From: a virus | Virus record (IMG/VR): IMGVR_UViG_3300022696_000137 | Span: 1 to 56,032 of that record | Length of the DNA: 56,032 nt | Strand: one strand, 5' to 3' | In this document: positions 1 through 56,032 of the stretch, in pieces | How the letters are laid out: each line of letters starts with the position of its first letter | Position numbering within the stretch: position 1 is the stretch's first letter | Position numbers and translations under genes: made by a program | The notes under the pieces: generated by a model | Seen by the model: only the letters and a program-made list of their open reading frames with translations | Database searches by the model: none | What the model was told of the DNA's origin: nothing

Positions 1-210
1 CTGCTACTGCCTCAAACAATCTGGCAGTATTAAGATCAAAATAACCATGAATTGGGTTATGCATAATTGCAAGTAAAGGATGTTCATACGAATGGAGGAA
101 ACCAGGACCACATAATTCTCCATCACCTGAGGTCTTGAACGTCTTATTTAGTTCCCATTGAAACCCATCGTAAGTCTTCATCTCACTGTTTGTTAACTTA
201 TAAACTTTCA
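1..210 (-). CDS. Hypothetical phage protein, N-terminal part (runs off the left edge)
   Basis: An open frame starts at the ATG at 210 and stays open through all 70 codons to the window edge. A good Shine-Dalgarno (GAGGT) lies 5-6 nt upstream. The protein begins MKVYKLTNSEMKTYDG and contains GELCGPGFLHSYEHPLLA. Such a short motif with Gly-Leu-Cys, then a Phe/His block, resembles small phage proteins of unknown function (DUF7666-type), but this is from memory and weak. It is the last gene visible in the leftward early/middle run, downstream of the gene at 248-949. No function is assigned. Confidence 0.6.
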
Positions 211-247
211 TCTTAACCTCACTTTAAAATAAATTTTTAAGTATATT

Positions 248-949
248 TTATCTAAATAAATTTTGAGGATTAATAATTTTAGGAGAAACACCACCCTGAC
301 AACATCCAGGAATTGGTATTAAATTATCACCCTTTACATCTATATTAAAATTATTTGTTAAATACTTATACCAACTTTTTTTATACTGTTCTTCAATTTC
401 TGCTAATTTTATTAAAAGATGAAATCCGCCCCTGGTTTTTAAAATGGTTAAACAATTTCTATTAATTCCTTTGCATATATCCCTAAAAATAGATTCGGGA
501 TAAATATCGTCGAAATCTAAATCAAAATATATTTTTCTTGACCAAGACTTCTGAACAAAACTCATGGCTTCTTGATAAGGATTATATCCGGTATAAGGTT
601 TTGTTATAAGATTAGCTAATTGAATTAATGTTTGTTTGGCTCCCTTTTCAAAACTTCTTGGATTTGGGTTTATATATAATGCTAAAGATTCCTGAGGAAT
701 TTCAATACCACCTTTTTGAACATAAGAACCTAAAGGGCATTCCAGTTGACGTATTTTATTAAATAAAGAATCTTTATCAGCAGTAAACCGTTTCATCTGA
801 CATTTATCTGATTTAATATACTTAATATTTTTACAATATTTTTTTCTGGCAAAAAGACAACAATAAAACTTTTCACCAAACTCAAGACTCGGAAGCCAAG
901 ATATAAATTTTTTAAGTTCATTTTCATCAAATATAATTTTATAATTCAT
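248..949 (-). CDS. Hypothetical protein with possible archaeo-eukaryotic primase-like (AEP) motifs
   Basis: The protein has 233 residues and a strong GGAGGATAG leader before the ATG. Around residue 140 it has KIYFDLDFDD, an hhDhD-type acidic motif. About 30 residues later comes a Gly-rich segment with a His, TRGGFHLLIKL. This pair and its spacing resemble motifs I and II of primase-polymerase (AEP) folds (acidic pair, then s-x-H). A third acidic motif is plausible near NIDVKGD. The protein is much smaller than a full PrimPol, and the phage already has a gp61-type primase at 28-29 kb. It follows the RNA ligase gene at 965, apparently in one transcript. The fold is an inference from motifs only. 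Confidence 0.45.
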   Translation of the reverse strand: MNYKIIFDENELKKFISWLPSLEFGEKFYCCLFARKKYCKNIKYIKSDKCQMKRFTADKDSLFNKIRQLECPLGSYVQKGGIEIPQESLALYINPNPRSFEKGAKQTLIQLANLITKPYTGYNPYQEAMSFVQKSWSRKIYFDLDFDDIYPESIFRDICKGINRNCLTILKTRGGFHLLIKLAEIEEQYKKSWYKYLTNNFNIDVKGDNLIPIPGCCQGGVSPKIINPQNLFR

Positions 950-964
950 CTATCCTCCAAACTA

Positions 965-2041
965 TTAATGAAAGTTTGTGTTTTTTCCAGTTAAAAATTG
1001 ATCAAAAACATATTTAAGAATAGCACGTTTAAAACAAGACCCATAACTCCTTAATTCTTCTTTAACCAATTTTACTACCACACCTTCAATAAGATTATGA
1101 TTTGATAAAGTAGATGGACCAACCCCAAAAGTGTTTATAATGTTAGACATACACAAAGGACCTGAATATAAAACGGGAACCGTACTTATATTATGAGAAT
1201 TACAAGAACTTAAAATCTTATCCCAATCTAAATATTTACCATCAACTTTAATATCAAAACATCTATATCCAAGTTTTCCTTGAGGGATATCATAAGTATA
1301 TCCGGATTGAACCCCCGGACCAAAAATTTCACCATACATGATTACTTGTTTAGCTTTAAACTCTTTAGATAAACTTGTAAGTAATTCTTTCATATTGTCG
1401 TTAAAAACGTACCAATAACGATTTGTTTCACTTTGTTTCAATCGAATAGTGTGTGAACCAACCATATATTCACCTTCAATTAAGCTATGTCTTGAGTTTG
1501 TACCATGAATCTTTTCTGTTACAACTACTTCATCACCATCTATAATCACATTTGGAAAATTTCTCATATTTTCAATATCAGTATATTTGTCAAAAAGATC
1601 ATGATCTTTTTCGGCGTCTTGGGAATTAAGTTTCAACGGTGGTTCATATTTCTTACAACCGAGAATGTCAACAACATTATTACCAACATACAAGTCGAAA
1701 TTATTAGTTTCATGTTTCTCTGCGAGATAATACTCAACAACCTTTAGAGGAACGAACACACCATAAGATGGTTCACCCCTCAAATTTACTGCACGAACAC
1801 GACCAAAATCTGGATCTGATTTTTTAAACGAAAGATATTTGTCAAAGTCAAGTGCTTCTGCAACACTTTTTGGAACCATAGTATCAATAGTAAAGTATAC
1901 ACCTTCTGTCCCAACTTCATATCCATTTTTTGCAACACACAACTGCCAACCTTTGATAATTGCAATATCCATCCGATCCGCGTTTGGGTGTGGTTTTATT
2001 TTTTCAATTTTTACCACTTCAGTAATTAAACTTGATGCCAT
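965..2041 (-). CDS. RNA ligase of the DRB0094/Rnl5-like type
   Basis: The 358-residue protein belongs to the covalent nucleotidyltransferase superfamily. The adenylation motif is EKIHG, with the lysine at about residue 177, preceded by VVVT. Later motifs include MYGEIFGPGVQ (motif III/IIIa region) and EGVVVKLVKEE (motifs IV and V). The N-terminal about 130 residues read as an OB-like domain (ITEVVKIEKIKPHPNADR), as in DRB0094-type ligases. Such enzymes seal nicked or broken RNA using ATP. It overlaps the RnlA-like ligase upstream by 16 nt, so the two are probably translated together. The start was chosen because AAAGGAAATG lies before the ATG. The family is certain to ligase level; the exact subfamily is less sure. 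Confidence 0.85.
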   Translation of the reverse strand: MASSLITEVVKIEKIKPHPNADRMDIAIIKGWQLCVAKNGYEVGTEGVYFTIDTMVPKSVAEALDFDKYLSFKKSDPDFGRVRAVNLRGEPSYGVFVPLKVVEYYLAEKHETNNFDLYVGNNVVDILGCKKYEPPLKLNSQDAEKDHDLFDKYTDIENMRNFPNVIIDGDEVVVTEKIHGTNSRHSLIEGEYMVGSHTIRLKQSETNRYWYVFNDNMKELLTSLSKEFKAKQVIMYGEIFGPGVQSGYTYDIPQGKLGYRCFDIKVDGKYLDWDKILSSCNSHNISTVPVLYSGPLCMSNIINTFGVGPSTLSNHNLIEGVVVKLVKEELRSYGSCFKRAILKYVFDQFLTGKNTNFH

Positions 2042-3108
2042 AAAACATTTCCTTTGGGTTTAATAATTTTCCAAATTGTTGAGCTATAATCTATATTTTT
2101 TTCTAAAGCGAAAATAAGCCCAGAAAATTTATTTTCTTTAGCTTTCAAAGCGAAATCTTTTTGGGAATAATTTACATTTAAAGTATTAACAATTTCAGAA
2201 TGAACCTTTTTAATATAAGACTCTATAATTTCATAGTTAAAAATTAATTTATCAATCTGTTCTTTTGTCCAAGAATGAAATTCATCAGGAATTATTTCTA
2301 CAATTTTATTTGGATATTTTCCCATTGAGAGTTGTTCCCAAATACGTCTTGCAGAAAGACCACAAAGAGCTCGATGAAGTTCTTTATACTTTTCGTATTT
2401 TATCTTTACACGAAAACCAGATTTAAATTTAACAACAAACCCTTCTTTATTAGTACCATCAAATTTATTAAGAGCGTTTTTCCAATCTTTAATCTTATAT
2501 TTTGAAACTATTTCAATACCAGGCGGAGTAATATCATATAAATTTTTATACTCAATTTCTTCTCCAGTAGACGTTTTTATAGCCCCTAACAACACTAATT
2601 TCTCTTCAGGATAATCCACAACAACTTTAGACTCAGAACAAAGTATTTCAAACAGATAAGTGTATTTTGGGTTAAAAGAATTGAAAACACAATTATATTT
2701 TTTTATTAAGAGTTCATTGGCTTTTACGGCTTGTTCAGATTCAAAAGATCCTCTTGTAGCAATATGATGTGACCATTTATTAAATTTTGAGGAATATTTA
2801 TGAAACAAAATTCCAAGCGAACCATCCATTTTTTCAAATAATTCAAAAGGTTCATTTGGAATTTTCCATCCCATTTTTTCTAATTGATCATTATTAAAAA
2901 ATTTTGGAAAGGGTTTGGCAATTATCTTATTGTTGACATCAACAATAAGACCCCGGCATGCCATTGTATACTTATTCCAAACCCAATCAAATTGAGTTTT
3001 GACCGTGTAATTTAGAACCCAAAAATCAAAAAATGGGTGTTTTCTTTTTGAAATATACCCAACTTCAATTAATTTATCAATTTCAATCCAATCTTGTTGA
3101 TTGAACAT
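2026..3108 (-). CDS. rnlA: T4 Rnl1 (RnlA)-like RNA ligase
   Basis: The product is about 360 residues, close to T4 Rnl1. The ligase signature EKMDGSLG places the adenylated lysine near residue 93. IATRGSF follows as motif Ia, FEILC as motif III, KEGFVVKF as motif IV, and RVKIKYEKY as motif V. In T4, Rnl1 repairs host tRNA cut by the anticodon nuclease defence. The frame is open up to a TTG at 3117, but the ATG at 3108 is the more likely start. It overlaps the stop region of a small basic gene upstream and the second RNA ligase downstream, making a compact RNA-repair cassette. No polynucleotide kinase (Pnkp) was seen in this window. Confidence 0.85.
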   Translation of the reverse strand: MFNQQDWIEIDKLIEVGYISKRKHPFFDFWVLNYTVKTQFDWVWNKYTMACRGLIVDVNNKIIAKPFPKFFNNDQLEKMGWKIPNEPFELFEKMDGSLGILFHKYSSKFNKWSHHIATRGSFESEQAVKANELLIKKYNCVFNSFNPKYTYLFEILCSESKVVVDYPEEKLVLLGAIKTSTGEEIEYKNLYDITPPGIEIVSKYKIKDWKNALNKFDGTNKEGFVVKFKSGFRVKIKYEKYKELHRALCGLSARRIWEQLSMGKYPNKIVEIIPDEFHSWTKEQIDKLIFNYEIIESYIKKVHSEIVNTLNVNYSQKDFALKAKENKFSGLIFALEKNIDYSSTIWKIIKPKGNVLWHQV

Positions 3109-3110
3109 TA

Positions 3111-3251
3111 CTACCAACTTTCTAAATCATTATAATTAAAAGGTTTTTTATTTCTTTTATATGGTTCTGCTTTTTTAAATTTTTTCTTTTTCTTTTTTGT
3201 TTGTTTTCTTTCTTCCCAACGAAGACGTCTTTCGAGCTTATCCAATTCCAT
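3111..3251 (-). CDS. Small highly basic protein (46 aa)
   Basis: A 46-codon frame runs from the ATG at 3251 to the TAG at 3111-3113. It begins MELDKLERRLRWEERK, continues with a run of lysines, and ends NYNDLESW. It fills the only gap between the FmdB-type gene and the RnlA-like ligase and overlaps the ligase leader. Another small basic peptide of similar style is encoded at 6175-6348. No function can be given; it could bind nucleic acid. Confidence 0.5.
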   Translation of the reverse strand: MELDKLERRLRWEERKQTKKKKKKFKKAEPYKRNKKPFNYNDLESW

Positions 3252-3262
3252 CAATTTCCCCT

Positions 3263-3526
3263 TTAATATGGATCCTTTTCTCCAGTAAGAACTTTGGCTT
3301 GATCAGCAACACTCAAATTTCTTTTCCATGCCTTTTTACCATATTGATAATCATATCCACCAGGAATATCTACTGATTGTCCTGTTGCACTAAATTGTTT
3401 TTTCATTTCTCCCTTACCACATTTTGGACACACCTCCGGTGGTTTCATATCTTTAGGAACCGATTTATTAGTACAATATTCCTCAGTGAAACCACATATC
3501 ATACACTTATAATCAAATGTTGGCAT
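3263..3526 (-). CDS. FmdB-family zinc-ribbon protein
   Basis: The 87-residue protein starts MPTFDYKCMICGFTEE and has two CxxC knuckles, CMIC near residue 8 and CPKC near residue 33. It matches the FmdB/CxxC_CxxC_SSSS putative regulatory zinc-ribbon family, where the N-terminal 'MP.Y.Y.C..CG' pattern is diagnostic. The remainder (QSVDIPGGYDYQYGKKAW) is low complexity. It is the first gene after a strong early promoter (3544-3572) with an AGGAGAAAAT leader. The family has no well-defined biochemical role. Confidence 0.75.
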   Translation of the reverse strand: MPTFDYKCMICGFTEEYCTNKSVPKDMKPPEVCPKCGKGEMKKQFSATGQSVDIPGGYDYQYGKKAWKRNLSVADQAKVLTGEKDPY

Positions 3527-3543
3527 TATTTTCTCCTTTGTGT

Positions 3544-3572
3544 AATATAAAATTATGTCACTGTCTTGTCAA
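3544..3572 (-). promoter_or_regulatory. Sigma70-type early promoter for the 3.5 kb operon
   Basis: On the minus strand, TTGACA (3567-3572), a 17-nt spacer and TATATT (3544-3549) precede the FmdB-type gene by about 20 nt. The -35 box lies inside the last codons of the dNMP kinase gene. Confidence 0.75.
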
Positions 3573-4289
3573 GAGTTTATTTAAATTTTGAATCTGATTA
3601 TTACTAAATTTTGAGAATAATCCTATATTTTTATTTTTAATATTCATTAAATCATAAACTATTGTTTTGGCACTTTCCTTCAAATTTTTCAAAGACATCC
3701 TTTTATTGTCAACGATATAAGTCCAATCTGTCCAATTATCAAGAGATGTTTCTGATGGATGATTTTTTGATTCTTTATCTTTATTTACATCTCTGGTTAA
3801 TCTAATAGTTATTGTTTTTAGGTCTGAATCACAAATTCCTTTAATTTCATTTGGGAAACGACAATCAGTAATAAGAATAACATCGGCATCAGATTTCTCA
3901 ACCTTTTTACGAAGAGCTTTAACCCAATAATCATTATCTACACGATTCCTGAAAACTTCTGTTCCATAAAGTTGAAACATCTTTCTTACTATTGGTGTTT
4001 TGTCTTCGAACATTTTATTTTCTTCAGGAATACGAAAAGTTTCAATAAAATGTTTCATTTCTTTTGTATTATGATTATCCAAAACATAGTCTTTTAATTC
4101 TGATACAGTCTCTCTAATTAAATTGAATAATGAACGAAAGTCATTAATGCAATCTTGCTTTAATTTATTAGCAAAAAAATCTTCTATAACATCTAAATTA
4201 TGTTTTTTAAATTCTTCCTTTAAATATTTTGCAATTTGATTTTTACCTGACCTTAATTTGCCTGAAATTAAAACCACTAATTTTTCCAT
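3558..4289 (-). CDS. 1: Deoxynucleoside monophosphate kinase (T4 gp1-like)
   Basis: The 243-residue P-loop kinase has SGKLRSGK at residues 9-16. Later it has QLYGTEVFRNRVDNDYW, and LITDCRFPNE (DxRFxNE) typical of phage dNMP kinases. Such enzymes phosphorylate dNMPs, including modified ones, to dNDPs for phage DNA synthesis. In a phage with a deazaguanine pathway this is of interest, but there is no direct evidence that it handles modified bases. The last codons (LLTRQ) are encoded by the promoter of the next gene. Confidence 0.85.
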   Translation of the reverse strand: MEKLVVLISGKLRSGKNQIAKYLKEEFKKHNLDVIEDFFANKLKQDCINDFRSLFNLIRETVSELKDYVLDNHNTKEMKHFIETFRIPEENKMFEDKTPIVRKMFQLYGTEVFRNRVDNDYWVKALRKKVEKSDADVILITDCRFPNEIKGICDSDLKTITIRLTRDVNKDKESKNHPSETSLDNWTDWTYIVDNKRMSLKNLKESAKTIVYDLMNIKNKNIGLFSKFSNNQIQNLNKLLTRQ

Positions 4290-4303
4290 TTTTAAACCTT
4301 TCT

Positions 4304-4492
4304 TTAATCAATTAAAAGATATTTAGTTTTATCAATATATTGTGAACCAGTACTTTCACGTATAAGCACATCAGTGCCGCCATCAATTGTTACATTACCA
4401 CATCGACAAGTAACTTTAAGACCATTGACCTCTGATACAATTATATCATTACATTTAGTACATTGAACAGAGTTTTTAATTATTTTTTTCAT
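4304..4492 (-). CDS. Small zinc-ribbon protein (DUF7695-like)
   Basis: The 62-residue protein has CTKC near residue 11, then TCRCGNVTIDGGTD, giving a four-Cys zinc ribbon. The 'C..C...i.S......v.C.CG...vDGG.d' pattern is common in small phage and bacterial proteins of unknown function (DUF7695). It overlaps the upstream gene stop by 4 nt (ATGA), so it is translationally coupled. Confidence 0.65.
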   Translation of the reverse strand: MKKIIKNSVQCTKCNDIIVSEVNGLKVTCRCGNVTIDGGTDVLIRESTGSQYIDKTKYLLID

Positions 4493-4716
4493 TTACTTAC
4501 CCCTTTAATTTGAGCTAAAATTTCTTCATAATCTTTTCTATTTTTACCAAACACTTCATAGTGAGCTGATGATTTTTTTCTAAATAAAACAGGAAGGTCG
4601 TCGGGTATTTTCATTTCAAAAACTTTACAATTTACCACACAAGATTTAGGAAAATTATTCTCTAAAGTTTTAGGAGAACACCAAACATCACCAATTTTTT
4701 TAATTGTGTTTTTCAT
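4489..4716 (-). CDS. Hypothetical protein (about 75 aa)
   Basis: The frame is open further upstream (to 4806), but that extension is antiparallel-shadow-like and overlaps the neighbouring gene. The likely start is the ATG at 4716 (MKNTIKKIGDVWC), overlapping the end of the 4700-5275 gene by 17 nt. The protein has two Cys in KSCVVNCKVFEM and a C-terminal helix KDYEEILAQIKG. It is not recognised. An alternative start is the adjacent ATG at 4719. Confidence 0.5.
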   Translation of the reverse strand: MKNTIKKIGDVWCSPKTLENNFPKSCVVNCKVFEMKIPDDLPVLFRKKSSAHYEVFGKNRKDYEEILAQIKGVSK

Positions 4717-5275
4717 CATATTTGTATTCTGAATCATCAAGATTTGTATATTGAATAAGAACTCTACCACATATACCACAACTAAAATTTTCTTTTGGAA
4801 TTTCATCTACAGTTTTAAAAGCATAATATCCACCACAATTTGTACAATCAATGGATAAAAATGTTGGATCCAAAATATTTTCATTATTTTCAGGATTTGT
4901 GTTCCTACTATCCTCAAAATCTTGTTTGTCTTTTATTTTAGAATTAATAATATTTTTTAATTCAGAATCACTCAAGTCGCCTGCTCTGGTTCCGTCTGGA
5001 AGAACATCATTAAATTTTGAAGAATCTAAATTTAAATCAAACCCATTTATAGAAATGGGAATTTTAAGTGATTTAAAAATCATATCGGAAATCATTTGAG
5101 TATACGCAACACCATCAAGATAACCAACAAGAGTATCTTTATTTTTAACAACTATAGGTACATAATATGGATTTCCGTTTTCGTCAAGTGGTGCCGGATA
5201 AATCAATTTATCCTCTTCCGCAGTCGAATTTTTGTTTAATTTCTTTGATCTGTTCTGTCTCGAGTATTTCGGCAT
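4700..5275 (-). CDS. Hypothetical protein with C-terminal zinc ribbon
   Basis: The 191-residue protein has a basic N terminus (MPKYSRQNRSKKLNKN), an acidic centre and, near residue 145, CTNCGGYYAFKTVDE followed by FSCGICGRVL, a four-Cys zinc ribbon. It overlaps the gp62 gene by 68 nt in another frame, which is long but both frames read as real protein. It sits in the operon with clamp-loader subunit gp62. A zinc ribbon beside replication and transcription factors suggests a nucleic-acid or polymerase partner; this is a guess. Confidence 0.55.
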   Translation of the reverse strand: MPKYSRQNRSKKLNKNSTAEEDKLIYPAPLDENGNPYYVPIVVKNKDTLVGYLDGVAYTQMISDMIFKSLKIPISINGFDLNLDSSKFNDVLPDGTRAGDLSDSELKNIINSKIKDKQDFEDSRNTNPENNENILDPTFLSIDCTNCGGYYAFKTVDEIPKENFSCGICGRVLIQYTNLDDSEYKYDEKHN

Positions 5276-5636
5276 AAATATCCGCCACCCTCATGCTACA
5301 TTCAAAATATTCTGATATTCTTTCTTTAGAAACTTTATCAACATCTTTAGATTTTTTTATATACTTAAAAAATTGTTTTCTTTTTGGTAATGTTGTTAAA
5401 TAATAGCGGTGATGTACATCTTTAGGTAAATCTGAAATTTGATTAACTTCATTCACCAAAGGTAAATACATTTCACACATTGAAACAAACCTATTTATCA
5501 TAAATGGTTCATAAGATCCCGTTTCTCCTGGATCTGACATATCAAGAGATATTTTTCGTTCTGTAAGATCTTTTAAATGTTCAAAAATAGGTTTCTTCTT
5601 GATTTTAAACTCGTCTTCAACTTTCTTCTTAGCCAT
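5208..5636 (-). CDS. 62: Clamp loader subunit A (T4 gp62-like)
   Basis: The 142-residue protein carries the gp62 signature: YEPFMINRFVSMCEM (T4 'YNPFLVNRGLS'), then DVHHRYYLTTLPKRKQFFKYI (T4 'LQYDFYLNSIRKRKRFSKW'), and a C-terminal helix typical of the family. gp62 is the single small subunit that joins four gp44 ATPases to open the gp45 clamp and load it on primed DNA. Here it lies about 3 kb downstream of gp44, whereas in T4 the two genes are adjacent. A strong early promoter (5654-5682) lies just upstream. Confidence 0.85.
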   Translation of the reverse strand: MAKKKVEDEFKIKKKPIFEHLKDLTERKISLDMSDPGETGSYEPFMINRFVSMCEMYLPLVNEVNQISDLPKDVHHRYYLTTLPKRKQFFKYIKKSKDVDKVSKERISEYFECSMRVADIYAEILETEQIKEIKQKFDCGRG

Positions 5637-5653
5637 ATTATTCCTTTTAATTT

Positions 5654-5682
5654 AAAATATAATTTGTTAATATAATTGTCAA
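5654..5682 (-). promoter_or_regulatory. Early promoter upstream of gp62
   Basis: On the minus strand, TTGACA (5677-5682), ATTATATTAACAAATTA spacer (17 nt) and TATTTT (5654-5659) lie upstream of gp62. The -35 box contains the TGA stop of the M15 peptidase gene. Confidence 0.7.
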
Positions 5683-6173
5683 ATAAGTATACTTGTTTTT
5701 CCATTAGGAACAATAATCTTAATTTGTGTAACTAAAGTATAATTAGCAAGATCAATATGAACCCAATTCATACCCTTAAAATCTTCAAGCCTATTAATAT
5801 ATTTAAAACAAGATTCAGATCGACCCTTCTCTTTAATAATTTTTCTAACTTCTTGATCATCCATACCCAATATATTAAAATCTATGGCTCGACCAAATCT
5901 ATGTTGAGAAAATTTTGCACCAAAATTACAATTAAATGGTCTAAAACCACGATATTGGAGGTTTCCCCCCATGTCCCAATTATTTATCAACATTGGTCTA
6001 CCAAAATAATGTCTAATGGCATCTGCTGTCCAAAGAAGTCTGGAATCAAAACACCAATATAATGCATTCCAACCAATGTTAGAAAATGTTTTTTTATCAA
6101 CAAGCTCTTTAATATTAAAATAATAAGGCCTATGAAATTTAGTTAACCCTTGACAACAAAAATCTAAAGACAC
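5679..6173 (-). CDS. M15-family peptidase (D-Ala-D-Ala carboxypeptidase/endolysin type)
   Basis: The 164-residue protein has the zinc-peptidase pattern SQHRFGRAIDF (His and Asp ligands, near residues 90-100) and a second His in NWVHIDL near residue 137. This matches the peptidase M15_3 family, which cleaves peptide cross-links in cell-wall murein. No signal peptide is visible, as in many phage endolysins, so a holin or a virion position would be needed for access. It sits in an early-strand run rather than beside late lysis genes, so a role other than lysis remains open. Confidence 0.75.
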   Translation of the reverse strand: MSLDFCCQGLTKFHRPYYFNIKELVDKKTFSNIGWNALYWCFDSRLLWTADAIRHYFGRPMLINNWDMGGNLQYRGFRPFNCNFGAKFSQHRFGRAIDFNILGMDDQEVRKIIKEKGRSESCFKYINRLEDFKGMNWVHIDLANYTLVTQIKIIVPNGKTSILI

Positions 6174-6174
6174 A

Positions 6175-6348
6175 TTAAAACCCTTTTAAAATTAAATTAA
6201 AAAATGGGTTAATAGGATTTGGTATACTTCTTATTAAAACATCTTTCCTTTTTCTACGCTCAACATCAGCTTTCAATTCTTTGGATTTTCTTAATTTTTC
6301 TCTTCTTTTTCTTTTTTCATACGAAAAGTCACTTCTAAGTTTCTTCAT
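6175..6348 (-). CDS. Small basic protein (57 aa)
   Basis: The ATG at 6348 overlaps the TGA of the glycosyltransferase gene (ATGA), and the frame runs 57 codons to the TAA at 6175. It begins MKKLRSDFSYEKRKRREK and ends PFFNLILKGF, with a very basic first half. It closes the gap between the glycosyltransferase and the M15 peptidase. It is unrecognised and resembles the 46-residue basic peptide at 3111-3251 in style only. Confidence 0.5.
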   Translation of the reverse strand: MKKLRSDFSYEKRKRREKLRKSKELKADVERRKRKDVLIRSIPNPINPFFNLILKGF

Positions 6349-7079
6349 ATTTCTACCTCTACACCGGAATCTTCTGCGGTAACTGAAAATTGATCTACAG
6401 TAAGCGGAAATTTAAATCCTTTCTCTGTCCATTTTTGATTTAATAATTGAATATTTGCATTATTTTCTCTGCTTGATCTGTGTTGTAAAAGAACATCTGC
6501 TACAGCTAATTTATATCCGCGATCTAAAACTTGTAAACCAAAATCAACATTGTAAAGATCATGAGCGATAAATGATTCATCAAATCTAAGACCTTCTTTA
6601 AATAACAAACCCCTTACAGCAAAGAAAAATTTATGAACAACAACTACATCATCATAATATCCAATAACGTCTTTTTTCATGTGAATAGTTTGACCATTAT
6701 GATCTTGAATCCATTGACCTCTAATAGTGTTTGGGGGTTCCATAAACCAATTGGCGTTTGGGGGTAATGTTGTCCCCCCGGCAACACCAACCAACCCAAC
6801 TTCAGGTTTTGCATTAAACACCTTTCCAAGTTTTTGAGAAAAATTAGGATCTAAAATTTTAACGTCTTCATGGACAAAACAAATTATATCTTGATCATCC
6901 ATTTTAGCTCCAATATAAGCTTCAATCCCCTTATTATATTTTTGACAAATACCATTTGTTTTTTGATTTGGGTCATTGTGTACATCAACACAGGGAACAT
7001 TTCTTAATTTATTTAAAGAAAAACCAACATAATTATTATAATTTGCTTCATCATGTCTTGCAACAACAAACTTAACCAT
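6345..7079 (-). CDS. GT2-like glycosyltransferase
   Basis: The 244-residue protein starts VKFVVARHDEANYNNYV and continues with KYNKGIEAYIGAKMDDQDIICFVHEDV. The acidic HEDV functions as the DxD-like metal site of GT-A enzymes. ANWFMEPPN and the FDESFIAHDLYNVDFGLQ segment resemble the 'Glyco_tranf_2_5' group common in large phages. The sugar donor and acceptor are unknown; possible acceptors are modified DNA bases, host surface glycans or virion proteins. It is followed, with a 4-nt overlap, by a small basic gene and preceded by thyX. Confidence 0.75.
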   Translation of the reverse strand: MVKFVVARHDEANYNNYVGFSLNKLRNVPCVDVHNDPNQKTNGICQKYNKGIEAYIGAKMDDQDIICFVHEDVKILDPNFSQKLGKVFNAKPEVGLVGVAGGTTLPPNANWFMEPPNTIRGQWIQDHNGQTIHMKKDVIGYYDDVVVVHKFFFAVRGLLFKEGLRFDESFIAHDLYNVDFGLQVLDRGYKLAVADVLLQHRSSRENNANIQLLNQKWTEKGFKFPLTVDQFSVTAEDSGVEVEI

Positions 7080-7106
7080 TTTACCCTCCGGTCCAATAGA
7101 TTTACT

Positions 7107-7901
7107 TTATCTCCAATGCTTATCATTAAGATGAGTTAAAATTTTCAATTGTATATCAGTTGAAAGACAATTCATAATTGATTCGACATCACCATTCTCT
7201 GTAATTTGTTCAGCAATATTTTTAGAAGGAATTATTCGTCTCGCATACTGTTTACTATCTTTAGTTACAAAAAACTTAAAATCATCAAACACTAATGGAA
7301 TATTTTCTTGACACCATTTAAGTAAATTTAGCATAACTGAACGAATTTCCCAATGCGCAAATTTATCACATCTCATGTGAAATATATGTCTCCACTCACG
7401 AACATTTGCACTAACGACAATCTGACTTCTTGTAGCGATTGGGAGAACTTGACGGGCATCTTCTGATTTCCATTCTTTATTTCTTAATCCTTTATACATT
7501 TCTTGATTTAATTGAAACCACTCTCTTAAAGTAATGGTGTTAAACGGAGCCATTTCAAGATTAATAATCTCATCTTCATTTTTATGTGGTGGAACTACAA
7601 CCTGTAAATTACTTTTAGAAACATATCTTGTAGACTCTTGAGCAAATGAAGAAAGTCTATGTCTAACCATTTCATGAGTGAATCCACGGCTAACATCATT
7701 AAATCTTACATTAAGATGACTAAATTCAAACATGGCAAAGTGTTCTCTTTTCATAAGATTCTTTACAAGTTTAATATCATTCTCTTCAGAGGCTTTATCT
7801 TGAGATTGATAACATGTCCGGGCCGCAATTGCTATATCATGCACAACATTTTCTGGTTTAGTTAAAACTTCAAATTTACCTCTATTTTTAAGAATTTTCA
7901 T
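7107..7901 (-). CDS. thyX: FAD-dependent thymidylate synthase
   Basis: The 264-residue protein has the ThyX motif RHRLSSFAQESTRY (RHRxxSxxxxSxR, residues 80-93). ThyX makes dTMP from dUMP using methylene-tetrahydrofolate and FADH2. Its N-terminal RTCYQSQDKAS block and C-terminal SANVREWRHIFHMRC block also fit the family. Together with dUTPase (12.4 kb), dNMP kinase and NrdD it supplies dTTP for this AT-rich genome. It overlaps the next upstream gene by 4 nt. Confidence 0.93.
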   Translation of the reverse strand: MKILKNRGKFEVLTKPENVVHDIAIAARTCYQSQDKASEENDIKLVKNLMKREHFAMFEFSHLNVRFNDVSRGFTHEMVRHRLSSFAQESTRYVSKSNLQVVVPPHKNEDEIINLEMAPFNTITLREWFQLNQEMYKGLRNKEWKSEDARQVLPIATRSQIVVSANVREWRHIFHMRCDKFAHWEIRSVMLNLLKWCQENIPLVFDDFKFFVTKDSKQYARRIIPSKNIAEQITENGDVESIMNCLSTDIQLKILTHLNDKHWR

Positions 7902-8188
7902 ATTAAAGTTCCAGGCCTTTCTTTTTGGGGTCCCTTTTCTGAAATAACTTTAAATACAATTTTCCCGCACTCATTAAGAGCATTAACCATTTCTTTATTT
8001 CTTTTTACGAGTTGAGGGGTATCATCCTGTTTTTTAGCCATTTGTTGTTTCTGGTAATCAATTTGTAAATTTATTTCACCAAGATCTTGAATACCCATTT
8101 GATAACAGCTCTGTTCAAGCGTTCCCTGTTTATATTGTGTAAAGAGCCAACTAAAATCTAAATTTTTACCACTATTATAATGATCCAT
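7898..8188 (-). CDS. Hypothetical protein (96 aa)
   Basis: The frame reads as a real small protein (MDHYNSGKNLDFSWLF, then a Gln/Lys-rich helix) in the gp44-thyX operon. It is coupled to thyX by an ATGA overlap and lies 8 nt after the 8197-8457 gene. No domain is recognised. The central part is predicted helical and hydrophilic, with no Cys cluster or membrane segment. Confidence 0.55.
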   Translation of the reverse strand: MDHYNSGKNLDFSWLFTQYKQGTLEQSCYQMGIQDLGEINLQIDYQKQQMAKKQDDTPQLVKRNKEMVNALNECGKIVFKVISEKGPQKERPGTLI

Positions 8189-8196
8189 AAATCCTC

Positions 8197-8457
8197 CTAT
8201 TGATATAAACCACCCTTATTAATTTGATTGTGACGGACCCAAACCTTTTCTCTAACATAGTTCATGTGTTCAAGCCCCCGCTTTAAACCAACATCTTGTG
8301 GATTATCCATAATTTTTTGTTTCTGATTAGAAATGAGTAAATCCATACTTTGAAGATAATTTACAAGAAGCTGTTTATCTGTAACATTTCTCAAATACAT
8401 ATCAAAGCGGATTTTTCCTTCACGATAATATTCTAATAAATTATCTGATATTGACAT
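8197..8457 (-). CDS. Hypothetical helical protein (86 aa)
   Basis: The 86-residue protein (MSISDNLLEYYREGKIRF...) directly follows gp44: the clamp-loader gene ends at 8458 and this start codon at 8457 abuts it. The composition suggests two or three amphipathic helices without conserved catalytic residues. In T4 gp62 follows gp44; this gene does not resemble gp62, which is found at 5.2 kb. Function unknown. Confidence 0.55.
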   Translation of the reverse strand: MSISDNLLEYYREGKIRFDMYLRNVTDKQLLVNYLQSMDLLISNQKQKIMDNPQDVGLKRGLEHMNYVREKVWVRHNQINKGGLYQ

Positions 8458-9417
8458 TTATCCTCCTATAAGATCTATTAATTCAATAATACAACATGCG
8501 GCATTGATTTCTGGATCTATTGACGTTGTATGTCTATGCATAAATTCACCGATAACTAATATAGCTGGAGCTTGTTTTGTTGAATTTAACATAGGCACAA
8601 AATTATCATATAAATTTCTGAAAAGTTCTGTATAATTATAATTTTTTTCGATTAAATATTTTCTGGCTTTCCCAAATTTCTTTTCTTTAATATATGTATA
8701 AAATTCATCGTCTATCTGTTGAAAAGAAAAAATGTTTTCATCAATGGATTTAGTCATTTTTGAATATTGTTGACAGAGTTTAAGCATGTTTCTAATATCA
8801 GGAAAATAAACATCTACTAATTTTTCAATAGTTTCTCTTTTATATTCAACTTCTTCAATTTCAAGAATACCACATAAACGCTCAATAATTTGAGGTTTCA
8901 TTTCATCTTTAAATTCTTTAGCTGACATATTAAAATCTACTTCTTGACATCTTGATCTTAATGGCTCAATTATTTGAGATCTATAATTGCAAGTCAATAT
9001 AAATCTACAACTATTTTTAAATTCCTCTATAGCTGCACGAAGACCTTTTTGTAATCCACGACTTGCCCCATCAAATTCATCACAAATAACAACTTTAGGT
9101 TTACCATTAAGAGATTTCATAGACGCAAATTTTTTAATATCATTTCTAAGAGTGTCAATTCCACCCTCAGAAGAAATATTTATATAGCGATAATTAACAT
9201 CCAAATCATAACAAAGTGCTTTAGCTATTGTGGTTTTCCCAACACCTGGAGAAGTTGAATACAAAAGAATATTAGGAATTTCACCATCTTTTAATATTTC
9301 TTTAAAAAACTTTTTATATTTCTTTGGGAGTAGGATATCATTCACAGTATCAGGACGATATTTTTCTATCCAAAGATAATTTGCTAATTGCTTTTTCATA
9401 TTTGGTCTCGCCATCAT
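8458..9417 (-). CDS. 44: Clamp loader ATPase subunit (T4 gp44-like)
   Basis: The 319-residue AAA+ protein has Walker A SPGVGKTT (residues 56-63), Walker B VVICDEFDGA with the DEFD variant, sensor 1 LTCNYRS, and the arginine-finger SRC motif in PLRSRCQEVDF. gp44 tetramers with gp62 load gp45 onto DNA in an ATP-dependent way. The N terminus LWIEKYRPDTVNDILLP is the standard RFC/gp44 opening. The start overlaps the TAA of the upstream gene (TAATG); an adjacent second ATG at 9414 is an alternative. Confidence 0.93.
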   Translation of the reverse strand: MMARPNMKKQLANYLWIEKYRPDTVNDILLPKKYKKFFKEILKDGEIPNILLYSTSPGVGKTTIAKALCYDLDVNYRYINISSEGGIDTLRNDIKKFASMKSLNGKPKVVICDEFDGASRGLQKGLRAAIEEFKNSCRFILTCNYRSQIIEPLRSRCQEVDFNMSAKEFKDEMKPQIIERLCGILEIEEVEYKRETIEKLVDVYFPDIRNMLKLCQQYSKMTKSIDENIFSFQQIDDEFYTYIKEKKFGKARKYLIEKNYNYTELFRNLYDNFVPMLNSTKQAPAILVIGEFMHRHTTSIDPEINAACCIIELIDLIGG

Positions 9418-10145
9418 TAAGCCTTTCTTTTATTTTTCTTACGGTTTATTTTTCTGATTTTTTTAGTTTTCTTTGCTTTCGCCTTTTCTTTACGCACTTT
9501 TTTCAATCTAAGAGTTTTACGTTGTCTTGCTTCTTCTGTTTTTATTTTAGGAGCGTTAAACTTACAATTTTCATCGGTAGGACTTTTAACAAATGAAACA
9601 TCGTGAGATTCTACATCTCCTGCACTTGTTGGAATAGACCCCTCTTTCATAAAATCGTCTTGAAGAACATCTGATGCACTTGTAGACGCCAAAAACTCTT
9701 CATGACCTTTATTTTTAAATTTTTTCCTATAAAATTTATCCAAATTTCTTAATTTTCTTAAATTTCGTCTAAATTTTCTATTATCTACATTAAATGATTC
9801 CTTTTCTTTTTTCTTATCTTCTTCAGTTTTAATACAATTACAAGGATAAGGCATACCAGTATTGGCTTCTTTACCAACCCATCCGCGACCATAACAATGT
9901 TTACAACTTGGATTTGGGTCTTTTAAAGTTTGACCAAGTTTTTTTGCAACGGCACGAATGGCGTCCATTGGTGTAAGGTTTTCTTTGTCAATTACCTCAC
10001 CACCTTCTGTATCAATGAATTCCTCAATACCATCAATCTTATATTCATCATTTTGAGAAAATTCATTCATCTCACTTTGAAAATCTTTCAAAGAAGGCTT
10101 TTCAACTTCTTCAATGTTTTCTTCAAGATTTTTATCTTTTTCCAT
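9417..10145 (-). CDS. Hypothetical protein with CxxCxGRG zinc motif and basic tail
   Basis: The ATG at 10145 is preferred over the in-frame TTG at 10151, as GAGGT lies at good distance. The protein has about 242 residues. It has an acidic N-terminal half, then CKHCYGRGWVG followed by PYPCNC, resembling one DnaJ-type zinc knuckle. The centre has two similar short segments (STSASDV and PTSAGDV). The tail is extremely basic (KKVRKEKAKAKKTKKIRK). Such acidic-plus-basic architecture suggests nucleic-acid or protein scaffolding. It sits between the clamp and clamp-loader genes but matches no T4 protein I know. Confidence 0.55.
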   Translation of the reverse strand: MEKDKNLEENIEEVEKPSLKDFQSEMNEFSQNDEYKIDGIEEFIDTEGGEVIDKENLTPMDAIRAVAKKLGQTLKDPNPSCKHCYGRGWVGKEANTGMPYPCNCIKTEEDKKKEKESFNVDNRKFRRNLRKLRNLDKFYRKKFKNKGHEEFLASTSASDVLQDDFMKEGSIPTSAGDVESHDVSFVKSPTDENCKFNAPKIKTEEARQRKTLRLKKVRKEKAKAKKTKKIRKINRKKNKRKA

Positions 10146-10788
10146 TTTCAACCTCTTCTTTGATACGTTTTAATTCATCAATAGTTGTGCTCGGTCTTTT
10201 ATTTGCATGAGGAAATTTCATATCCTCAGGAGCTTCAACGCCAAGAAATTTACAAGCGTCTTGCCATCTATCTCCCTCTTCTGCACAAAAGACATGAAGT
10301 CTATCTGTACCGTCAAAATATTCCTCACACTGTTTATTGTAATCCAAGTATCTTTGTTTAACCATGTCTTGTTGACGAATAAGCTCAATAACTGAATCAA
10401 CACCATAAACATACTTGAAATAGGCTTTTGGTTTATCAAGCGTCTTAATATATAAATTACCAAAGTAATAATAAACACTATCTAACCATTTCTCCGGTGT
10501 AATTCTTTTTGACAAAATGAATTTAGACTCTGGGAATCTTTCAGCCAAAAATTCATACATCGGCTTGCCATAAAGATTGAACATAAACGGTGAATCTGAA
10601 AATGTCTCATAACCATCAAATGTAGCAATCATTTCTTCTACTTCGGCATCAGTGATTGTTCCGTTGACAATCTTTCTGGTATAACTTCCGATTATTTTTC
10701 TTGGAAAATGTTTTATACCAATCTTTCTAAATGCCATCTGTAAAGATGTCAAGCAAGTCTTGTGATATCCAATACAAAAAGCTTTCAT
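10132..10788 (-). CDS. Sulfotransferase-family (Sulfotransfer_4-like) protein
   Basis: The 218-residue protein opens with CIGYHKTCLTSLQMAFRKIG, matching the 5'-phosphosulfate loop (GxxKTGTTSL) and following helix of PAPS-dependent sulfotransferases. SKFILSKRITPEKWLDSVY fits the 3'-phosphate-binding strand, and CKFLGVEAPEDMKFPHAN is the typical Sulfotransfer_4 ending. Such enzymes transfer sulfate to hydroxyl or amine groups. Note Cys in place of Gly at the loop's third variable position. It is wedged between gp45 and the 9417-10145 gene, abutting the gp45 stop. The substrate is unknown. Confidence 0.7.
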   Translation of the reverse strand: MKAFCIGYHKTCLTSLQMAFRKIGIKHFPRKIIGSYTRKIVNGTITDAEVEEMIATFDGYETFSDSPFMFNLYGKPMYEFLAERFPESKFILSKRITPEKWLDSVYYYFGNLYIKTLDKPKAYFKYVYGVDSVIELIRQQDMVKQRYLDYNKQCEEYFDGTDRLHVFCAEEGDRWQDACKFLGVEAPEDMKFPHANKRPSTTIDELKRIKEEVENGKR

Positions 10789-11493
10789 TTAATCATCCTC
10801 CAACTCGGCAGTCAAAATCTTCAATTCTATGTTGTTAGATTTATAATCTAACACAACAATACCTTCTTGCCAAATTGAAACTGTGTAATTTCCTGAAGGA
10901 ATAACTGTGAAAACTTCTGAAGGAATTTCAAATGAAAATTCTTCTTCGGCGTCATCAATAAGATCAAGAACTCTTTCGTAAGAATTGTCATGTGTTTCAT
11001 TGCCAAGACGAAGTGTTAATTTCTTTTCATCAACATGAAGCATTGCTTTTTCTGAATTTACAAGCCCAATCATCTTACCAAGATTTTTAAGTTCTTCTTC
11101 TGTCAATTCAAACTTTGTTGCTGGGCCAACTTCAATATTACAACCTTTAGGACTTGAAGACAAAGCTTCTGAATCTGAAAGGATGTATCGAATTTTTGAA
11201 GTTCCCTTTGACATTGTGAGGCGGTTCAAATCTTGTACAATTTTCGGTTCTTTAAACACACTGAAAAGTTGAAAGAATTCTGGAAAATTGTAAATGGCTA
11301 CTTCGTCTCCCTCAAACTCAAAATCCTCAATAGGTGCTTTGAAAAAGAACGTTACCGACTCTGATGGATTTGTCCTGTTGATAATCATTTTCTTTTCATC
11401 TTCATTTTTTGTAATGATAATTCCATTACTGATGGTTGTTGAAAGTTGATTAATCAAATCAAGCGTTTCTGTCTTATACTTTAACTCTGACAT
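10789..11493 (-). CDS. 45: Sliding clamp (T4 gp45-like)
   Basis: The 234-residue protein is close in length to T4 gp45 (228) and shows the same pattern: MSELKYKTETLDLINQLS at the start, AIYNFPEFFQLFSVF in the middle, and IWQEGIVVLDYKSNNIELKI near the end. gp45 is a trimeric ring that tethers polymerase to DNA and, with gp55 and gp33, activates late transcription. It is directly downstream of a strong early promoter (11528-11556) whose -35 box lies inside the homing endonuclease gene. AAGGAGATTT precedes the ATG. Confidence 0.92.
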   Translation of the reverse strand: MSELKYKTETLDLINQLSTTISNGIIITKNEDEKKMIINRTNPSESVTFFFKAPIEDFEFEGDEVAIYNFPEFFQLFSVFKEPKIVQDLNRLTMSKGTSKIRYILSDSEALSSSPKGCNIEVGPATKFELTEEELKNLGKMIGLVNSEKAMLHVDEKKLTLRLGNETHDNSYERVLDLIDDAEEEFSFEIPSEVFTVIPSGNYTVSIWQEGIVVLDYKSNNIELKILTAELEDD

Positions 11494-11527
11494 TTGGAAA
11501 TCTCCTTATCTGTTAATTTACGTTTTT

Positions 11528-11556
11528 AATATACTATTTCATTATATAATTGTCAA
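11528..11556 (-). promoter_or_regulatory. Early promoter of gp45
   Basis: On the minus strand, TTGACA (11551-11556), 17-nt spacer and TATATT (11528-11533) lie 35 nt upstream of the clamp start. The -35 region doubles as the last codons of the Vsr-like endonuclease gene (Leu-Thr-Ile-Ile-stop). Confidence 0.8.
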
Positions 11557-12372
11557 TACCTCATTCAAAAATTTTGATTTATCTTTTTCTTTATACCATT
11601 CTTCCTCCCAAATAATATAAACTTTAAATTTGCTACTTAATTTTTGAATTCTATAATTATCTTTTTCCCAAATTTCCTTTGCTGTTTTTCCTATCTTCTT
11701 ATGAAAATATTCTCCTTGATAAAAATTTGGGTTACAATGCCAATAATCACCAAAACACTCAATTATAATTTTTTTATTCAAAATTAAATCTGGAAAGAAA
11801 CACTCTTTTTTAAATTTGACAAACCCCTCTCTTTCAAGTTTCTTAAATAAATTAGAAAAATATTCATAAACATCTTGAGAAAATTTACTATTTCTTTTAT
11901 CAAATCCTTTAGCGGCACATTTTAAAGAACAATATTTAGATCTTTTATGTTTTGGTGAATAAAAAATATCACCACAAGTTGGACAACTCAATTTTTCATT
12001 TCTATTTTTATCAAAACAATCTTTAGAACAATATTTTGCATTTGTTCTATAATTATGAACCTCAAAAGATTTTCCACACTCTTTACAAATTAAAATTTTT
12101 CTTTTTCTTTGTTTTGCTCCTTGTAATTTTGCGTTCCCCGATTCTTTATTATATTTCCAATAACATTCTCTTGAACAAAACAAAGAATCTCTATATTGTT
12201 TAACTTCAAAAGATTTTCCACACTCTTTACAAATTAAAATTTTTCTTTTTCTTTGAATATTTAAATTTGTTTTCTGAGCTGAAAGTCTACAACCATTAGA
12301 ACAATATTTTGCATTTTCTCTACATTTCGGAACATTAAATTGTTTTTTACAATAAAGACATGTTTTTTCCAT
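11542..12372 (-). CDS. Vsr-like free-standing homing endonuclease with zinc-finger repeats (HEG1)
   Basis: The 276-residue protein has four tandem Cys-rich zinc modules in residues 1-155. Examples are CLYCKKQF...CSNGC, and two near-identical copies of ILICKECGKSFEV followed by CSREC or CSKDC. The C-terminal nuclease domain has FFPDLILNKKIIIECFGDYWHC, as in Vsr (Asp, then hydrophobic strand, then GxxWH), and ends YIIWEEEWYK. The zinc modules probably give DNA-site recognition. It is inserted between dUTPase and gp45. Its Shine-Dalgarno is buried in a long hairpin with a late-promoter sequence in the loop (12374-12433). Its stop codon lies in the gp45 promoter. Confidence 0.8.
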   Translation of the reverse strand: MEKTCLYCKKQFNVPKCRENAKYCSNGCRLSAQKTNLNIQRKRKILICKECGKSFEVKQYRDSLFCSRECYWKYNKESGNAKLQGAKQRKRKILICKECGKSFEVHNYRTNAKYCSKDCFDKNRNEKLSCPTCGDIFYSPKHKRSKYCSLKCAAKGFDKRNSKFSQDVYEYFSNLFKKLEREGFVKFKKECFFPDLILNKKIIIECFGDYWHCNPNFYQGEYFHKKIGKTAKEIWEKDNYRIQKLSSKFKVYIIWEEEWYKEKDKSKFLNEVLTII

Positions 12373-12373
12373 A

Positions 12374-12433
12374 ATACCTCCGAAAAATCACCTTAAATAT
12401 CTATTTATAATTTAAGGTGATTTTTGAAGGTAT
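12374..12433 (-). promoter_or_regulatory. RBS-sequestering hairpin in the HEG1 leader
   Basis: A perfect 16-bp inverted repeat (12383-12398 with 12410-12425) is extended by 8 more pairs (12374-12381 with 12426-12433, one G-T) after a one-nt bulge. The transcript-strand arm contains the Shine-Dalgarno GGAGGT, so about 24 bp would hide it. The loop (12399-12409) holds TATAAATA. The core stem followed by TTTTT may also terminate the dUTPase transcript. Confidence 0.75.
12402..12409 (-). promoter_or_regulatory. T4-type late promoter for HEG1
   Basis: Exact TATAAATA on the minus strand, in the hairpin loop, 30 nt upstream of the HEG1 ATG. A transcript starting just downstream would lack the 5' arm and leave the ribosome-binding site open. 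Confidence 0.65.
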
Positions 12434-12434
12434 A

Positions 12435-12866
12435 TTAAACTCCAGTACTACCTAAACCATCACTACCCCGTGCAGTTTCCGATAATTCATTTTTTTCTTC
12501 AATATTAATTACTGGTTTTTCTGAAAATACCCCTTGAGCCAATCTATCACCCTTCTTAAAAGTGAAAACTTTTTCGCCCAAATTACACAAAATCAATTTA
12601 ATTTCTCCTCTATAATCTGGATCTATTGTAGCTGGGCTATTAAGAACAATCAAACCAGACTTTGCTGCGAGACCGCTACGACTACGAACTTGAAGTTCAA
12701 GATTTGCTGTCATCTCAACTGCAAGACCGGTTCCAACGATTTTAAATTTTCCTGGTTCAATGGAACCATTCTCTGCAGAGTGAAAATCAACTCCAACCGC
12801 ATTTTCGCTTTTGTATTCAGGAATACGTGCATCTTCATTCAATTTTTTAAAGTAAACAGTTTGCAT
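12435..12866 (-). CDS. dut: dUTP diphosphatase
   Basis: The 143-residue trimeric-type dUTPase shows all five motifs: VGVDFHSA (motif 1), RSRSGLA (2), ATIDPDYRGEIKL (3), KKGDRLAQGVF (4), and ARGSDGLGSTGV (5, the Gly-rich tail). It cleaves dUTP to dUMP and pyrophosphate, preventing uracil incorporation and feeding ThyX. It directly abuts the radical SAM gene upstream (12866/12867). A hairpin lies just after its stop. Confidence 0.95.
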   Translation of the reverse strand: MQTVYFKKLNEDARIPEYKSENAVGVDFHSAENGSIEPGKFKIVGTGLAVEMTANLELQVRSRSGLAAKSGLIVLNSPATIDPDYRGEIKLILCNLGEKVFTFKKGDRLAQGVFSEKPVINIEEKNELSETARGSDGLGSTGV

Positions 12867-13700
12867 TTACCTCTCCTTATTTAGGTTCATAATGTTTAAG
12901 TTACAAATATCAAGGCAACCAGAACATGCCTTAGGGTTAATCTTTTTAATGCAGCAATTATATTTTGCACCATTTGGATGATATACAAGCATATTGTCGT
13001 CACAAAAATTGCATTTTAAAAATTCTCCTTTCGCATACATTCTTATGAATTGCCAGAGTGTCTCAGGTGTGATAAACCAATCTAATTTATGACCGTGAAA
13101 CGAATAAACAAATTGATAATAATTTGCCAACATATTTGCTTCATTAATGTCAATTTTCATATCCATACTGTGGTAATTTATTCCACCCACATCGTCTTTG
13201 ATTTGCGTATAGAGATTTAGTGTAACTGAAAACTCATTAAGAACCGCAAAATCAAGAAGAGCTTTAGTGTCTTCGAAGTTGTTATCGAAAACAACACTCA
13301 ATGCAATTTTCTTTCCTGCTCTTTTTAATTTAGGTAACGCTTGCCATGTAACAAGATCTTTCTCATTCATATTGGCAATATTGATTGTTGACAAGGAAAG
13401 ATTGATTCTAAATTTATTCAATTTTAACAACTTCGAAACATTAGATCCATTTGAAATAACCTGACCCTCATATCCTTCTGATTCCAACCATTCTATAATC
13501 TCGTCAAATTCAGGATGAAGAGTTGGTTCTCCTCCACTCAATATGACATACCAATCCTTTTTACCTTTCAAAATCTCTTTAATTTTTGAAAGCGGAAGAT
13601 GAGTCTTTGGATATGTCAAGTTACAATATTTACAATTAAGATTGCACTTACCCATTATCGTTAAAAGAATATCTTTTTTCTTCCATTCAGTCCGTGTCAT
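12867..13700 (-). CDS. Radical SAM protein with SPASM-like C-terminal cysteines
   Basis: The product is about 277 residues when started at the ATG at 13700, which overlaps the HEG2 stop as ATGA and has AAAGGAAAT upstream. The cluster motif is C19-N-L-N-C23-K-Y-C26 (CxxxCxxC), then ILSGGEPTLHPEF (the SAM-binding GGE motif). The C terminus has CNFCDDNM, YNCCIKK and CSGCLDIC, which could bind auxiliary Fe-S clusters. It is not QueE (that is at 20.9 kb). It sits between queC and dut in the transcript, so a step in base modification is possible but unproven. Confidence 0.8.
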   Translation of the reverse strand: MTRTEWKKKDILLTIMGKCNLNCKYCNLTYPKTHLPLSKIKEILKGKKDWYVILSGGEPTLHPEFDEIIEWLESEGYEGQVISNGSNVSKLLKLNKFRINLSLSTINIANMNEKDLVTWQALPKLKRAGKKIALSVVFDNNFEDTKALLDFAVLNEFSVTLNLYTQIKDDVGGINYHSMDMKIDINEANMLANYYQFVYSFHGHKLDWFITPETLWQFIRMYAKGEFLKCNFCDDNMLVYHPNGAKYNCCIKKINPKACSGCLDICNLNIMNLNKER

Positions 13701-14341
13701 ACATTTCCTTTCAATGTTTCTATTAACCAACCTTTATACGGAACATTTTTATCAATGTATCTTCCTTGAGTAACGGTTCCATATCTAAATTTCATTTTTT
13801 CACAAAATTCTTTTAAATTATTAACTAAAATTTTATTTTCACCACTAATAAATAAATAAGATTTAAGCATTCTTCCTTTAGACGCTTTACCAATCTTTTT
13901 CAAAGTTTCATCAGAATGTTTTTTACCTTTAATCCAAGGAACTTGACCCTTCTTAGATTTACTTATTTTACTTCTTGTTAATTTTGAAACCGAATGCCCA
14001 AGAAGAGAAGAACTTATATTATCACTATGTTTTTTAGTTCTCGGTAAACCTATAAACCCATCTCCACCCTTCGTAAAATTATATCCATGATTTGGATATT
14101 CAGGTTTATAAGAACTTAATGCTTCTATCCAGTAAATTTCTCTTTCGTTAAGACAAGAGGAAACACAAACTTCTAAAGTTTCACGAATGAAATTCTCTTC
14201 ACCATATCTGTTTATTGCTTTATTTAGATATACTCCTGACCCCAAATATTCATCAAATCCAGATGTTTCTTGTTTATGTTTTCCAACATAAATCTTACCA
14301 TTTACTAAATTAGTTGTTTTGTAGATAATATAATAACTCAT
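13697..14341 (-). CDS. GIY-YIG free-standing homing endonuclease (HEG2)
   Basis: The 214-residue protein starts YYIIYKTTNLVNGKIYVGKHK (the GIY-YIG region), has ETLEV-CVSSCLNEREIYWIE with the catalytic Glu and YNFTKGGDGF. It then has NUMOD3-like DNA-binding repeats (RTKKHSDNIS, KGKKHSDETLKKIG). The C-terminal segment (NNLKEFCEKMKFRYGTVTQG...GW) is a typical NUMOD-type helix-turn-helix. It lies between queC and the radical SAM gene. The start codon is inside an inverted repeat whose other arm carries TATAAATA (14329-14443). Confidence 0.88.
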   Translation of the reverse strand: MSYYIIYKTTNLVNGKIYVGKHKQETSGFDEYLGSGVYLNKAINRYGEENFIRETLEVCVSSCLNEREIYWIEALSSYKPEYPNHGYNFTKGGDGFIGLPRTKKHSDNISSSLLGHSVSKLTRSKISKSKKGQVPWIKGKKHSDETLKKIGKASKGRMLKSYLFISGENKILVNNLKEFCEKMKFRYGTVTQGRYIDKNVPYKGWLIETLKGNV

Positions 14342-14443
14342 AGGATACCTCCACTAAGGTTTAAATTGTAAGAGGTGAGAAGTAATTCTTGTAGTGGCAA
14401 GAAAACTGTGCCCAGCTGTCCTTCAAACCTATGAGTATTTATA
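14329..14443 (-). promoter_or_regulatory. Start-codon inverted repeat and structured leader of HEG2
   Basis: 16-nt arms at 14329-14344 (containing the ATG of HEG2) and 14428-14443 pair at 14 of 16 positions, enclosing 83 nt with the GGAGG ribosome-binding site. The enclosed sequence has a further small stem (TTCTTG and CAAGAA arms, around 14387). The distal arm contains TATAAATA. The gap holds no gene. Confidence 0.6.
14436..14443 (-). promoter_or_regulatory. T4-type late promoter for HEG2
   Basis: Exact TATAAATA on the minus strand, about 95 nt upstream of the HEG2 start and inside the distal arm of the inverted repeat. Confidence 0.6.
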
Positions 14444-14447
14444 TTTT

Positions 14448-15215
14448 TCATCCTATTAATTTCTTTTGCAATTTTGACCATTCAGCGCATCGTTTTTCTG
14501 TAAATCTTGAGAAATCTCTATTCAAAATTGCTTTAGGCATTTGTTTATCAAGTTCTTTTGCGTAATCACAATCAAGTGGATTTACTGTATATCCTGGTTC
14601 ATCTATATTATTCAATTTAAAAGCTACGTATCGTTTATAGCATGTTAAGCACTGGCCACATTTTTGTTCTTCCTTATCATAACATGTACTCGTTTCAAAA
14701 AGAACGTCTACAGGAATACCGGCTTTTAATGCCCATGTAATTGTATCTGCTTTGGACATGTGTGAAAATGGTGTTTCGACTGTTGTTTTCTTTTGAAAGA
14801 ACTCATTCGTAAATGTTAAGAGCTTTGAAACATCATGGAAAAATTTTGGGCTTTTATCATGTTCTTTACCATTTTGTTCACCATCAAGTGCATTAATCCA
14901 AACAGTTTCACCAAACATTGAACCAATTGTTGCAAGTAATACATTTCGACTTGGTATAATTTGATTACTAAGTCTTGATTCAAGAGCTGGGACTAAATCC
15001 ATCATGTCAATTTGAATTACTTCTGGTGCATATTCTGGAAATTGGATGTCCATTTTTGCGACCACATCAAATTCCTTCATGGCATAATCTTGTCCCATGT
15101 TTGCCCAAATGCAAGTGATGTCTTCCTTCTTGTAACCTTTTTCTTTAATAGCATAATTATAAGAAATCAAGCTATCAAGACCGCCCGAATACATAATTGC
15201 TAATTTACTTCCCAT
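14448..15215 (-). CDS. queC: 7-cyano-7-deazaguanine synthase
   Basis: The 255-residue protein has the PP-loop SGGLDS (residues 10-15), QIIPSRNVLLATIG and INALDGEQNG near the middle, and a C-terminal zinc site CYDKEEQKCGQCLTC. QueC converts 7-carboxy-7-deazaguanine to preQ0 with ATP and ammonia. With folE, queD and queE nearby, the phage encodes the whole GTP-to-preQ0 route. No glutamine-amidotransferase (Gat) domain is fused here, unlike some phages that make dG+-type bases. The start overlaps the upstream PRTase gene by 11 nt. Confidence 0.93.
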   Translation of the reverse strand: MGSKLAIMYSGGLDSLISYNYAIKEKGYKKEDITCIWANMGQDYAMKEFDVVAKMDIQFPEYAPEVIQIDMMDLVPALESRLSNQIIPSRNVLLATIGSMFGETVWINALDGEQNGKEHDKSPKFFHDVSKLLTFTNEFFQKKTTVETPFSHMSKADTITWALKAGIPVDVLFETSTCYDKEEQKCGQCLTCYKRYVAFKLNNIDEPGYTVNPLDCDYAKELDKQMPKAILNRDFSRFTEKRCAEWSKLQKKLIG

Positions 15216-15678
15216 AACTATCAGTCCCTTCTCGAAAAAGACCGTGGTCTCCTTCTTTCATTTTGTCAAAATCCTCATACGGAAATACAATCCAATGCTT
15301 TGTAATCATTCCATACATAGGAAATTCTCTATCAATAAATTCTTCTGTATCACCATCAATTAATATAGGAACATAAGCATAATTCATTTCTGGTCTTTCA
15401 ACTAAAAAATGAAATTTCAATGCTTTATATGTTCGACTTTTTGCAACCAAATCTTCAACGAAAACTGGACTTTTACAATCTTGCGGGAGGCTGAGTAATT
15501 TTTCGTTAGGCCAATATGCACCAGTTTTCCAATTCAATTCTTTTGCAATAATGTGTGCTGCGGTCATACCACCACGCATAACAGGAACTATACAATCATA
15601 TTCATTCCTTGCCGCAATTTGTTCTGCAAGAGCAACACAAATGCTTTTAAACATCTCATACGGAAGATAAATTTTCAA
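15205..15678 (-). CDS. Phosphoribosyltransferase-like protein A
   Basis: The 157-residue protein has the type I PRTase layout: an early loop IVPVMRGGMTAAHI, and a PRPP-binding strand PVFVEDLVAKSRT (acidic pair then S-x-T; canonical is DDxxxTGxT). It ends with ITKHWIVFPYEDFD, similar to the VVFPWE ending of the second PRTase at 18.5 kb, so the two look paralogous. It might couple a free base such as preQ0 or guanine to PRPP. The PRPP motif is non-canonical, so activity is uncertain. It overlaps queC and the HAD gene. Confidence 0.65.
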   Translation of the reverse strand: MKIYLPYEMFKSICVALAEQIAARNEYDCIVPVMRGGMTAAHIIAKELNWKTGAYWPNEKLLSLPQDCKSPVFVEDLVAKSRTYKALKFHFLVERPEMNYAYVPILIDGDTEEFIDREFPMYGMITKHWIVFPYEDFDKMKEGDHGLFREGTDSYGK

Positions 15679-16066
15679 GCATTACTCCAATCATTGTTTC
15701 ATAATGTAAAATACAAACATCATCTAAAATTTTCTTGAGTTTAACAACTTGATTTATTTCGCTCTCAACAAATATATCAATTTCTTTATGTTTACTAATA
15801 ACATCAGCTTTATATTTAACAGCATTATCTTCACCTAAACCATAATAATTTTCACAAAAAAGAATTGAAGGAGAATTTATAAAATTTTCATTTACCCATT
15901 TAATAGTTTTATCTTTATCTTCAATAGGACGACTTGTAATCATATAATATGGAAATTTTGGTTCAAACAATGGTTTCCACATATATTTGGTTTTTAAATA
16001 AAAATCTAAATCTGTGCTTTCATTCCAATTAGGGATAAAAATACCATCAATATCAAATGCTACCAT
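15656..16066 (-). CDS. HAD-like hydrolase (nucleotidase-type)
   Basis: The 136-residue protein begins VAFDIDGIFIPNW, the DxDG motif I of HAD phosphohydrolases. YYMITSRPIEDK supplies the motif II Ser/Thr region, and FVESEINQV near residue 100 may give the acidic motif. It resembles small 5'(3')-nucleotidase-type proteins. It overlaps PRTase A by 23 nt and follows dpdA by 10 nt. It may dephosphorylate a nucleotide in the modification pathway, by context only. Confidence 0.6.
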   Translation of the reverse strand: MVAFDIDGIFIPNWNESTDLDFYLKTKYMWKPLFEPKFPYYMITSRPIEDKDKTIKWVNENFINSPSILFCENYYGLGEDNAVKYKADVISKHKEIDIFVESEINQVVKLKKILDDVCILHYETMIGVMLENLSSV

Positions 16067-16076
16067 TTTTTTCTCC

Positions 16077-17513
16077 TTAATAAATTATAAATTTTTCAAT
16101 TTTTCTTTTTTTAGTATTTTCATGTTTAAAATAATCATAATAATTAACAAGATTATGAACTGCACGAATTTTATGTCTTTGTGTTGCCCTATAAACTTGA
16201 GTATTAATTGAGTATTCTTTACATGCTTTACAATCACAGGTTTTCCATCTTTTATCAGTTAATATTTTTGAAACATTTGTGAGATATCTATTTACATCTT
16301 GAACAGAAATATTAAATAATTTTCTATATCCCATTTCAAAATCACGAATCATTTTAATACAATCATTTAAACCTTCATTCGTTTCATCATATTTTAAAAG
16401 AGCTGTCATTGCTTTAGCTGATAATTTATCAAGATCCTCAAATTTTTCTTTAAGAACTTCAGTTTTGTTTAAAATTTTATTTGAAAGCCGTTTACTAAAT
16501 TTCTTTTTTACTGTATCAATATATCCTTCTGATGTTCCTACTTCCGCCGCAATTTCAAGGGGTGTTTTTCCTTCTGTTAACCCACGAATTATTTGGGAGG
16601 CTGTACTATTATTATCGGCATTAATTTTCTTAATTGAATTAGAAATAACAGGTTTAAATATAGGAAGATAAATCGAATCATATTTCTTTTTACCCCTAAA
16701 CCAAGAATAAATAGGTGCATTAGCCGCATTTCTTAAAGGTGTAGTATTATCTATAGATGTTACATTCAATATTTTTTTAAGAGAACCAAGACTTGATAAA
16801 TCACCAAAACCTAAAAGATGACATCTAAAATCATATTTTTTAAGAACTGGTTTAAGATAAGACATAATGGAAATAGCTATTCCTTTTTTGTACTTAGTTA
16901 AACCACCAAAAGCAACATATTTATATCCAGCTTCGCCTAATTCAATTAATGATTGTTTATATGATTCCGGCGACCATCCTTGAACACTTCCCATTAAATA
17001 AACATTGGATTTTTTATCTTTAACCATTTCAAGCATTTTAATTGCATTTTTAATTGAAAATTCTCTTCGAAAAATATGCTTTTCACTTGGCTTCTTAGAG
17101 TTTGTTAAATCTACAGTATCAATCATGTGATCCAATGATATACCAAAATCAAAACCTAAACTCTCATAATAATCAAGAAGTTCTTCTGCAGTTAAATTAG
17201 GAACATCTAAATCAAAATAATTTGGTGCACCACAATCCCCCATAGTTGCAATATGTTCTGGAATTTCATAATATGTTTTGAAACCTCCCGCGGCTTTAAT
17301 TTCAGCTTCACGTTTTTTACTAATATTTGGTTTAGCAAATAAAACACCATCAAACGGCAAATTGTTTTTCAAATATTGAAAAACCGTTACCTCATTTTTT
17401 GGTTCTGAATATTTGTCCATCTCATAATTGTAATCCAAATCAATACCTGTAACAATATCAGACATGGCCATAATATAATTAGTTCTATTTAAATATTTTT
17501 CTTTATCAAACAT
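16077..17513 (-). CDS. dpdA: DpdA-like DNA deazaguanine transglycosylase (TGT superfamily)
   Basis: The 478-residue protein has TGT-fold landmarks: TMGDCGAPNYFDLDVP, FDFGISLDHMIDTV, YLMGSVQGWSPESY (the G-S-x-Q-G substrate loop), YVAFGGLTKYKKG and HLLGFGDLSSL. Near residue 430 lies CDCKAC followed by a His about 24 residues later, the CxCxxC...H zinc site of TGTs. DpdA proteins swap guanine in DNA for preQ0 or derivatives. A helix-turn-helix-like stretch (GKTPLEIAAEVGTSEGYID) near residue 305-325 may give DNA binding. It lies within the queEDC/folE block, which supplies the base. Confidence 0.85.
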   Translation of the reverse strand: MFDKEKYLNRTNYIMAMSDIVTGIDLDYNYEMDKYSEPKNEVTVFQYLKNNLPFDGVLFAKPNISKKREAEIKAAGGFKTYYEIPEHIATMGDCGAPNYFDLDVPNLTAEELLDYYESLGFDFGISLDHMIDTVDLTNSKKPSEKHIFRREFSIKNAIKMLEMVKDKKSNVYLMGSVQGWSPESYKQSLIELGEAGYKYVAFGGLTKYKKGIAISIMSYLKPVLKKYDFRCHLLGFGDLSSLGSLKKILNVTSIDNTTPLRNAANAPIYSWFRGKKKYDSIYLPIFKPVISNSIKKINADNNSTASQIIRGLTEGKTPLEIAAEVGTSEGYIDTVKKKFSKRLSNKILNKTEVLKEKFEDLDKLSAKAMTALLKYDETNEGLNDCIKMIRDFEMGYRKLFNISVQDVNRYLTNVSKILTDKRWKTCDCKACKEYSINTQVYRATQRHKIRAVHNLVNYYDYFKHENTKKRKIEKFIIY

Positions 17514-17514
17514 T

Positions 17515-18477
17515 TTATTGATATTCCTTCTTATTTAAAAGTGATTGGAATTCATTTCTTGTTTCTAAATTATTAAAATCACCTGTTATGCTACTTGTAA
17601 GAGTCCAACAATTAGACTGCTTAACTCCTCGCATAACCATACAAAAATGTCTTCCTCTTACTTGTACTATAACACCCTTAGGATTTAAATAATTTTCAAT
17701 AAAATTAGAAATATCTTTAGTAAAATCTTCTTGTAATTTAGGTTGTTTAGCTAACAATTCAACCAATCTTGATAATTTTGAAATTCCTAAAACCTCATTT
17801 GACGGAATATAAGCTAAATTTACATGATATTCTACGGGCAAAAAATGATGCGGACACATAGAAAAACAATGAATATCTTCAGCAATTATCATACCATCAT
17901 AATTTGATGGGAATCCTGTAGATAAAATATTCTCTATTTCTTCTGTAGCATTAATACCTTCAAAAATTTCATAATAAGCTCTCGCTATTCTTTTGGGCGT
18001 ATCTTTAAAATTTGGATCCGTTAAATCTAATCCAAACTCTTCTTTAAGCCCCATAAGCATGTGATGAGACGCAGTTTCTATTTTAGAAATGCCTGTAAAT
18101 TTACTCTTCTTTAAATCATTATGCAATTTAGAATGACAAGATTTACAAAGAATCATCAAATTATCTAACGTATGATTTCCTAATTCATAACCAAAATTAT
18201 TAAAATCTATATGATGAACAATTAAATTTTCTGTCTCATCATTACCACAACGTTGACATTCTGCGCCATAAAATTTTAAAGCTTTTTGTCTATAATCACA
18301 ATAAGTTTTATTCTCCTTCGAAACTTGTCTTTGCTTAGAAATTTCAACGTCTTCAATTAATGCATTAGGATATTTTTTCTTATAATCGTCCATAGTCATT
18401 TGATGTTTTGTCCAAAGATGAGTATTTGTAATTTTCCAATATTCTTTTTTACATTCTTCACATATAATTTTCTTCAT
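17515..18477 (-). CDS. folE: HNH endonuclease domain fused to GTP cyclohydrolase I
   Basis: The 320-residue product has two parts. Residues 1-125 carry a MucR/Ros-like zinc finger (C6, C9, H20, H25; then MTMDDYKKKYP) and an HNH core (CQRCG at 74-78, VHHID at 87-91, ILCKSCHSKLH at 109-119). Residues about 132-320 are FolE: DTPKRIARAYYE, the zinc residues in CPHHF (C208, H210, H211), and RGRHFCMVMRGV. FolE converts GTP to dihydroneopterin triphosphate, step one to preQ0. GGAGGAAAT precedes the first ATG, and no good internal start was seen, so a true fusion is likely. It overlaps the PRTase gene by 20 nt. Confidence 0.85.
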   Translation of the reverse strand: MKKIICEECKKEYWKITNTHLWTKHQMTMDDYKKKYPNALIEDVEISKQRQVSKENKTYCDYRQKALKFYGAECQRCGNDETENLIVHHIDFNNFGYELGNHTLDNLMILCKSCHSKLHNDLKKSKFTGISKIETASHHMLMGLKEEFGLDLTDPNFKDTPKRIARAYYEIFEGINATEEIENILSTGFPSNYDGMIIAEDIHCFSMCPHHFLPVEYHVNLAYIPSNEVLGISKLSRLVELLAKQPKLQEDFTKDISNFIENYLNPKGVIVQVRGRHFCMVMRGVKQSNCWTLTSSITGDFNNLETRNEFQSLLNKKEYQ

Positions 18478-18964
18478 TTATTTCCTCCATAATAGAATTC
18501 CTATAAATTTTTATTACGCTTTCTATGGTTTGTTTAAATGATTTAAAATCTACATCCAATTTATAAAATGTAATTAAACGTTGAAGATTATCTTCAATAT
18601 CATCTTGCTTTTCAGCTTCCCAAGGAAATACAACCCAATCACCAAATTTTCCACTTTTAAAATCTTCTTTTTCAATTAATGCTTTAAATGGAATATTGTA
18701 TTTAGAATATTTTTCTTTTGTTCGACCACTATCAATAATATCATCCAAAATTAAATCTGCTTTAGAAGGAGATGTTACCGTAATCCAATCATCTGAATTT
18801 GCCATAAAACCAGCAATTATCATTCCGCCTTTAGGAACACCATAAACACTTTTAAGATTATTTCCAGAAGTCTTATATAAATAAGATTCCTTTACATTAA
18901 CTGCTTTTTTAATATCACCAAGTCTTTTGAAAACTTCATCCCAAGACATAAAATATTTTTTCAT
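18458..18964 (-). CDS. Phosphoribosyltransferase-like protein B
   Basis: The 168-residue protein has VYGVPKGGMIIAGFM (PRTase loop) and a clear PRPP motif ADLILDDIIDSGRT. WVVFPWEAE follows, then EDNLQRLITFYKLD. That last stretch resembles the segment that precedes the FolE domain in phage PRTase-FolE fusions (my recollection), and here folE is the next gene. This suggests that the HNH module invaded such a junction. It might attach ribose-5-phosphate to a purine-like base. It overlaps the upstream gene by 4 nt. Confidence 0.75.
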   Translation of the reverse strand: MKKYFMSWDEVFKRLGDIKKAVNVKESYLYKTSGNNLKSVYGVPKGGMIIAGFMANSDDWITVTSPSKADLILDDIIDSGRTKEKYSKYNIPFKALIEKEDFKSGKFGDWVVFPWEAEKQDDIEDNLQRLITFYKLDVDFKSFKQTIESVIKIYRNSIMEEINEENYM

Positions 18965-19386
18965 ATTATATCCTTAGTTTCACCAACATAATGTTTTGCT
19001 AATTCTTTTTCAATCAATTTAAAAGCATAAAGAATATTACAACGCTCACATTCACCAACACCAACAAGATTTTTATCATTACAAGAAGAAACTTCTACAA
19101 AATCCTTGACATTATTATCCGCCTTTTCGCCGAGAATTTCTTTAGCTATTTTTGGTGTGGTCACAACCATTTTAATTTTTTTATGATCAGGAACCATAGC
19201 TAAAATATCCAAAACCCTTCCATATAAACTTTTCCACGCACTTATTTTAATAAATTTTTCAGCTTTTTTTATTTCCCGTTTAACTTTTTCAAGACGACTT
19301 TCTGCATATATCACTTCACTTTTTTTATTGTTAATGTCATCTTTGTAACTATTCAATTCATCCAATAATTCATTTAACTGTTTCAT
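18961..19386 (-). CDS. Hypothetical coiled-coil protein with Cys pair
   Basis: The 141-residue protein has an N-terminal coiled coil of about 50 residues (LNELLDELNSYKDDINNK...). A central segment ends KMVVTTPKIAKEIL, and there are Cys residues in CNDKN and GECERCNILY (CxxC). It is the first gene behind the promoter at 19399-19428 and is coupled to PRTase B. No family is recognised. Position suggests an accessory of the deazaguanine block. Confidence 0.5.
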   Translation of the reverse strand: MKQLNELLDELNSYKDDINNKKSEVIYAESRLEKVKREIKKAEKFIKISAWKSLYGRVLDILAMVPDHKKIKMVVTTPKIAKEILGEKADNNVKDFVEVSSCNDKNLVGVGECERCNILYAFKLIEKELAKHYVGETKDII

Positions 19387-19398
19387 ATTTACCTCTTT

Positions 19399-19428
19399 AA
19401 TATACCATTTTTATACTATAATTGTCAA
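19399..19428 (-). promoter_or_regulatory. Early promoter of the PRTase-folE-dpdA operon
   Basis: On the minus strand, TTGACA (19423-19428), 18-nt spacer and TATATT (19399-19404), between queD and the 18961-19386 gene. Confidence 0.75.
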
Positions 19429-19435
19429 TAAAAAA

Positions 19436-19807
19436 TTACCAATCACCACCCTCACAATATGTTTCTTTACCAACTTTTGTTTCGTAAACTCTAACTTTAA
19501 ATTTAAGTTCGGGTCTATCTTTTCTTAACTCTTTATAAATCCAATGAGTAATATTTTCTGCTGTTGGATTAATGTCATTTTCCTTAAAATAAGGAATGTC
19601 ATTAATCAACCTGTGATCCATTTTTTCTTTTAATTTCTTTACATTTCCAAAATCATAAAGAATACCGATTTCATCACATTGGTCTATTGTACCACGAACC
19701 CAAATTTCTATAAACCAGCTATGGCCGTGTAGTTCCGCACATTTACCCTTATAATTTTTCAAATAATGACTTGAATCTATTGTTGTTTCAGTATGAAGTG
19801 TAAGCAT
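19436..19807 (-). CDS. queD: 6-carboxy-5,6,7,8-tetrahydropterin synthase
   Basis: The 123-residue protein has the QueD pattern: SSHYLKNYKGKCAELHGHSW, with catalytic Cys23 and zinc ligands H14, H27, H29. DHRLIND and NPTAENITHWIY follow, then the C-terminal Glu motif VYETK. QueD makes carboxy-tetrahydropterin from dihydroneopterin triphosphate, the second step to preQ0. Its own promoter (19835-19863) lies just upstream with AAAGGAGAAAAGG before the ATG. Confidence 0.95.
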   Translation of the reverse strand: MLTLHTETTIDSSHYLKNYKGKCAELHGHSWFIEIWVRGTIDQCDEIGILYDFGNVKKLKEKMDHRLINDIPYFKENDINPTAENITHWIYKELRKDRPELKFKVRVYETKVGKETYCEGGDW

Positions 19808-19834
19808 CCTTTTCTCCTTTGAAATTTTACCTTT

Positions 19835-19863
19835 AATATACTATTTTATAATATAATTGTCAA
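19835..19863 (-). promoter_or_regulatory. Early promoter of queD
   Basis: On the minus strand, TTGACA (19858-19863), 17-nt spacer, TATATT (19835-19840). The -35 box encodes part of the C terminus of HEG3. Confidence 0.8.
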
Positions 19864-20806
19864 GAAAAATTAAACATTTCTTAATAATTTCTTGTTTATC
19901 TTTTCTATAATCATCTTCCCACACAACCAACACATCAAATCCCAAACTTCTAATAAAATCTAATTTTATTTTATCTTGATTCCATATTTCTTTAGATGTT
20001 AAAGGAATATAAGGATTTGGTTTTTCGTTTTCAGAAAACAATTTAGGATTAGCATGAAATTTGTTTCCATTAAATTCTATAATTTTCTTTCTTTTGGTAT
20101 CAACAAAATCAAAATAAAAACCTTTATGATTTACGTTATCCGTCTTTTGAAATTCTTTATTTAATTCAGCGAAATAAAGGTGGTCTTTGTCTTCCAATTG
20201 TTGAAAAATTTCCCAAAATAAATCTTGAGAAATCTTAGAATATTTGACATTTCTATATTTGTCAAACACTAATTTTCTTAAAGTTATCAAACTGGGATTA
20301 ATTTTATAAGATTGTTTTATACTGTTTGAAATTTTCTTTCTTATTTCACTTTTTTTAGCGACATTTTCTTCACCAGATCTAAACCCACATTTTGGTTTGT
20401 TTGTTCCATATATTTCTTTGTATGTTTTTCCTTTTGAAAAATGGCCTTGTAAATATTTACTTTTCCCTATCACAATTCCACCACACCCACATTCACAAGG
20501 GTGAGGTGTGTTCCTACACTCACCACAAATATTTAGTGTTTTCTTTTCAAAAAAGGGAAACTTTTTTCCACAATCTTTGCAAATTAAATATCCTTTAAAT
20601 CCCCACTTAAACACTTCTTTAGGAATATCCTTCACATTAATTTCTTTAATGTAATAAGAATACACTTTACGAGATCCGCTGTATTTACTTAATTTCTTTT
20701 TGAATAAAGATTTTAAAAAATTATTTTTTTCAATTTTCTTTTCTGATAAACCTAAAAAAGTACAAGAAACATAACCAGAATATTTTTCATAAGTCCACAA
20801 TGCCAT
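19841..20806 (-). CDS. Vsr-like free-standing homing endonuclease (HEG3)
   Basis: The 321-residue protein has zinc modules (CKDCGKKFPFFEK...CGECRN, then HPCECGCGGIVIG) in residues 75-130 and a SEIRKKISNSIKQSY NUMOD-like segment. The C-terminal nuclease domain has FYFDFVDTKRKKIIEFNG followed by NKFHANPKLF, then DVLVVWEDDYR, the same arrangement as HEG1. It separates queE from queD. Its start codon lies in one arm of an inverted repeat, with a CATAAATA late-promoter-like element in the other (20798-20839). Its last codons overlap the queD promoter. Confidence 0.78.
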   Translation of the reverse strand: MALWTYEKYSGYVSCTFLGLSEKKIEKNNFLKSLFKKKLSKYSGSRKVYSYYIKEINVKDIPKEVFKWGFKGYLICKDCGKKFPFFEKKTLNICGECRNTPHPCECGCGGIVIGKSKYLQGHFSKGKTYKEIYGTNKPKCGFRSGEENVAKKSEIRKKISNSIKQSYKINPSLITLRKLVFDKYRNVKYSKISQDLFWEIFQQLEDKDHLYFAELNKEFQKTDNVNHKGFYFDFVDTKRKKIIEFNGNKFHANPKLFSENEKPNPYIPLTSKEIWNQDKIKLDFIRSLGFDVLVVWEDDYRKDKQEIIKKCLIFLDNYIIK

Positions 20807-20839
20807 AAATACCTCCCTTTTAAGATATTTATGACATTG
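20798..20839 (-). promoter_or_regulatory. Start-codon hairpin of HEG3
   Basis: 14-nt arms 20798-20811 and 20826-20839 pair at 13 of 14 positions. The 14-nt loop contains the GGGAGG ribosome-binding site, and the 3' arm includes the ATG. Confidence 0.7.
20826..20833 (-). promoter_or_regulatory. Candidate late promoter for HEG3
   Basis: CATAAATA on the minus strand (one base from TATAAATA), in the 5' arm of the HEG3 hairpin, about 20 nt upstream of the start. Confidence 0.45.
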
Positions 20840-20869
20840 CAGAATTTTACATGGGTTACTTATGATAAT

Positions 20870-21565
20870 CTAAACATTTCTTTTATTTTCAAATAAAAAT
20901 ATATGAGATCTTAAAGATATATTCCACCCCTCTCTCATAATATGATCCCAATGCTTATTTATCTTTGTATGAAGTGTGTTTGAATCAATGCCCACAGGCT
21001 GAACATAAACCCTTTCTACTGGAATATTCCATTCTTCAATTTTCCATTTAATTATATCTAAATCTCTTTCATCATTAAAAAGGAACTTAACAATATATTG
21101 AACTTTACCATTTTCAAGTTCAAAATTTTGTAAGTGTGGAATTAACTTTGGTGTTAAATTGGTAGGCTTATCTTGTGTGAAATTAATTTTTGGTGAAATA
21201 TTAAAAATTAAATTCCGGGAATTTTCTTTTAAATAAAGAAGGTCTTCCTCAGGAACAATAACAGTTCCGTTAGTTTCTATTTCAATTGGCATATAACCAA
21301 GTTTCCCAATAATATTTTTTATTGAAGAAACATTTCGAGGCAATAAAGGTTCTCCACCAGTAAATACAATAGCATTAACTTTTAATGCTTGTTTAATCAC
21401 ATCTGTCAACTCAAAATCATAAACCTCAATCGGATCTTTCCAAGTGTACGGTGTATCACATTCAGTACAAGATAAATTACAATTTGGAAATCTTACAAAT
21501 AAACACTGTCTGCCTTGATATTTTCCTTCACCTTGAATACTGGTAAAAAGTTCAGTAATCTTCAT
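20870..21565 (-). CDS. queE: 7-carboxy-7-deazaguanine synthase (radical SAM)
   Basis: The 231-residue protein begins KITELFTSIQGEGKYQGRQC, as in QueE. The cluster motif C29-N-L-S-C33-T-E-C36 (CxxxCxxC) is followed by VFTGGEPLL (SAM binding) and IEIETNGT. QueE rearranges carboxy-tetrahydropterin into 7-carboxy-7-deazaguanine. It is the first gene of the block behind a strong promoter (21596-21624). The HEG3 gene follows. Confidence 0.94.
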   Translation of the reverse strand: MKITELFTSIQGEGKYQGRQCLFVRFPNCNLSCTECDTPYTWKDPIEVYDFELTDVIKQALKVNAIVFTGGEPLLPRNVSSIKNIIGKLGYMPIEIETNGTVIVPEEDLLYLKENSRNLIFNISPKINFTQDKPTNLTPKLIPHLQNFELENGKVQYIVKFLFNDERDLDIIKWKIEEWNIPVERVYVQPVGIDSNTLHTKINKHWDHIMREGWNISLRSHIFLFENKRNV

Positions 21566-21595
21566 TTTTTCTCCTTAAACAATTTTATATTATCA

Positions 21596-21624
21596 AATAT
21601 TCAATTTTAAAATATAATTGTCAA
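21596..21624 (-). promoter_or_regulatory. Early promoter of queE
   Basis: On the minus strand, TTGACA (21619-21624), 17 nt, AATATT (21596-21601). The -35 box contains the stop codon of the upstream small gene. Confidence 0.7.
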
Positions 21625-21839
21625 CATAAATATAAAGATTTTTTTGTTTTTAACTGATTTATCACCCAACAATCTTTATATGCTTTCTTTACATTAGATA
21701 TTTCTTCATTTTTACATTTAATATAAATTTTAAATTCATCATTTTCAAAATTAACTTTTATAGAAATATCATTTGAGAGGTAGGAAGAAAGGCAATTTTT
21801 AATCGCCTTTCTTATTAAATAAAGTGGATTTTCATTCAT
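21621..21839 (-). CDS. Hypothetical protein (72 aa)
   Basis: The frame (MNENPLYLIRKAIKNCLSSYL...) follows nrdD by 4 nt and ends in the queE promoter. It reads as a mixed alpha/beta small protein with INVKFENDEFKIYIKC-like strands and three Cys. No domain is recognised. Its position suggests cotranscription with nrdG and nrdD. Confidence 0.5.
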   Translation of the reverse strand: MNENPLYLIRKAIKNCLSSYLSNDISIKVNFENDEFKIYIKCKNEEISNVKKAYKDCWVINQLKTKKSLYLC

Positions 21840-21843
21840 ATTA

Positions 21844-23877
21844 TTAAACCTCTGTATTATCTACAACGGATAAATCACAAAAAGTTCTTTTAGGAAATTC
21901 CCATTCTCTTCTAACATCTTGCCAAGATGAAACGGGAGTAAAAAATCCTACAACTCTTGTATATTTCTCTTTTATAGGTTTACTACATTCTCCACAAATA
22001 TTAAGATTCCCAAAATTCATGTGACCATCTTCACACTCACTCCAAACACTATTTAATGCGAAATGTTCACATCCACTATTAATTGCATATTTAATAATTT
22101 TTTCTGTTTGAATTGCTGTTACTCTTTCACCAATTTGAATATGAACAATACCACCACCAGTAATTAATTTATTATATTTTCCGTCTTCATCCATTTTATC
22201 CCAAATAGACGCATCTTCCCAAAGAGGAATAAATTGATTGGCATACAAATTATATGGAATTTTTTTATCTCCATAAATCAATTTATCAGCCTTTGATAAT
22301 CTAATAGCAAAAGATTCTGCGGGAATCTGTTCAATATTACCAATAATTTCATATTTTTTAGATGTTTCCGAAACCTTTTCATTAAAAAATTCTAAGACTT
22401 CAGCTGTAATATCAGAACCATTACCAAATTTCTTTTCGAATTCTTTAGCTCCTTCATATAACCCCAATAAACCAAACGTTGAAAAAAGTCTGTTCATGTT
22501 TATCCAACCATTAGAAATAAACATTTGTAATCCTTGCTGAGTAAGAGTCTTAATTAAATTTTTATGCGCTTTTAAAATTTTAGCTGCGGAATCTATTCTT
22601 TCATTTAAAATTTCAAAAAATTCTTTTTTAGTTTTCGCTTCCTTTGCAATCCTCATAAAATTAATTGTACATACTCTATGACTCCCAAGAGAAATAGACC
22701 CACCCCCACCAAATGAATTAGCGTGTGCCGCAAAATCTAACATTTCAGTATTATTGATTAGGCGACAACATGAGGCTATTTTAGTGCCTTCAGACACAAA
22801 AATATTATATCTGTAAATGTCTCTTCTACATGATTGTTTAAGAAATTTGGTATCTTCAATAATTTCTTTATCTCCCCATTTCTTTTTAGCAAAATTAATT
22901 GTAACAACGGGAAATCTATAAGGCGAACCATTTTTAAGCGGGTCTCCTCTATCAAAAAAATCAAGAAAAATATTTTGAATTTCCATTATATAATCTACAA
23001 CATAATTAAGGTAAAATTCATTTTCATCTTCTTCAGTTTCCAAATTTTTTGGTTTATCAATTGGAAGTTGTTCAAATGGAAAATACCAACTCATATCTTT
23101 AATAAGAGCTTTTAATTTAACACTATCAAAAATTGAAACATTTGTAAATGGAGATTCAGCGCCACTTCTTGATAAATGATTAACTGAATGAATAAATTGT
23201 TGACATTCATTTTCTAATTTTTTTCTATAACGTTTATTTGTTTTTAATTCTCTTAAATCAAATTTATCTTTACCATATAATGATAAATGTGCGACATCTA
23301 AGAAAAAAGACCCAATAGCAATAGCTCCTGCGAGATGAGAGCTTAATTGATGAATAGTTTCACAAAGAGCTGAAATATAACTCGAAACTCTTTTTGCTGG
23401 TTTAGAATGGAGCTGACCAAAACGTCTGCCTAATGTAACAATTTTAGATGCATCAAGTGACCAACAATAAGGTTTTAAAATATTTGTTGAGTCTGATAAT
23501 CCTAAACTTAAATCATACATTTCTCCACTTAAACGTTTAGCTTCTTGTTTCCCATAAAGAGAAACCATTTGTCTATAAAGTAAGTCATATCCAATAGCTT
23601 TTTTTACTGGAGCTATGGATTCTTGTGAAATTGCTTCTATAGTTTTTTCATTTTTATTAGAATTAGCATCTATCGAAACATCATTTAACTTTTCTGTTAT
23701 TACTGTTTCTATATTTTTCACAAAATCAAATCTATTTTTTGTTAAGCCATGGATTTCCAAAAAATCTTCTACAACTTCATCTGATTCAAGGTCATATTTA
23801 CTCTTTAAATTTTGTTTTATAGATCTTTTAATATTTCTTAAAGTTCTTGTTGTTGTAATATTATCTTCACTAAACAT
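21844..23877 (-). CDS. nrdD: Anaerobic ribonucleoside-triphosphate reductase
   Basis: The 677-residue protein matches class III RNR: an N-terminal ATP-cone-like stretch (TTRTLRNIKRSIKQNL), SLDASKIVTLGRRFGQL, HLAGAIAIGSFFLDVAHLSLYG, and FGLLGLYEGAKEFEK. The C terminus has a Cys pair CGEC (zinc site) and RVVGFFTPVSSWQ, where Gly644 is the likely glycyl-radical residue. It reduces NTPs to dNTPs without oxygen. Its activase gene (nrdG-like) overlaps its start by 8 nt. The likely use is dNTP supply in an oxygen-poor host. Confidence 0.92.
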   Translation of the reverse strand: MFSEDNITTTRTLRNIKRSIKQNLKSKYDLESDEVVEDFLEIHGLTKNRFDFVKNIETVITEKLNDVSIDANSNKNEKTIEAISQESIAPVKKAIGYDLLYRQMVSLYGKQEAKRLSGEMYDLSLGLSDSTNILKPYCWSLDASKIVTLGRRFGQLHSKPAKRVSSYISALCETIHQLSSHLAGAIAIGSFFLDVAHLSLYGKDKFDLRELKTNKRYRKKLENECQQFIHSVNHLSRSGAESPFTNVSIFDSVKLKALIKDMSWYFPFEQLPIDKPKNLETEEDENEFYLNYVVDYIMEIQNIFLDFFDRGDPLKNGSPYRFPVVTINFAKKKWGDKEIIEDTKFLKQSCRRDIYRYNIFVSEGTKIASCCRLINNTEMLDFAAHANSFGGGGSISLGSHRVCTINFMRIAKEAKTKKEFFEILNERIDSAAKILKAHKNLIKTLTQQGLQMFISNGWINMNRLFSTFGLLGLYEGAKEFEKKFGNGSDITAEVLEFFNEKVSETSKKYEIIGNIEQIPAESFAIRLSKADKLIYGDKKIPYNLYANQFIPLWEDASIWDKMDEDGKYNKLITGGGIVHIQIGERVTAIQTEKIIKYAINSGCEHFALNSVWSECEDGHMNFGNLNICGECSKPIKEKYTRVVGFFTPVSSWQDVRREWEFPKRTFCDLSVVDNTEV

Positions 23878-24409
23878 TCCCCTTGTCTCCTGTAATAAAG
23901 TTTAAAACACCATTTTCGCTTAACAAATTAAGTTCAGAATCAAATATTTTTTGGTTTTTAGATGCCAAGAAAAATTTAAAATCTGTTTTTCTTGATTCTT
24001 GCTTTTTTTCCTCAACATATTTTCCACATTTCAAGAATTTAAAACCATTTACTTTATTTTCTTTTACATAATTTATATCATATCCTGTATAAATCATAAA
24101 ATTTAAATGCTTTAATTTTCTTAAAATATTTTTAGTAAATTTAATATTTTGGGGGTGAAGAGGATCTCCACCCTCAAAAACTATTTTATTTGTTCTATGT
24201 TTTTTGGAAACATCTTCAATTAATTTTGTAAATTCTTTTTCATTTATCAAATAAGAATTTTTATAATTAAAATCAGAAAATTGAGGATTATGACAACCCT
24301 TACATTTATGTTCACGTCCCATAATATAAACTATTATAGCTAAACTTTCATTATCCGCATAATCTAAAAAGGATGTACTAAACGGTAAAATTATTCTTAC
24401 TTTTTGCAC
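23870..24409 (-). CDS. nrdG: NrdG-like RNR-activating radical SAM protein, first cluster Cys replaced
   Basis: The 179-residue protein starts at a GTG (GGGA upstream). The expected NrdG motif is GC-x3-C-x2-C-x-N. Here it reads MGREHKCKGCHNP, with Arg32 (codon CGT) where Cys (TGT) is normal; C36 and C39 remain. VFEGGDPLHPQN fits the SAM-binding motif. NrdG generates the glycyl radical on NrdD using a [4Fe-4S] cluster held by three cysteines, so loss of one would normally inactivate it. It may be a sequencing error, a real mutation, or an atypical cluster. Confidence 0.8.
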   Translation of the reverse strand: MQKVRIILPFSTSFLDYADNESLAIIVYIMGREHKCKGCHNPQFSDFNYKNSYLINEKEFTKLIEDVSKKHRTNKIVFEGGDPLHPQNIKFTKNILRKLKHLNFMIYTGYDINYVKENKVNGFKFLKCGKYVEEKKQESRKTDFKFFLASKNQKIFDSELNLLSENGVLNFITGDKGNV

Positions 24410-24612
24410 TTAAAATCCCTTTGTTCTTCAAGACATCGTAATCTTTCAGTCAATATTTTCATATCATACTTAAATCTTTTACTTTTAATAAGTCGTTTTA
24501 TATAGTCAATGGATTTGACTATTTGTTCGTCCGTCATCCAAGAAATTGGACGCATAATAGATTGATTGGCTCCCCAATTAATATAACCAGTTTTTGTTTT
24601 GTTTCTAATCAA
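24397..24612 (-). CDS. Hypothetical protein (71 aa)
   Basis: The small basic protein (MIRNKTKTGYINWGANQ...) is mostly helical (DEQIVKSIDYIKRLIKSKRF) and overlaps nrdG by 13 nt. It lies 23 nt after the gp4-like reading frame. No family is recognised. Confidence 0.5.
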   Translation of the reverse strand: MIRNKTKTGYINWGANQSIMRPISWMTDEQIVKSIDYIKRLIKSKRFKYDMKILTERLRCLEEQRDFKCKK

Positions 24613-24635
24613 AATAAATTCCTTTATGTTTTTTT

Positions 24636-25111
24636 TTAGAAAAGATCTTCCTTTGTAAAAATTAAAAATTCTAAACCATTACTTTTACAAAATGCTTTGG
24701 CTGCCTGCCATTTAGATGTATTTTGTTGATAAGTTTTAAGTTCTCTTAAATATCTTCTCATAGCTTTTTTATTTCTATTTTTTGGTGGTTTAGGAACATA
24801 AACACCATTCTTTGTTTTAACCGGACCTTGTTGTGCAGGTTTTACTTCAACTAAAATCTTTCTAAATTTTTCATTATTGTCAATTATTTCCAAATACACA
24901 TCTGGAATATAGATATGTCTCCTACCATCTACAATATTTATATAAGGAATTTTTATACATTCAGAGCACCATCTTTGAACTTTAGTGTTTTTAACGCAAA
25001 AAAAAAAAAAAAAAACCTCCGTTCCCACGAGGAACGGAATATCGGATTTACATTACCAATATATTTCTTTTTATTTTCTACATCATATATCCCTTGATAC
25101 CAACTTCTCAT
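24636..25111 (-). pseudogene. 4: Frameshifted head-completion nuclease (T4 gp4-like) broken at a T18 run
   Basis: Two overlapping frames make one gp4-like protein. The first, from the ATG at 25111 (GGAGG upstream), reads MRSWYQGIYDVENKKKYIG...RSSWERRF. The second gives QRWCSECIKIPY, HIYIPDVYLE, ILVEVKPAQQG, YQQNTSKWQAAKAFC and FTKEDLF. These match T4-type gp4: RSSWE, PDFY-like, and EVKP nuclease residues. They are separated by a homopolymer of 18 T (24998-25015), which would need 13 or 16 T to read through. Slippage in replication or transcription, or an assembly error, are all possible. In T4, gp4 completes heads before tail joining. HEG4 ends inside its first 29 nt. Confidence 0.8.
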
Positions 25112-25943
25112 ATTTCTCCCTCCAACATTTCCAACCTTTATACACACCTTTTGTATTAAGATGATAGTTAATAACAGTATATTCAAAGTTTAAGTTTTTA
25201 TTATTTTCACAAAATTCTCTTAATGTTATTCCCATTGTATTCAATATTACTCCGTCTTTCTCGAAAAAATAAACCCACCTAAAATTAGGATTCTTTATCC
25301 CATTAACATTATTTCGTCTCTTTTTCCTTATTTCAGGTTTGTTTAATGCTTTTATTACGTTTTTATTTCTACGTTCCACCCAATCTTTATCTTTACATTT
25401 TTCTATCATTCTTTTTTTCATAATATAACTCATTCTAATACTTATTTGTTCTCTCTCTTTACTTGATTTTTCTCTAAAGAATCCAAGCATTCTTTCACTC
25501 ATTAATTTTCTTTGTTTTTCTTTTCTTTCTTTTGTCCAAGAATTACTTATTTTTTGTCTAACTTCTTTTCTCTTTGCTGGATTATTTTCTCCCTTAAATC
25601 TTTCACTCATCATTTTTCTTTGATGTTCATTAGGTGTCCATCCTTTATAACCTTTTCCTCCTAATGAAGTATTATAACCATTTTTAACACTATCAAAATG
25701 TTTTATCCAATAAATTTCTGTTTCATCCAATAAATCATAATTAATACCATCAGCTGTATTCAATATGCAAATTATTTTCCATTCAAGTGATTCCCACCCA
25801 TATTTTTTAATGGCTTTAAAAAATTTACTATCACATCCTCTTTTCAAATCAGATAAATGTTCTTGCTTTCTCTTTTCCAAATCTCTTGTGGTTTGACCTA
25901 TATAAGATTTATTGTTAGGAAATACGACTCTATAAACCAACAT
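25083..25943 (-). CDS. GIY-YIG free-standing homing endonuclease (HEG4)
   Basis: The 286-residue protein starts LVYRVVFPNNKSYIGQTTRDLEKR (GIY-YIG) with ETEIYWIKHFDSVKNGYN. Several NUMOD3-like repeats follow (HQRKMMSERFKG, EKQRKLMSERMLG, REQISIRMSYI), and a C-terminal GITLREFCENNKN...GVYKGW motif. It lies between the RNase H gene and the gp4-like gene and overlaps the latter's start by 29 nt. Its ATG is in the arm of a perfect 12-bp inverted repeat (25939-25973). Confidence 0.85.
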   Translation of the reverse strand: MLVYRVVFPNNKSYIGQTTRDLEKRKQEHLSDLKRGCDSKFFKAIKKYGWESLEWKIICILNTADGINYDLLDETEIYWIKHFDSVKNGYNTSLGGKGYKGWTPNEHQRKMMSERFKGENNPAKRKEVRQKISNSWTKERKEKQRKLMSERMLGFFREKSSKEREQISIRMSYIMKKRMIEKCKDKDWVERRNKNVIKALNKPEIRKKRRNNVNGIKNPNFRWVYFFEKDGVILNTMGITLREFCENNKNLNFEYTVINYHLNTKGVYKGWKCWREKYEKLVSRDI

Positions 25944-25973
25944 AAATAACCTCTTTCTTAAGTTATTTATGTT
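25939..25973 (-). promoter_or_regulatory. Start-codon hairpin of HEG4
   Basis: Perfect 12-nt arms 25939-25950 and 25962-25973 enclose an 11-nt loop with the GAAAGAG ribosome-binding site. The 3' arm contains the ATG of HEG4, the 5' arm CATAAATA. Confidence 0.7.
25964..25971 (-). promoter_or_regulatory. Candidate late promoter for HEG4
   Basis: CATAAATA on the minus strand in the 5' arm of the hairpin, 20 nt upstream of the HEG4 start. It differs from TATAAATA by one base and is identical to the HEG3 element. Confidence 0.45.
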
Positions 25974-25996
25974 TTTTTATTAACCCGAACAAAAAC

Positions 25997-26890
25997 TTAT
26001 TTAATCATCTTTAGATAATCTCTATATATTTTGAGATCCTCTACAAATTTGTTGATTTTATTCTTTAATAACCATTGAAATACTGTAAATTCATTATAAG
26101 GTTTAATTTGATACGTGTCAAACTGTTTACTGATGACCTGACGGATATATAACGGTATAAAATCAAAATCAATAAGTGTTCGATTTAACTCATATTTTTT
26201 ACGAACATCATCTTCTTCAAGATAATTATCAAGACCATTTTTTATCCATTTTTCTGCCGTTGCTTTACCAACTCTGGATTTTATTTGAGGAATATTATCA
26301 GATGTGTCTCCCGTCAATATTTTAACTTCTAAATCCATTTGTGGGTTAATACTCTCTATAAATTTCTTTTTAACTGGATTATATATTTTAACTTTGGGAA
26401 TTTTAAGAAGCTGAATCATATCATTATCTGTAGTGATAATAATTTTTTTCATATTCATCATTTTTTCCCTACAAAGTACAGCTATAATATCATCAGCCTC
26501 ACAACCTTCATTTTTAATAGAATATATATTACCAAAAACCTTTTTAAAATCCGTCAAAAATGAATCCATTACTGGATAAAATTTTTCAAAATCAATTGAT
26601 GATTTTCGCCTTGCTTCCTTTCTTTGACCTTTATAATCTTTATATATTTCTTTACGCCAATTATGTTTATGATCTATAGCAAATATAACTTTATCAGGAT
26701 TAAATTGTTTAATTGCAGCAAAGAAAGAATTCATCATAAGAAAACGCCAATAAAAAAACTCTAAATCTTCAGGCGCACTAAAATTAGATATATGAAGACA
26801 GCGATACACTAAATTATGAACATCAAAAAATAATACCGTTGGTGTTTTAGGAGGCAAATCCAAAAACTTACTTAATTTTGTTTTTTTCAT
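25997..26890 (-). CDS. rnh: RNase H (5'-3' exonuclease, FEN/T4 Rnh family)
   Basis: The 297-residue protein has the PIN/FEN acidic motifs VLFFDVHNLVYR, FAIDHKHNWRKEIYKDYKGQR, GCEADDIIAVL, ITTDNDMIQLL, and GDTSDNIPQIKSRVGKATA (helix-hairpin-helix). In T4 this enzyme removes RNA primers from Okazaki fragments. Length and order of motifs match T4 RNase H. It overlaps the resolvase gene by 23 nt. Confidence 0.92.
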   Translation of the reverse strand: MKKTKLSKFLDLPPKTPTVLFFDVHNLVYRCLHISNFSAPEDLEFFYWRFLMMNSFFAAIKQFNPDKVIFAIDHKHNWRKEIYKDYKGQRKEARRKSSIDFEKFYPVMDSFLTDFKKVFGNIYSIKNEGCEADDIIAVLCREKMMNMKKIIITTDNDMIQLLKIPKVKIYNPVKKKFIESINPQMDLEVKILTGDTSDNIPQIKSRVGKATAEKWIKNGLDNYLEEDDVRKKYELNRTLIDFDFIPLYIRQVISKQFDTYQIKPYNEFTVFQWLLKNKINKFVEDLKIYRDYLKMIK

Positions 26891-27539
26891 GTATAATCTC
26901 TCTTTTCAAAAATGGTCTAACAAGAATATTTTCTGGGTAGGACTTAGTGACTCTGTTAAACACTTCAATTTGTTTATCTGTCAAATCACGTAGAGAAATT
27001 GTTGCTTTTCTCAATTGCAATTCTTTATGAAGCAAATCAGCAATGAAATACGCATCGACTATATCTTCATTAACAGGACCATCCAATTTTTTGCCATCAT
27101 TAAGTGCATCATAAGTTTCTCTCATACGAACCTTATCTGCATTACCAAAGTTCGAGGCGAACTTCTTTATTGAGCCTGGATCATAAAGTCTTAAAGGAAT
27201 CCCACGTTGATAAAATTCAACTTTAAGTGCTCCTGTTGCTTCTGCAATATTGAATACACGACCGTGCGCCGCGAAAGCATAATCTTCAAACGCAACATAA
27301 TCTGGTTTACATTTTACATCATCCAAAATGGTATAATAAATTCTATCTCTGAAGGATAGATATTGTTCAATCCCATTAGGAAAATCTTTTTTCTTGTAAT
27401 AATACATTTTGTCAGAAGCATCTTTTTTCTTCTGAGTAAATCCAAGATAATTTCGTCTTATGATATTCAAATTATCATCGGTTACAAACCAAACCACACC
27501 TGGAGAATTTATTGAGTTATCAACGCCAACTATAACCAT
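26868..27539 (-). CDS. RuvC-like Holliday-junction resolvase
   Basis: The 223-residue protein begins VIVGVDNSINSPGVVWF (first catalytic Asp), has YVAFEDYAFAAHGRVFNIAEATGALK (Glu), and ends with EDIVDAYFIADLL (acidic pair). This is the RNase H-like fold of RuvC-type phage resolvases. T4 uses gp49 (endonuclease VII) instead, so this phage may resolve branched DNA before packaging with a RuvC-type enzyme. Its neighbours are primase, RNase H and a hypothetical gene. Confidence 0.82.
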   Translation of the reverse strand: MVIVGVDNSINSPGVVWFVTDDNLNIIRRNYLGFTQKKKDASDKMYYYKKKDFPNGIEQYLSFRDRIYYTILDDVKCKPDYVAFEDYAFAAHGRVFNIAEATGALKVEFYQRGIPLRLYDPGSIKKFASNFGNADKVRMRETYDALNDGKKLDGPVNEDIVDAYFIADLLHKELQLRKATISLRDLTDKQIEVFNRVTKSYPENILVRPFLKREIIHEKNKIK

Positions 27540-28057
27540 TAATCAATCTCCTTCATTCTCATTATAACAGTACCGTCATCTCTAATTAATCCTTTATAAA
27601 GAATAATCTTTTTTCCTGAAAGTTCTTTTTCAGCCTTCTTAAGAGAATCAAATTTGTACGATTTTAAAACCACACATTCATTCTTACCATTAGATTTCAT
27701 TAAAGCAATTGGCTTATCTACACAAATAATAGTCGTATTATTGAATCTGTCAAGAACGAAATCTTCAGGGGTTTGAAGATCATCAAATGTGAGCATATCT
27801 TTTTCCAAATCTCTACTGTTCTTAATAATCTCTTTGGCTTTATCAAGATCACATTCAACTTCATCACAAAAAGTTTCTTGTTTATTCTTTTCTGCAATTT
27901 GTTCTGGTGTAAACATTTCAACACCTGAAAGTACTTCTTTCGCAACCTCAGGATCCACACCCTCTTTACAAATCTTATCTTGAATTTCGTCCATCACTTT
28001 TAAAGTTTTTTCATCTTTTTCATTTTGCTTTTTAATAAGTTCATCAAATTTTTTCAT
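27539..28057 (-). CDS. Hypothetical protein (172 aa)
   Basis: The protein is acidic in its N-terminal half (helical, KFDELIKKQNEKDEKT) and has a C-terminal beta-rich part: TTIICVDKPIALM, NECVVLKSYKFDSLKKAEKEL, and DDGTVIMRMKEID. It overlaps the resolvase gene by 1 nt and follows primase by 4 nt. No family is recognised; a replication partner is possible by position. Confidence 0.55.
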   Translation of the reverse strand: MKKFDELIKKQNEKDEKTLKVMDEIQDKICKEGVDPEVAKEVLSGVEMFTPEQIAEKNKQETFCDEVECDLDKAKEIIKNSRDLEKDMLTFDDLQTPEDFVLDRFNNTTIICVDKPIALMKSNGKNECVVLKSYKFDSLKKAEKELSGKKIILYKGLIRDDGTVIMRMKEID

Positions 28058-28061
28058 TATT

Positions 28062-29123
28062 TCAATAACCTCCGGTTAAATAAATTTTATCAAAGATACT
28101 TGTCGTGAAAAATTGATTTAGAGCCTCATACGACAAATGATTTTTGATTTTAGGAAAATTCAATACTAAATCATTTATATCTTTCACGCTGCCATTAAAT
28201 GCTATTGATTTTAAAAATGTTTGCCAAAGAAAAACTGATTTACCTTCAAGCAAATATTGATACGCCTTTTCCATTCCGGCCTTGTCATTATCAAACAAAT
28301 AATGACAATCAACTCCTTTAAGTGTCTCTCTAACCTTTTCAGGAATATTTGTTCCAAGTGTTGCAATAGAATTCTCTACGAATATTGAATCAATAGGGCC
28401 TTCTAAAACTGTAACTGGTCTCGTTTTATCTATATTGTAAATGCCGTAAACGGCTTCATCCCTATTTTCTTGTCTGTTAAGATATTTAGGCAACATATAC
28501 GGTAATAACGCCCTTCCCTGCCAATAATAAATATTTTCATCTTTATTGAAAAAAGGAATAATTAATCTATTTTTATATTTACCATCTGTTGCAAAAAACC
28601 AAGTTGACCAAACATCTTGAGTTATTCCTCTATTTTTACAAAAATTTATTGCTGCACCAAACATATTATTTTCATCACTATTATGTTCACAAAGAGGTTC
28701 AAAAAACTTAACGTCTTTAAGTTCTTTTCTCTTAATATTTTCTTTCTCTTTTTTTATTTCTTCTTTTTTCTTAATTTCAATTTTCTTCCATTTTATTTTA
28801 GATTCATCATCTTCTTTGTTAGAAAGAAGTTCTGAAATATAAGATTTGTAATTGGTTGGAAAATACAATTTCATCCAATATTCAGCATTCATTGATTTAC
28901 CACAATTATGACAATAAAACTGCCATGTTTTTCTTTTTTTCTTTGGATTATCCCTATAAAGAAGATACCCCCGCTGTTTAAATTTATTTGTTTTTGAATC
29001 ACCACAAATATTACAACGAAATCTTATAAGTGTTTTTTTAGATAGATCAGGTTTTACAAAAAATGTACCAATAACAATTCTAAGATGTTTTTCAAGAACA
29101 TAATCATTAAATATAAAATTCAT
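28062..29123 (-). CDS. 61: DNA primase (T4 gp61-like)
   Basis: The product is about 353 residues from the ATG at 29123. It has a zinc ribbon (CNICGDS and CHNCGK), a charged linker, then the TOPRIM core with PVTVLEGPIDSIF and YLFDNDKAGMEKAYQYL. gp61 makes pentaribonucleotide primers with gp41. The frame is open to an ATG at 29159, but that extension encodes the gp32 terminator hairpin, so the downstream ATG is preferred. No good ribosome-binding site lies before either, so coupling to gp32 or weak expression is likely. Confidence 0.88.
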   Translation of the reverse strand: MNFIFNDYVLEKHLRIVIGTFFVKPDLSKKTLIRFRCNICGDSKTNKFKQRGYLLYRDNPKKKRKTWQFYCHNCGKSMNAEYWMKLYFPTNYKSYISELLSNKEDDESKIKWKKIEIKKKEEIKKEKENIKRKELKDVKFFEPLCEHNSDENNMFGAAINFCKNRGITQDVWSTWFFATDGKYKNRLIIPFFNKDENIYYWQGRALLPYMLPKYLNRQENRDEAVYGIYNIDKTRPVTVLEGPIDSIFVENSIATLGTNIPEKVRETLKGVDCHYLFDNDKAGMEKAYQYLLEGKSVFLWQTFLKSIAFNGSVKDINDLVLNFPKIKNHLSYEALNQFFTTSIFDKIYLTGGY

Positions 29124-29126
29124 AAG

Positions 29127-29149
29127 AAAAAGGGGAGCTTTCGCTCCCC
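29127..29149 (-). terminator. Rho-independent terminator after gp32
   Basis: On the minus strand, GGGGAGC-GAAA-GCTCCCC (29132-29149) is followed by TTTTT (29127-29131). This tetraloop hairpin lies 13 nt after the gp32 stop and 4 nt before the chosen primase start. Confidence 0.85.
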
Positions 29150-29162
29150 CACCGTTCATTTA

Positions 29163-30023
29163 TTATTGTGCGCCTTTACGAAGTTTTGCCAAAAATGCAT
29201 CTTTATCAACACTGGCTTTAGTTGATGGTTTTTCCTTTTGTGTTTCCTGTTTTTCCTCAGAATCTTTCTTTTCTTCAGACGGTGCATTATTAAAAAACTT
29301 ATTAGCTTTTGGTGTTTCTTCGCCAATAACTTTTGCGAATCTATCTGCCAAATCTTCATAAGATTTGAACTTATTTGGAGTTACAAACTCATTTACATCA
29401 TACAATTGTTTTACAACTTCAGAAATAATAGCATCATCAAGAGCCGATGGATTTGAAAAATTTGAACTATCATAATTTGGATATGATCTGTCACCGCTCT
29501 TAACAGTTTTAACAATAAGTTTAAAATTTGCTCCTTCATAAGGATCAAAAATCATAATTGGGTCATCAAATTTTCCTTCAATTGCATCCATAACCTTCTC
29601 TTGAATTTTCTTACCATAACGAAAAATGAACACCTTTCCTTCATTTGAAGGATTTTGTTCATCTTTGATAACTAAAATATTTGAATAATAAGAAGTTCTG
29701 CGAGAACGCCCACGAACTGTTTCAGGATCATCGTCCCAAAGATCACTATTAGCTTTACAAACTGGACAGTCTTTACCAATTGTTGTAGGACAATTATTTA
29801 TGAACCAACTACCATGGGCTTTAAATCCATGAGAATAAACTTTTGAAAACGGAATTGATTCAAGATCTTTATTAGGTAAAAAACGAATAACTGCGCTGGC
29901 TGTGCCGTTATCTCCAGGCTTAAGATAATAAATTCGTTCATCTTTAAAATTTGAATCGCCTTTCTCTGCATCTTTAATTTTTTTTGTGATTGCTCCCCAA
30001 TTCATATTCAACTTCTTAGCCAT
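29163..30023 (-). CDS. 32: Single-stranded DNA-binding protein (T4 gp32-like)
   Basis: The 286-residue protein has the gp32 layout: a basic N terminus (MAKKLNMNWGAITKKI, with the LAST-like region), an OB domain with the zinc motif HGSW...CPTTIGKDCPVC, and an acidic tail with EEKKDSEEKQETQKEK. The tail ends KDAFLAKLRKGAQ. It binds ssDNA cooperatively and organises replication and recombination. A strong terminator follows directly, as for T4 gene 32. Confidence 0.9.
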   Translation of the reverse strand: MAKKLNMNWGAITKKIKDAEKGDSNFKDERIYYLKPGDNGTASAVIRFLPNKDLESIPFSKVYSHGFKAHGSWFINNCPTTIGKDCPVCKANSDLWDDDPETVRGRSRRTSYYSNILVIKDEQNPSNEGKVFIFRYGKKIQEKVMDAIEGKFDDPIMIFDPYEGANFKLIVKTVKSGDRSYPNYDSSNFSNPSALDDAIISEVVKQLYDVNEFVTPNKFKSYEDLADRFAKVIGEETPKANKFFNNAPSEEKKDSEEKQETQKEKPSTKASVDKDAFLAKLRKGAQ

Positions 30024-30044
30024 TTGTGGCCTCCTTTTTGTAGA

Positions 30045-30599
30045 TTATTTTTTTATTTTTTTTATTTTTTTTATAATTCTTTTAAATTTTTTTAATTCTT
30101 CTGCTTCTTTAAAATCACTTGTTTCATCAACATCATTTTCAAGCATAATGTAAAATAACGGTGATACTCTATTTTTCATTATTAACTCATCATAAACAAA
30201 ATTCCTCCCATCTCTATTTATTTTGAAATACACTGATATATCTTTGAAATTTAATTTTTTATCAAGCTCTAATATAAACTGTTGATCTATAATAAATTGA
30301 GCTTCAGTATACAAATTTTTTATTACATTTATATTTTTAGTGTTAACATCTGCCCACTTTAATTTAGTATTAAATATAGAATTGTGTAATAAAAATAATG
30401 AAAAATCTTGATAATTAAATCTTGAATTTTCAATTTCATTATACACCTTTTTACATTGATTTTTTAAATAATCACCAGATCTATTAAACCAAGTAATACT
30501 ATGTAATTTGTCAAAAGGAACATCTTTTCCTTTTTGCCATCGTATAAAATTTTGATAAATAGAAAATACTTTAAGCGATGAGCTTTCTTTTAATCCCAT
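30045..30599 (-). CDS. 59: Putative helicase loader (T4 gp59-like) by position and pattern
   Basis: The 184-residue protein is basic and helical. It begins LKVFSIYQNFIRWQKGKDVPFDKLHSITW, which resembles the gp59 opening (VYKLYLMIKQHMNGKYD...W). It has VSPLFYIMLENDVD near the end, like gp59's KLLQSNIISFETF region. It lies directly upstream of gp32, as in T4 order 33-59-32. gp59 loads gp41 onto gp32-coated DNA. The similarity is weak by eye, so synteny carries much of the call. Confidence 0.55.
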   Translation of the reverse strand: MGLKESSSLKVFSIYQNFIRWQKGKDVPFDKLHSITWFNRSGDYLKNQCKKVYNEIENSRFNYQDFSLFLLHNSIFNTKLKWADVNTKNINVIKNLYTEAQFIIDQQFILELDKKLNFKDISVYFKINRDGRNFVYDELIMKNRVSPLFYIMLENDVDETSDFKEAEELKKFKRIIKKIKKIKK

Positions 30600-30985
30600 T
30601 AAAACACCAAATATTTTTTAAGTGAATTCTTTTTTAATTTAATATTATATTTTTCCGCCATTTCACGAACAAGAATTTCTTTATTATCCCGACTCAATAA
30701 TTCAAGAAGTTTCTTAAATGTGACATAATTTTTTTCCACAAAAATTAAAGAATTATACATATTTATCCCATGTTTAGTTTTACAAACATAAAGAAGTTCA
30801 TTAAATTTTCTTACATTTTCTTCACTAATATTTGTCCTTTTTTTGAAAAAGGTAGCAAAATTTAAACCATAAGATTTGACAATTTTAAAAAATTCTTCTT
30901 CATCTATCATAAATGAATAGGTGGATTCTACACCATTACGAAGATTGATAAATGTTTGATTAAAATTTATTGGACTTTGATTCAT
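30599..30985 (-). CDS. Hypothetical protein in the gp33 position
   Basis: The 128-residue protein (MNQSPINFNQTFINLRNG...) lies exactly where gp33 lies in T4 (33-59-32) and ends SLKKYLVF, a hydrophobic tail that could bind the clamp. The sequence itself does not match gp33 clearly: EEEFFKIVKSYGLNFATFF is only vaguely like gp33's core helix. A late transcription co-activator is expected somewhere in a phage with gp55 and gp45. A strong early promoter is just upstream. Confidence 0.45.
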   Translation of the reverse strand: MNQSPINFNQTFINLRNGVESTYSFMIDEEEFFKIVKSYGLNFATFFKKRTNISEENVRKFNELLYVCKTKHGINMYNSLIFVEKNYVTFKKLLELLSRDNKEILVREMAEKYNIKLKKNSLKKYLVF

Positions 30986-31007
30986 TTTTTCTCCTTAATA
31001 ATATTTT

Positions 31008-31036
31008 AATATTCAATTTTTTAATATAATTGTCAA
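31008..31036 (-). promoter_or_regulatory. Early promoter of the gp33-position/gp59/gp32 operon
   Basis: On the minus strand, TTGACA (31031-31036), 17-nt spacer, AATATT (31008-31013). It lies between gp41 and the 30599-30985 gene. Confidence 0.75.
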
Positions 31037-31040
31037 GGGC

Positions 31041-32471
31041 TTAATCCATCTCAATACCCGTTATTTCACTTCTCTTATGTTTCTTTTCTGTTTTCATCTT
31101 CTTTAAAATATCAACGGCCGCATCATCCACAACTCTTGTAGATTTTGCATTAGATCCACTTGGTGACATTGGTTTAATTCCATTTTCAGTTTCTTCTAAA
31201 TCATCAAATATTCTCATTTTTGGATATTCAACACAAACATTTTGTTTCATCTTATTAATACCATATCTATTTTTCAATATAATAAAACAATATCTACCGG
31301 CTTCTCTATATTCATCTGTTTGGGTAACACCAACAATTAAATCCGCCGTGGCGGCTGTTCCAATAGAATCACTTACATCTGTTAAATCTATTGTTGCAGA
31401 ACTAAAACCACCACGATTAGTTTGAACAGCAGAAACAACAGGCAAACCAAATTCAACACCAATTGCACGGAGTTCTTCACTAACACGCTTTTGTTCACCA
31501 TAAGAATTATCACCATTTTTCGTGTTAATCGGAACCATAAGCCCCATATAATCCACAAAAATAATATCAGGAACAAACCCCCTTTTAACTTTAAGCTCTT
31601 TAAGAAGGTTTCTAATTTTATTTGTGTTCAAAGACCGAGGAGGAAATTCTTTAACAGAAAATTTATTAGAAAATTTACTTCCAATAGTTTTAAATTTAGA
31701 ATCAAAAGATTTTTTTGTTAAGAATCTTAATTTCCCAATATCTATATCAAATAAATTAGAAAGTATTCTTTCAGTTATTTTTTCCTCTGACATTTCAAGG
31801 GAAATATATAAAACTTTTTTATTATCAAGCAAAGCATTTACAGCAAGAGAACACATAATTAAACTTTTACCTAAATTTGTTTCCGCAAGAAACAATGATA
31901 ATGACTTCTCATGAAACCCGCCTGTTATTAATTTATCAATTGTTTTTAATCCTGAAGATACAACTTTATCTTTACTATGAAGATGTTTATAAATTCTATC
32001 CCGGCCGACATCTGAAAACAGATCCAGACCAACCTCGGTATTAAAACTAAAAGCCATTTTTTCTCTAATTTTATCTGGCGTTTCAGTTAAACCATCTAAA
32101 TCATCTTCCTTAAGAGCGGATGCCGCTTGAGCTAATTCATTTAAAATCATCTTACGTTTAAAAAAATCTTCCATCTTTTCGAGAATATATTCTTTATTGT
32201 AATCTGAAATATCTATATCCAATGATTCAAAAAGACAATCAAATGCATCTTTACTATGAAGTTCTAATTTCATTTCTGGAATAGTAGGAAAAGAATCATT
32301 CTTTTCAATAAATGATATAATAGTTTGAACAATTTCTTTTGTGGAAAATCCATCAAAAATATCAGGAATAAGGAAAGGGAGAATTTTCTCCCTTACCTCT
32401 ATGTCACTAAACAGAAATTTTATAAGTATCTTTTCAAAAAATAATGGGTCCATTTGGACATCATCCGACAT
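31041..32471 (-). CDS. 41: Replicative DNA helicase (T4 gp41/DnaB-like)
   Basis: The 476-residue protein has an N-terminal helical domain and a RecA-type motor with Walker A FLAETNLGKSLIMCS near residue 190, Walker B IIFVDYMGLM, and the H4-like loop AVQTNRGG. It unwinds DNA ahead of the leading-strand polymerase with primase gp61. The C-terminal tail is basic (KTEKKHKRSE). It is 1 nt after uvsX. Confidence 0.92.
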   Translation of the reverse strand: MSDDVQMDPLFFEKILIKFLFSDIEVREKILPFLIPDIFDGFSTKEIVQTIISFIEKNDSFPTIPEMKLELHSKDAFDCLFESLDIDISDYNKEYILEKMEDFFKRKMILNELAQAASALKEDDLDGLTETPDKIREKMAFSFNTEVGLDLFSDVGRDRIYKHLHSKDKVVSSGLKTIDKLITGGFHEKSLSLFLAETNLGKSLIMCSLAVNALLDNKKVLYISLEMSEEKITERILSNLFDIDIGKLRFLTKKSFDSKFKTIGSKFSNKFSVKEFPPRSLNTNKIRNLLKELKVKRGFVPDIIFVDYMGLMVPINTKNGDNSYGEQKRVSEELRAIGVEFGLPVVSAVQTNRGGFSSATIDLTDVSDSIGTAATADLIVGVTQTDEYREAGRYCFIILKNRYGINKMKQNVCVEYPKMRIFDDLEETENGIKPMSPSGSNAKSTRVVDDAAVDILKKMKTEKKHKRSEITGIEMD

Positions 32472-32472
32472 A

Positions 32473-33525
32473 TTATTTTTCCTTTTTCATTTTTTTCTTA
32501 TTAATAAGTGCATATTTTCTTTCAATCATTTCCATCAAATTAGAATTCTCTATAACATTTTCCCAAAATTCAGAATTTAAATCATTATCTTTTTCTTTAA
32601 TTGTTTTGTTTTTAAATTCTAATGCTTTAGAATTACCAATTTTAGTTGCATTAACAACACCTAAATCAAGAGCTAATTCAGCAAGACCGGAATATTTTCT
32701 AATACCTTCATCATAATAAACATCAATTGGTATAGAAGTTTTTTCTCTAATATAACGTGATTTATTAACTCTGATAACAAATTGATGTCCTAACAATTCC
32801 TTACCATCTTTAATCATTCTCTTACCAATTATCCAAACGTTATCCGCCGCAAGTTCTCCTCCTTGACCACCACCTACAATATCTGTTGGAATAAAATCTT
32901 GAGTTTTATAAGTATGATTTATATTAACCAAAGGAATATCAAGTAATTTTATATTAAGTGTTACTGTTCTCCAAAAACTTTTAAGACCTTTGGCTCGAGA
33001 CATATCAACTTTAATTTTTCCGTCTAAAGCGTCTGCAATTTCTTTTTTACTTGCCATTTGACCAATAGAATCAATAAAAATCATTACCCTTGCATTAGGA
33101 TCATTTAATTTTTTCAAATTATCAAGTTGTTGATTTAATTCAATTTTCATTTCTTCAACGCTTGGAATTGGTGTCCATACAATCCTGGATGTATCAAGAC
33201 CAAACAATTCAAGATAATCTGGTGGTGAACCTAATTCAGTATCATAAAACATACAAATTCCATCAGGATATTTATTTTGGAATGCTTTAATCAAATATAA
33301 ACCAAAAAGTGTTTTAAATCTTTTAGATTCACCGGCAAGAGTCAAAACACCACCACGCAAACCGCCTTTTGCTTTTCCTGATAAAGCAATATTAAGAACT
33401 GGAATATCTGTTGGGCATTCTAAAACTTCTCTATTAAAAACTTTAGATTCACTTATTTTTGAAGTGAATTTTGAATTAGAATTTTTAATAAGAAATTCCG
33501 CAAGATTTGTTTCTTTTTTAGCCAT
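32473..33525 (-). CDS. uvsX: RecA-like recombinase (T4 UvsX)
   Basis: The 350-residue protein has Walker A GESKRFKT (65-72), the FYDTELGSPPDYLE block, VMIFIDSIGQM (Walker B), and the NINHTYKTQDF segment. UvsX catalyses strand exchange and recombination-dependent replication with UvsY (43.5 kb), gp32 and gp46/47. It is located between the polymerase (10 nt away) and gp41. Confidence 0.92.
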   Translation of the reverse strand: MAKKETNLAEFLIKNSNSKFTSKISESKVFNREVLECPTDIPVLNIALSGKAKGGLRGGVLTLAGESKRFKTLFGLYLIKAFQNKYPDGICMFYDTELGSPPDYLELFGLDTSRIVWTPIPSVEEMKIELNQQLDNLKKLNDPNARVMIFIDSIGQMASKKEIADALDGKIKVDMSRAKGLKSFWRTVTLNIKLLDIPLVNINHTYKTQDFIPTDIVGGGQGGELAADNVWIIGKRMIKDGKELLGHQFVIRVNKSRYIREKTSIPIDVYYDEGIRKYSGLAELALDLGVVNATKIGNSKALEFKNKTIKEKDNDLNSEFWENVIENSNLMEMIERKYALINKKKMKKEK

Positions 33526-33534
33526 TCATCCTCC

Positions 33535-36500
33535 TTAATAACTTAATAATTTTTTCATCTTAGATTTTTTAAGATTAATTTGATTCCATCCTAATACATC
33601 AAAAAATCTTTGAATTATTGTTAAAAATGATTTTTCAAACTGAAGTTCATAATCAATTTCAAAAATATCTTCAAACTCTTTAGGATATTGATTAATAAAT
33701 GCTATTACATTTTGTTTTAAGTAATTATTTTCTTTGATAAATACAAACTTTAACTTTGTACCATTGTTTACAGGAACTAAACCATCAATCCCCTTTTTAG
33801 CAATTGTATAATTGTAATTAATTGCTGCTCGAGCATGAATTGGAACCCCCTTCTTATACTTTAACCCATCTTTTAAATATGTTTTAATTGGATCCGCATA
33901 TTTTGTATATTCAGATATACCACGTGGCGATGAAATTTCAGAAATATCTTGTTTTTTAAATTCTTTTTTAACTTCTTTTAATTTTGTGATTACTTCTTCC
34001 TTATCTTTTGTATCAAAAATCAAATCAACAATGTTTGGAAGTATTTTTCTATTATATGCAGGAGTACTTGTTTTTATAATTTCAATTCCCGTAACCTTCA
34101 TTTTAGGTTTATCATAAATTTTACCTTCATTATCCTTGACTCTTGTCACATATTTTTTCTTTGCAAGGATAATCATGTCTGTGATGACTTTCTCTTTTTC
34201 AAAAACAATCAACTGCGGAACACCAAATTTTTCTGCATAAAGATTCAATATATCCTGAAAGAATGGCTTTAAAAAATCATCATTGAAATGATTAATCCAT
34301 TCCACAAATTCATCATCTGTAACAAAATTCAATCCAAGTTTTTGGAATGTTTCATCGAAACAGAAATAATTAGAGTTGTGAACTAAAATATCATTAGCAA
34401 AAAAGTTATGGTTATCTTCAACTTCAATATCATAAACATCCATTTCTTTAATACCCAAATCTTCAATTTCAAACTCTTTTGTAGTAAACATTTTTAATCC
34501 TCCAAAAAACTTAAACATTTTTTTTACAACAATTTCATCTCCTGGTAAAATATCTTTAGGAGAAACATCTATATAAAAACCATTTCTTTTTATAATAATC
34601 GAATGATCTTCAGTGCAAACAACTTCTTTATCTTTAAATTTTATTTTATACATTCTCTTTTTGACTTTATGTTTTGAAATATAGTTAACTTTTCCGAAAT
34701 TTTCTTCTAATTTTGTGGGTAAATTATAAGAGGTTTTTTTAGTTTTCCCAGACAACACCTTTAAATTACATTGATTGTGTAAACTAACAATTTCATTTTC
34801 TTCTTCATTAGAACCATAAACATCTTTATACTTATTAAACAAATCTTCAATAGTTTTATCGCCTTCATTTGTAATTAAAATAGAATCACCAGCAACACTG
34901 TCTGTATCTATTAATATACAAGGATTATTTTTAAGTTTATTTTTTTCATCTCTAATAGGAAAATATGTTTTATTCTGCCAAAAATAATTCTTAAAATAAT
35001 CATTTGTGGTTTCTGACAAATATTTAATTAAATGCTGGCTTGACAAAGTAATAGTCATAGCACAATAATTATTATAAAGATGAAAATGTTTATTACCTAA
35101 AACTCCATACATACTGTTGATTAAAATCTTTCTAATTTGCTGTTGTCTATCATAATATGATTGAAGGTCTTTATCGCCGTTATCTCTGGCTTCATACATT
35201 AATTTTTTCATATCTTTACGTTCATTAAAAATCTTACTAACAATTTTAGATAAAACACTAACTTTATCTTTCCTATAATATATACCACCAACCTTTAATT
35301 TTTCCCCACCAGTAAGATTCCAAGTTTTATATTCTGAAACAGGACAAGAATAAAGATTCTTTTTCTCTTCTTCTGAAGGATTAAGAACGAGTGTATCGGG
35401 ACCAATATTGTATTGCATAATCATGTGGGGGTACATACTGGCGACATCTAATGAAACCACTTTCTGATACATACCTGGAATTGCCATCACAAAAGCTCCG
35501 GGCAATTTTTCCTTGTGTGATTTTTCTCTATCTGGAAGAACCATTCCTTGTTCATGAAGAAATTTTAAAATATATCCCGTCAAAACACTCATTTGAGAAA
35601 AAACTGCTTGGAATGGAACAAGAGCTTGATAAGCAATATTGACCACAAGTTCAATAAATCTAAGCTTATTTTCAAGCTTTTCAACAAGCAATACATCTTG
35701 AACATTATAATTAACAAAATTATGCCAATCATCTCGCCACGCTGTGTTTATTGTACCTTCATAATCCAGCTTTCCTTCTCCGATTTCTAACGTTCCTATT
35801 GCTTGTAAAGAATAACTGTCTCTTGGAGAATATGTGAATTTTTTATATAATGCTCTTAAATCGAGTATTGCTACACCACCAAATCTAACATCACCTTTAT
35901 AAGTTATTTTATCATCATTAACTGGTGAAAAACATTTTTTTATACCAAGATTTTCTTTTCTGTTTTGTAAATATAAAAAATCAAATTCATCTGAATACCA
36001 TCCTGTAAAAATGTCAACCTTCTCTTTACGACTAATTTCTATAGCCTTTTCAATTAATTTTTTTTCGTCCGGAATCCAATGATATTCCTTTACAAAACTT
36101 TCTCCTGAAACCTTAGTTTCATCAAATTCACGAAGACCTAAAGTTACTAATCTTCCTGATTGAGAAAATTTCATTGTAATAAGATTAACGGGCCATTTTG
36201 CTTCTTCTGGTTTAGGAAACTCATTTGGTGACTCAACTTCAATATCAAGAAAACATATATTAATATCTTTCATATTTGGAGTAAGTGTTTTACCAAGATA
36301 TCTTTGTTGAAGATATTTAACTTCTATTGGAATATCTGTTTCGCAAGTTTTAATTCCTGTTTCCCTAAAAGCTTTCATTCTATCAATATCCTCGGCTATT
36401 TTAGGAACTACAGGACTTTCATAAATATCTGTTATTTCTGATTTTTTAGTTTTATCAGGAATATAAAAAACCAATTCTGGTTTTTCTTCTATCTTTACTG

Positions 36501-36570
36501 TTTTACCATTATTTATTTCCCAAAGCTGAATTTTGTTTGACTTTTGATTGTAGTAAATACGTTTGAACAT
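33535..36570 (-). CDS. 43: Family-B DNA polymerase (T4 gp43-like) with mini-intein
   Basis: The frame has 1011 codons; without the intein the enzyme is about 836 residues. The exonuclease domain has FLDIEVES, YSDEFDFLY and YNVQDVLLVEK. Polymerase motif A is VVSLDVASMYPHM, motif B KILINSMYGVLGN, and motif C IDTDS, which is split by the intein at 558-732 (34375-34899). The tail ends KKSKMKKLLSY, a hydrophobic peptide that may bind the clamp. A frameshifted small gene lies upstream. AAAGGAC precedes the ATG. Confidence 0.95.
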   Translation of the reverse strand: MFKRIYYNQKSNKIQLWEINNGKTVKIEEKPELVFYIPDKTKKSEITDIYESPVVPKIAEDIDRMKAFRETGIKTCETDIPIEVKYLQQRYLGKTLTPNMKDINICFLDIEVESPNEFPKPEEAKWPVNLITMKFSQSGRLVTLGLREFDETKVSGESFVKEYHWIPDEKKLIEKAIEISRKEKVDIFTGWYSDEFDFLYLQNRKENLGIKKCFSPVNDDKITYKGDVRFGGVAILDLRALYKKFTYSPRDSYSLQAIGTLEIGEGKLDYEGTINTAWRDDWHNFVNYNVQDVLLVEKLENKLRFIELVVNIAYQALVPFQAVFSQMSVLTGYILKFLHEQGMVLPDREKSHKEKLPGAFVMAIPGMYQKVVSLDVASMYPHMIMQYNIGPDTLVLNPSEEEKKNLYSCPVSEYKTWNLTGGEKLKVGGIYYRKDKVSVLSKIVSKIFNERKDMKKLMYEARDNGDKDLQSYYDRQQQIRKILINSMYGVLGNKHFHLYNNYCAMTITLSSQHLIKYLSETTNDYFKNYFWQNKTYFPIRDEKNKLKNNPCILIDTDSVAGDSILITNEGDKTIEDLFNKYKDVYGSNEEENEIVSLHNQCNLKVLSGKTKKTSYNLPTKLEENFGKVNYISKHKVKKRMYKIKFKDKEVVCTEDHSIIIKRNGFYIDVSPKDILPGDEIVVKKMFKFFGGLKMFTTKEFEIEDLGIKEMDVYDIEVEDNHNFFANDILVHNSNYFCFDETFQKLGLNFVTDDEFVEWINHFNDDFLKPFFQDILNLYAEKFGVPQLIVFEKEKVITDMIILAKKKYVTRVKDNEGKIYDKPKMKVTGIEIIKTSTPAYNRKILPNIVDLIFDTKDKEEVITKLKEVKKEFKKQDISEISSPRGISEYTKYADPIKTYLKDGLKYKKGVPIHARAAINYNYTIAKKGIDGLVPVNNGTKLKFVFIKENNYLKQNVIAFINQYPKEFEDIFEIDYELQFEKSFLTIIQRFFDVLGWNQINLKKSKMKKLLSY
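34375..34899 (-). other. Mini-intein in polymerase motif C
   Basis: Residues 558-732 (175 aa) start at the Ser of DTDS (block A: SVAGDSILI), have block B VCTEDHSIII (T-x-x-H, about 653-656), block F DVYDIEVEDNHNFF, and end LVHN before Ser733. Splicing would restore IDTD-SNYF, the catalytic motif. There is no homing endonuclease (LAGLIDADG or HNH) between blocks B and F, so it is splicing-only. The site is the one used by known family-B 'pol-c' inteins. Confidence 0.9.
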
Positions 36571-36594
36571 GTACTGTCCTTTCTGGCTTCGTCA

Positions 36595-36820
36595 TTACTC
36601 GTATGACTTACCGATTAATAAGTTAACAACTGTCTCTTCTTTTTTACCTCTGTAACCTTGGCGGACAAATAGGTATTGTTTTTGGTCTGAATCAAATTGA
36701 TATTATCTTTATATTAGGGAAACTTCTGATCATAGTTTTAATGTAGATAGCTACACCACCAGCGAAAAATATGTGTGCTGGTTTTACAATTATCGCTATT
36801 TTCTTATCAAATTTATTCAT
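36595..36820 (-). pseudogene. Frameshifted small gene upstream of the polymerase
   Basis: From the ATG at 36820 (AAGGGG leader) the frame reads MNKFDKKIAIIVKPAHIFF and stops at 36692. In the +1 frame a protein-like stretch FDSDQKQYLFVRQGYRGKK continues from 36696 to a TAA at 36595, ending VVNLLIGKSYE. Together they give a single 74-residue protein after removal of one nt. It follows an early promoter (36852-36880) and lies just before the polymerase. A sequence error, decay or frameshifting would all fit. The remaining bases between this gene and the DHH gene (36821-36937) hold only the promoter and operator-like repeat. Confidence 0.55.
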
Positions 36821-36834
36821 AAAAACCCCTTCAA

Positions 36835-36867
36835 TGTGAAATCGCTATAATAATATTCAATTTCACA
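36835..36867. repeat. Palindrome TGTGAAAT-N17-ATTTCACA over the polymerase-operon promoter
   Basis: Arms 36835-36842 and 36860-36867 are perfect inverted 8-mers spanning the -10 box and start site. A related pair, TGTGAAAT-N9-GTTTCACA, lies upstream of hsp20 (42687-42711). It may be an operator. Confidence 0.35.
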
Positions 36868-36880
36868 ATATAATTGTCAA
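36852..36880 (-). promoter_or_regulatory. Early promoter of the polymerase operon
   Basis: On the minus strand, TTGACA (36875-36880), 17 nt, AATATT (36852-36857), about 30 nt upstream of the frameshifted small gene. Confidence 0.75.
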
Positions 36881-36937
36881 ATTCTGAAAGTCGACGCCAA
36901 CATATTGAAGAGAAAATTTAAGACATACAACATGCTG

Positions 36938-37837
36938 TTATTTACGCCATTGAGGATAATTTTCGTAAATGTAATCCTCTAATACCTGGAAAGACTCTTT
37001 AAGTTTTTCTATGTTTCCTTCTCGATTGTTGAAGGCTGCCGCCTTGCCATGACCACCACCAAGATTAAGGTCATTAATAATCTTACCCAAATTTACATCA
37101 TCCGATTTTGATCTTACACTAATGTGTTTACTTCTTGCATTCTGAACCAATACAAGTTCATAACCATCTTTGTAAAGTAAGCGGTCTGCTATATCGTTAA
37201 GGAATTGTGTTACAGGAACGAAACAAGCATTGATTTTTTCGAACTCGAAAACTAATAACTTATCATAGGTTTCAAAAAACTCTTTTCTACGTTGACGAAA
37301 GAAACTTAATTCCTGAGGAGTAAATCTAACATCACCATTCATAAAACGCATCCTAAATTTGGTGTCGCCCATCTTCCAAAATAATTCATTGATGAAACGA
37401 CTCTTATGCCAATTATGAATCCAAAGATCATAATCGTTGGCGTATCTAACTAAATCATTTAAATGATTTAGATTAATATTATATGTTTCTTCAACCCAAT
37501 TTTTTGTTAAAAGTGCACCACAAACCCCATCAATGGAATAAATGTTTTTTTCAGGATTAAATATTTTCTTAGACCCTTGATGATGATCTAAAATAATAAT
37601 TTTATCAGTACTATCTAAAGTTTCAACTTGCTTAGGAAAGCAATCAGTAACAAAAATAGCATCGTAATCTTCTAAATTAGTTTTTTCAATTATAGAATCA
37701 ACATTTGTAAAGGTACAACTAATACATTTAATATTTTTAAAATAATTTGCTAAAACTATTGAGCATGTAACACCATCAAAATCCCAATGGCTTATACTTA
37801 ATATTCTACTATCCCGTGTTAATTTTTTTGGGTTCAT
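36938..37837 (-). CDS. DHH-family phosphoesterase
   Basis: The 299-residue protein shows DHH motifs: SISHWDFDGVTCSIV (motif I), VTDCFP, IILDHHQ (the DHH triad), and the DHHA1 domain with LGGGHGKAAAFNN. Such enzymes are RecJ-type or NrnA-type, hydrolysing single-stranded DNA, short RNA or cyclic dinucleotides. The 'GGGHGKAA' loop fits the NrnA or cyclic-di-nucleotide phosphodiesterase group. The exact substrate is unknown; options include nanoRNA turnover and destruction of a defence signal. An early promoter (37868-37896) precedes it. Confidence 0.8.
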   Translation of the reverse strand: MNPKKLTRDSRILSISHWDFDGVTCSIVLANYFKNIKCISCTFTNVDSIIEKTNLEDYDAIFVTDCFPKQVETLDSTDKIIILDHHQGSKKIFNPEKNIYSIDGVCGALLTKNWVEETYNINLNHLNDLVRYANDYDLWIHNWHKSRFINELFWKMGDTKFRMRFMNGDVRFTPQELSFFRQRRKEFFETYDKLLVFEFEKINACFVPVTQFLNDIADRLLYKDGYELVLVQNARSKHISVRSKSDDVNLGKIINDLNLGGGHGKAAAFNNREGNIEKLKESFQVLEDYIYENYPQWRK

Positions 37838-37867
37838 TTAATCCTCTCTTTTATAAATCATATTTTC

Positions 37868-37896
37868 AATATTCAATTTTATAATATAATTGTCAA
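37868..37896 (-). promoter_or_regulatory. Early promoter of the DHH gene
   Basis: On the minus strand, TTGACA (37891-37896), 17 nt, AATATT (37868-37873). The -35 box holds the TGA of the predicted unshifted small gene upstream. Confidence 0.75.
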
Positions 37897-37917
37897 ATTG
37901 ACTCTTCAAAATTATCT

Positions 37918-38103
37918 TCAAAATATTTTTTTTGCAACATACCATTGATCTTTATGATTTTTAGGGTTTCTTGCAACCATTCCCATATCTGTCTCAGGAT
38001 CATCGACATTACTAACACTAATATTTGTTAAATCTTCTCCTTTAATATAAGGTCTCATCTCTGCATAATTTTTTCTTCGGTATTTTTTAAATGCGATTTC
38101 CAT
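37918..38103 (-). CDS. Small conserved-type phage protein, probably frameshifted at an A8 run
   Basis: The 61-residue frame (MEIAFKKYRRKNYAEMRPYIKG...) has GEDLTNISVSNVDDPETDMGMVARNPKNHKDQWYV, a pattern I recall as a common small phage protein of unknown role. After QWYVA it meets a run of eight A (37926-37933) and stops. If the run had seven A, the frame would continue KKYFEDNFEESI to a TGA at 37893, the usual ending of the family. So the gene is probably one nucleotide off, or is read by slippage. Confidence 0.65.
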   Translation of the reverse strand: MEIAFKKYRRKNYAEMRPYIKGEDLTNISVSNVDDPETDMGMVARNPKNHKDQWYVAKKIF

Positions 38104-38114
38104 TTTTTTTCTCC

Positions 38115-39320
38115 TTAAAAGTATTTTGAAAAATTATTAATAAATCTTGGTGAATCTAACCACCGCCCATCTCTGTCAAGCATATTATATTGATCTGTTA
38201 TTGTCTTATTAAACAAATTAGGCTCCGAATATTTATTTAAAATCAATTCATCTAATTCCTCAACAGTTACCTTTTCATTAACTTTAACCAAATTATTATC
38301 ATAGGGGCTTGGCATACCATTAGTAAATGTTGTACCAATACTAACACACCCTGCGGCACAATACTCAATATGTTTAATATCTGATTTACTATAATTAAAA
38401 TAATTTTGTACAAGTGGGGATATGCCAAAATCTGGTTTAAACTTCAAAATTGGAAGATGATACTGAAAGCTATTTAACCAATTTATAACTAATATCTTAT
38501 TCTTTATTTTTTCAAAAAACCAAGGCAGCCCTCCCATACAACAAAATTCTATTTTTTTATCCACAACACTTTTAATCACCCAATCAGTCCATTCACTATC
38601 CCAATCGCCTTTTAATCTACGAGCATTACAATAATGAGTAGGCGAGCCTGTATAAATAACACGAGGTTTTTCTAATTTCTTTTTAATCAATGGTCTTTTT
38701 CCATTACCTTGCCAAAAATATTTTGGTATAGCATTAGGAATAACTACGACATTTGATTTTACACCGGCATTATTAACTAAATAATCTTTTAGAAATTTAG
38801 TTGAGACACAAACAGTATCCATCATATTCATAATTTCTATAGTAGATTTTTTAGTTTGTGAATCAATTTTGGATGATGCTAAATTATAATCTGGTATTCT
38901 TTCCCCATTATTTGGACCATCCCAAATAAAGTCATCAATATCATACACCATTTTAAATTTATATCTTTTTTGAAGATCTTTAAATTTTTTAATTTGGGGA
39001 ATTTGAGACGGCGACATTGTTCTTTGAAAAAACATTGATCGGCATCTTATAAGAAAATCGTGTTGATAAATGAAAAACGGCGCAATAAATGGAACAACCT
39101 TCCCATCTTTACCAGCAACAGCATTTAAATAAGTCATAGGAAATATGTTTCTAATATGACCACAACCTGTACTATCAGAAACATAAGAAATAAGTAGATT
39201 TTTCCGAACCTTTTCAATATTAGATTTTATTTTTATTGTTCCAGGGTAAGATTGATTAGGATTATCTAATTGATAATCAAATTTTGTTAAATCACTTGTT
39301 GGTAAATTTTTTTCACTCAT
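38115..39320 (-). CDS. Group-1 (GT4-like) glycosyltransferase
   Basis: The ATG at 39320 follows AAAGGG and is preferred over an in-frame TTG at 39335. The protein is about 401 residues. VYDIDDFIWDGPNNGERIPDY and NVVVIPNAIPKYFW suggest the inter-domain region, and GISPLVQNYFNYSKSDIKHIEYCAAGCV matches the C-terminal GT-B motif 'K..EY.a.G.P'. Many T4-like phages encode such a protein near replication genes. Target unknown: DNA bases or host glycans. Confidence 0.78.
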   Translation of the reverse strand: MSEKNLPTSDLTKFDYQLDNPNQSYPGTIKIKSNIEKVRKNLLISYVSDSTGCGHIRNIFPMTYLNAVAGKDGKVVPFIAPFFIYQHDFLIRCRSMFFQRTMSPSQIPQIKKFKDLQKRYKFKMVYDIDDFIWDGPNNGERIPDYNLASSKIDSQTKKSTIEIMNMMDTVCVSTKFLKDYLVNNAGVKSNVVVIPNAIPKYFWQGNGKRPLIKKKLEKPRVIYTGSPTHYCNARRLKGDWDSEWTDWVIKSVVDKKIEFCCMGGLPWFFEKIKNKILVINWLNSFQYHLPILKFKPDFGISPLVQNYFNYSKSDIKHIEYCAAGCVSIGTTFTNGMPSPYDNNLVKVNEKVTVEELDELILNKYSEPNLFNKTITDQYNMLDRDGRWLDSPRFINNFSKYF

Positions 39321-39350
39321 TTTAAACCCTTTCAAATTATTTGTTAAATT

Positions 39351-40400
39351 TTAAATTTGTTCGCCTTTAGAATTTTTATATAATTCATTAACTATTTCTT
39401 TAACTTCATTTTTATTATCTATATTTAAATTTTCTATATATTCTTCAATCAATTCTCCGACAGATTTAATTTCAAACTCTAATTCATCTTTTGAAAAAAG
39501 ATTATGATTTATAAAAACATTTGGTGGGTACGCCGGTCCTAATTTTTCAATTTTATTAACATATTTCTGAATCTCATTATCATCTGTTTTACCTATATCA
39601 TAATCAACGGAAATATCAATTACATTTCCTTTTACTATTGATTCATTAAACTCTTCAGGATATTTTAAATCTATAAATTTAATTGTTTTCTTTGAATTTA
39701 CAAACTCATAACTTAAATCTTCAAGATTCAACACACAAAATCCTCTATCTTCTCCTTTATCATGGCGAGTTAAATGAAATGGGCTTCCTACCATTATTAT
39801 TTCTCCACCCCTTCCTTTAGTTATGGATCTTTGATGAAAATGCCCTGAAAATGTCAAAGTATAATTTTTATGAAATACTATTGTATCAATTCCTCTGGGA
39901 GAAATAGTTGTTTTATTAAATGGTACTCCAGCTATTTCAAAATGACCAAAACAAACATCACAATGAATATTTTTATTTGCTACTCTTTTAGAAAAATTTT
40001 CATTATTTACTTGCCAAGGAACATATAATAATCTTTTATTTTCTAATTCAATTAATTCAATATCTTCATAAACAGTTAAATTTTTAAATTTTTTCAAAAA
40101 ATTTAAAGAATGAACTTCAGTCGTTGTTTTAAAATAAGTGTCATGGTTGCCCGGAAAAATTCTAATCTTAAATCCTTCTTTATCAAATATTTCGAATAGG
40201 TTAAACACACAACTTTTCATGTATATATTAAGGGTGTTCCTGGTATCAAACAAGTCACCTAAAAAAATTATATCATTTATATCATGTTCCTTAAGATAAG
40301 GTATAAATTCATCATAAAAAAATCTAAGTTGACTATCTAAAAAAACTTTTGAAGATTTTTTTATTCCAAAATGCGGATCAGCGACCAATGCCATCTTCAT
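39351..40400 (-). CDS. 47: Recombination nuclease subunit (T4 gp47/SbcD-like)
   Basis: The 349-residue calcineurin-like phosphoesterase has motifs VADPHFG (D8, H10), FLGDLFDTR, FPGNHDTY, CFGHFE and FSGHFHQR. It forms the nuclease subunit of the gp46/gp47 (Rad50/Mre11-like) complex that resects DNA ends for recombination-primed replication. The gp55 gene lies between it and gp46. Confidence 0.92.
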   Translation of the reverse strand: MKMALVADPHFGIKKSSKVFLDSQLRFFYDEFIPYLKEHDINDIIFLGDLFDTRNTLNIYMKSCVFNLFEIFDKEGFKIRIFPGNHDTYFKTTTEVHSLNFLKKFKNLTVYEDIELIELENKRLLYVPWQVNNENFSKRVANKNIHCDVCFGHFEIAGVPFNKTTISPRGIDTIVFHKNYTLTFSGHFHQRSITKGRGGEIIMVGSPFHLTRHDKGEDRGFCVLNLEDLSYEFVNSKKTIKFIDLKYPEEFNESIVKGNVIDISVDYDIGKTDDNEIQKYVNKIEKLGPAYPPNVFINHNLFSKDELEFEIKSVGELIEEYIENLNIDNKNEVKEIVNELYKNSKGEQI

Positions 40401-40411
40401 TAAAAATCTCC

Positions 40412-40786
40412 TTAAAGTTCAGCAGTTTGATTTACATAATCTAAATTTTCATTAAAATCAAGGCTAACAAATAAATTTTGTTTAGTTTTATATTTCTTAA
40501 TATTCTGAACAAAAGAATTATAAGCTATCATTGTAAAATATGAAAATGGATTAGTTCTTGTTAAATCAAAATTTTTCATATATTTTAACATAACAAACAC
40601 GGCATCAGATTCCATTTCAGCCTTTCTGTCTGGAGTATAATTAATAAAATTTGGTTTATTCAAAAAATTTCGGGCAATCTTTTGAAAAATAACACCTAAT
40701 TTCTCATAATATTTTCTGGAGCCCGTCTTATCATATTTTCTTAATATTTCAAGAAATTCTTTATTGTCAACATAATGATTCTTCAT
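40412..40786 (-). CDS. 55: Late-transcription sigma factor (T4 gp55-like)
   Basis: The 124-residue protein is shorter than T4 gp55 (185) but matches it: YVDNKEFLEILRKYD at the start, then FINYTPDRKAEMESDAVFVMLKYMKNFD (T4 '[28 protein letters not shown]'), NPFSYFTMIAYNSFVQNIKK (T4 '[20 protein letters not shown]'), and a tail NLDYVNQTAEL similar to the T4 clamp-binding end (SLDFLYEANDL). With the clamp it directs RNA polymerase to TATAAATA promoters, which occur in this window. It sits between gp46 and gp47. Confidence 0.88.
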   Translation of the reverse strand: MKNHYVDNKEFLEILRKYDKTGSRKYYEKLGVIFQKIARNFLNKPNFINYTPDRKAEMESDAVFVMLKYMKNFDLTRTNPFSYFTMIAYNSFVQNIKKYKTKQNLFVSLDFNENLDYVNQTAEL

Positions 40787-40795
40787 AATACCTCC

Positions 40796-42559
40796 TTAAT
40801 AAATCTTTTCAATCTTTGAAAACCCAGATGCTTTTGTTACTCTAAAATGTGAATCAAACTCTTGAACATCTTGAAGTCTATGACTAATGATATAAATGCT
40901 CATATTTTTATTATTAGAAATAAGTCCACTCAAAGATGAAAGCATTACTTCCAGACCATCTTCATCAACTTGACCATCTAATAATTCATCCATAATAAGA
41001 AGCGAACAATCCCAACTACAAATAATTTTGGTCACGTCAATAAATGCAAGTAATATGGAAATATCAATTCTCTTTTTCTCACCTTCTGAATGGGACATAT
41101 ATGATAATTCTTGTCCAACCTTTTCTATCCCATAAATTTTATCCTCTAATAATTCATTTAATTCCATTTTTATAGGCATTTCAAATTTTTTAAGATATTC
41201 ATTTATTTTAACATTTAAAATTGGCATAAGTTTTTTGAAAAAATATGCTTTAATACCATTATCTGAAAGAATTACAGAGGCTGTTTCACTATGATATAAA
41301 TTAGTTTTTTCTTCTTCTGTTTCTTTATAAAGATTAGTATAATATTTCATTTTTTTATCTTGTTCAATTTGTAAATTTTTAATATCAAAATCGAATGAGC
41401 GTTTTTTAACAATAACTCTTCTTTCTTCTTGATCTATTATTTCATTAGTAAACCATTTAGCTTTATCTTCAAGAGATATAATTTCTCTTTTAAGATTATT
41501 TTGGTCTTCTATATTTTGTTCAATATAATTTAATTGTTCCTTAGCTTTATCAGCCTTTTTTTGATACTTATCTTTTTCCTTAGAATGTTTTTCATTCTTA
41601 ATATTAAGTTCATCAATTTCTTCATATCTTGAATCTTTTGAAAATGATCTCTTACAAGTAGGACAAATTTCATTCTCTTTAAGAAATTTAATCTTCTTAT
41701 TATTAGATTGGATTTTATAATTTTCTTCATTTACAGAATCTCTCCAACTTTGATATTCTTTTTGAAATTCTTTTTTCTTTAATTTCAATTTTTTAAAATC
41801 ATCAATAGAATAAGTTTTAAATGTTTCAATTTGAGACCAAATTGATTCTCGTTCAGTTTCATATTTATCAATTTTATCATTTAGTCTTTTAATATCATTT
41901 TGTTTAGTTTCTTCAAATGTTTCTTCAGCATGTTTCATTTCATTAAGTCTATTTTGATTACCTACAAGATTTTCTTCCAATATTTTTAATTCTCTTTCAT
42001 TCATTTGAACCTTTGTTTTTATACCGGCCATATTAACTTTAAGTTGACGGAGCATTTCACCAAAAACTTTAACATTAAAAATTGATTCAATAATATCTCT
42101 TTTTTCTAAAGTTGTCATTGAAAGATATGGTTTATTATAATTAATTGCAAGTGATATTACTTGTTTAAACATAGTGTAATTAATACCAAGAATATTATTT
42201 ATTTCGTCTTGTGTTTGTCTTTTAGTTGAAAGTAATTCTAATTTATTATTATTTTTAAGGATTTCTATAGTATCTGGAAGTTGTTGTCTTATTATATTAT
42301 AAATATCGTTTCCAATCTTAAATTTACATTCTACATATAATCCTTTTTTGTTTATTCTATTAATAAGTTCTCTATTTTTAATTTTTCTATAAGGTTTTCC
42401 AAAAAGACAAAATGAAAGTGGATCAAGGAGACCACCAGATTTTCCTTGACCATTCTTTCCTGTTATAAGGTTTAAGCCTGGATAAAAATTAATGGTTGTA
42501 ATACCTTTGCCAAAAGATAAAAAATTTCTAAATTTTAATTCTTGAAATTCTACATACAT
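40796..42559 (-). CDS. 46: Recombination ATPase subunit (T4 gp46/SbcC-like)
   Basis: The 587-residue SMC-like protein has Walker A GKNGQGKS (residues 34-41), long coiled coils with a zinc hook CPTC near the middle, the signature LSYMSHSEGEKKRIDIS near residue 490, and Walker B LLIMDELLDG. It partners gp47 in end resection. A strong early promoter lies 35 nt upstream. Confidence 0.93.
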   Translation of the reverse strand: MYVEFQELKFRNFLSFGKGITTINFYPGLNLITGKNGQGKSGGLLDPLSFCLFGKPYRKIKNRELINRINKKGLYVECKFKIGNDIYNIIRQQLPDTIEILKNNNKLELLSTKRQTQDEINNILGINYTMFKQVISLAINYNKPYLSMTTLEKRDIIESIFNVKVFGEMLRQLKVNMAGIKTKVQMNERELKILEENLVGNQNRLNEMKHAEETFEETKQNDIKRLNDKIDKYETERESIWSQIETFKTYSIDDFKKLKLKKKEFQKEYQSWRDSVNEENYKIQSNNKKIKFLKENEICPTCKRSFSKDSRYEEIDELNIKNEKHSKEKDKYQKKADKAKEQLNYIEQNIEDQNNLKREIISLEDKAKWFTNEIIDQEERRVIVKKRSFDFDIKNLQIEQDKKMKYYTNLYKETEEEKTNLYHSETASVILSDNGIKAYFFKKLMPILNVKINEYLKKFEMPIKMELNELLEDKIYGIEKVGQELSYMSHSEGEKKRIDISILLAFIDVTKIICSWDCSLLIMDELLDGQVDEDGLEVMLSSLSGLISNNKNMSIYIISHRLQDVQEFDSHFRVTKASGFSKIEKIY

Positions 42560-42593
42560 GAAAAATTATCCTTTTCTTTAATCTTTATATTTA

Positions 42594-42622
42594 AATATAC
42601 TATTCTAATCTATAATTGTCAA
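42594..42622 (-). promoter_or_regulatory. Early promoter of the gp46-gp55-gp47 operon
   Basis: On the minus strand, TTGACA (42617-42622), 17-nt spacer, TATATT (42594-42599). It starts the leftward transcript at the strand switch. Confidence 0.78.
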
Positions 42623-42686
42623 GCGATCAAATTAATACCCCCATTTGTCAAGGGTTTTATTACTTAAAATTATATATATTTAAAAA

Positions 42687-42711
42687 TGTGAAATACGAGT
42701 GCGGTTTCACA
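42687..42711. repeat. Palindrome TGTGAAAT-N9-GTTTCACA upstream of hsp20
   Basis: Arms 42687-42694 and 42704-42711 pair at 7 of 8 positions, about 50 nt before the hsp20 start, in the divergent region (42560-42759). It shares half-sites with the palindrome at 36835-36867. It may be an operator or a leader hairpin. Confidence 0.35.
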
Positions 42712-42759
42712 AAATGATAACAAATTGTATCAACAAACCTTACAAAAGGAGGTAAAATT

Positions 42760-43188
42760 ATGAAATTACAACCATTCTTCGACATCTTTGGAGAAACATT
42801 CGATATTCTAACCAGAGATCCATTTGAGGGTTTTCATTCCTCACTTTTTAATACTACAACAAAAGTAGATTATCCGTATAATATTAAAGTCAATGATAAT
42901 TCTTTTAATATTGAAATTGCTGCTATAGGATTAGATAAAAAAGATATTAATATTGACGTTGAAGATAATAAATTAATTGTATCTTCAAATAAACCTCAAA
43001 CAAAAGAAAATAAAGACAATTATATTATCAAAAAATTAGTTGACAGAAATTTTACACTTTCTTGGGATTTTCAAGCTGATGTAGATCTTAAAAATATTGA
43101 AGCTATACTTGATAAAGGACTCTTAATAATTAAAATTCCTAAGAAAAAGAATTCTATTGATAAAAAATTGAGAATTGAAATTCAATAA
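42760..43188 (+). CDS. hsp20: Small heat-shock protein (Hsp20/alpha-crystallin)
   Basis: The 142-residue protein has a central alpha-crystallin domain: YNIKVNDNSFNIEIAAIGLDKKDINIDVEDNKL (split here into strands), FTLSWDFQADVDLKNIEAILDKGLLIIKIP, and a C-terminal I-x-I motif, RIEIQ. Small heat-shock proteins hold unfolding proteins and are common in T4-like phages of environmental bacteria, where they may aid virion assembly. It is the first plus-strand gene, with AAAAGGAGGT before the ATG and a terminator behind. Confidence 0.9.
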   Translation: MKLQPFFDIFGETFDILTRDPFEGFHSSLFNTTTKVDYPYNIKVNDNSFNIEIAAIGLDKKDINIDVEDNKLIVSSNKPQTKENKDNYIIKKLVDRNFTLSWDFQADVDLKNIEAILDKGLLIIKIPKKKNSIDKKLRIEIQ

Positions 43189-43222
43189 AATCATTAAAAC
43201 GCGCTCAAATTCTAATAAAAAA

Positions 43223-43250
43223 GCAACGTCAATTTTGATGTTGCTTTTTT
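43223..43250 (+). terminator. Rho-independent terminator after hsp20
   Basis: A 9-bp stem (GCAACGTCA with TGATGTTGC, one G-T) at 43223-43244 is followed by six T. It lies 35 nt after the hsp20 stop. Confidence 0.85.
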
Positions 43251-43334
43251 TATTATTAAAATTCATAAAAAACCACAAGATGTTGTATATTTAACTATTA
43301 ACTATACAAAATGTGGGGGTCTAAAACTGAATTC

Positions 43335-43363
43335 TTGACAATTATAATCTAAAATTTTATATT
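43335..43363 (+). promoter_or_regulatory. Early promoter of uvsY
   Basis: TTGACA (43335-43340), 17-nt spacer, TATATT (43358-43363), the same consensus as the minus-strand set. Confidence 0.75.
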
Positions 43364-43455
43364 AGGTTAAAAAGATTTACCAGGTACTTTTCATATACTT
43401 ATTATTATTATTAATATAATTAATTAAGTAAATAAACATTAAGTTCATTAACACA

Positions 43456-43469
43456 CCGGCTTGCGCCGG
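43456..43469 (+). other. Small GC-rich hairpin in the uvsY leader
   Basis: CCGGC-TTGC-GCCGG forms a perfect 5-bp stem 9 nt before the GAGGAG ribosome-binding site of uvsY. It is strikingly GC-rich for this genome. The rest of 43251-43474 holds only the promoter. Confidence 0.4.
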
Positions 43470-43489
43470 AACTTTTGAGAGGAGAACTA

Positions 43490-43942
43490 ATGACTGATTC
43501 TGATTATAAAAAACTAAAAGATTATCTTGAAGAAGAACTTCAATTTGACCCAACAAATCCTCAAAGTTTAAGAGATAAACAAAGTAAGATACCACAATTG
43601 CTCCAACAATTTCTAACAATATATGCAAATGAAAAAGAACATTTAATTTGGTTACAATCACGATTAAAAATAACTCATTCTGAATTTTTCCATAAATACA
43701 AATACAATAGAGATAAAAAAGGTAATCCAATAGTAAATTTTGATTTTGATTATAATCTTAATACAAAAGGCGACATTGAAGTTTATGTTCAAGGTGATGA
43801 TAATTATGCTAAAAAAGCTTTAGCTGTAAAAAAGCAGGAATTACAAGTTGAATTTTTAGATAGAAGCATTCAAAATATTAAAGATATGAGTTGGGCATTG
43901 AAAGCAAGTTTTGAACAATTAAAGTATTTTGAAGGTGGTTAA
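43490..43942 (+). CDS. uvsY: Recombination mediator (T4 UvsY-like)
   Basis: The ATG at 43490 follows GAGGAG; the open frame also extends to a TTG at 43475. The protein has 150 residues and the UvsY pattern: a helical N terminus, NEKEHLIWLQSRLKITHSEFF, an acidic middle with NTKGDIEVYVQGDD, and the C-terminal RSIQNIKDMSWALKASFEQLKYFEGG helix (T4 'ALDAIKSRGFAIKHIQDMRAFEAG'). It helps UvsX displace gp32 from ssDNA. It neighbours uvsW as in T4. Confidence 0.82.
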   Translation: MTDSDYKKLKDYLEEELQFDPTNPQSLRDKQSKIPQLLQQFLTIYANEKEHLIWLQSRLKITHSEFFHKYKYNRDKKGNPIVNFDFDYNLNTKGDIEVYVQGDDNYAKKALAVKKQELQVEFLDRSIQNIKDMSWALKASFEQLKYFEGG

Positions 43943-43991
43943 AATTAAATATCAATTTATGGAATAGAAATAATCAATCTTTTGTTGAAAA

Positions 43992-43999
43992 TATAAATA
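43992..43999 (+). promoter_or_regulatory. T4-type late promoter before uvsW
   Basis: Exact TATAAATA, 35 nt before the uvsW start and ahead of AAGGAG (44023-44028). In T4, uvsW is a late gene. Confidence 0.65.
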
Positions 44000-44033
44000 T
44001 TCTTGTATTTAAGTTTTTAACAAAGGAGTTGAT

Positions 44034-45539
44034 TTGATTCGATTACACAAAGTTAATGAGGTATATCTTCGTGTAGAATGTTCATTTGAACAAGCATTAG
44101 AACTTAAAGAATTCCTCAGTTGTTACGCACCGAATTTTCAATTTCACCCAAAATTCCGTCAAAAAATTTGGAATGGTAAAATATCTTTTTTTGATTTTCG
44201 CACCCAATGTTTACCTATTGGTCTTCTTGAGAAATTTATAGAATTTTCAAATAATTTTGGATATGATTATGAATATTCTTTTCCAATTGAAGAACTCTTT
44301 GACTCAAAATTTTCTATTGATAAACTAAACATCTTTTTTATGAAAATATTTTCTGGTGTTAAAATTAATGACAAACTTCTATATCCAAGAGATTATCAAA
44401 TAAAAGCTATTCAAAATTGTCTTTATCGTCAACGTGGAGTAATTGAATCACCAACTGGTTCAGGAAAATCTCTTGATATTTACTCAATAATTCGTTATAT
44501 ATTAGAAAATACTGAAGAAAAAATTCTTCTTGTTGTTCCTTCAGTATCACTTGTAGAACAAATGTTTTCTGATTTTTTTGATTATGGGTGGAAAAACGCC
44601 AATAATTATGTAGATATTTTATATTCTGGTAAAATGATTACTGGAAAAAGAGTACTTTGTTCAACTTGGCAATCTATTTACAAAAAAAGTTCTGGTTTTT
44701 TTAAAGATTTTGGTGCAATATTAATTGATGAAGTTCATAGTGTTGGGTCATCTCAATCAATACAATCTGTTGCTAAAAAATGTACTAATGCTAAATATAG
44801 ACTTGGGTTTACAGGAACTCTTCCAGAAGAAGATCATGATATTTTTAACATTTATGGTTATTTGGGGCCGCAAATTTTTGAATTAAAATCTGCTGAATTG
44901 ATTGACAAAGGAGTACTTTCAAAAATAGTAATTGCTAATATTCTTTTTAAATATCCTGAAGCTATTGTAAAAAAGAATAAAAATAGAACATATCCAGAAG
45001 AAATAAGAACTATTGAAACTTATAAACCAAGATTTAAAGTACTTAAATATATTTTTGAAAATATAAAAGATGGTGAAAACACCCTAATTCTTTGCAGACA
45101 TATTGATCATCTTAAAGAAATTATAGATTATCTTGAAAAAAATGTTGATGATAAATTTAAACTTTCTGTTATATATGGAGCCATAGGACCTGAAGAACGT
45201 GAAGGAATAAGAAAAATGATGAATATAGAAAAGAATATTATTCTCATTGGAACTTATGCTACAATGTCAACAGGTATAAATATAAGAAGAATACATAATG
45301 TAATTTTTGCTTCATCTTATAAATCTAAGATTAAGATATTACAATCAATAGGCCGTGGTTTAAGAACACATGAAGATAAAGATTTGCTTATTCTTTGGGA
45401 TATAGTTGATGATTTAACTTGGAAAAAAAGAACTGGAAAATTGGGAAAGAATTATGTTTATGAACATTTTGAGCAACGGTTAAAGTATTATGAACAGCAA
45501 GGATTTAAATACCACAATCTTTTGTTGGGGGAAGAATAA
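44034..45539 (+). CDS. uvsW: ATP-dependent helicase (T4 UvsW-like)
   Basis: The 501-residue SF2 helicase has an N-terminal DNA-binding domain and YPRDYQIKAIQNCL (Q-like motif), Walker A ESPTGSGKS, Walker B LIDEVHSV (DEVH), motif III GFTGTLP, and motif VI QSIGRGLRT. UvsW unwinds R-loops and branched DNA, turning off origin-dependent replication late in T4 infection. The start is a TTG preceded by AAGGAG at good spacing. A TATAAATA lies upstream. Confidence 0.92.
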   Translation: MIRLHKVNEVYLRVECSFEQALELKEFLSCYAPNFQFHPKFRQKIWNGKISFFDFRTQCLPIGLLEKFIEFSNNFGYDYEYSFPIEELFDSKFSIDKLNIFFMKIFSGVKINDKLLYPRDYQIKAIQNCLYRQRGVIESPTGSGKSLDIYSIIRYILENTEEKILLVVPSVSLVEQMFSDFFDYGWKNANNYVDILYSGKMITGKRVLCSTWQSIYKKSSGFFKDFGAILIDEVHSVGSSQSIQSVAKKCTNAKYRLGFTGTLPEEDHDIFNIYGYLGPQIFELKSAELIDKGVLSKIVIANILFKYPEAIVKKNKNRTYPEEIRTIETYKPRFKVLKYIFENIKDGENTLILCRHIDHLKEIIDYLEKNVDDKFKLSVIYGAIGPEEREGIRKMMNIEKNIILIGTYATMSTGINIRRIHNVIFASSYKSKIKILQSIGRGLRTHEDKDLLILWDIVDDLTWKKRTGKLGKNYVYEHFEQRLKYYEQQGFKYHNLLLGEE

Positions 45540-45582
45540 TAAATATTATAAAATAATTAAAGATTTTTAAGAGGAGAAGCAA

Positions 45583-46344
45583 ATGTGGATTAAATTTTTT
45601 GGGTGGTTAACGACGCTATCCCTTAATTGGTGGCAAGCTTTAATTTTTTTGATTGTGGTTATGGTTGGCATATTATTATTAAATTTTCCTAAAACTAAAC
45701 CTATTTGGGTTTGGTTAGTGACAAGAAAAAAGAAAAGAGTAAAAATTCCTTGTGCGAGTTGTATTCAGATTACATTTTCGAAGCGTGAAAAGATGGAAAC
45801 AAAAAGAGAAATTATTGAAAATAAAATTTTAAAAGATCAGATGAATTTTGTTGAAACTAAATTATCTGAGCTAAATACACTCTGTATAAATAATTATAGT
45901 AAATTATTATCAGATTTTCGTGTTGATGATTCAGATGAACCTGGAAATGAAATTATACAATCCCGTCTTTATTGGGGAGTTTTGTTTGAAGCTTTAGAAA
46001 AGCTTGTTAAAGATGAATTAAGACGATCATTTAAAGAAAATGGTTTTTATGAGGTGGGTGGAGTAGAATTTCAACAATTTGTTAAAAATCGTTCAATGAA
46101 TATTGTTTCCATACTTACATATCATATAAGAAATGCATACCCACCTAAAGGTTTAGGAATGATTATTGATCAAGAATATATTCTTAATTTCTTAGAAAAT
46201 ATTTCTTCAAAAATTGAAGATATAGCTTTTGACATTTATATAGAAGCAAAAAGAATAAAAAAAGTGGCACTTGATGAAATAAACAAGATTGAGACTTCAT
46301 TTTATAAAGAAATGGATGAATATGAAAAGGAGCTTTCACTATGA
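45583..46344 (+). CDS. Hypothetical membrane-anchored protein
   Basis: The 253-residue protein has one strong transmembrane helix at residues 17-36 (WWQALIFLIVVMVGILLLNF) and a basic stretch after it (TRKKKRVK), so the C-terminal helical part is likely cytoplasmic. The rest is charged and helical. A candidate weak late promoter (AATAAATA, 45538-45545) precedes it, and GAGGAG gives a good ribosome-binding site. Not recognised; it overlaps the next gene by 4 nt. Confidence 0.6.
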   Translation: MWIKFFGWLTTLSLNWWQALIFLIVVMVGILLLNFPKTKPIWVWLVTRKKKRVKIPCASCIQITFSKREKMETKREIIENKILKDQMNFVETKLSELNTLCINNYSKLLSDFRVDDSDEPGNEIIQSRLYWGVLFEALEKLVKDELRRSFKENGFYEVGGVEFQQFVKNRSMNIVSILTYHIRNAYPPKGLGMIIDQEYILNFLENISSKIEDIAFDIYIEAKRIKKVALDEINKIETSFYKEMDEYEKELSL

Positions 46345-46793
46345 GTGGATTTATAAATTATTTAGATAATAAGATGATTAAAAGTGTTCCAAGAAAAAAG
46401 AACTTCCAGCCAACAAAACCTTTTAATAAAAAAGAAAATATTTCTTTTGATGAAAATTCAGAGGTTTTTAATAGACTTGTAGAAGAGGTTTATAAAAGGG
46501 TGGTTAAAGAATTAAAACCAATTAAAAAGTTTGTTCCTAATAAACCAGTTGTTGAAAATAAATCTAATAAACTTAATAGACGAGAAAGTATTGGGAGTAA
46601 AGTTAGAGATATTTTAGAAGGTGTGTCAGATAGTAAAGTTGCACCAAAATTTGGTAATTTAGTTCAAGAAAGAACGACACAAGAAGGGTCTGGAATGTCA
46701 ATGGGTGTTGATGAACATGGTGACCCCGTTCTGATTAAGCCAGTTAAAAAATTAACTGGTGATGCTAAAAAAGCAGCAAGTTTATTATTTTAA
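46341..46793 (+). CDS. Hypothetical protein, possible virion component
   Basis: The 150-residue protein is basic and poorly ordered in its first 90 residues (PRKKNFQPTKPFNKKEN), then has GSGMSMGVDEHGDPVLIKPVKKLTGDAKKAASLLF. It lies between a membrane protein and the likely structural protein at 46809. No family is recognised. Confidence 0.5.
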   Translation: MSGFINYLDNKMIKSVPRKKNFQPTKPFNKKENISFDENSEVFNRLVEEVYKRVVKELKPIKKFVPNKPVVENKSNKLNRRESIGSKVRDILEGVSDSKVAPKFGNLVQERTTQEGSGMSMGVDEHGDPVLIKPVKKLTGDAKKAASLLF

Positions 46794-46808
46794 AAGGAGA
46801 AATTAAAA

Positions 46809-47246
46809 ATGGCAATTAGTGTTATAATGAAAAATTTCAAAAAAGAGCTTTTCAAAGGTGATTTTGATTTAGAAGATGGCAATCTTTGGGTTGCATTAGT
46901 TAGTGGAACAGAAGGTGTTTCTACTTCTACATTTGAAAATATGATTGCTTTTTCTGCAGCTCAAGTGTATGAGACGAGTGGGTTTAATTCTGTGTATACA
47001 TCCGGTGGACAAAAATTAAATACAAGTGCGATAACATTAAATGGTTCAATTGCACAATGGGATGCCGGTGATGTAACTTGGTCTAATTCTACAATAAATT
47101 CTGATGGGTGTGTTATTTTCTTGTCAGCCACAGATGTAAATGATAGTAAGTTAGTATGTTATATTAGTTTTAACGGTACAAAAGCATCCAGTCTTGGAGA
47201 TTTTACTATTCAATGGAATTCTTTGGGGATAATAAATTTGGTTTAA
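46809..47246 (+). CDS. Putative virion structural protein
   Basis: The 145-residue protein has a beta-rich sequence: NLWVALVSGTEG, AQVYETSGFNSVYTSGGQKLN, AQWDAGDVTWSNSTINSDGCVIFL. The 'Y.tSGfns.YtsGGq.L..' and 'W.a.DvTW.nsTI.a.gcvif' patterns are typical of small phage head or tail decoration proteins. It has AAAAGGAG before the ATG. No catalytic residues. Confidence 0.6.
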   Translation: MAISVIMKNFKKELFKGDFDLEDGNLWVALVSGTEGVSTSTFENMIAFSAAQVYETSGFNSVYTSGGQKLNTSAITLNGSIAQWDAGDVTWSNSTINSDGCVIFLSATDVNDSKLVCYISFNGTKASSLGDFTIQWNSLGIINLV

Positions 47247-47270
47247 TTTTTAAAAATTGAAAGGGGTGTT

Positions 47271-48080
47271 ATGGTTGATGAATTGACGTTTAGTACTTCT
47301 AATAGTATTCCGATCCCGATAGAAAATTTATATAAAGGGTGTTCTTGTTTTTTGGTTGTTGGTGGACCAAGCCTAAAAACTTTTGATTTAAAAAAATTAG
47401 ATGGGTTAATTTCAATGGGAGTAAATAATTCCCCGGTAATTTACAAACCAAAACTTTGGACTTTCGTAGATGATCCTAATAAATTTCTTTTAAGTATTTG
47501 GAAAAATCCTTATATTATGAAATTTTCTCCTTTTCATAAAAAAGAGAAAAGATTATTTAATTCGGCCCGATGGGAAGATGTTCCTCTTAAAACTAAAGAA
47601 TGTCCTAATGTTATCTTTTATCATAGAAATAATCATTTTCAACCGGCTAAATGGTTAAACGAAAAAACAGTTAATTGGGGTAATAGTAAAGAAAATGGTG
47701 GTACAAGAAGTGTGTTTCTGGCTGCTATAAAAATTCTTTATTTATTAGGTTTTAGGAAAGTTTTTCTTGTTGGGTGTGATTTTAGGATGAAAGAGAATGA
47801 ACAAAATTATGCTTGGAAACAAGATAGAACAAGTGGATCTATAAAAAATAATAATAAAACTTATCAAGTTTTGAATGAAAGATTTAATATTTTACGACCT
47901 TTATTTGAAGAAAAGAATTTCTTTATTTTTAATTGTACGCCTAATTCTGGATTAAAATCTTTTCCTTTTATTGATTTTTCTGATGCTATAGAAATAGCAA
48001 AAAGTGATTTTGAAATTTTAGGAGAAAAAACTGAAGGTTTGTATGAACGTACCGCGCTTTTGAAAAAGGATAAAAAATGA
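47271..48080 (+). CDS. DUF115/MptE-like glycosyltransferase-associated protein
   Basis: The 269-residue protein has GCSCFLVVGGPSLKTFDLKKLDG and MGVNNSPVIYKPKLWTFVDD, the pattern of DUF115/MptE-like Rossmann proteins (nucleotide-binding VGGGPS loop, then 'D..w..D'). LLGFRKVFLVGCDFRM follows. In bacteria such proteins work in motility or surface-sugar glycosylation. It is first in a tightly overlapping cluster of glycan genes (47.3-54.1 kb). Confidence 0.65.
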   Translation: MVDELTFSTSNSIPIPIENLYKGCSCFLVVGGPSLKTFDLKKLDGLISMGVNNSPVIYKPKLWTFVDDPNKFLLSIWKNPYIMKFSPFHKKEKRLFNSARWEDVPLKTKECPNVIFYHRNNHFQPAKWLNEKTVNWGNSKENGGTRSVFLAAIKILYLLGFRKVFLVGCDFRMKENEQNYAWKQDRTSGSIKNNNKTYQVLNERFNILRPLFEEKNFFIFNCTPNSGLKSFPFIDFSDAIEIAKSDFEILGEKTEGLYERTALLKKDKK

Positions 48081-48883
48081 ATGGTATAATTTTTTATAAT
48101 ATTGGTTTTAAGATGTTAGTTAGATTATCGGTATCATTATATACCCTACGCCGTAATTATTCTGGTGATGTTACAGTAATTTGTGATGAGGATTCTTTTA
48201 ATAAGTGTAAAAAAATAACTGATTTATTTGATGTAAATATACTTAAAGTAAAAAATGATTTGACAGGTAAAAATATTCCTTTCCTTAATAAATGTCTTCT
48301 TCATAAATTTTCTCCTTATGATAATACTATTTTTCTTGATTGTGACACTTTAATTCTTAAAAATTTTGATGAATTATTTGACTATTTTAAAAATTATGAA
48401 TTTTTTACTACAAAATTTTCAAGTTGGACTATTAATAAAATAATATCTAAACGAATAAAAGCTTGGACTCCTTATTTTCCAAATTTAATTAAACCAGCAT
48501 TAAATTTTGGTTTTGCCATTAATACAGGAGTTTTTGGTTTTAGAAAAGATAGTAAATTAATGAATGATTGGTTTTCTTATGCTGTTAAAGGAAAGGATTT
48601 GTTTATTCCAGATGAAACGAGTTGTCAATTAATACTTCATAAATATAATCATAAACTTGTTAGTCATAATTATAATACGAGTTGTAAATTTGATAAAATA
48701 ACAGATGATACTCGTATAATTCATTTTCATGGAAGAAAACATTGTCGTATTCAAAATGGTGAATTTCTTTTTAATTCAAAACTTTGGTATAAGGAATTTG
48801 ATAAAATTAGTTTTTGGTCAAGTGTTGAAGATGTGTTTAAATATGATAGAATGTTAAAGAATAATATTGAAAAAAGGATTTGA
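48077..48883 (+). CDS. GT8-like glycosyltransferase
   Basis: The 268-residue protein has TVICDEDSFNKC near residue 35 and TIFLDCDTLILKNFDELF near residue 90, the DxD donor site of GT-A enzymes. FGFAINTGVFGFRKDSKLMNDW is a typical GT8 acceptor loop, and RIIHFHGRKH carries the C-terminal His pair. It overlaps both neighbours by 4 nt or less. Confidence 0.75.
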   Translation: MNGIIFYNIGFKMLVRLSVSLYTLRRNYSGDVTVICDEDSFNKCKKITDLFDVNILKVKNDLTGKNIPFLNKCLLHKFSPYDNTIFLDCDTLILKNFDELFDYFKNYEFFTTKFSSWTINKIISKRIKAWTPYFPNLIKPALNFGFAINTGVFGFRKDSKLMNDWFSYAVKGKDLFIPDETSCQLILHKYNHKLVSHNYNTSCKFDKITDDTRIIHFHGRKHCRIQNGEFLFNSKLWYKEFDKISFWSSVEDVFKYDRMLKNNIEKRI

Positions 48884-48885
48884 TA

Positions 48886-50289
48886 ATGAATTTTTCTATT
48901 GTTACTGGATGTACACCAGATTATTTAAAAAAATTAAAATGGACTCTCCCAACATGGAATAAAAAACCACAATTTAAAAATAAACCTCTAATAATTTTTT
49001 ATAGTGGATTAACAAAAAAACATTTTAAATTTGTAGATAAGTATTTTAAAAATGTTACTTTAGTTGATTGGAAAATGTCAAAAGCAGAAAATGTTAGAGA
49101 ATTAATGTTGTCTTCTTTTGTTTTGGGGTCTTTTCATGTAAATACAGAATATTTTATTAAACTTGATGCAGACACTTTTTTTACAAATGATAAAGATGTT
49201 TTTGATGAAGATGATTTTAAATACGATATTGTTTCTCATAGATGGTCATATACAAAGCCGGGTTGGTGGATTGATGTTCTGGAAAATTATTTTAATGGTA
49301 AAGAATCTTCCATAGTAAATAGAAATAATAATAATAGAAAAACAGAAAATAGAATACAAAGTATTTGTTGTTTACATAAAACTAATTTTGTAAAGTTTTT
49401 GGCAACAAAATTTAAGGATAAATTACCAGTTCCATCACATGATACTGTGGTTTGGTTTTTTGCTGATAGAATGAAAGAACATTCTTGGAAAGGAAAAAAT
49501 TTAAAACGGTTTGGTGTAAATCACAATTCAAATTTTAGGAAACTTAGAGAAGAAATATGTTCTAATTTTTTAACTTTTAAAAATGATTTTTTAATTGATT
49601 CTTTATTAAATAATATTCAATTGGAATTAACTTCTTATTGTCAATTAAAGTGTTTTAATTGTGATAGAAATTGTGGTGTTGTCAATAAACAAGAATATTT
49701 ACCAATTTCAAAGCTTTGGAATTTTGTTGAAGCCAGTATAATTAAAAAGAAAAAATGGAATAGGATTGATTTGATTGGTGGAGAACCAACTTATTATCCA
49801 CATTTTAAAGAGATGTTTGATATAATAAAGATTTATAAAAATAAATATCCTAAGACGGTTATTAGATTTAGTACTAATGGATTAGGAGAATTTGTAAAAA
49901 ATAAATTAAAAGAAATTCCAGATTGGGTTGTTATTAGAAATAGTAATAAAAAAAGTAAAAATAATAAATTTGATTCTTATAATTCTGCTCCTATTGACTT
50001 TGGTGAAAAATACCCCAAAGCATGTTCTATTCCTTGGAGGTGTGGAATTGCTCTGAATAAAAGAGGATATTTCCTTTGCGGTGCCGGTGCATCTGTTGAT
50101 AAGGTTTTTAATTTAAATTCTGCTATAAATTCGTTTGATTATCTTACAATTGAAAATCTTTTGGTTCAAATACCTAAATTGTGTAAATATTGTGGACATA
50201 GTAATTGTAAATCTAAAGAGTTGGTTTGTGTTCCTAAAATTAGTAAAAGTTGGAAAAAAGCTCTTTCAGAATTTAATAATGGGGGATGA
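48886..50289 (+). CDS. Glycosyltransferase-radical SAM fusion protein
   Basis: The ATG at 48886 is preferred over a TTG at 48880. The protein has about 467 residues in two parts. Residues 1-230 resemble a GT-A domain (FSIVTGCTPDYLKKLKWTLP and YFIKLDADTFF). Residues 240-467 are radical SAM: ELTSYCQLKCFNCDRNCG (CxxxCxxC), DLIGGEPTYY, and Cys-rich C terminus CGAGASVDK, CKYCGHSNC, possibly SPASM-like. A single chain combining sugar transfer and radical chemistry is unusual. Confidence 0.8.
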   Translation: MNFSIVTGCTPDYLKKLKWTLPTWNKKPQFKNKPLIIFYSGLTKKHFKFVDKYFKNVTLVDWKMSKAENVRELMLSSFVLGSFHVNTEYFIKLDADTFFTNDKDVFDEDDFKYDIVSHRWSYTKPGWWIDVLENYFNGKESSIVNRNNNNRKTENRIQSICCLHKTNFVKFLATKFKDKLPVPSHDTVVWFFADRMKEHSWKGKNLKRFGVNHNSNFRKLREEICSNFLTFKNDFLIDSLLNNIQLELTSYCQLKCFNCDRNCGVVNKQEYLPISKLWNFVEASIIKKKKWNRIDLIGGEPTYYPHFKEMFDIIKIYKNKYPKTVIRFSTNGLGEFVKNKLKEIPDWVVIRNSNKKSKNNKFDSYNSAPIDFGEKYPKACSIPWRCGIALNKRGYFLCGAGASVDKVFNLNSAINSFDYLTIENLLVQIPKLCKYCGHSNCKSKELVCVPKISKSWKKALSEFNNGG

Positions 50290-51033
50290 ATGAATATTGA
50301 ATTATTTTCTTCAGTTTATAATTTTCAAAAAAGATGGTGTTGGCATTTATCATCTTTGGTAGAACAAACACATAAAATTAAAATGAGATATAATGTAGCT
50401 TATGTTAAGAATAATGGGAATCCAAAAACTGAAGATGTTATGGATTATTTTAGAAAAAAATTTGGAATTGTGTTTAATCCAGTTAAATTTGAATCTAAAG
50501 AAGATATGCTCTATAGAGGACTTGTTAGAAATAAACAAATAAAAAAATCTAAAGGGTCTTGGTTCTTTTTTGTTGATTGTGATATAGTTTATTCAAAGAA
50601 TTTTTTTAAAGAGATGACTAAATATCTTAATGATAAAGTTGATAAAATTATATCCGCACCTCAATTTAGTTATACAAATATAGAAAATACACAAAAAGTT
50701 TTTTCAGAATTTTCAAATTTTTATATTCCTGATGTTTATGAAAAGTCTTTGTGTTTGGGTATTAATAAAACAAAATCTTTTAATATAGCTCCTGGAGGAA
50801 TGCAAATTGTAAGGAAACAATTGGTTATGGAAAAAGCTAATGGTAGATATGTGAATCCAAAACGTCATGGTGATAGGCCATTAGGAAATATAGGAACAAG
50901 AAGTGATATAAAATTTAGAAGAGCAATTGATGGAAGTTTTAAAGGATCAAAAATAATTAAACTTCCCACACAAATTCATTTGGAACATTATAGAAGTGTA
51001 GATGAAAAATTTAACCCAGAAGAACAAAAATGA
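50290..51033 (+). CDS. GT-A glycosyltransferase
   Basis: The 247-residue protein starts NIELFSSVYNFQKRWCWHLSS and has SWFFFVDCDIVYSKNFF, the DxD motif. It continues with FNIAPGGMQIVRKQL and a basic, aromatic end with HLEHYRSVDEKF. It abuts the previous gene (50289/50290) and overlaps the next by 4 nt. Donor and acceptor unknown. Confidence 0.7.
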   Translation: MNIELFSSVYNFQKRWCWHLSSLVEQTHKIKMRYNVAYVKNNGNPKTEDVMDYFRKKFGIVFNPVKFESKEDMLYRGLVRNKQIKKSKGSWFFFVDCDIVYSKNFFKEMTKYLNDKVDKIISAPQFSYTNIENTQKVFSEFSNFYIPDVYEKSLCLGINKTKSFNIAPGGMQIVRKQLVMEKANGRYVNPKRHGDRPLGNIGTRSDIKFRRAIDGSFKGSKIIKLPTQIHLEHYRSVDEKFNPEEQK

Positions 51034-51977
51034 ATAATAAAATACTTTATTTTTTAACAGAAGCAGATAAATTGGTGGCCGGGAAATATGTAAATCCTGT
51101 TACTTGTGAAATTGATTTGACTACGGTTTGTCAAAATAATTGTTATTTTTGTATTAATAAAGAGTCTAATAATGATAGTCATTCTATCTTAAATCTTAAT
51201 TTATTAAATAGATTATTGTCTGAATTAAAGATTATTGGTGTAAAATCTATAACGTTTACGGGGGGTGGTGAGCCTTTACTCCACCCCCATTTTGAAGAAT
51301 GTGTTAGACTTGTCAAGTCTTATGATTTTAAGCTTGGTTTGATTACAAATGGAGTTTTATTGAATAAATGTATTAATTTATCTTCATCTTTTGATTTTAT
51401 TAGAATTAGTTTATATGGTATAAACGAAATTACTTATGGGGAAAAAACAGGAAAACCGAAAAATTTTGGTTTAGTATATAAAAATGTAAAGGTTTTGGTA
51501 AATACTTTAAACCCTAAAACTAAACCTACAATTGGTTTTAGTTATGTTGTTCCAAAAGATGAACAAAATATAGCCGAAGCTAAACAATTTGCTAAAGAAT
51601 TAAAAGTAGATTATATTCAATTTAAACCTATTCTTGGGAATGGGGATGATGAAATTGAAGAAATTAATTTGGATGAAAAGTCTATGATAACTAATAGATT
51701 TACACCTAAAAATGATATGCCGTGTAAGTTGGCTGGGTTGATTGGAATTGTTAGCGCAGATGGAAATGTATATTATTGTTGCATGAAGAGAGGAGATGAT
51801 AAATATTTGTTAGGTAATTTAAAATATACTAATTTTTCAAAACTTTGGAAGAAGAGGTTAGAAATAGTTCCGGATTTTTTAAAATGTTCTTCTTGTAGAT
51901 ATATGAATTATGTAAAGGGTTTTGAAAATATAAAGGAATCTGATAAACATTTTCTTAAACATAAGGATTTTTTGTGA
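51030..51977 (+). CDS. Radical SAM protein with SPASM-type C-terminal cluster
   Basis: The 315-residue protein has EIDLTTVCQNNCYFCIN (CxxxCxxC near residue 34), ITFTGGGEPLLHPHF, LITNGVLL, and a C-terminal Cys set: MPCKLAGL, YYCCMKRGDDKY, and LKCSSCRYMNY. This SPASM-like layout fits enzymes modifying peptides or sugars. It overlaps neighbouring genes by 4 nt on each side. Confidence 0.82.
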   Translation: MNNKILYFLTEADKLVAGKYVNPVTCEIDLTTVCQNNCYFCINKESNNDSHSILNLNLLNRLLSELKIIGVKSITFTGGGEPLLHPHFEECVRLVKSYDFKLGLITNGVLLNKCINLSSSFDFIRISLYGINEITYGEKTGKPKNFGLVYKNVKVLVNTLNPKTKPTIGFSYVVPKDEQNIAEAKQFAKELKVDYIQFKPILGNGDDEIEEINLDEKSMITNRFTPKNDMPCKLAGLIGIVSADGNVYYCCMKRGDDKYLLGNLKYTNFSKLWKKRLEIVPDFLKCSSCRYMNYVKGFENIKESDKHFLKHKDFL

Positions 51978-52624
51978 TTTTAAGGGGTAATTCAAGAAGA
52001 GTTTTGTTTGATCAATTAAAAGGGGATCCTTATTTTTTGAAAAGAATTCCTCAAGGTTTGGTTAATAATTTTATTGATATAGGGTCAAATGTTGGTTTTA
52101 TTTCAATGTTTATAAGATTTTTACACCCATATTCCAATATTCTTTCTGTGGAACCACATCCAGTTATTTATAATCAATTAAATGAAAATGTAAAAAATTT
52201 GAAGATTAATAGTTTAAATTGTGCTTTAGGTGACGGCTCGGATTTTTATTTGTTTTCAGAGAGAAAAATGGATTTGTGTAATCTTTTTTCTTCTGAAAAA
52301 AAGAATTCCAATCTTACTGTAAAAAGTATGACACTTAATAATATTTTTAAGTTTTCAAATTTTGATTTAGATGATGTGTATTTAAAAATTGATTGTGAGG
52401 GTGCTGAAACTATTTTGATGTATAATGAAGAATCAGAAAATATTTTAAGGAAATGTAAATTTGTTTCTATGGAATTACATAATAAAGATAAAAATAAAGG
52501 TACTATTGAAGAATTAATTGAGTGGTTTCAAAATTTATTAATGAAAACTCATACTATACATATTAAAAAGAATAGTGGTTTAGCAGCTAATGTTTTATCT
52601 ATAAGGAAAGATATTTATTTATGA
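51974..52624 (+). CDS. FkbM-family methyltransferase
   Basis: The 216-residue protein starts at a GTG overlapping the TGA (GTGA). NFIDIGSNVGFISMFI is the SAM-binding Gly loop, SVEPHP the acidic ribose-binding loop, and VYLKIDCEGAETILM the FkbM signature. FkbM enzymes O-methylate sugars or related groups. It fits the glycan cluster. Confidence 0.85.
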   Translation: MILRGNSRRVLFDQLKGDPYFLKRIPQGLVNNFIDIGSNVGFISMFIRFLHPYSNILSVEPHPVIYNQLNENVKNLKINSLNCALGDGSDFYLFSERKMDLCNLFSSEKKNSNLTVKSMTLNNIFKFSNFDLDDVYLKIDCEGAETILMYNEESENILRKCKFVSMELHNKDKNKGTIEELIEWFQNLLMKTHTIHIKKNSGLAANVLSIRKDIYL

Positions 52625-53181
52625 ACATAAATAGATTAATGCCTAAATTTATTCAAGCTATAGCTCAAGGATTAAAATATCATGATAAATTAGACACTTA
52701 TGTAGAGCTTGGTGTTTATAAAGGAAGAACATTTTCGAGAGTGGCTCCATTAACACAAAAAGCTTTTGCTGTAGATATTAGTGATAAATTTTTTGATAGA
52801 ATTTCGGGTATAGAAAATGCGGAATTAATTAATACTTCAACTACAATTTTTTTAAATGAAAGTATTAAATTAAAAAGAAAATTTGATTTAATTTTTATTG
52901 ATGCTAATCATAAATTTGAAAATAGTTTTTCGGATTTTTTATTATCTTTAAAAGTTATTAAAGATGGTGGAGTTATTATTCTTCATGATACATATCCAGC
53001 TTCTGATAAAATGATTTCTAAAAATGGTAATGTTAAGTGTGGAACTACTTGGAAAACTGCTTTAAAAATAAAAAATGAATTTTTGGATGAGTGTGAAATT
53101 GCTACACTCCCATTTTATCATGGTATAACAGTTGTAAGAAAAGTTTGTAGAAATGTTCAACTTGATTGGAAGGAGAATTGA
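52621..53181 (+). CDS. Class I SAM-dependent methyltransferase
   Basis: The 186-residue protein has YVELGVYKGRTF (SAM loop), AFAVDIS, DLIFIDANHKFENSFSDFLLSL, and GGVIILHDTYPA. This matches the Methyltransf_24 group, often in surface-sugar or cephalosporin-type methylation clusters. It overlaps the FkbM gene by 4 nt. Confidence 0.78.
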   Translation: MNINRLMPKFIQAIAQGLKYHDKLDTYVELGVYKGRTFSRVAPLTQKAFAVDISDKFFDRISGIENAELINTSTTIFLNESIKLKRKFDLIFIDANHKFENSFSDFLLSLKVIKDGGVIILHDTYPASDKMISKNGNVKCGTTWKTALKIKNEFLDECEIATLPFYHGITVVRKVCRNVQLDWKEN

Positions 53182-53182
53182 A

Positions 53183-54118
53183 ATGATTAGGAAAAGCAAA
53201 ATTTGGGGAGAGACTCAGTTTTTATTTTCAAAAAATAATGTAGAAATACATAGAATTGAAATTAAAAGGGGTGGTTATTGTAGTAAACATTTTCATAATT
53301 TTAAGTTTAATATGTTTTTTGTTGAAACGGGTGTTCTTGATGTTAAAGTAAAAGAAAATGATTCTAATATAATAAATTCTACTATTCTTTATGGTGGTGA
53401 TATTACAACAGTCGAACCCAGAAAACTTCACATGTTTTTAGCTAAAGAAGATACAATAGCGTATGAAATTTATTGGGTTGAATTGAATGGTGAAGATATT
53501 GTTAGAGAATCCGTTGGTGGGATGCATAAATTTGAAGATGATAAATATACAGGTAGATATTTTAGGAGACGAATAAAAACTATAAATAAGCAAGAAGCTA
53601 ATTATGCTTATCAAATGAACTTTTTCTTTACACCTAAAATGGTTTATGATATTGGTTGTGGTTTAGGAGCTTATCTGGAACAATTTAAATGTTTAGGTTG
53701 TGAGGTTCTTGGATTTGATAAATATTTGGACCGGGCAAAGGCATATTGTTCACCTAATATTATTAATAACATAATTAAAGCAGATATTTTAAATGATAAT
53801 AAAATTGAAAAGAAATCAGATTTAACTTTGTGTATAGAATTAGGGGAACATATTACTCCATTAAAATCTGCTGATTTTGTTAGAAACATTTGTAATTTAT
53901 CAAATAAAGATATAGTTTTTGTTGCTGAGGGTCCCGGAAAGATTGGGAATGGTCATATAAATTGTAGAGAAAAAGAATATTGGGTTGCTTTATTTTCAAG
54001 TTTTGGTTTTCCAAGAAATAGAAAGAAAGAATTAGAGTTGAAGAATATTTTTGAATCCATTGGAGATGAACTTAATTTAAATAAAAATTTAATTTTATTT
54101 AGTAAAAGAGAGGTTTAA
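53183..54118 (+). CDS. Cupin-methyltransferase fusion protein
   Basis: The ATG at 53183 (GGAGAATTGAA before it) is preferred to an upstream in-frame start at 53153. The product has about 311 residues. Residues 1-120 form a cupin (GGYCSKHFHNFKFNMFFVETG and VEPRKLHMFLAKED) with His ligands, as in sugar-phosphate isomerase-like domains. Residues 145-311 form a methyltransferase (MVYDIGCGLGAYLEQF, VLGFDKYLDRA, TLCIELGEHI). It may act on nucleotide sugars. Confidence 0.75.
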   Translation: MIRKSKIWGETQFLFSKNNVEIHRIEIKRGGYCSKHFHNFKFNMFFVETGVLDVKVKENDSNIINSTILYGGDITTVEPRKLHMFLAKEDTIAYEIYWVELNGEDIVRESVGGMHKFEDDKYTGRYFRRRIKTINKQEANYAYQMNFFFTPKMVYDIGCGLGAYLEQFKCLGCEVLGFDKYLDRAKAYCSPNIINNIIKADILNDNKIEKKSDLTLCIELGEHITPLKSADFVRNICNLSNKDIVFVAEGPGKIGNGHINCREKEYWVALFSSFGFPRNRKKELELKNIFESIGDELNLNKNLILFSKREV

Positions 54119-54119
54119 A

Positions 54120-54845
54120 ATGGCTGAGGTTGCATTAAAAATTAATGCCGGTTCTGGTTTTGATGATGGTGATTCTATTCAACTTTTTAATAATAGACGA
54201 ATTTTATCTGTAAATGCACAAAATATATGCTTTAAAGATATTAAATTTAATTTTCATGGATTAAGAGATGTTGATAGTTTAGTATATAAAATTCTGAATA
54301 GCTTTTTTCAATATAAATTTGAGAGAAAAAGTAAAGATATTATTGAACGGATTGAAATTGACTCTAATTTTTCGGAGTTTTTCGGTTCACCACAAATAAG
54401 TGTAGAAGAAGTTTTAAAAACAAAATTAAAGAAAAAGAATCATTTGGTTTTTGGTGTTCCAGGTAAAGAAATTTGGTTTGGTGGAAAATGGCTGGATAAT
54501 GAAAAAAATATTAATAATATTTGGGATGATATAGGAAATTATACGGGTAAAAAGAAAGAAGATTTTAAGAAATTTCCGTTTTCTGAACATGAAAGAAAAG
54601 TGCATTTTATTTCCTCTTTAGAAGAAGATGTAACAGATGAAGAGGTTCTTGAGTATCAAAACCCCGGGGTCAATGATAAAAAAGAAATAGTTTTTAAAAG
54701 ATGTTATAAAATTCCTTGGTTTGAATCTTTAAAAGTTTCTCCCAAAAATATTAAGCGTCTTAGAGATAAAAATAAATTTGTAGATTTGAGAGATGATTTT
54801 GGTTTTAATAAACAAGAATTTATTAATAAAATGAGATATAACTAA
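54120..54845 (+). CDS. Hypothetical protein, probably virion-associated
   Basis: The 241-residue protein starts AEVALKINAGSGFDDGDSIQLFNNRRI, an opening I recall in large-phage virion proteins. The rest is charged and mixed, with KIPWFESLKVSPKNIKRLRDK near the end. It overlaps the next gene by one nt (TAATG). Function unknown. Confidence 0.55.
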   Translation: MAEVALKINAGSGFDDGDSIQLFNNRRILSVNAQNICFKDIKFNFHGLRDVDSLVYKILNSFFQYKFERKSKDIIERIEIDSNFSEFFGSPQISVEEVLKTKLKKKNHLVFGVPGKEIWFGGKWLDNEKNINNIWDDIGNYTGKKKEDFKKFPFSEHERKVHFISSLEEDVTDEEVLEYQNPGVNDKKEIVFKRCYKIPWFESLKVSPKNIKRLRDKNKFVDLRDDFGFNKQEFINKMRYN

Positions 54846-56032
54846 TGGCTACAGTAACTAAAAGTATTGGTACAGATTCAAGAGATTATAGTACCATAAC
54901 ATTATGGGAAGCAGATTTAGATAATGGTTCTGTTTACAATTCTGGAGATGACGCTGTTGGTGAGTGTTATAATGATTCCGTTTTTGATGAAGAAATTAAT
55001 TTTAGTAATGGAACAACAGTTGGTTTAAATTCTATTAAGTTAACTGTTCCAGAAGCTGAAAGACACGACGGTACTGAAGGAACAGGTGCGAGAGTTGTGC
55101 CAACTTCTACATCCAATAATTCTATTTTAGATTTTGATAATAATACTATTCCTAAAACGGTTGAATGGTTAGAATTGGATTGTAATGGTCTTGATTATAA
55201 TTATGGTATTTATAATGGAAGTACATTTACTACAGAAATAATATTACGGAATTTAATTTTACATAATCTTAAAAATACAACTGGTTCTGGTAGTGTTTAT
55301 GGGGTGTATGCTAATAATAGAGCCGTTCAAATAATGAATTGTTTGATTTATGATATTTCCAACAATGAATTTACTGGTGGTGATATTTGGGGAATAAATA
55401 ATGATAATGATAGCTCTTTTGCCGCAGTATTAAATTGTACAGTTTGGTTATTGACGTCTGTACGATCTGACCAGTCCACGTTTGGAATAGAAGTTACAAA
55501 TAATGGAACTGGTTATGGTGTTCAAAATTGTTTAGTTACACAATTAAGTGGTACCGCGACGGAAAAACTTTGTATTGTTAGTGCGGCTAATCCAACTTAT
55601 GATTATAATGGTGTTTCTGATGATTCTGCACCAGGAGCAAATAGTTTACATAATTTAGTTGATACGGACCTTTTTGTTTCTACAGTTCTTGGGTCTGTAG
55701 ATTTACACTTAAAAGAATCGGCGTCTGTAAAAGGTCAAGGAGATGATTTAGGTACTACACCGACTAATGTTAATATAGATATTGATGGTTTTGATAGAGA
55801 TTCTGCTGGTGTTTCGTGGGATATGGGTGCCGATCAAACTGAAGGGGCGGATTCAAGTAGTTCTTCAGAATCAAGTGATAGTTCAAGTTCGGAATCAAGC
55901 TCTGATAGTTCAAGTTCCGAATCACAAGAAGAGAGTTCCCAAAGTTCTGAATCTTCAGAATCAAGCGAAAGTTCAAGCAGTTCTCAGTCTGAAGAACCTA
56001 TTTCTTGGGTGATTGTTTCTCAGTCTGGTGGT
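54845..56032 (+). CDS. Beta-helix-like virion protein with Ser-rich tract (partial)
   Basis: The frame starts at the ATG at 54845 and stays open for 396 codons to the window edge. Residues about 110-260 look like short beta-helix coils (LRNLILHNLKN, IMNCLIYDIS, VLNCTVWLLTS, VQNCLVTQLS). DIDGFDRDSAGVSWDMGADQ is the end signature of choice-of-anchor Q-type beta-helix proteins. A Ser/Glu/Asp-rich tract (about residues 336-385) precedes a new segment, ISWVIVSQSGG. It may be a tail-fibre, spike or surface adhesin. Confidence 0.75.
   Translation, partial: MATVTKSIGTDSRDYSTITLWEADLDNGSVYNSGDDAVGECYNDSVFDEEINFSNGTTVGLNSIKLTVPEAERHDGTEGTGARVVPTSTSNNSILDFDNNTIPKTVEWLELDCNGLDYNYGIYNGSTFTTEIILRNLILHNLKNTTGSGSVYGVYANNRAVQIMNCLIYDISNNEFTGGDIWGINNDNDSSFAAVLNCTVWLLTSVRSDQSTFGIEVTNNGTGYGVQNCLVTQLSGTATEKLCIVSAANPTYDYNGVSDDSAPGANSLHNLVDTDLFVSTVLGSVDLHLKESASVKGQGDDLGTTPTNVNIDIDGFDRDSAGVSWDMGADQTEGADSSSSSESSDSSSSESSSDSSSSESQEESSQSSESSESSESSSSSQSEEPISWVIVSQSGG

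Follow-up and report, generated by a model that had tools for sequence, protein, structure and literature searches.

A group of eight genes in a T4-like metagenomic phage forms one recurring module. Judged from sequence, we consider it reasonably likely that this module is dedicated to the O-glycosylation of serine-rich tracts in the phage's own virion proteins. The window, that is, the whole stretch of DNA analysed, is the entire 56,032-bp virus record. The sequences show an operon-like layout, core genes that recur and are fused to one another, an association with Ser tracts, and serine retained as an amino acid.

Genome setting and gene content of the cluster

The window is a T4-like phage fragment that contains genes for gp46-like, family B DNA polymerase, UvsW-like and anaerobic ribonucleotide reductase proteins. 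Early genes run leftward to ~42.5 kb and late genes run rightward beyond that point. The cluster follows UvsW on the late strand and, in T4-like relatives, is located upstream of the portal, protease, scaffold and capsid genes. The 3' limit of the window falls just past the serine-rich stretch of a tail-type gene.

Several features outside the cluster were also noted. A TGT/DpdA-like protein (PF01702; 16077-17513, minus strand) and QueC-, FolE-, QueD- and QueE-like ORFs, assigned by eye (14448-15215, 17515-18477, 19436-19807 and 20870-21565), probably constitute a 7-deazaguanine DNA modification set. The family B DNA polymerase (33535-36570, minus strand) is split by an intein-type splicing domain (PF14890). 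The anaerobic ribonucleotide reductase NrdD with an NrdG-like gene (21844-24409, minus strand) suggests an anaerobic or facultative host. More glycosyltransferase, sulfotransferase and radical SAM genes are found on the early strand (6345-7079, 10132-10788 and 12867-13730, minus strand); the protein at 38115-39335, also on the minus strand, has no Pfam match and is kept beside gp47/46 in one relative.

The original prediction described an overlapping cluster of glycosyltransferase (GT), radical SAM and methyltransferase genes, and the ORF layout confirmed that it is real. Eight co-directional ORFs with ends abutting or overlapping by 4 bp encode four GT candidates, two radical SAM domains, an FkbM methyltransferase and two other methyltransferases (Table 1), in agreement with that prediction, and the block recurs in other contigs. 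Relatives and ribosome-binding sites indicate that the GT-radical SAM gene probably starts at ATG 48886 rather than TTG 48880. By the same kind of evidence, the cupin-methyltransferase gene probably starts at ATG 53183, behind GGAAGGAG, rather than at 53153.

Table 1 Genes of the cluster and its neighbours in the window, and motif-bearing Ser-rich proteins of related contigs.
Feature	Coordinates	Strand	Basis
Maf/DUF115-like (PF01973) glycosyltransferase, candidate initiator on serine	47271..48080	+	PF01973 below cut-off, CstII profile match
GT8-like glycosyltransferase, conserved DxD	48077..48883	+	Glyco_transf_8 below cut-off; DxD aligned in A3
GT-like domain + radical SAM domain fusion	48886..50289	+	Motifs, family matches
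GT2-family glycosyltransferase	50290..51033	+	PF00535 above cut-off
Radical SAM-SPASM enzyme, probably sugar-modifying	51030..51977	+	PF04055, SPASM, PDB relatives
FkbM-family methyltransferase	51974..52624	+	PF05050, TIGR01444
Methyltransf_24-family methyltransferase	52621..53181	+	PF13578
Cupin + methyltransferase fusion	53183..54118	+	Cupin and methyltransferase (weak) matches, relatives
Partner gene of tail-type protein	54120..54845	+	Homologues likewise placed in L006-L011
Tail-type protein, Ser/Glu-rich C-terminal tract, proposed acceptor	54845..56032	+	Truncated by contig end
Motif-bearing Ser-rich protein, L004/G001	33990-39074		
Motif-bearing Ser-rich protein, L005/G002	2-895		
Motif-bearing Ser-rich protein, L021/G003	2-5350		
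Motif-bearing Ser-rich protein, L019/G004	176602-179313		

The 47271 protein matched PF01973 (MptE-like, Maf_flag10 family) at 25.3 bits (E = 1.5e-5), below the curated cut-off of 34.6; this model was matched by 14 of the 18 members of its family at E ≤ 0.01. The top PDB match of the family profile was the sialyltransferase CstII (E = 0.005), and Foldseek placed CstII/CstI among its top matches, at non-significant E-values of at least 0.04. Maf enzymes O-glycosylate Ser/Thr residues of flagellin, and the Maf PF01973 domain resembles CstII (PMC11339370). The three agreeing tests (PF01973, PDB profile and Foldseek) point, weakly, to a relationship of the 47271 family with Maf and CstII. With 269 residues and one domain, the 47271 protein lacks the three-domain Maf architecture.

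The 48077 protein scored 17.8 bits against Glyco_transf_8 (PF01501; E = 0.0027), below the cut-off of 24.3, and is therefore named GT8-like only. DxD-type motifs are kept in the GT8-like, GT-radical SAM and GT2 proteins, the last of which matched PF00535 at 29.1 bits (cut-off 23.3). The 469-residue fusion protein consists of a GT-like part at residues ~1-235 with an invariant DxD, and a radical SAM domain at residues ~245-340 characterized by CX3CX2C, GGEP and additional conserved Cys. Its PF04055 match is slightly below the cut-off in the window and above it in L004. A PDB profile search with its GT domain gave no meaningful match, and its AlphaFold model is of low confidence (mean pLDDT 54).

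The CX3CX2C motif is present in both radical SAM proteins (CQLKCFNC in 48886, CQNNCYFC in 51030). The 51030 protein matched PF04055 (6.6e-14) and SPASM, both above the cut-off. Its closest PDB relatives are DesII (2e-7) and cytosylglucuronate decarboxylase, with BtrN also matched, and we predict that it is probably a sugar-modifying enzyme. A direct scan of the viral contigs for relatives of 51030 found none. The 51974 protein matched PF05050 (5e-11) and TIGR01444 (62.7 bits, cut-off 37.7), and the 52621 protein matched PF13578 (Methyltransf_24) above the cut-off (7e-12), with a counterpart of 47% identity at the same location in G004. In some relatives, the cupin of the 53183 gene is standalone or the two parts are separate genes.

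Recurrence of a core with variable decorating enzymes

IMG/VR scans with the GT-radical SAM and DUF115 proteins revealed six other contigs with the same block, whose core proteins show 44-61% identity, and a wider GT-domain profile added 13 contigs with a looser block. Thus 19 IMG/VR contigs besides the window, representing several types of phage, share the core set, which consists of the Maf/DUF115-like, GT8-like, unassigned GT-like domain, GT2 and cupin components. DUF115 and the GT8-like domain are fused into one protein in five of the six closest relatives. In G003 the GT domain is instead fused to GT2, and the radical SAM enzyme is a separate gene. The 13 wider-profile contigs, which include siphovirus-type contigs, contain GT8-GT fusions and a compact DUF115-cupin-GT-GT8 order. 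Fusions of a GT8-like and a DxD domain (L202 9119-10726, L203 9140-10732, L207 9095-11263, L209 9188-10666 and L106 4045-6006) are possible two-step transferases.

The decorating enzymes vary between contigs and include FkbM, Methyltransf_24, two kinds of radical SAM enzyme, Gfo/Idh-type oxidoreductase and sulfotransferases. A fixed core with interchangeable decorators is the pattern that would be expected of a glycan-building pathway. The original prediction was to fall if the homologues proved scattered and unrelated, and we found instead that the genes co-occur strongly. It had also stated that no phage pathway with this set was described. This is largely right because tblastn of the three core proteins tested (DUF115, GT8-like and GT-radical SAM) against 50,697 phage records gave no relatives, with the qualification that GT clusters with radical SAM cassettes have been reported beside pelagimyophage tail genes (PMC7029224). 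In the same search, the cupin-methyltransferase had a single weak match, in Caulobacter phage Cr30.

Serine-rich tracts beside the module

Fifteen of the 20 module contigs carry a Ser-tract ORF (21-38 Ser per 40 residues) within the same ~20 kb. In each of the seven closest contigs, read end to end, an ORF of at least 28 Ser per 40 residues lies 3-926 bp from the edge of the cluster, and five contigs have no Ser-rich ORF anywhere else. Selection of the 13 contigs via the GT domain was blind to serine, and eight of them contain a genuine Ser-rich ORF (at least 21 per 40). At the ORF level, 12 of 246 ORFs of these contigs have a tract in comparison to 3 of 1,388 background ORFs (Fisher p = 3e-8), a comparison between contigs that are not phylogenetically independent, in which p-values overstate independence because ORFs and contigs share ancestry. 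The former count omits L213, a duplicate of L214; the background comprises module-free contigs and the distal parts of module contigs.

Eight module-free contigs (454 kb), including a 254-kb contig of the same lineage (G011), contained no Ser tract in 593 ORFs. Although the T4-type portal of its lineage is missing from G006, this contig carries the module together with Ser-rich ORFs, and the association is also seen in siphovirus-type contigs. The core genes in L204, L206, L208, L209 and L213 are accompanied by no genuine Ser tract in the stretch read, which is short for L208; L213 begins within a tape-measure-like gene, and its near-duplicate L214 has the tract upstream. An apparent tract in L206 was rejected as antisense to other ORFs.

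A strict serine pattern was found in 33 stretches of the collection. Once the known module contigs are set aside, 25 contigs have this pattern, and DUF115 was found in none of them. G416, from the same lineage, lacks the cluster and has a Ser-rich protein of LamG type at the corresponding position. We therefore rejected the possibility that Ser-rich phage proteins always come with the module. Such proteins are more frequent than the module, so the module is a better pointer to a Ser tract than a Ser tract is to the module. All six Ser codons occur in the tracts, at frequencies near those of the background, which indicates that serine itself is maintained and that the tracts are not a DNA repeat.

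The tract of the tail-type protein in the window has 28 Ser per 40 residues; it is short, and the contig ends right after it. This protein shows 36-39% identity to module-free relatives, with the first ~330 residues clearly in common, and these relatives have non-serine C-terminal repeats where the window protein has its Ser tract. The 54120 gene stays next to the tail-type gene whether the module is present or absent. The tract follows a LamG-type domain in G001 and forms the C-terminal end of a structural-type protein in L211, L212 and L214. Four Ser-rich proteins beside the module contain the motif L[NK]NR[VI]M[MV]L[SN] after the tract (Table 1), a suggestive candidate for a recognition or assembly tag; module-free G416 and L163 have VGRG.YRG-type C-terminal tails instead.

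DUF115 relatives occur in Verrucomicrobia-labelled genomes but are rare, with 3 positive among the 388 genomes from this phylum. Of seven such loci, in bacteria or prophages, five have a Ser-rich ORF (at least 20 per 40) within 1 kb, as compared to 1 of 180 ORFs in the same-genome background, that one being the far end of the same gene. One of the five Ser-positive loci, L116, resembles a prophage. The verrucomicrobial DUF115 proteins (L107 9635-11587, L108 6487-8526) contain a long extra C-terminal region without a Pfam match; an oxygenase-like domain suspected there was unsupported by Pfam.

Proposed function and alternative explanations

We infer every catalytic step, the linkage to serine, the presence of the acceptor in the virion and the function of the glycan. 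Late in infection, the Maf/DUF115-like enzyme would place the first sugar on tract serines in the cytoplasm, and the GT8-like, DxD-domain and GT2 enzymes would lengthen the chain. The cupin, radical SAM enzymes and methyltransferases may make or cap unusual sugars, and in relatives a sulfotransferase or oxidoreductase may be among the decorators. The resulting virion segment would be glycan-coated and bottlebrush-like, with a possible binding or shielding role.

The main alternative, which we regard as unlikely but to be taken seriously, is that the encoded enzymes alter polysaccharide on the host surface (O-antigen or capsule), for instance to block superinfection, and that the cluster is tail-adjacent since that slot is hypervariable. 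It has a precedent in the pelagimyophages, T4-like phages with a hypervariable host-recognition region in which GT and radical SAM cassettes lie by the tail fibres and were interpreted as O-chain modification; the available part of that report gives no serine-tract association (PMC7029224). The G416 Ser-rich protein without a cluster in the same slot fits this explanation, as does the frequency of FkbM, GT2 and WbuC-like cupin families (the last a weak match here) in surface-polysaccharide loci. However, family searches found no flippase, polymerase or membrane-anchored transferase among the eight genes, and host-surface remodeling does not predict the Ser-tract link, which is seen also in bacteria and siphovirus-type contigs. 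The original prediction named both a decorated glycan on the virion and modification of the host surface. The former is supported and can be sharpened to a likely acceptor, a Ser tract on structural-type proteins whose genes lie within ~1 kb of the cluster in all seven closest contigs, and the latter is less favoured.

That the module and the tracts are unrelated cargo gathered in a variable tail region, with the tract serving only as a flexible linker, seems improbable to us. Ser-rich proteins without the module do exist, as do core genes without a tract (L204, L206, L208 and L209), but tracts in 15 of 20 module contigs and none of the eight module-free ones, the ORF-level difference (12/246 versus 3/1,388) and the association in bacterial loci, where a tail slot is mostly absent, all argue for a connection. 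We give little credence to the notion that the radical SAM enzymes alter the Ser-rich protein chain itself, as in peptide maturation, with the GTs acting later or elsewhere. Although the SPASM-type models matched include peptide maturases and an anaerobic sulfatase maturase, the solved structures that best match 51030 belong to DesII and cytosylglucuronate decarboxylase, both of which act on sugars, and several relatives have the GT domain without the radical SAM part. Phage glycosyltransferases often act on DNA, and a preQ0/DpdA-like set is present in this phage. Glycosylation of modified DNA bases by the cluster is nonetheless scarcely credible, given its late-strand location among structural genes, the Ser-tract association, the many decorating enzymes and the lack of any tie between the module and the early DNA-modification genes.

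Glycosylation of Ser tracts can be compared with known systems. Gram-positive serine-rich repeat glycoprotein loci (Fap1, GspB) have an acceptor gene beside dedicated, sequentially acting glycosyltransferases (PMC5207161). The phage cluster likewise has a Ser-rich candidate acceptor gene adjoining dedicated glycosyltransferases, in seven of the seven closest contigs and 15 of 20 overall. It differs in its Maf-like proposed initiator, its radical SAM, FkbM and cupin decorators and its structural-gene neighbours. Pfam, PHROGs and NCBIfam searches revealed no GtfA/GtfB (Gtf1/Gtf2) pair among the eight cluster proteins, and the cluster and adjoining genes scanned contain no accessory Sec export or cell-wall anchor. 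The cluster thus seems to operate as serine-rich repeat glycosylation loci do, but it is not a member of their family, as neither the Gtf1/2 pair nor accessory Sec was detected. The likeness to Maf flagellin glycosyltransferases (PF01973; PMC11339370) would lie in a related initiator family, a CstII-like catalytic domain and Ser/Thr O-glycosylation of a structural protein. The window protein is without the Maf N- and C-terminal domains, its family is often fused to a GT8-like domain, and the proposed acceptor in the phage is a Ser tract. Mycobacteriophage virions carry glycans on the C-termini of capsid and tail-tube subunits (Freeman 2023, as cited in PMC12619734); compared by description only, that system is not described, in the part available, as having a Maf-like, radical SAM and FkbM set with long Ser tracts. 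Literature searches for Ser-rich glycosylated phage proteins returned nothing relevant among the papers available.

More tentatively, the module may represent a mobile, phage-borne mucin-like coating, in which Maf-like-initiated O-glycans on Ser tracts carry unusual sugars built by radical SAM enzymes. The module and its Ser-tract acceptors would have travelled as a unit between myoviruses and siphovirus-type phages, with verrucomicrobial relatives, and all of this would be independent of the serine-rich repeat pathway of Gram-positive bacteria.

The Ser tracts offer a concrete acceptor for phage glycosyltransferase clusters, which are usually read as host-antigen modifiers, and the question of the target becomes testable through co-expression of a single protein and a single cluster. 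If the proposal is true, phages of uncultured hosts heavily O-glycosylate their structural proteins by a route parallel to that of the bacterial serine-rich repeat adhesins. The radical SAM enzymes might then be at work on the sugar chain, and new sugar chemistry would be available from the module.
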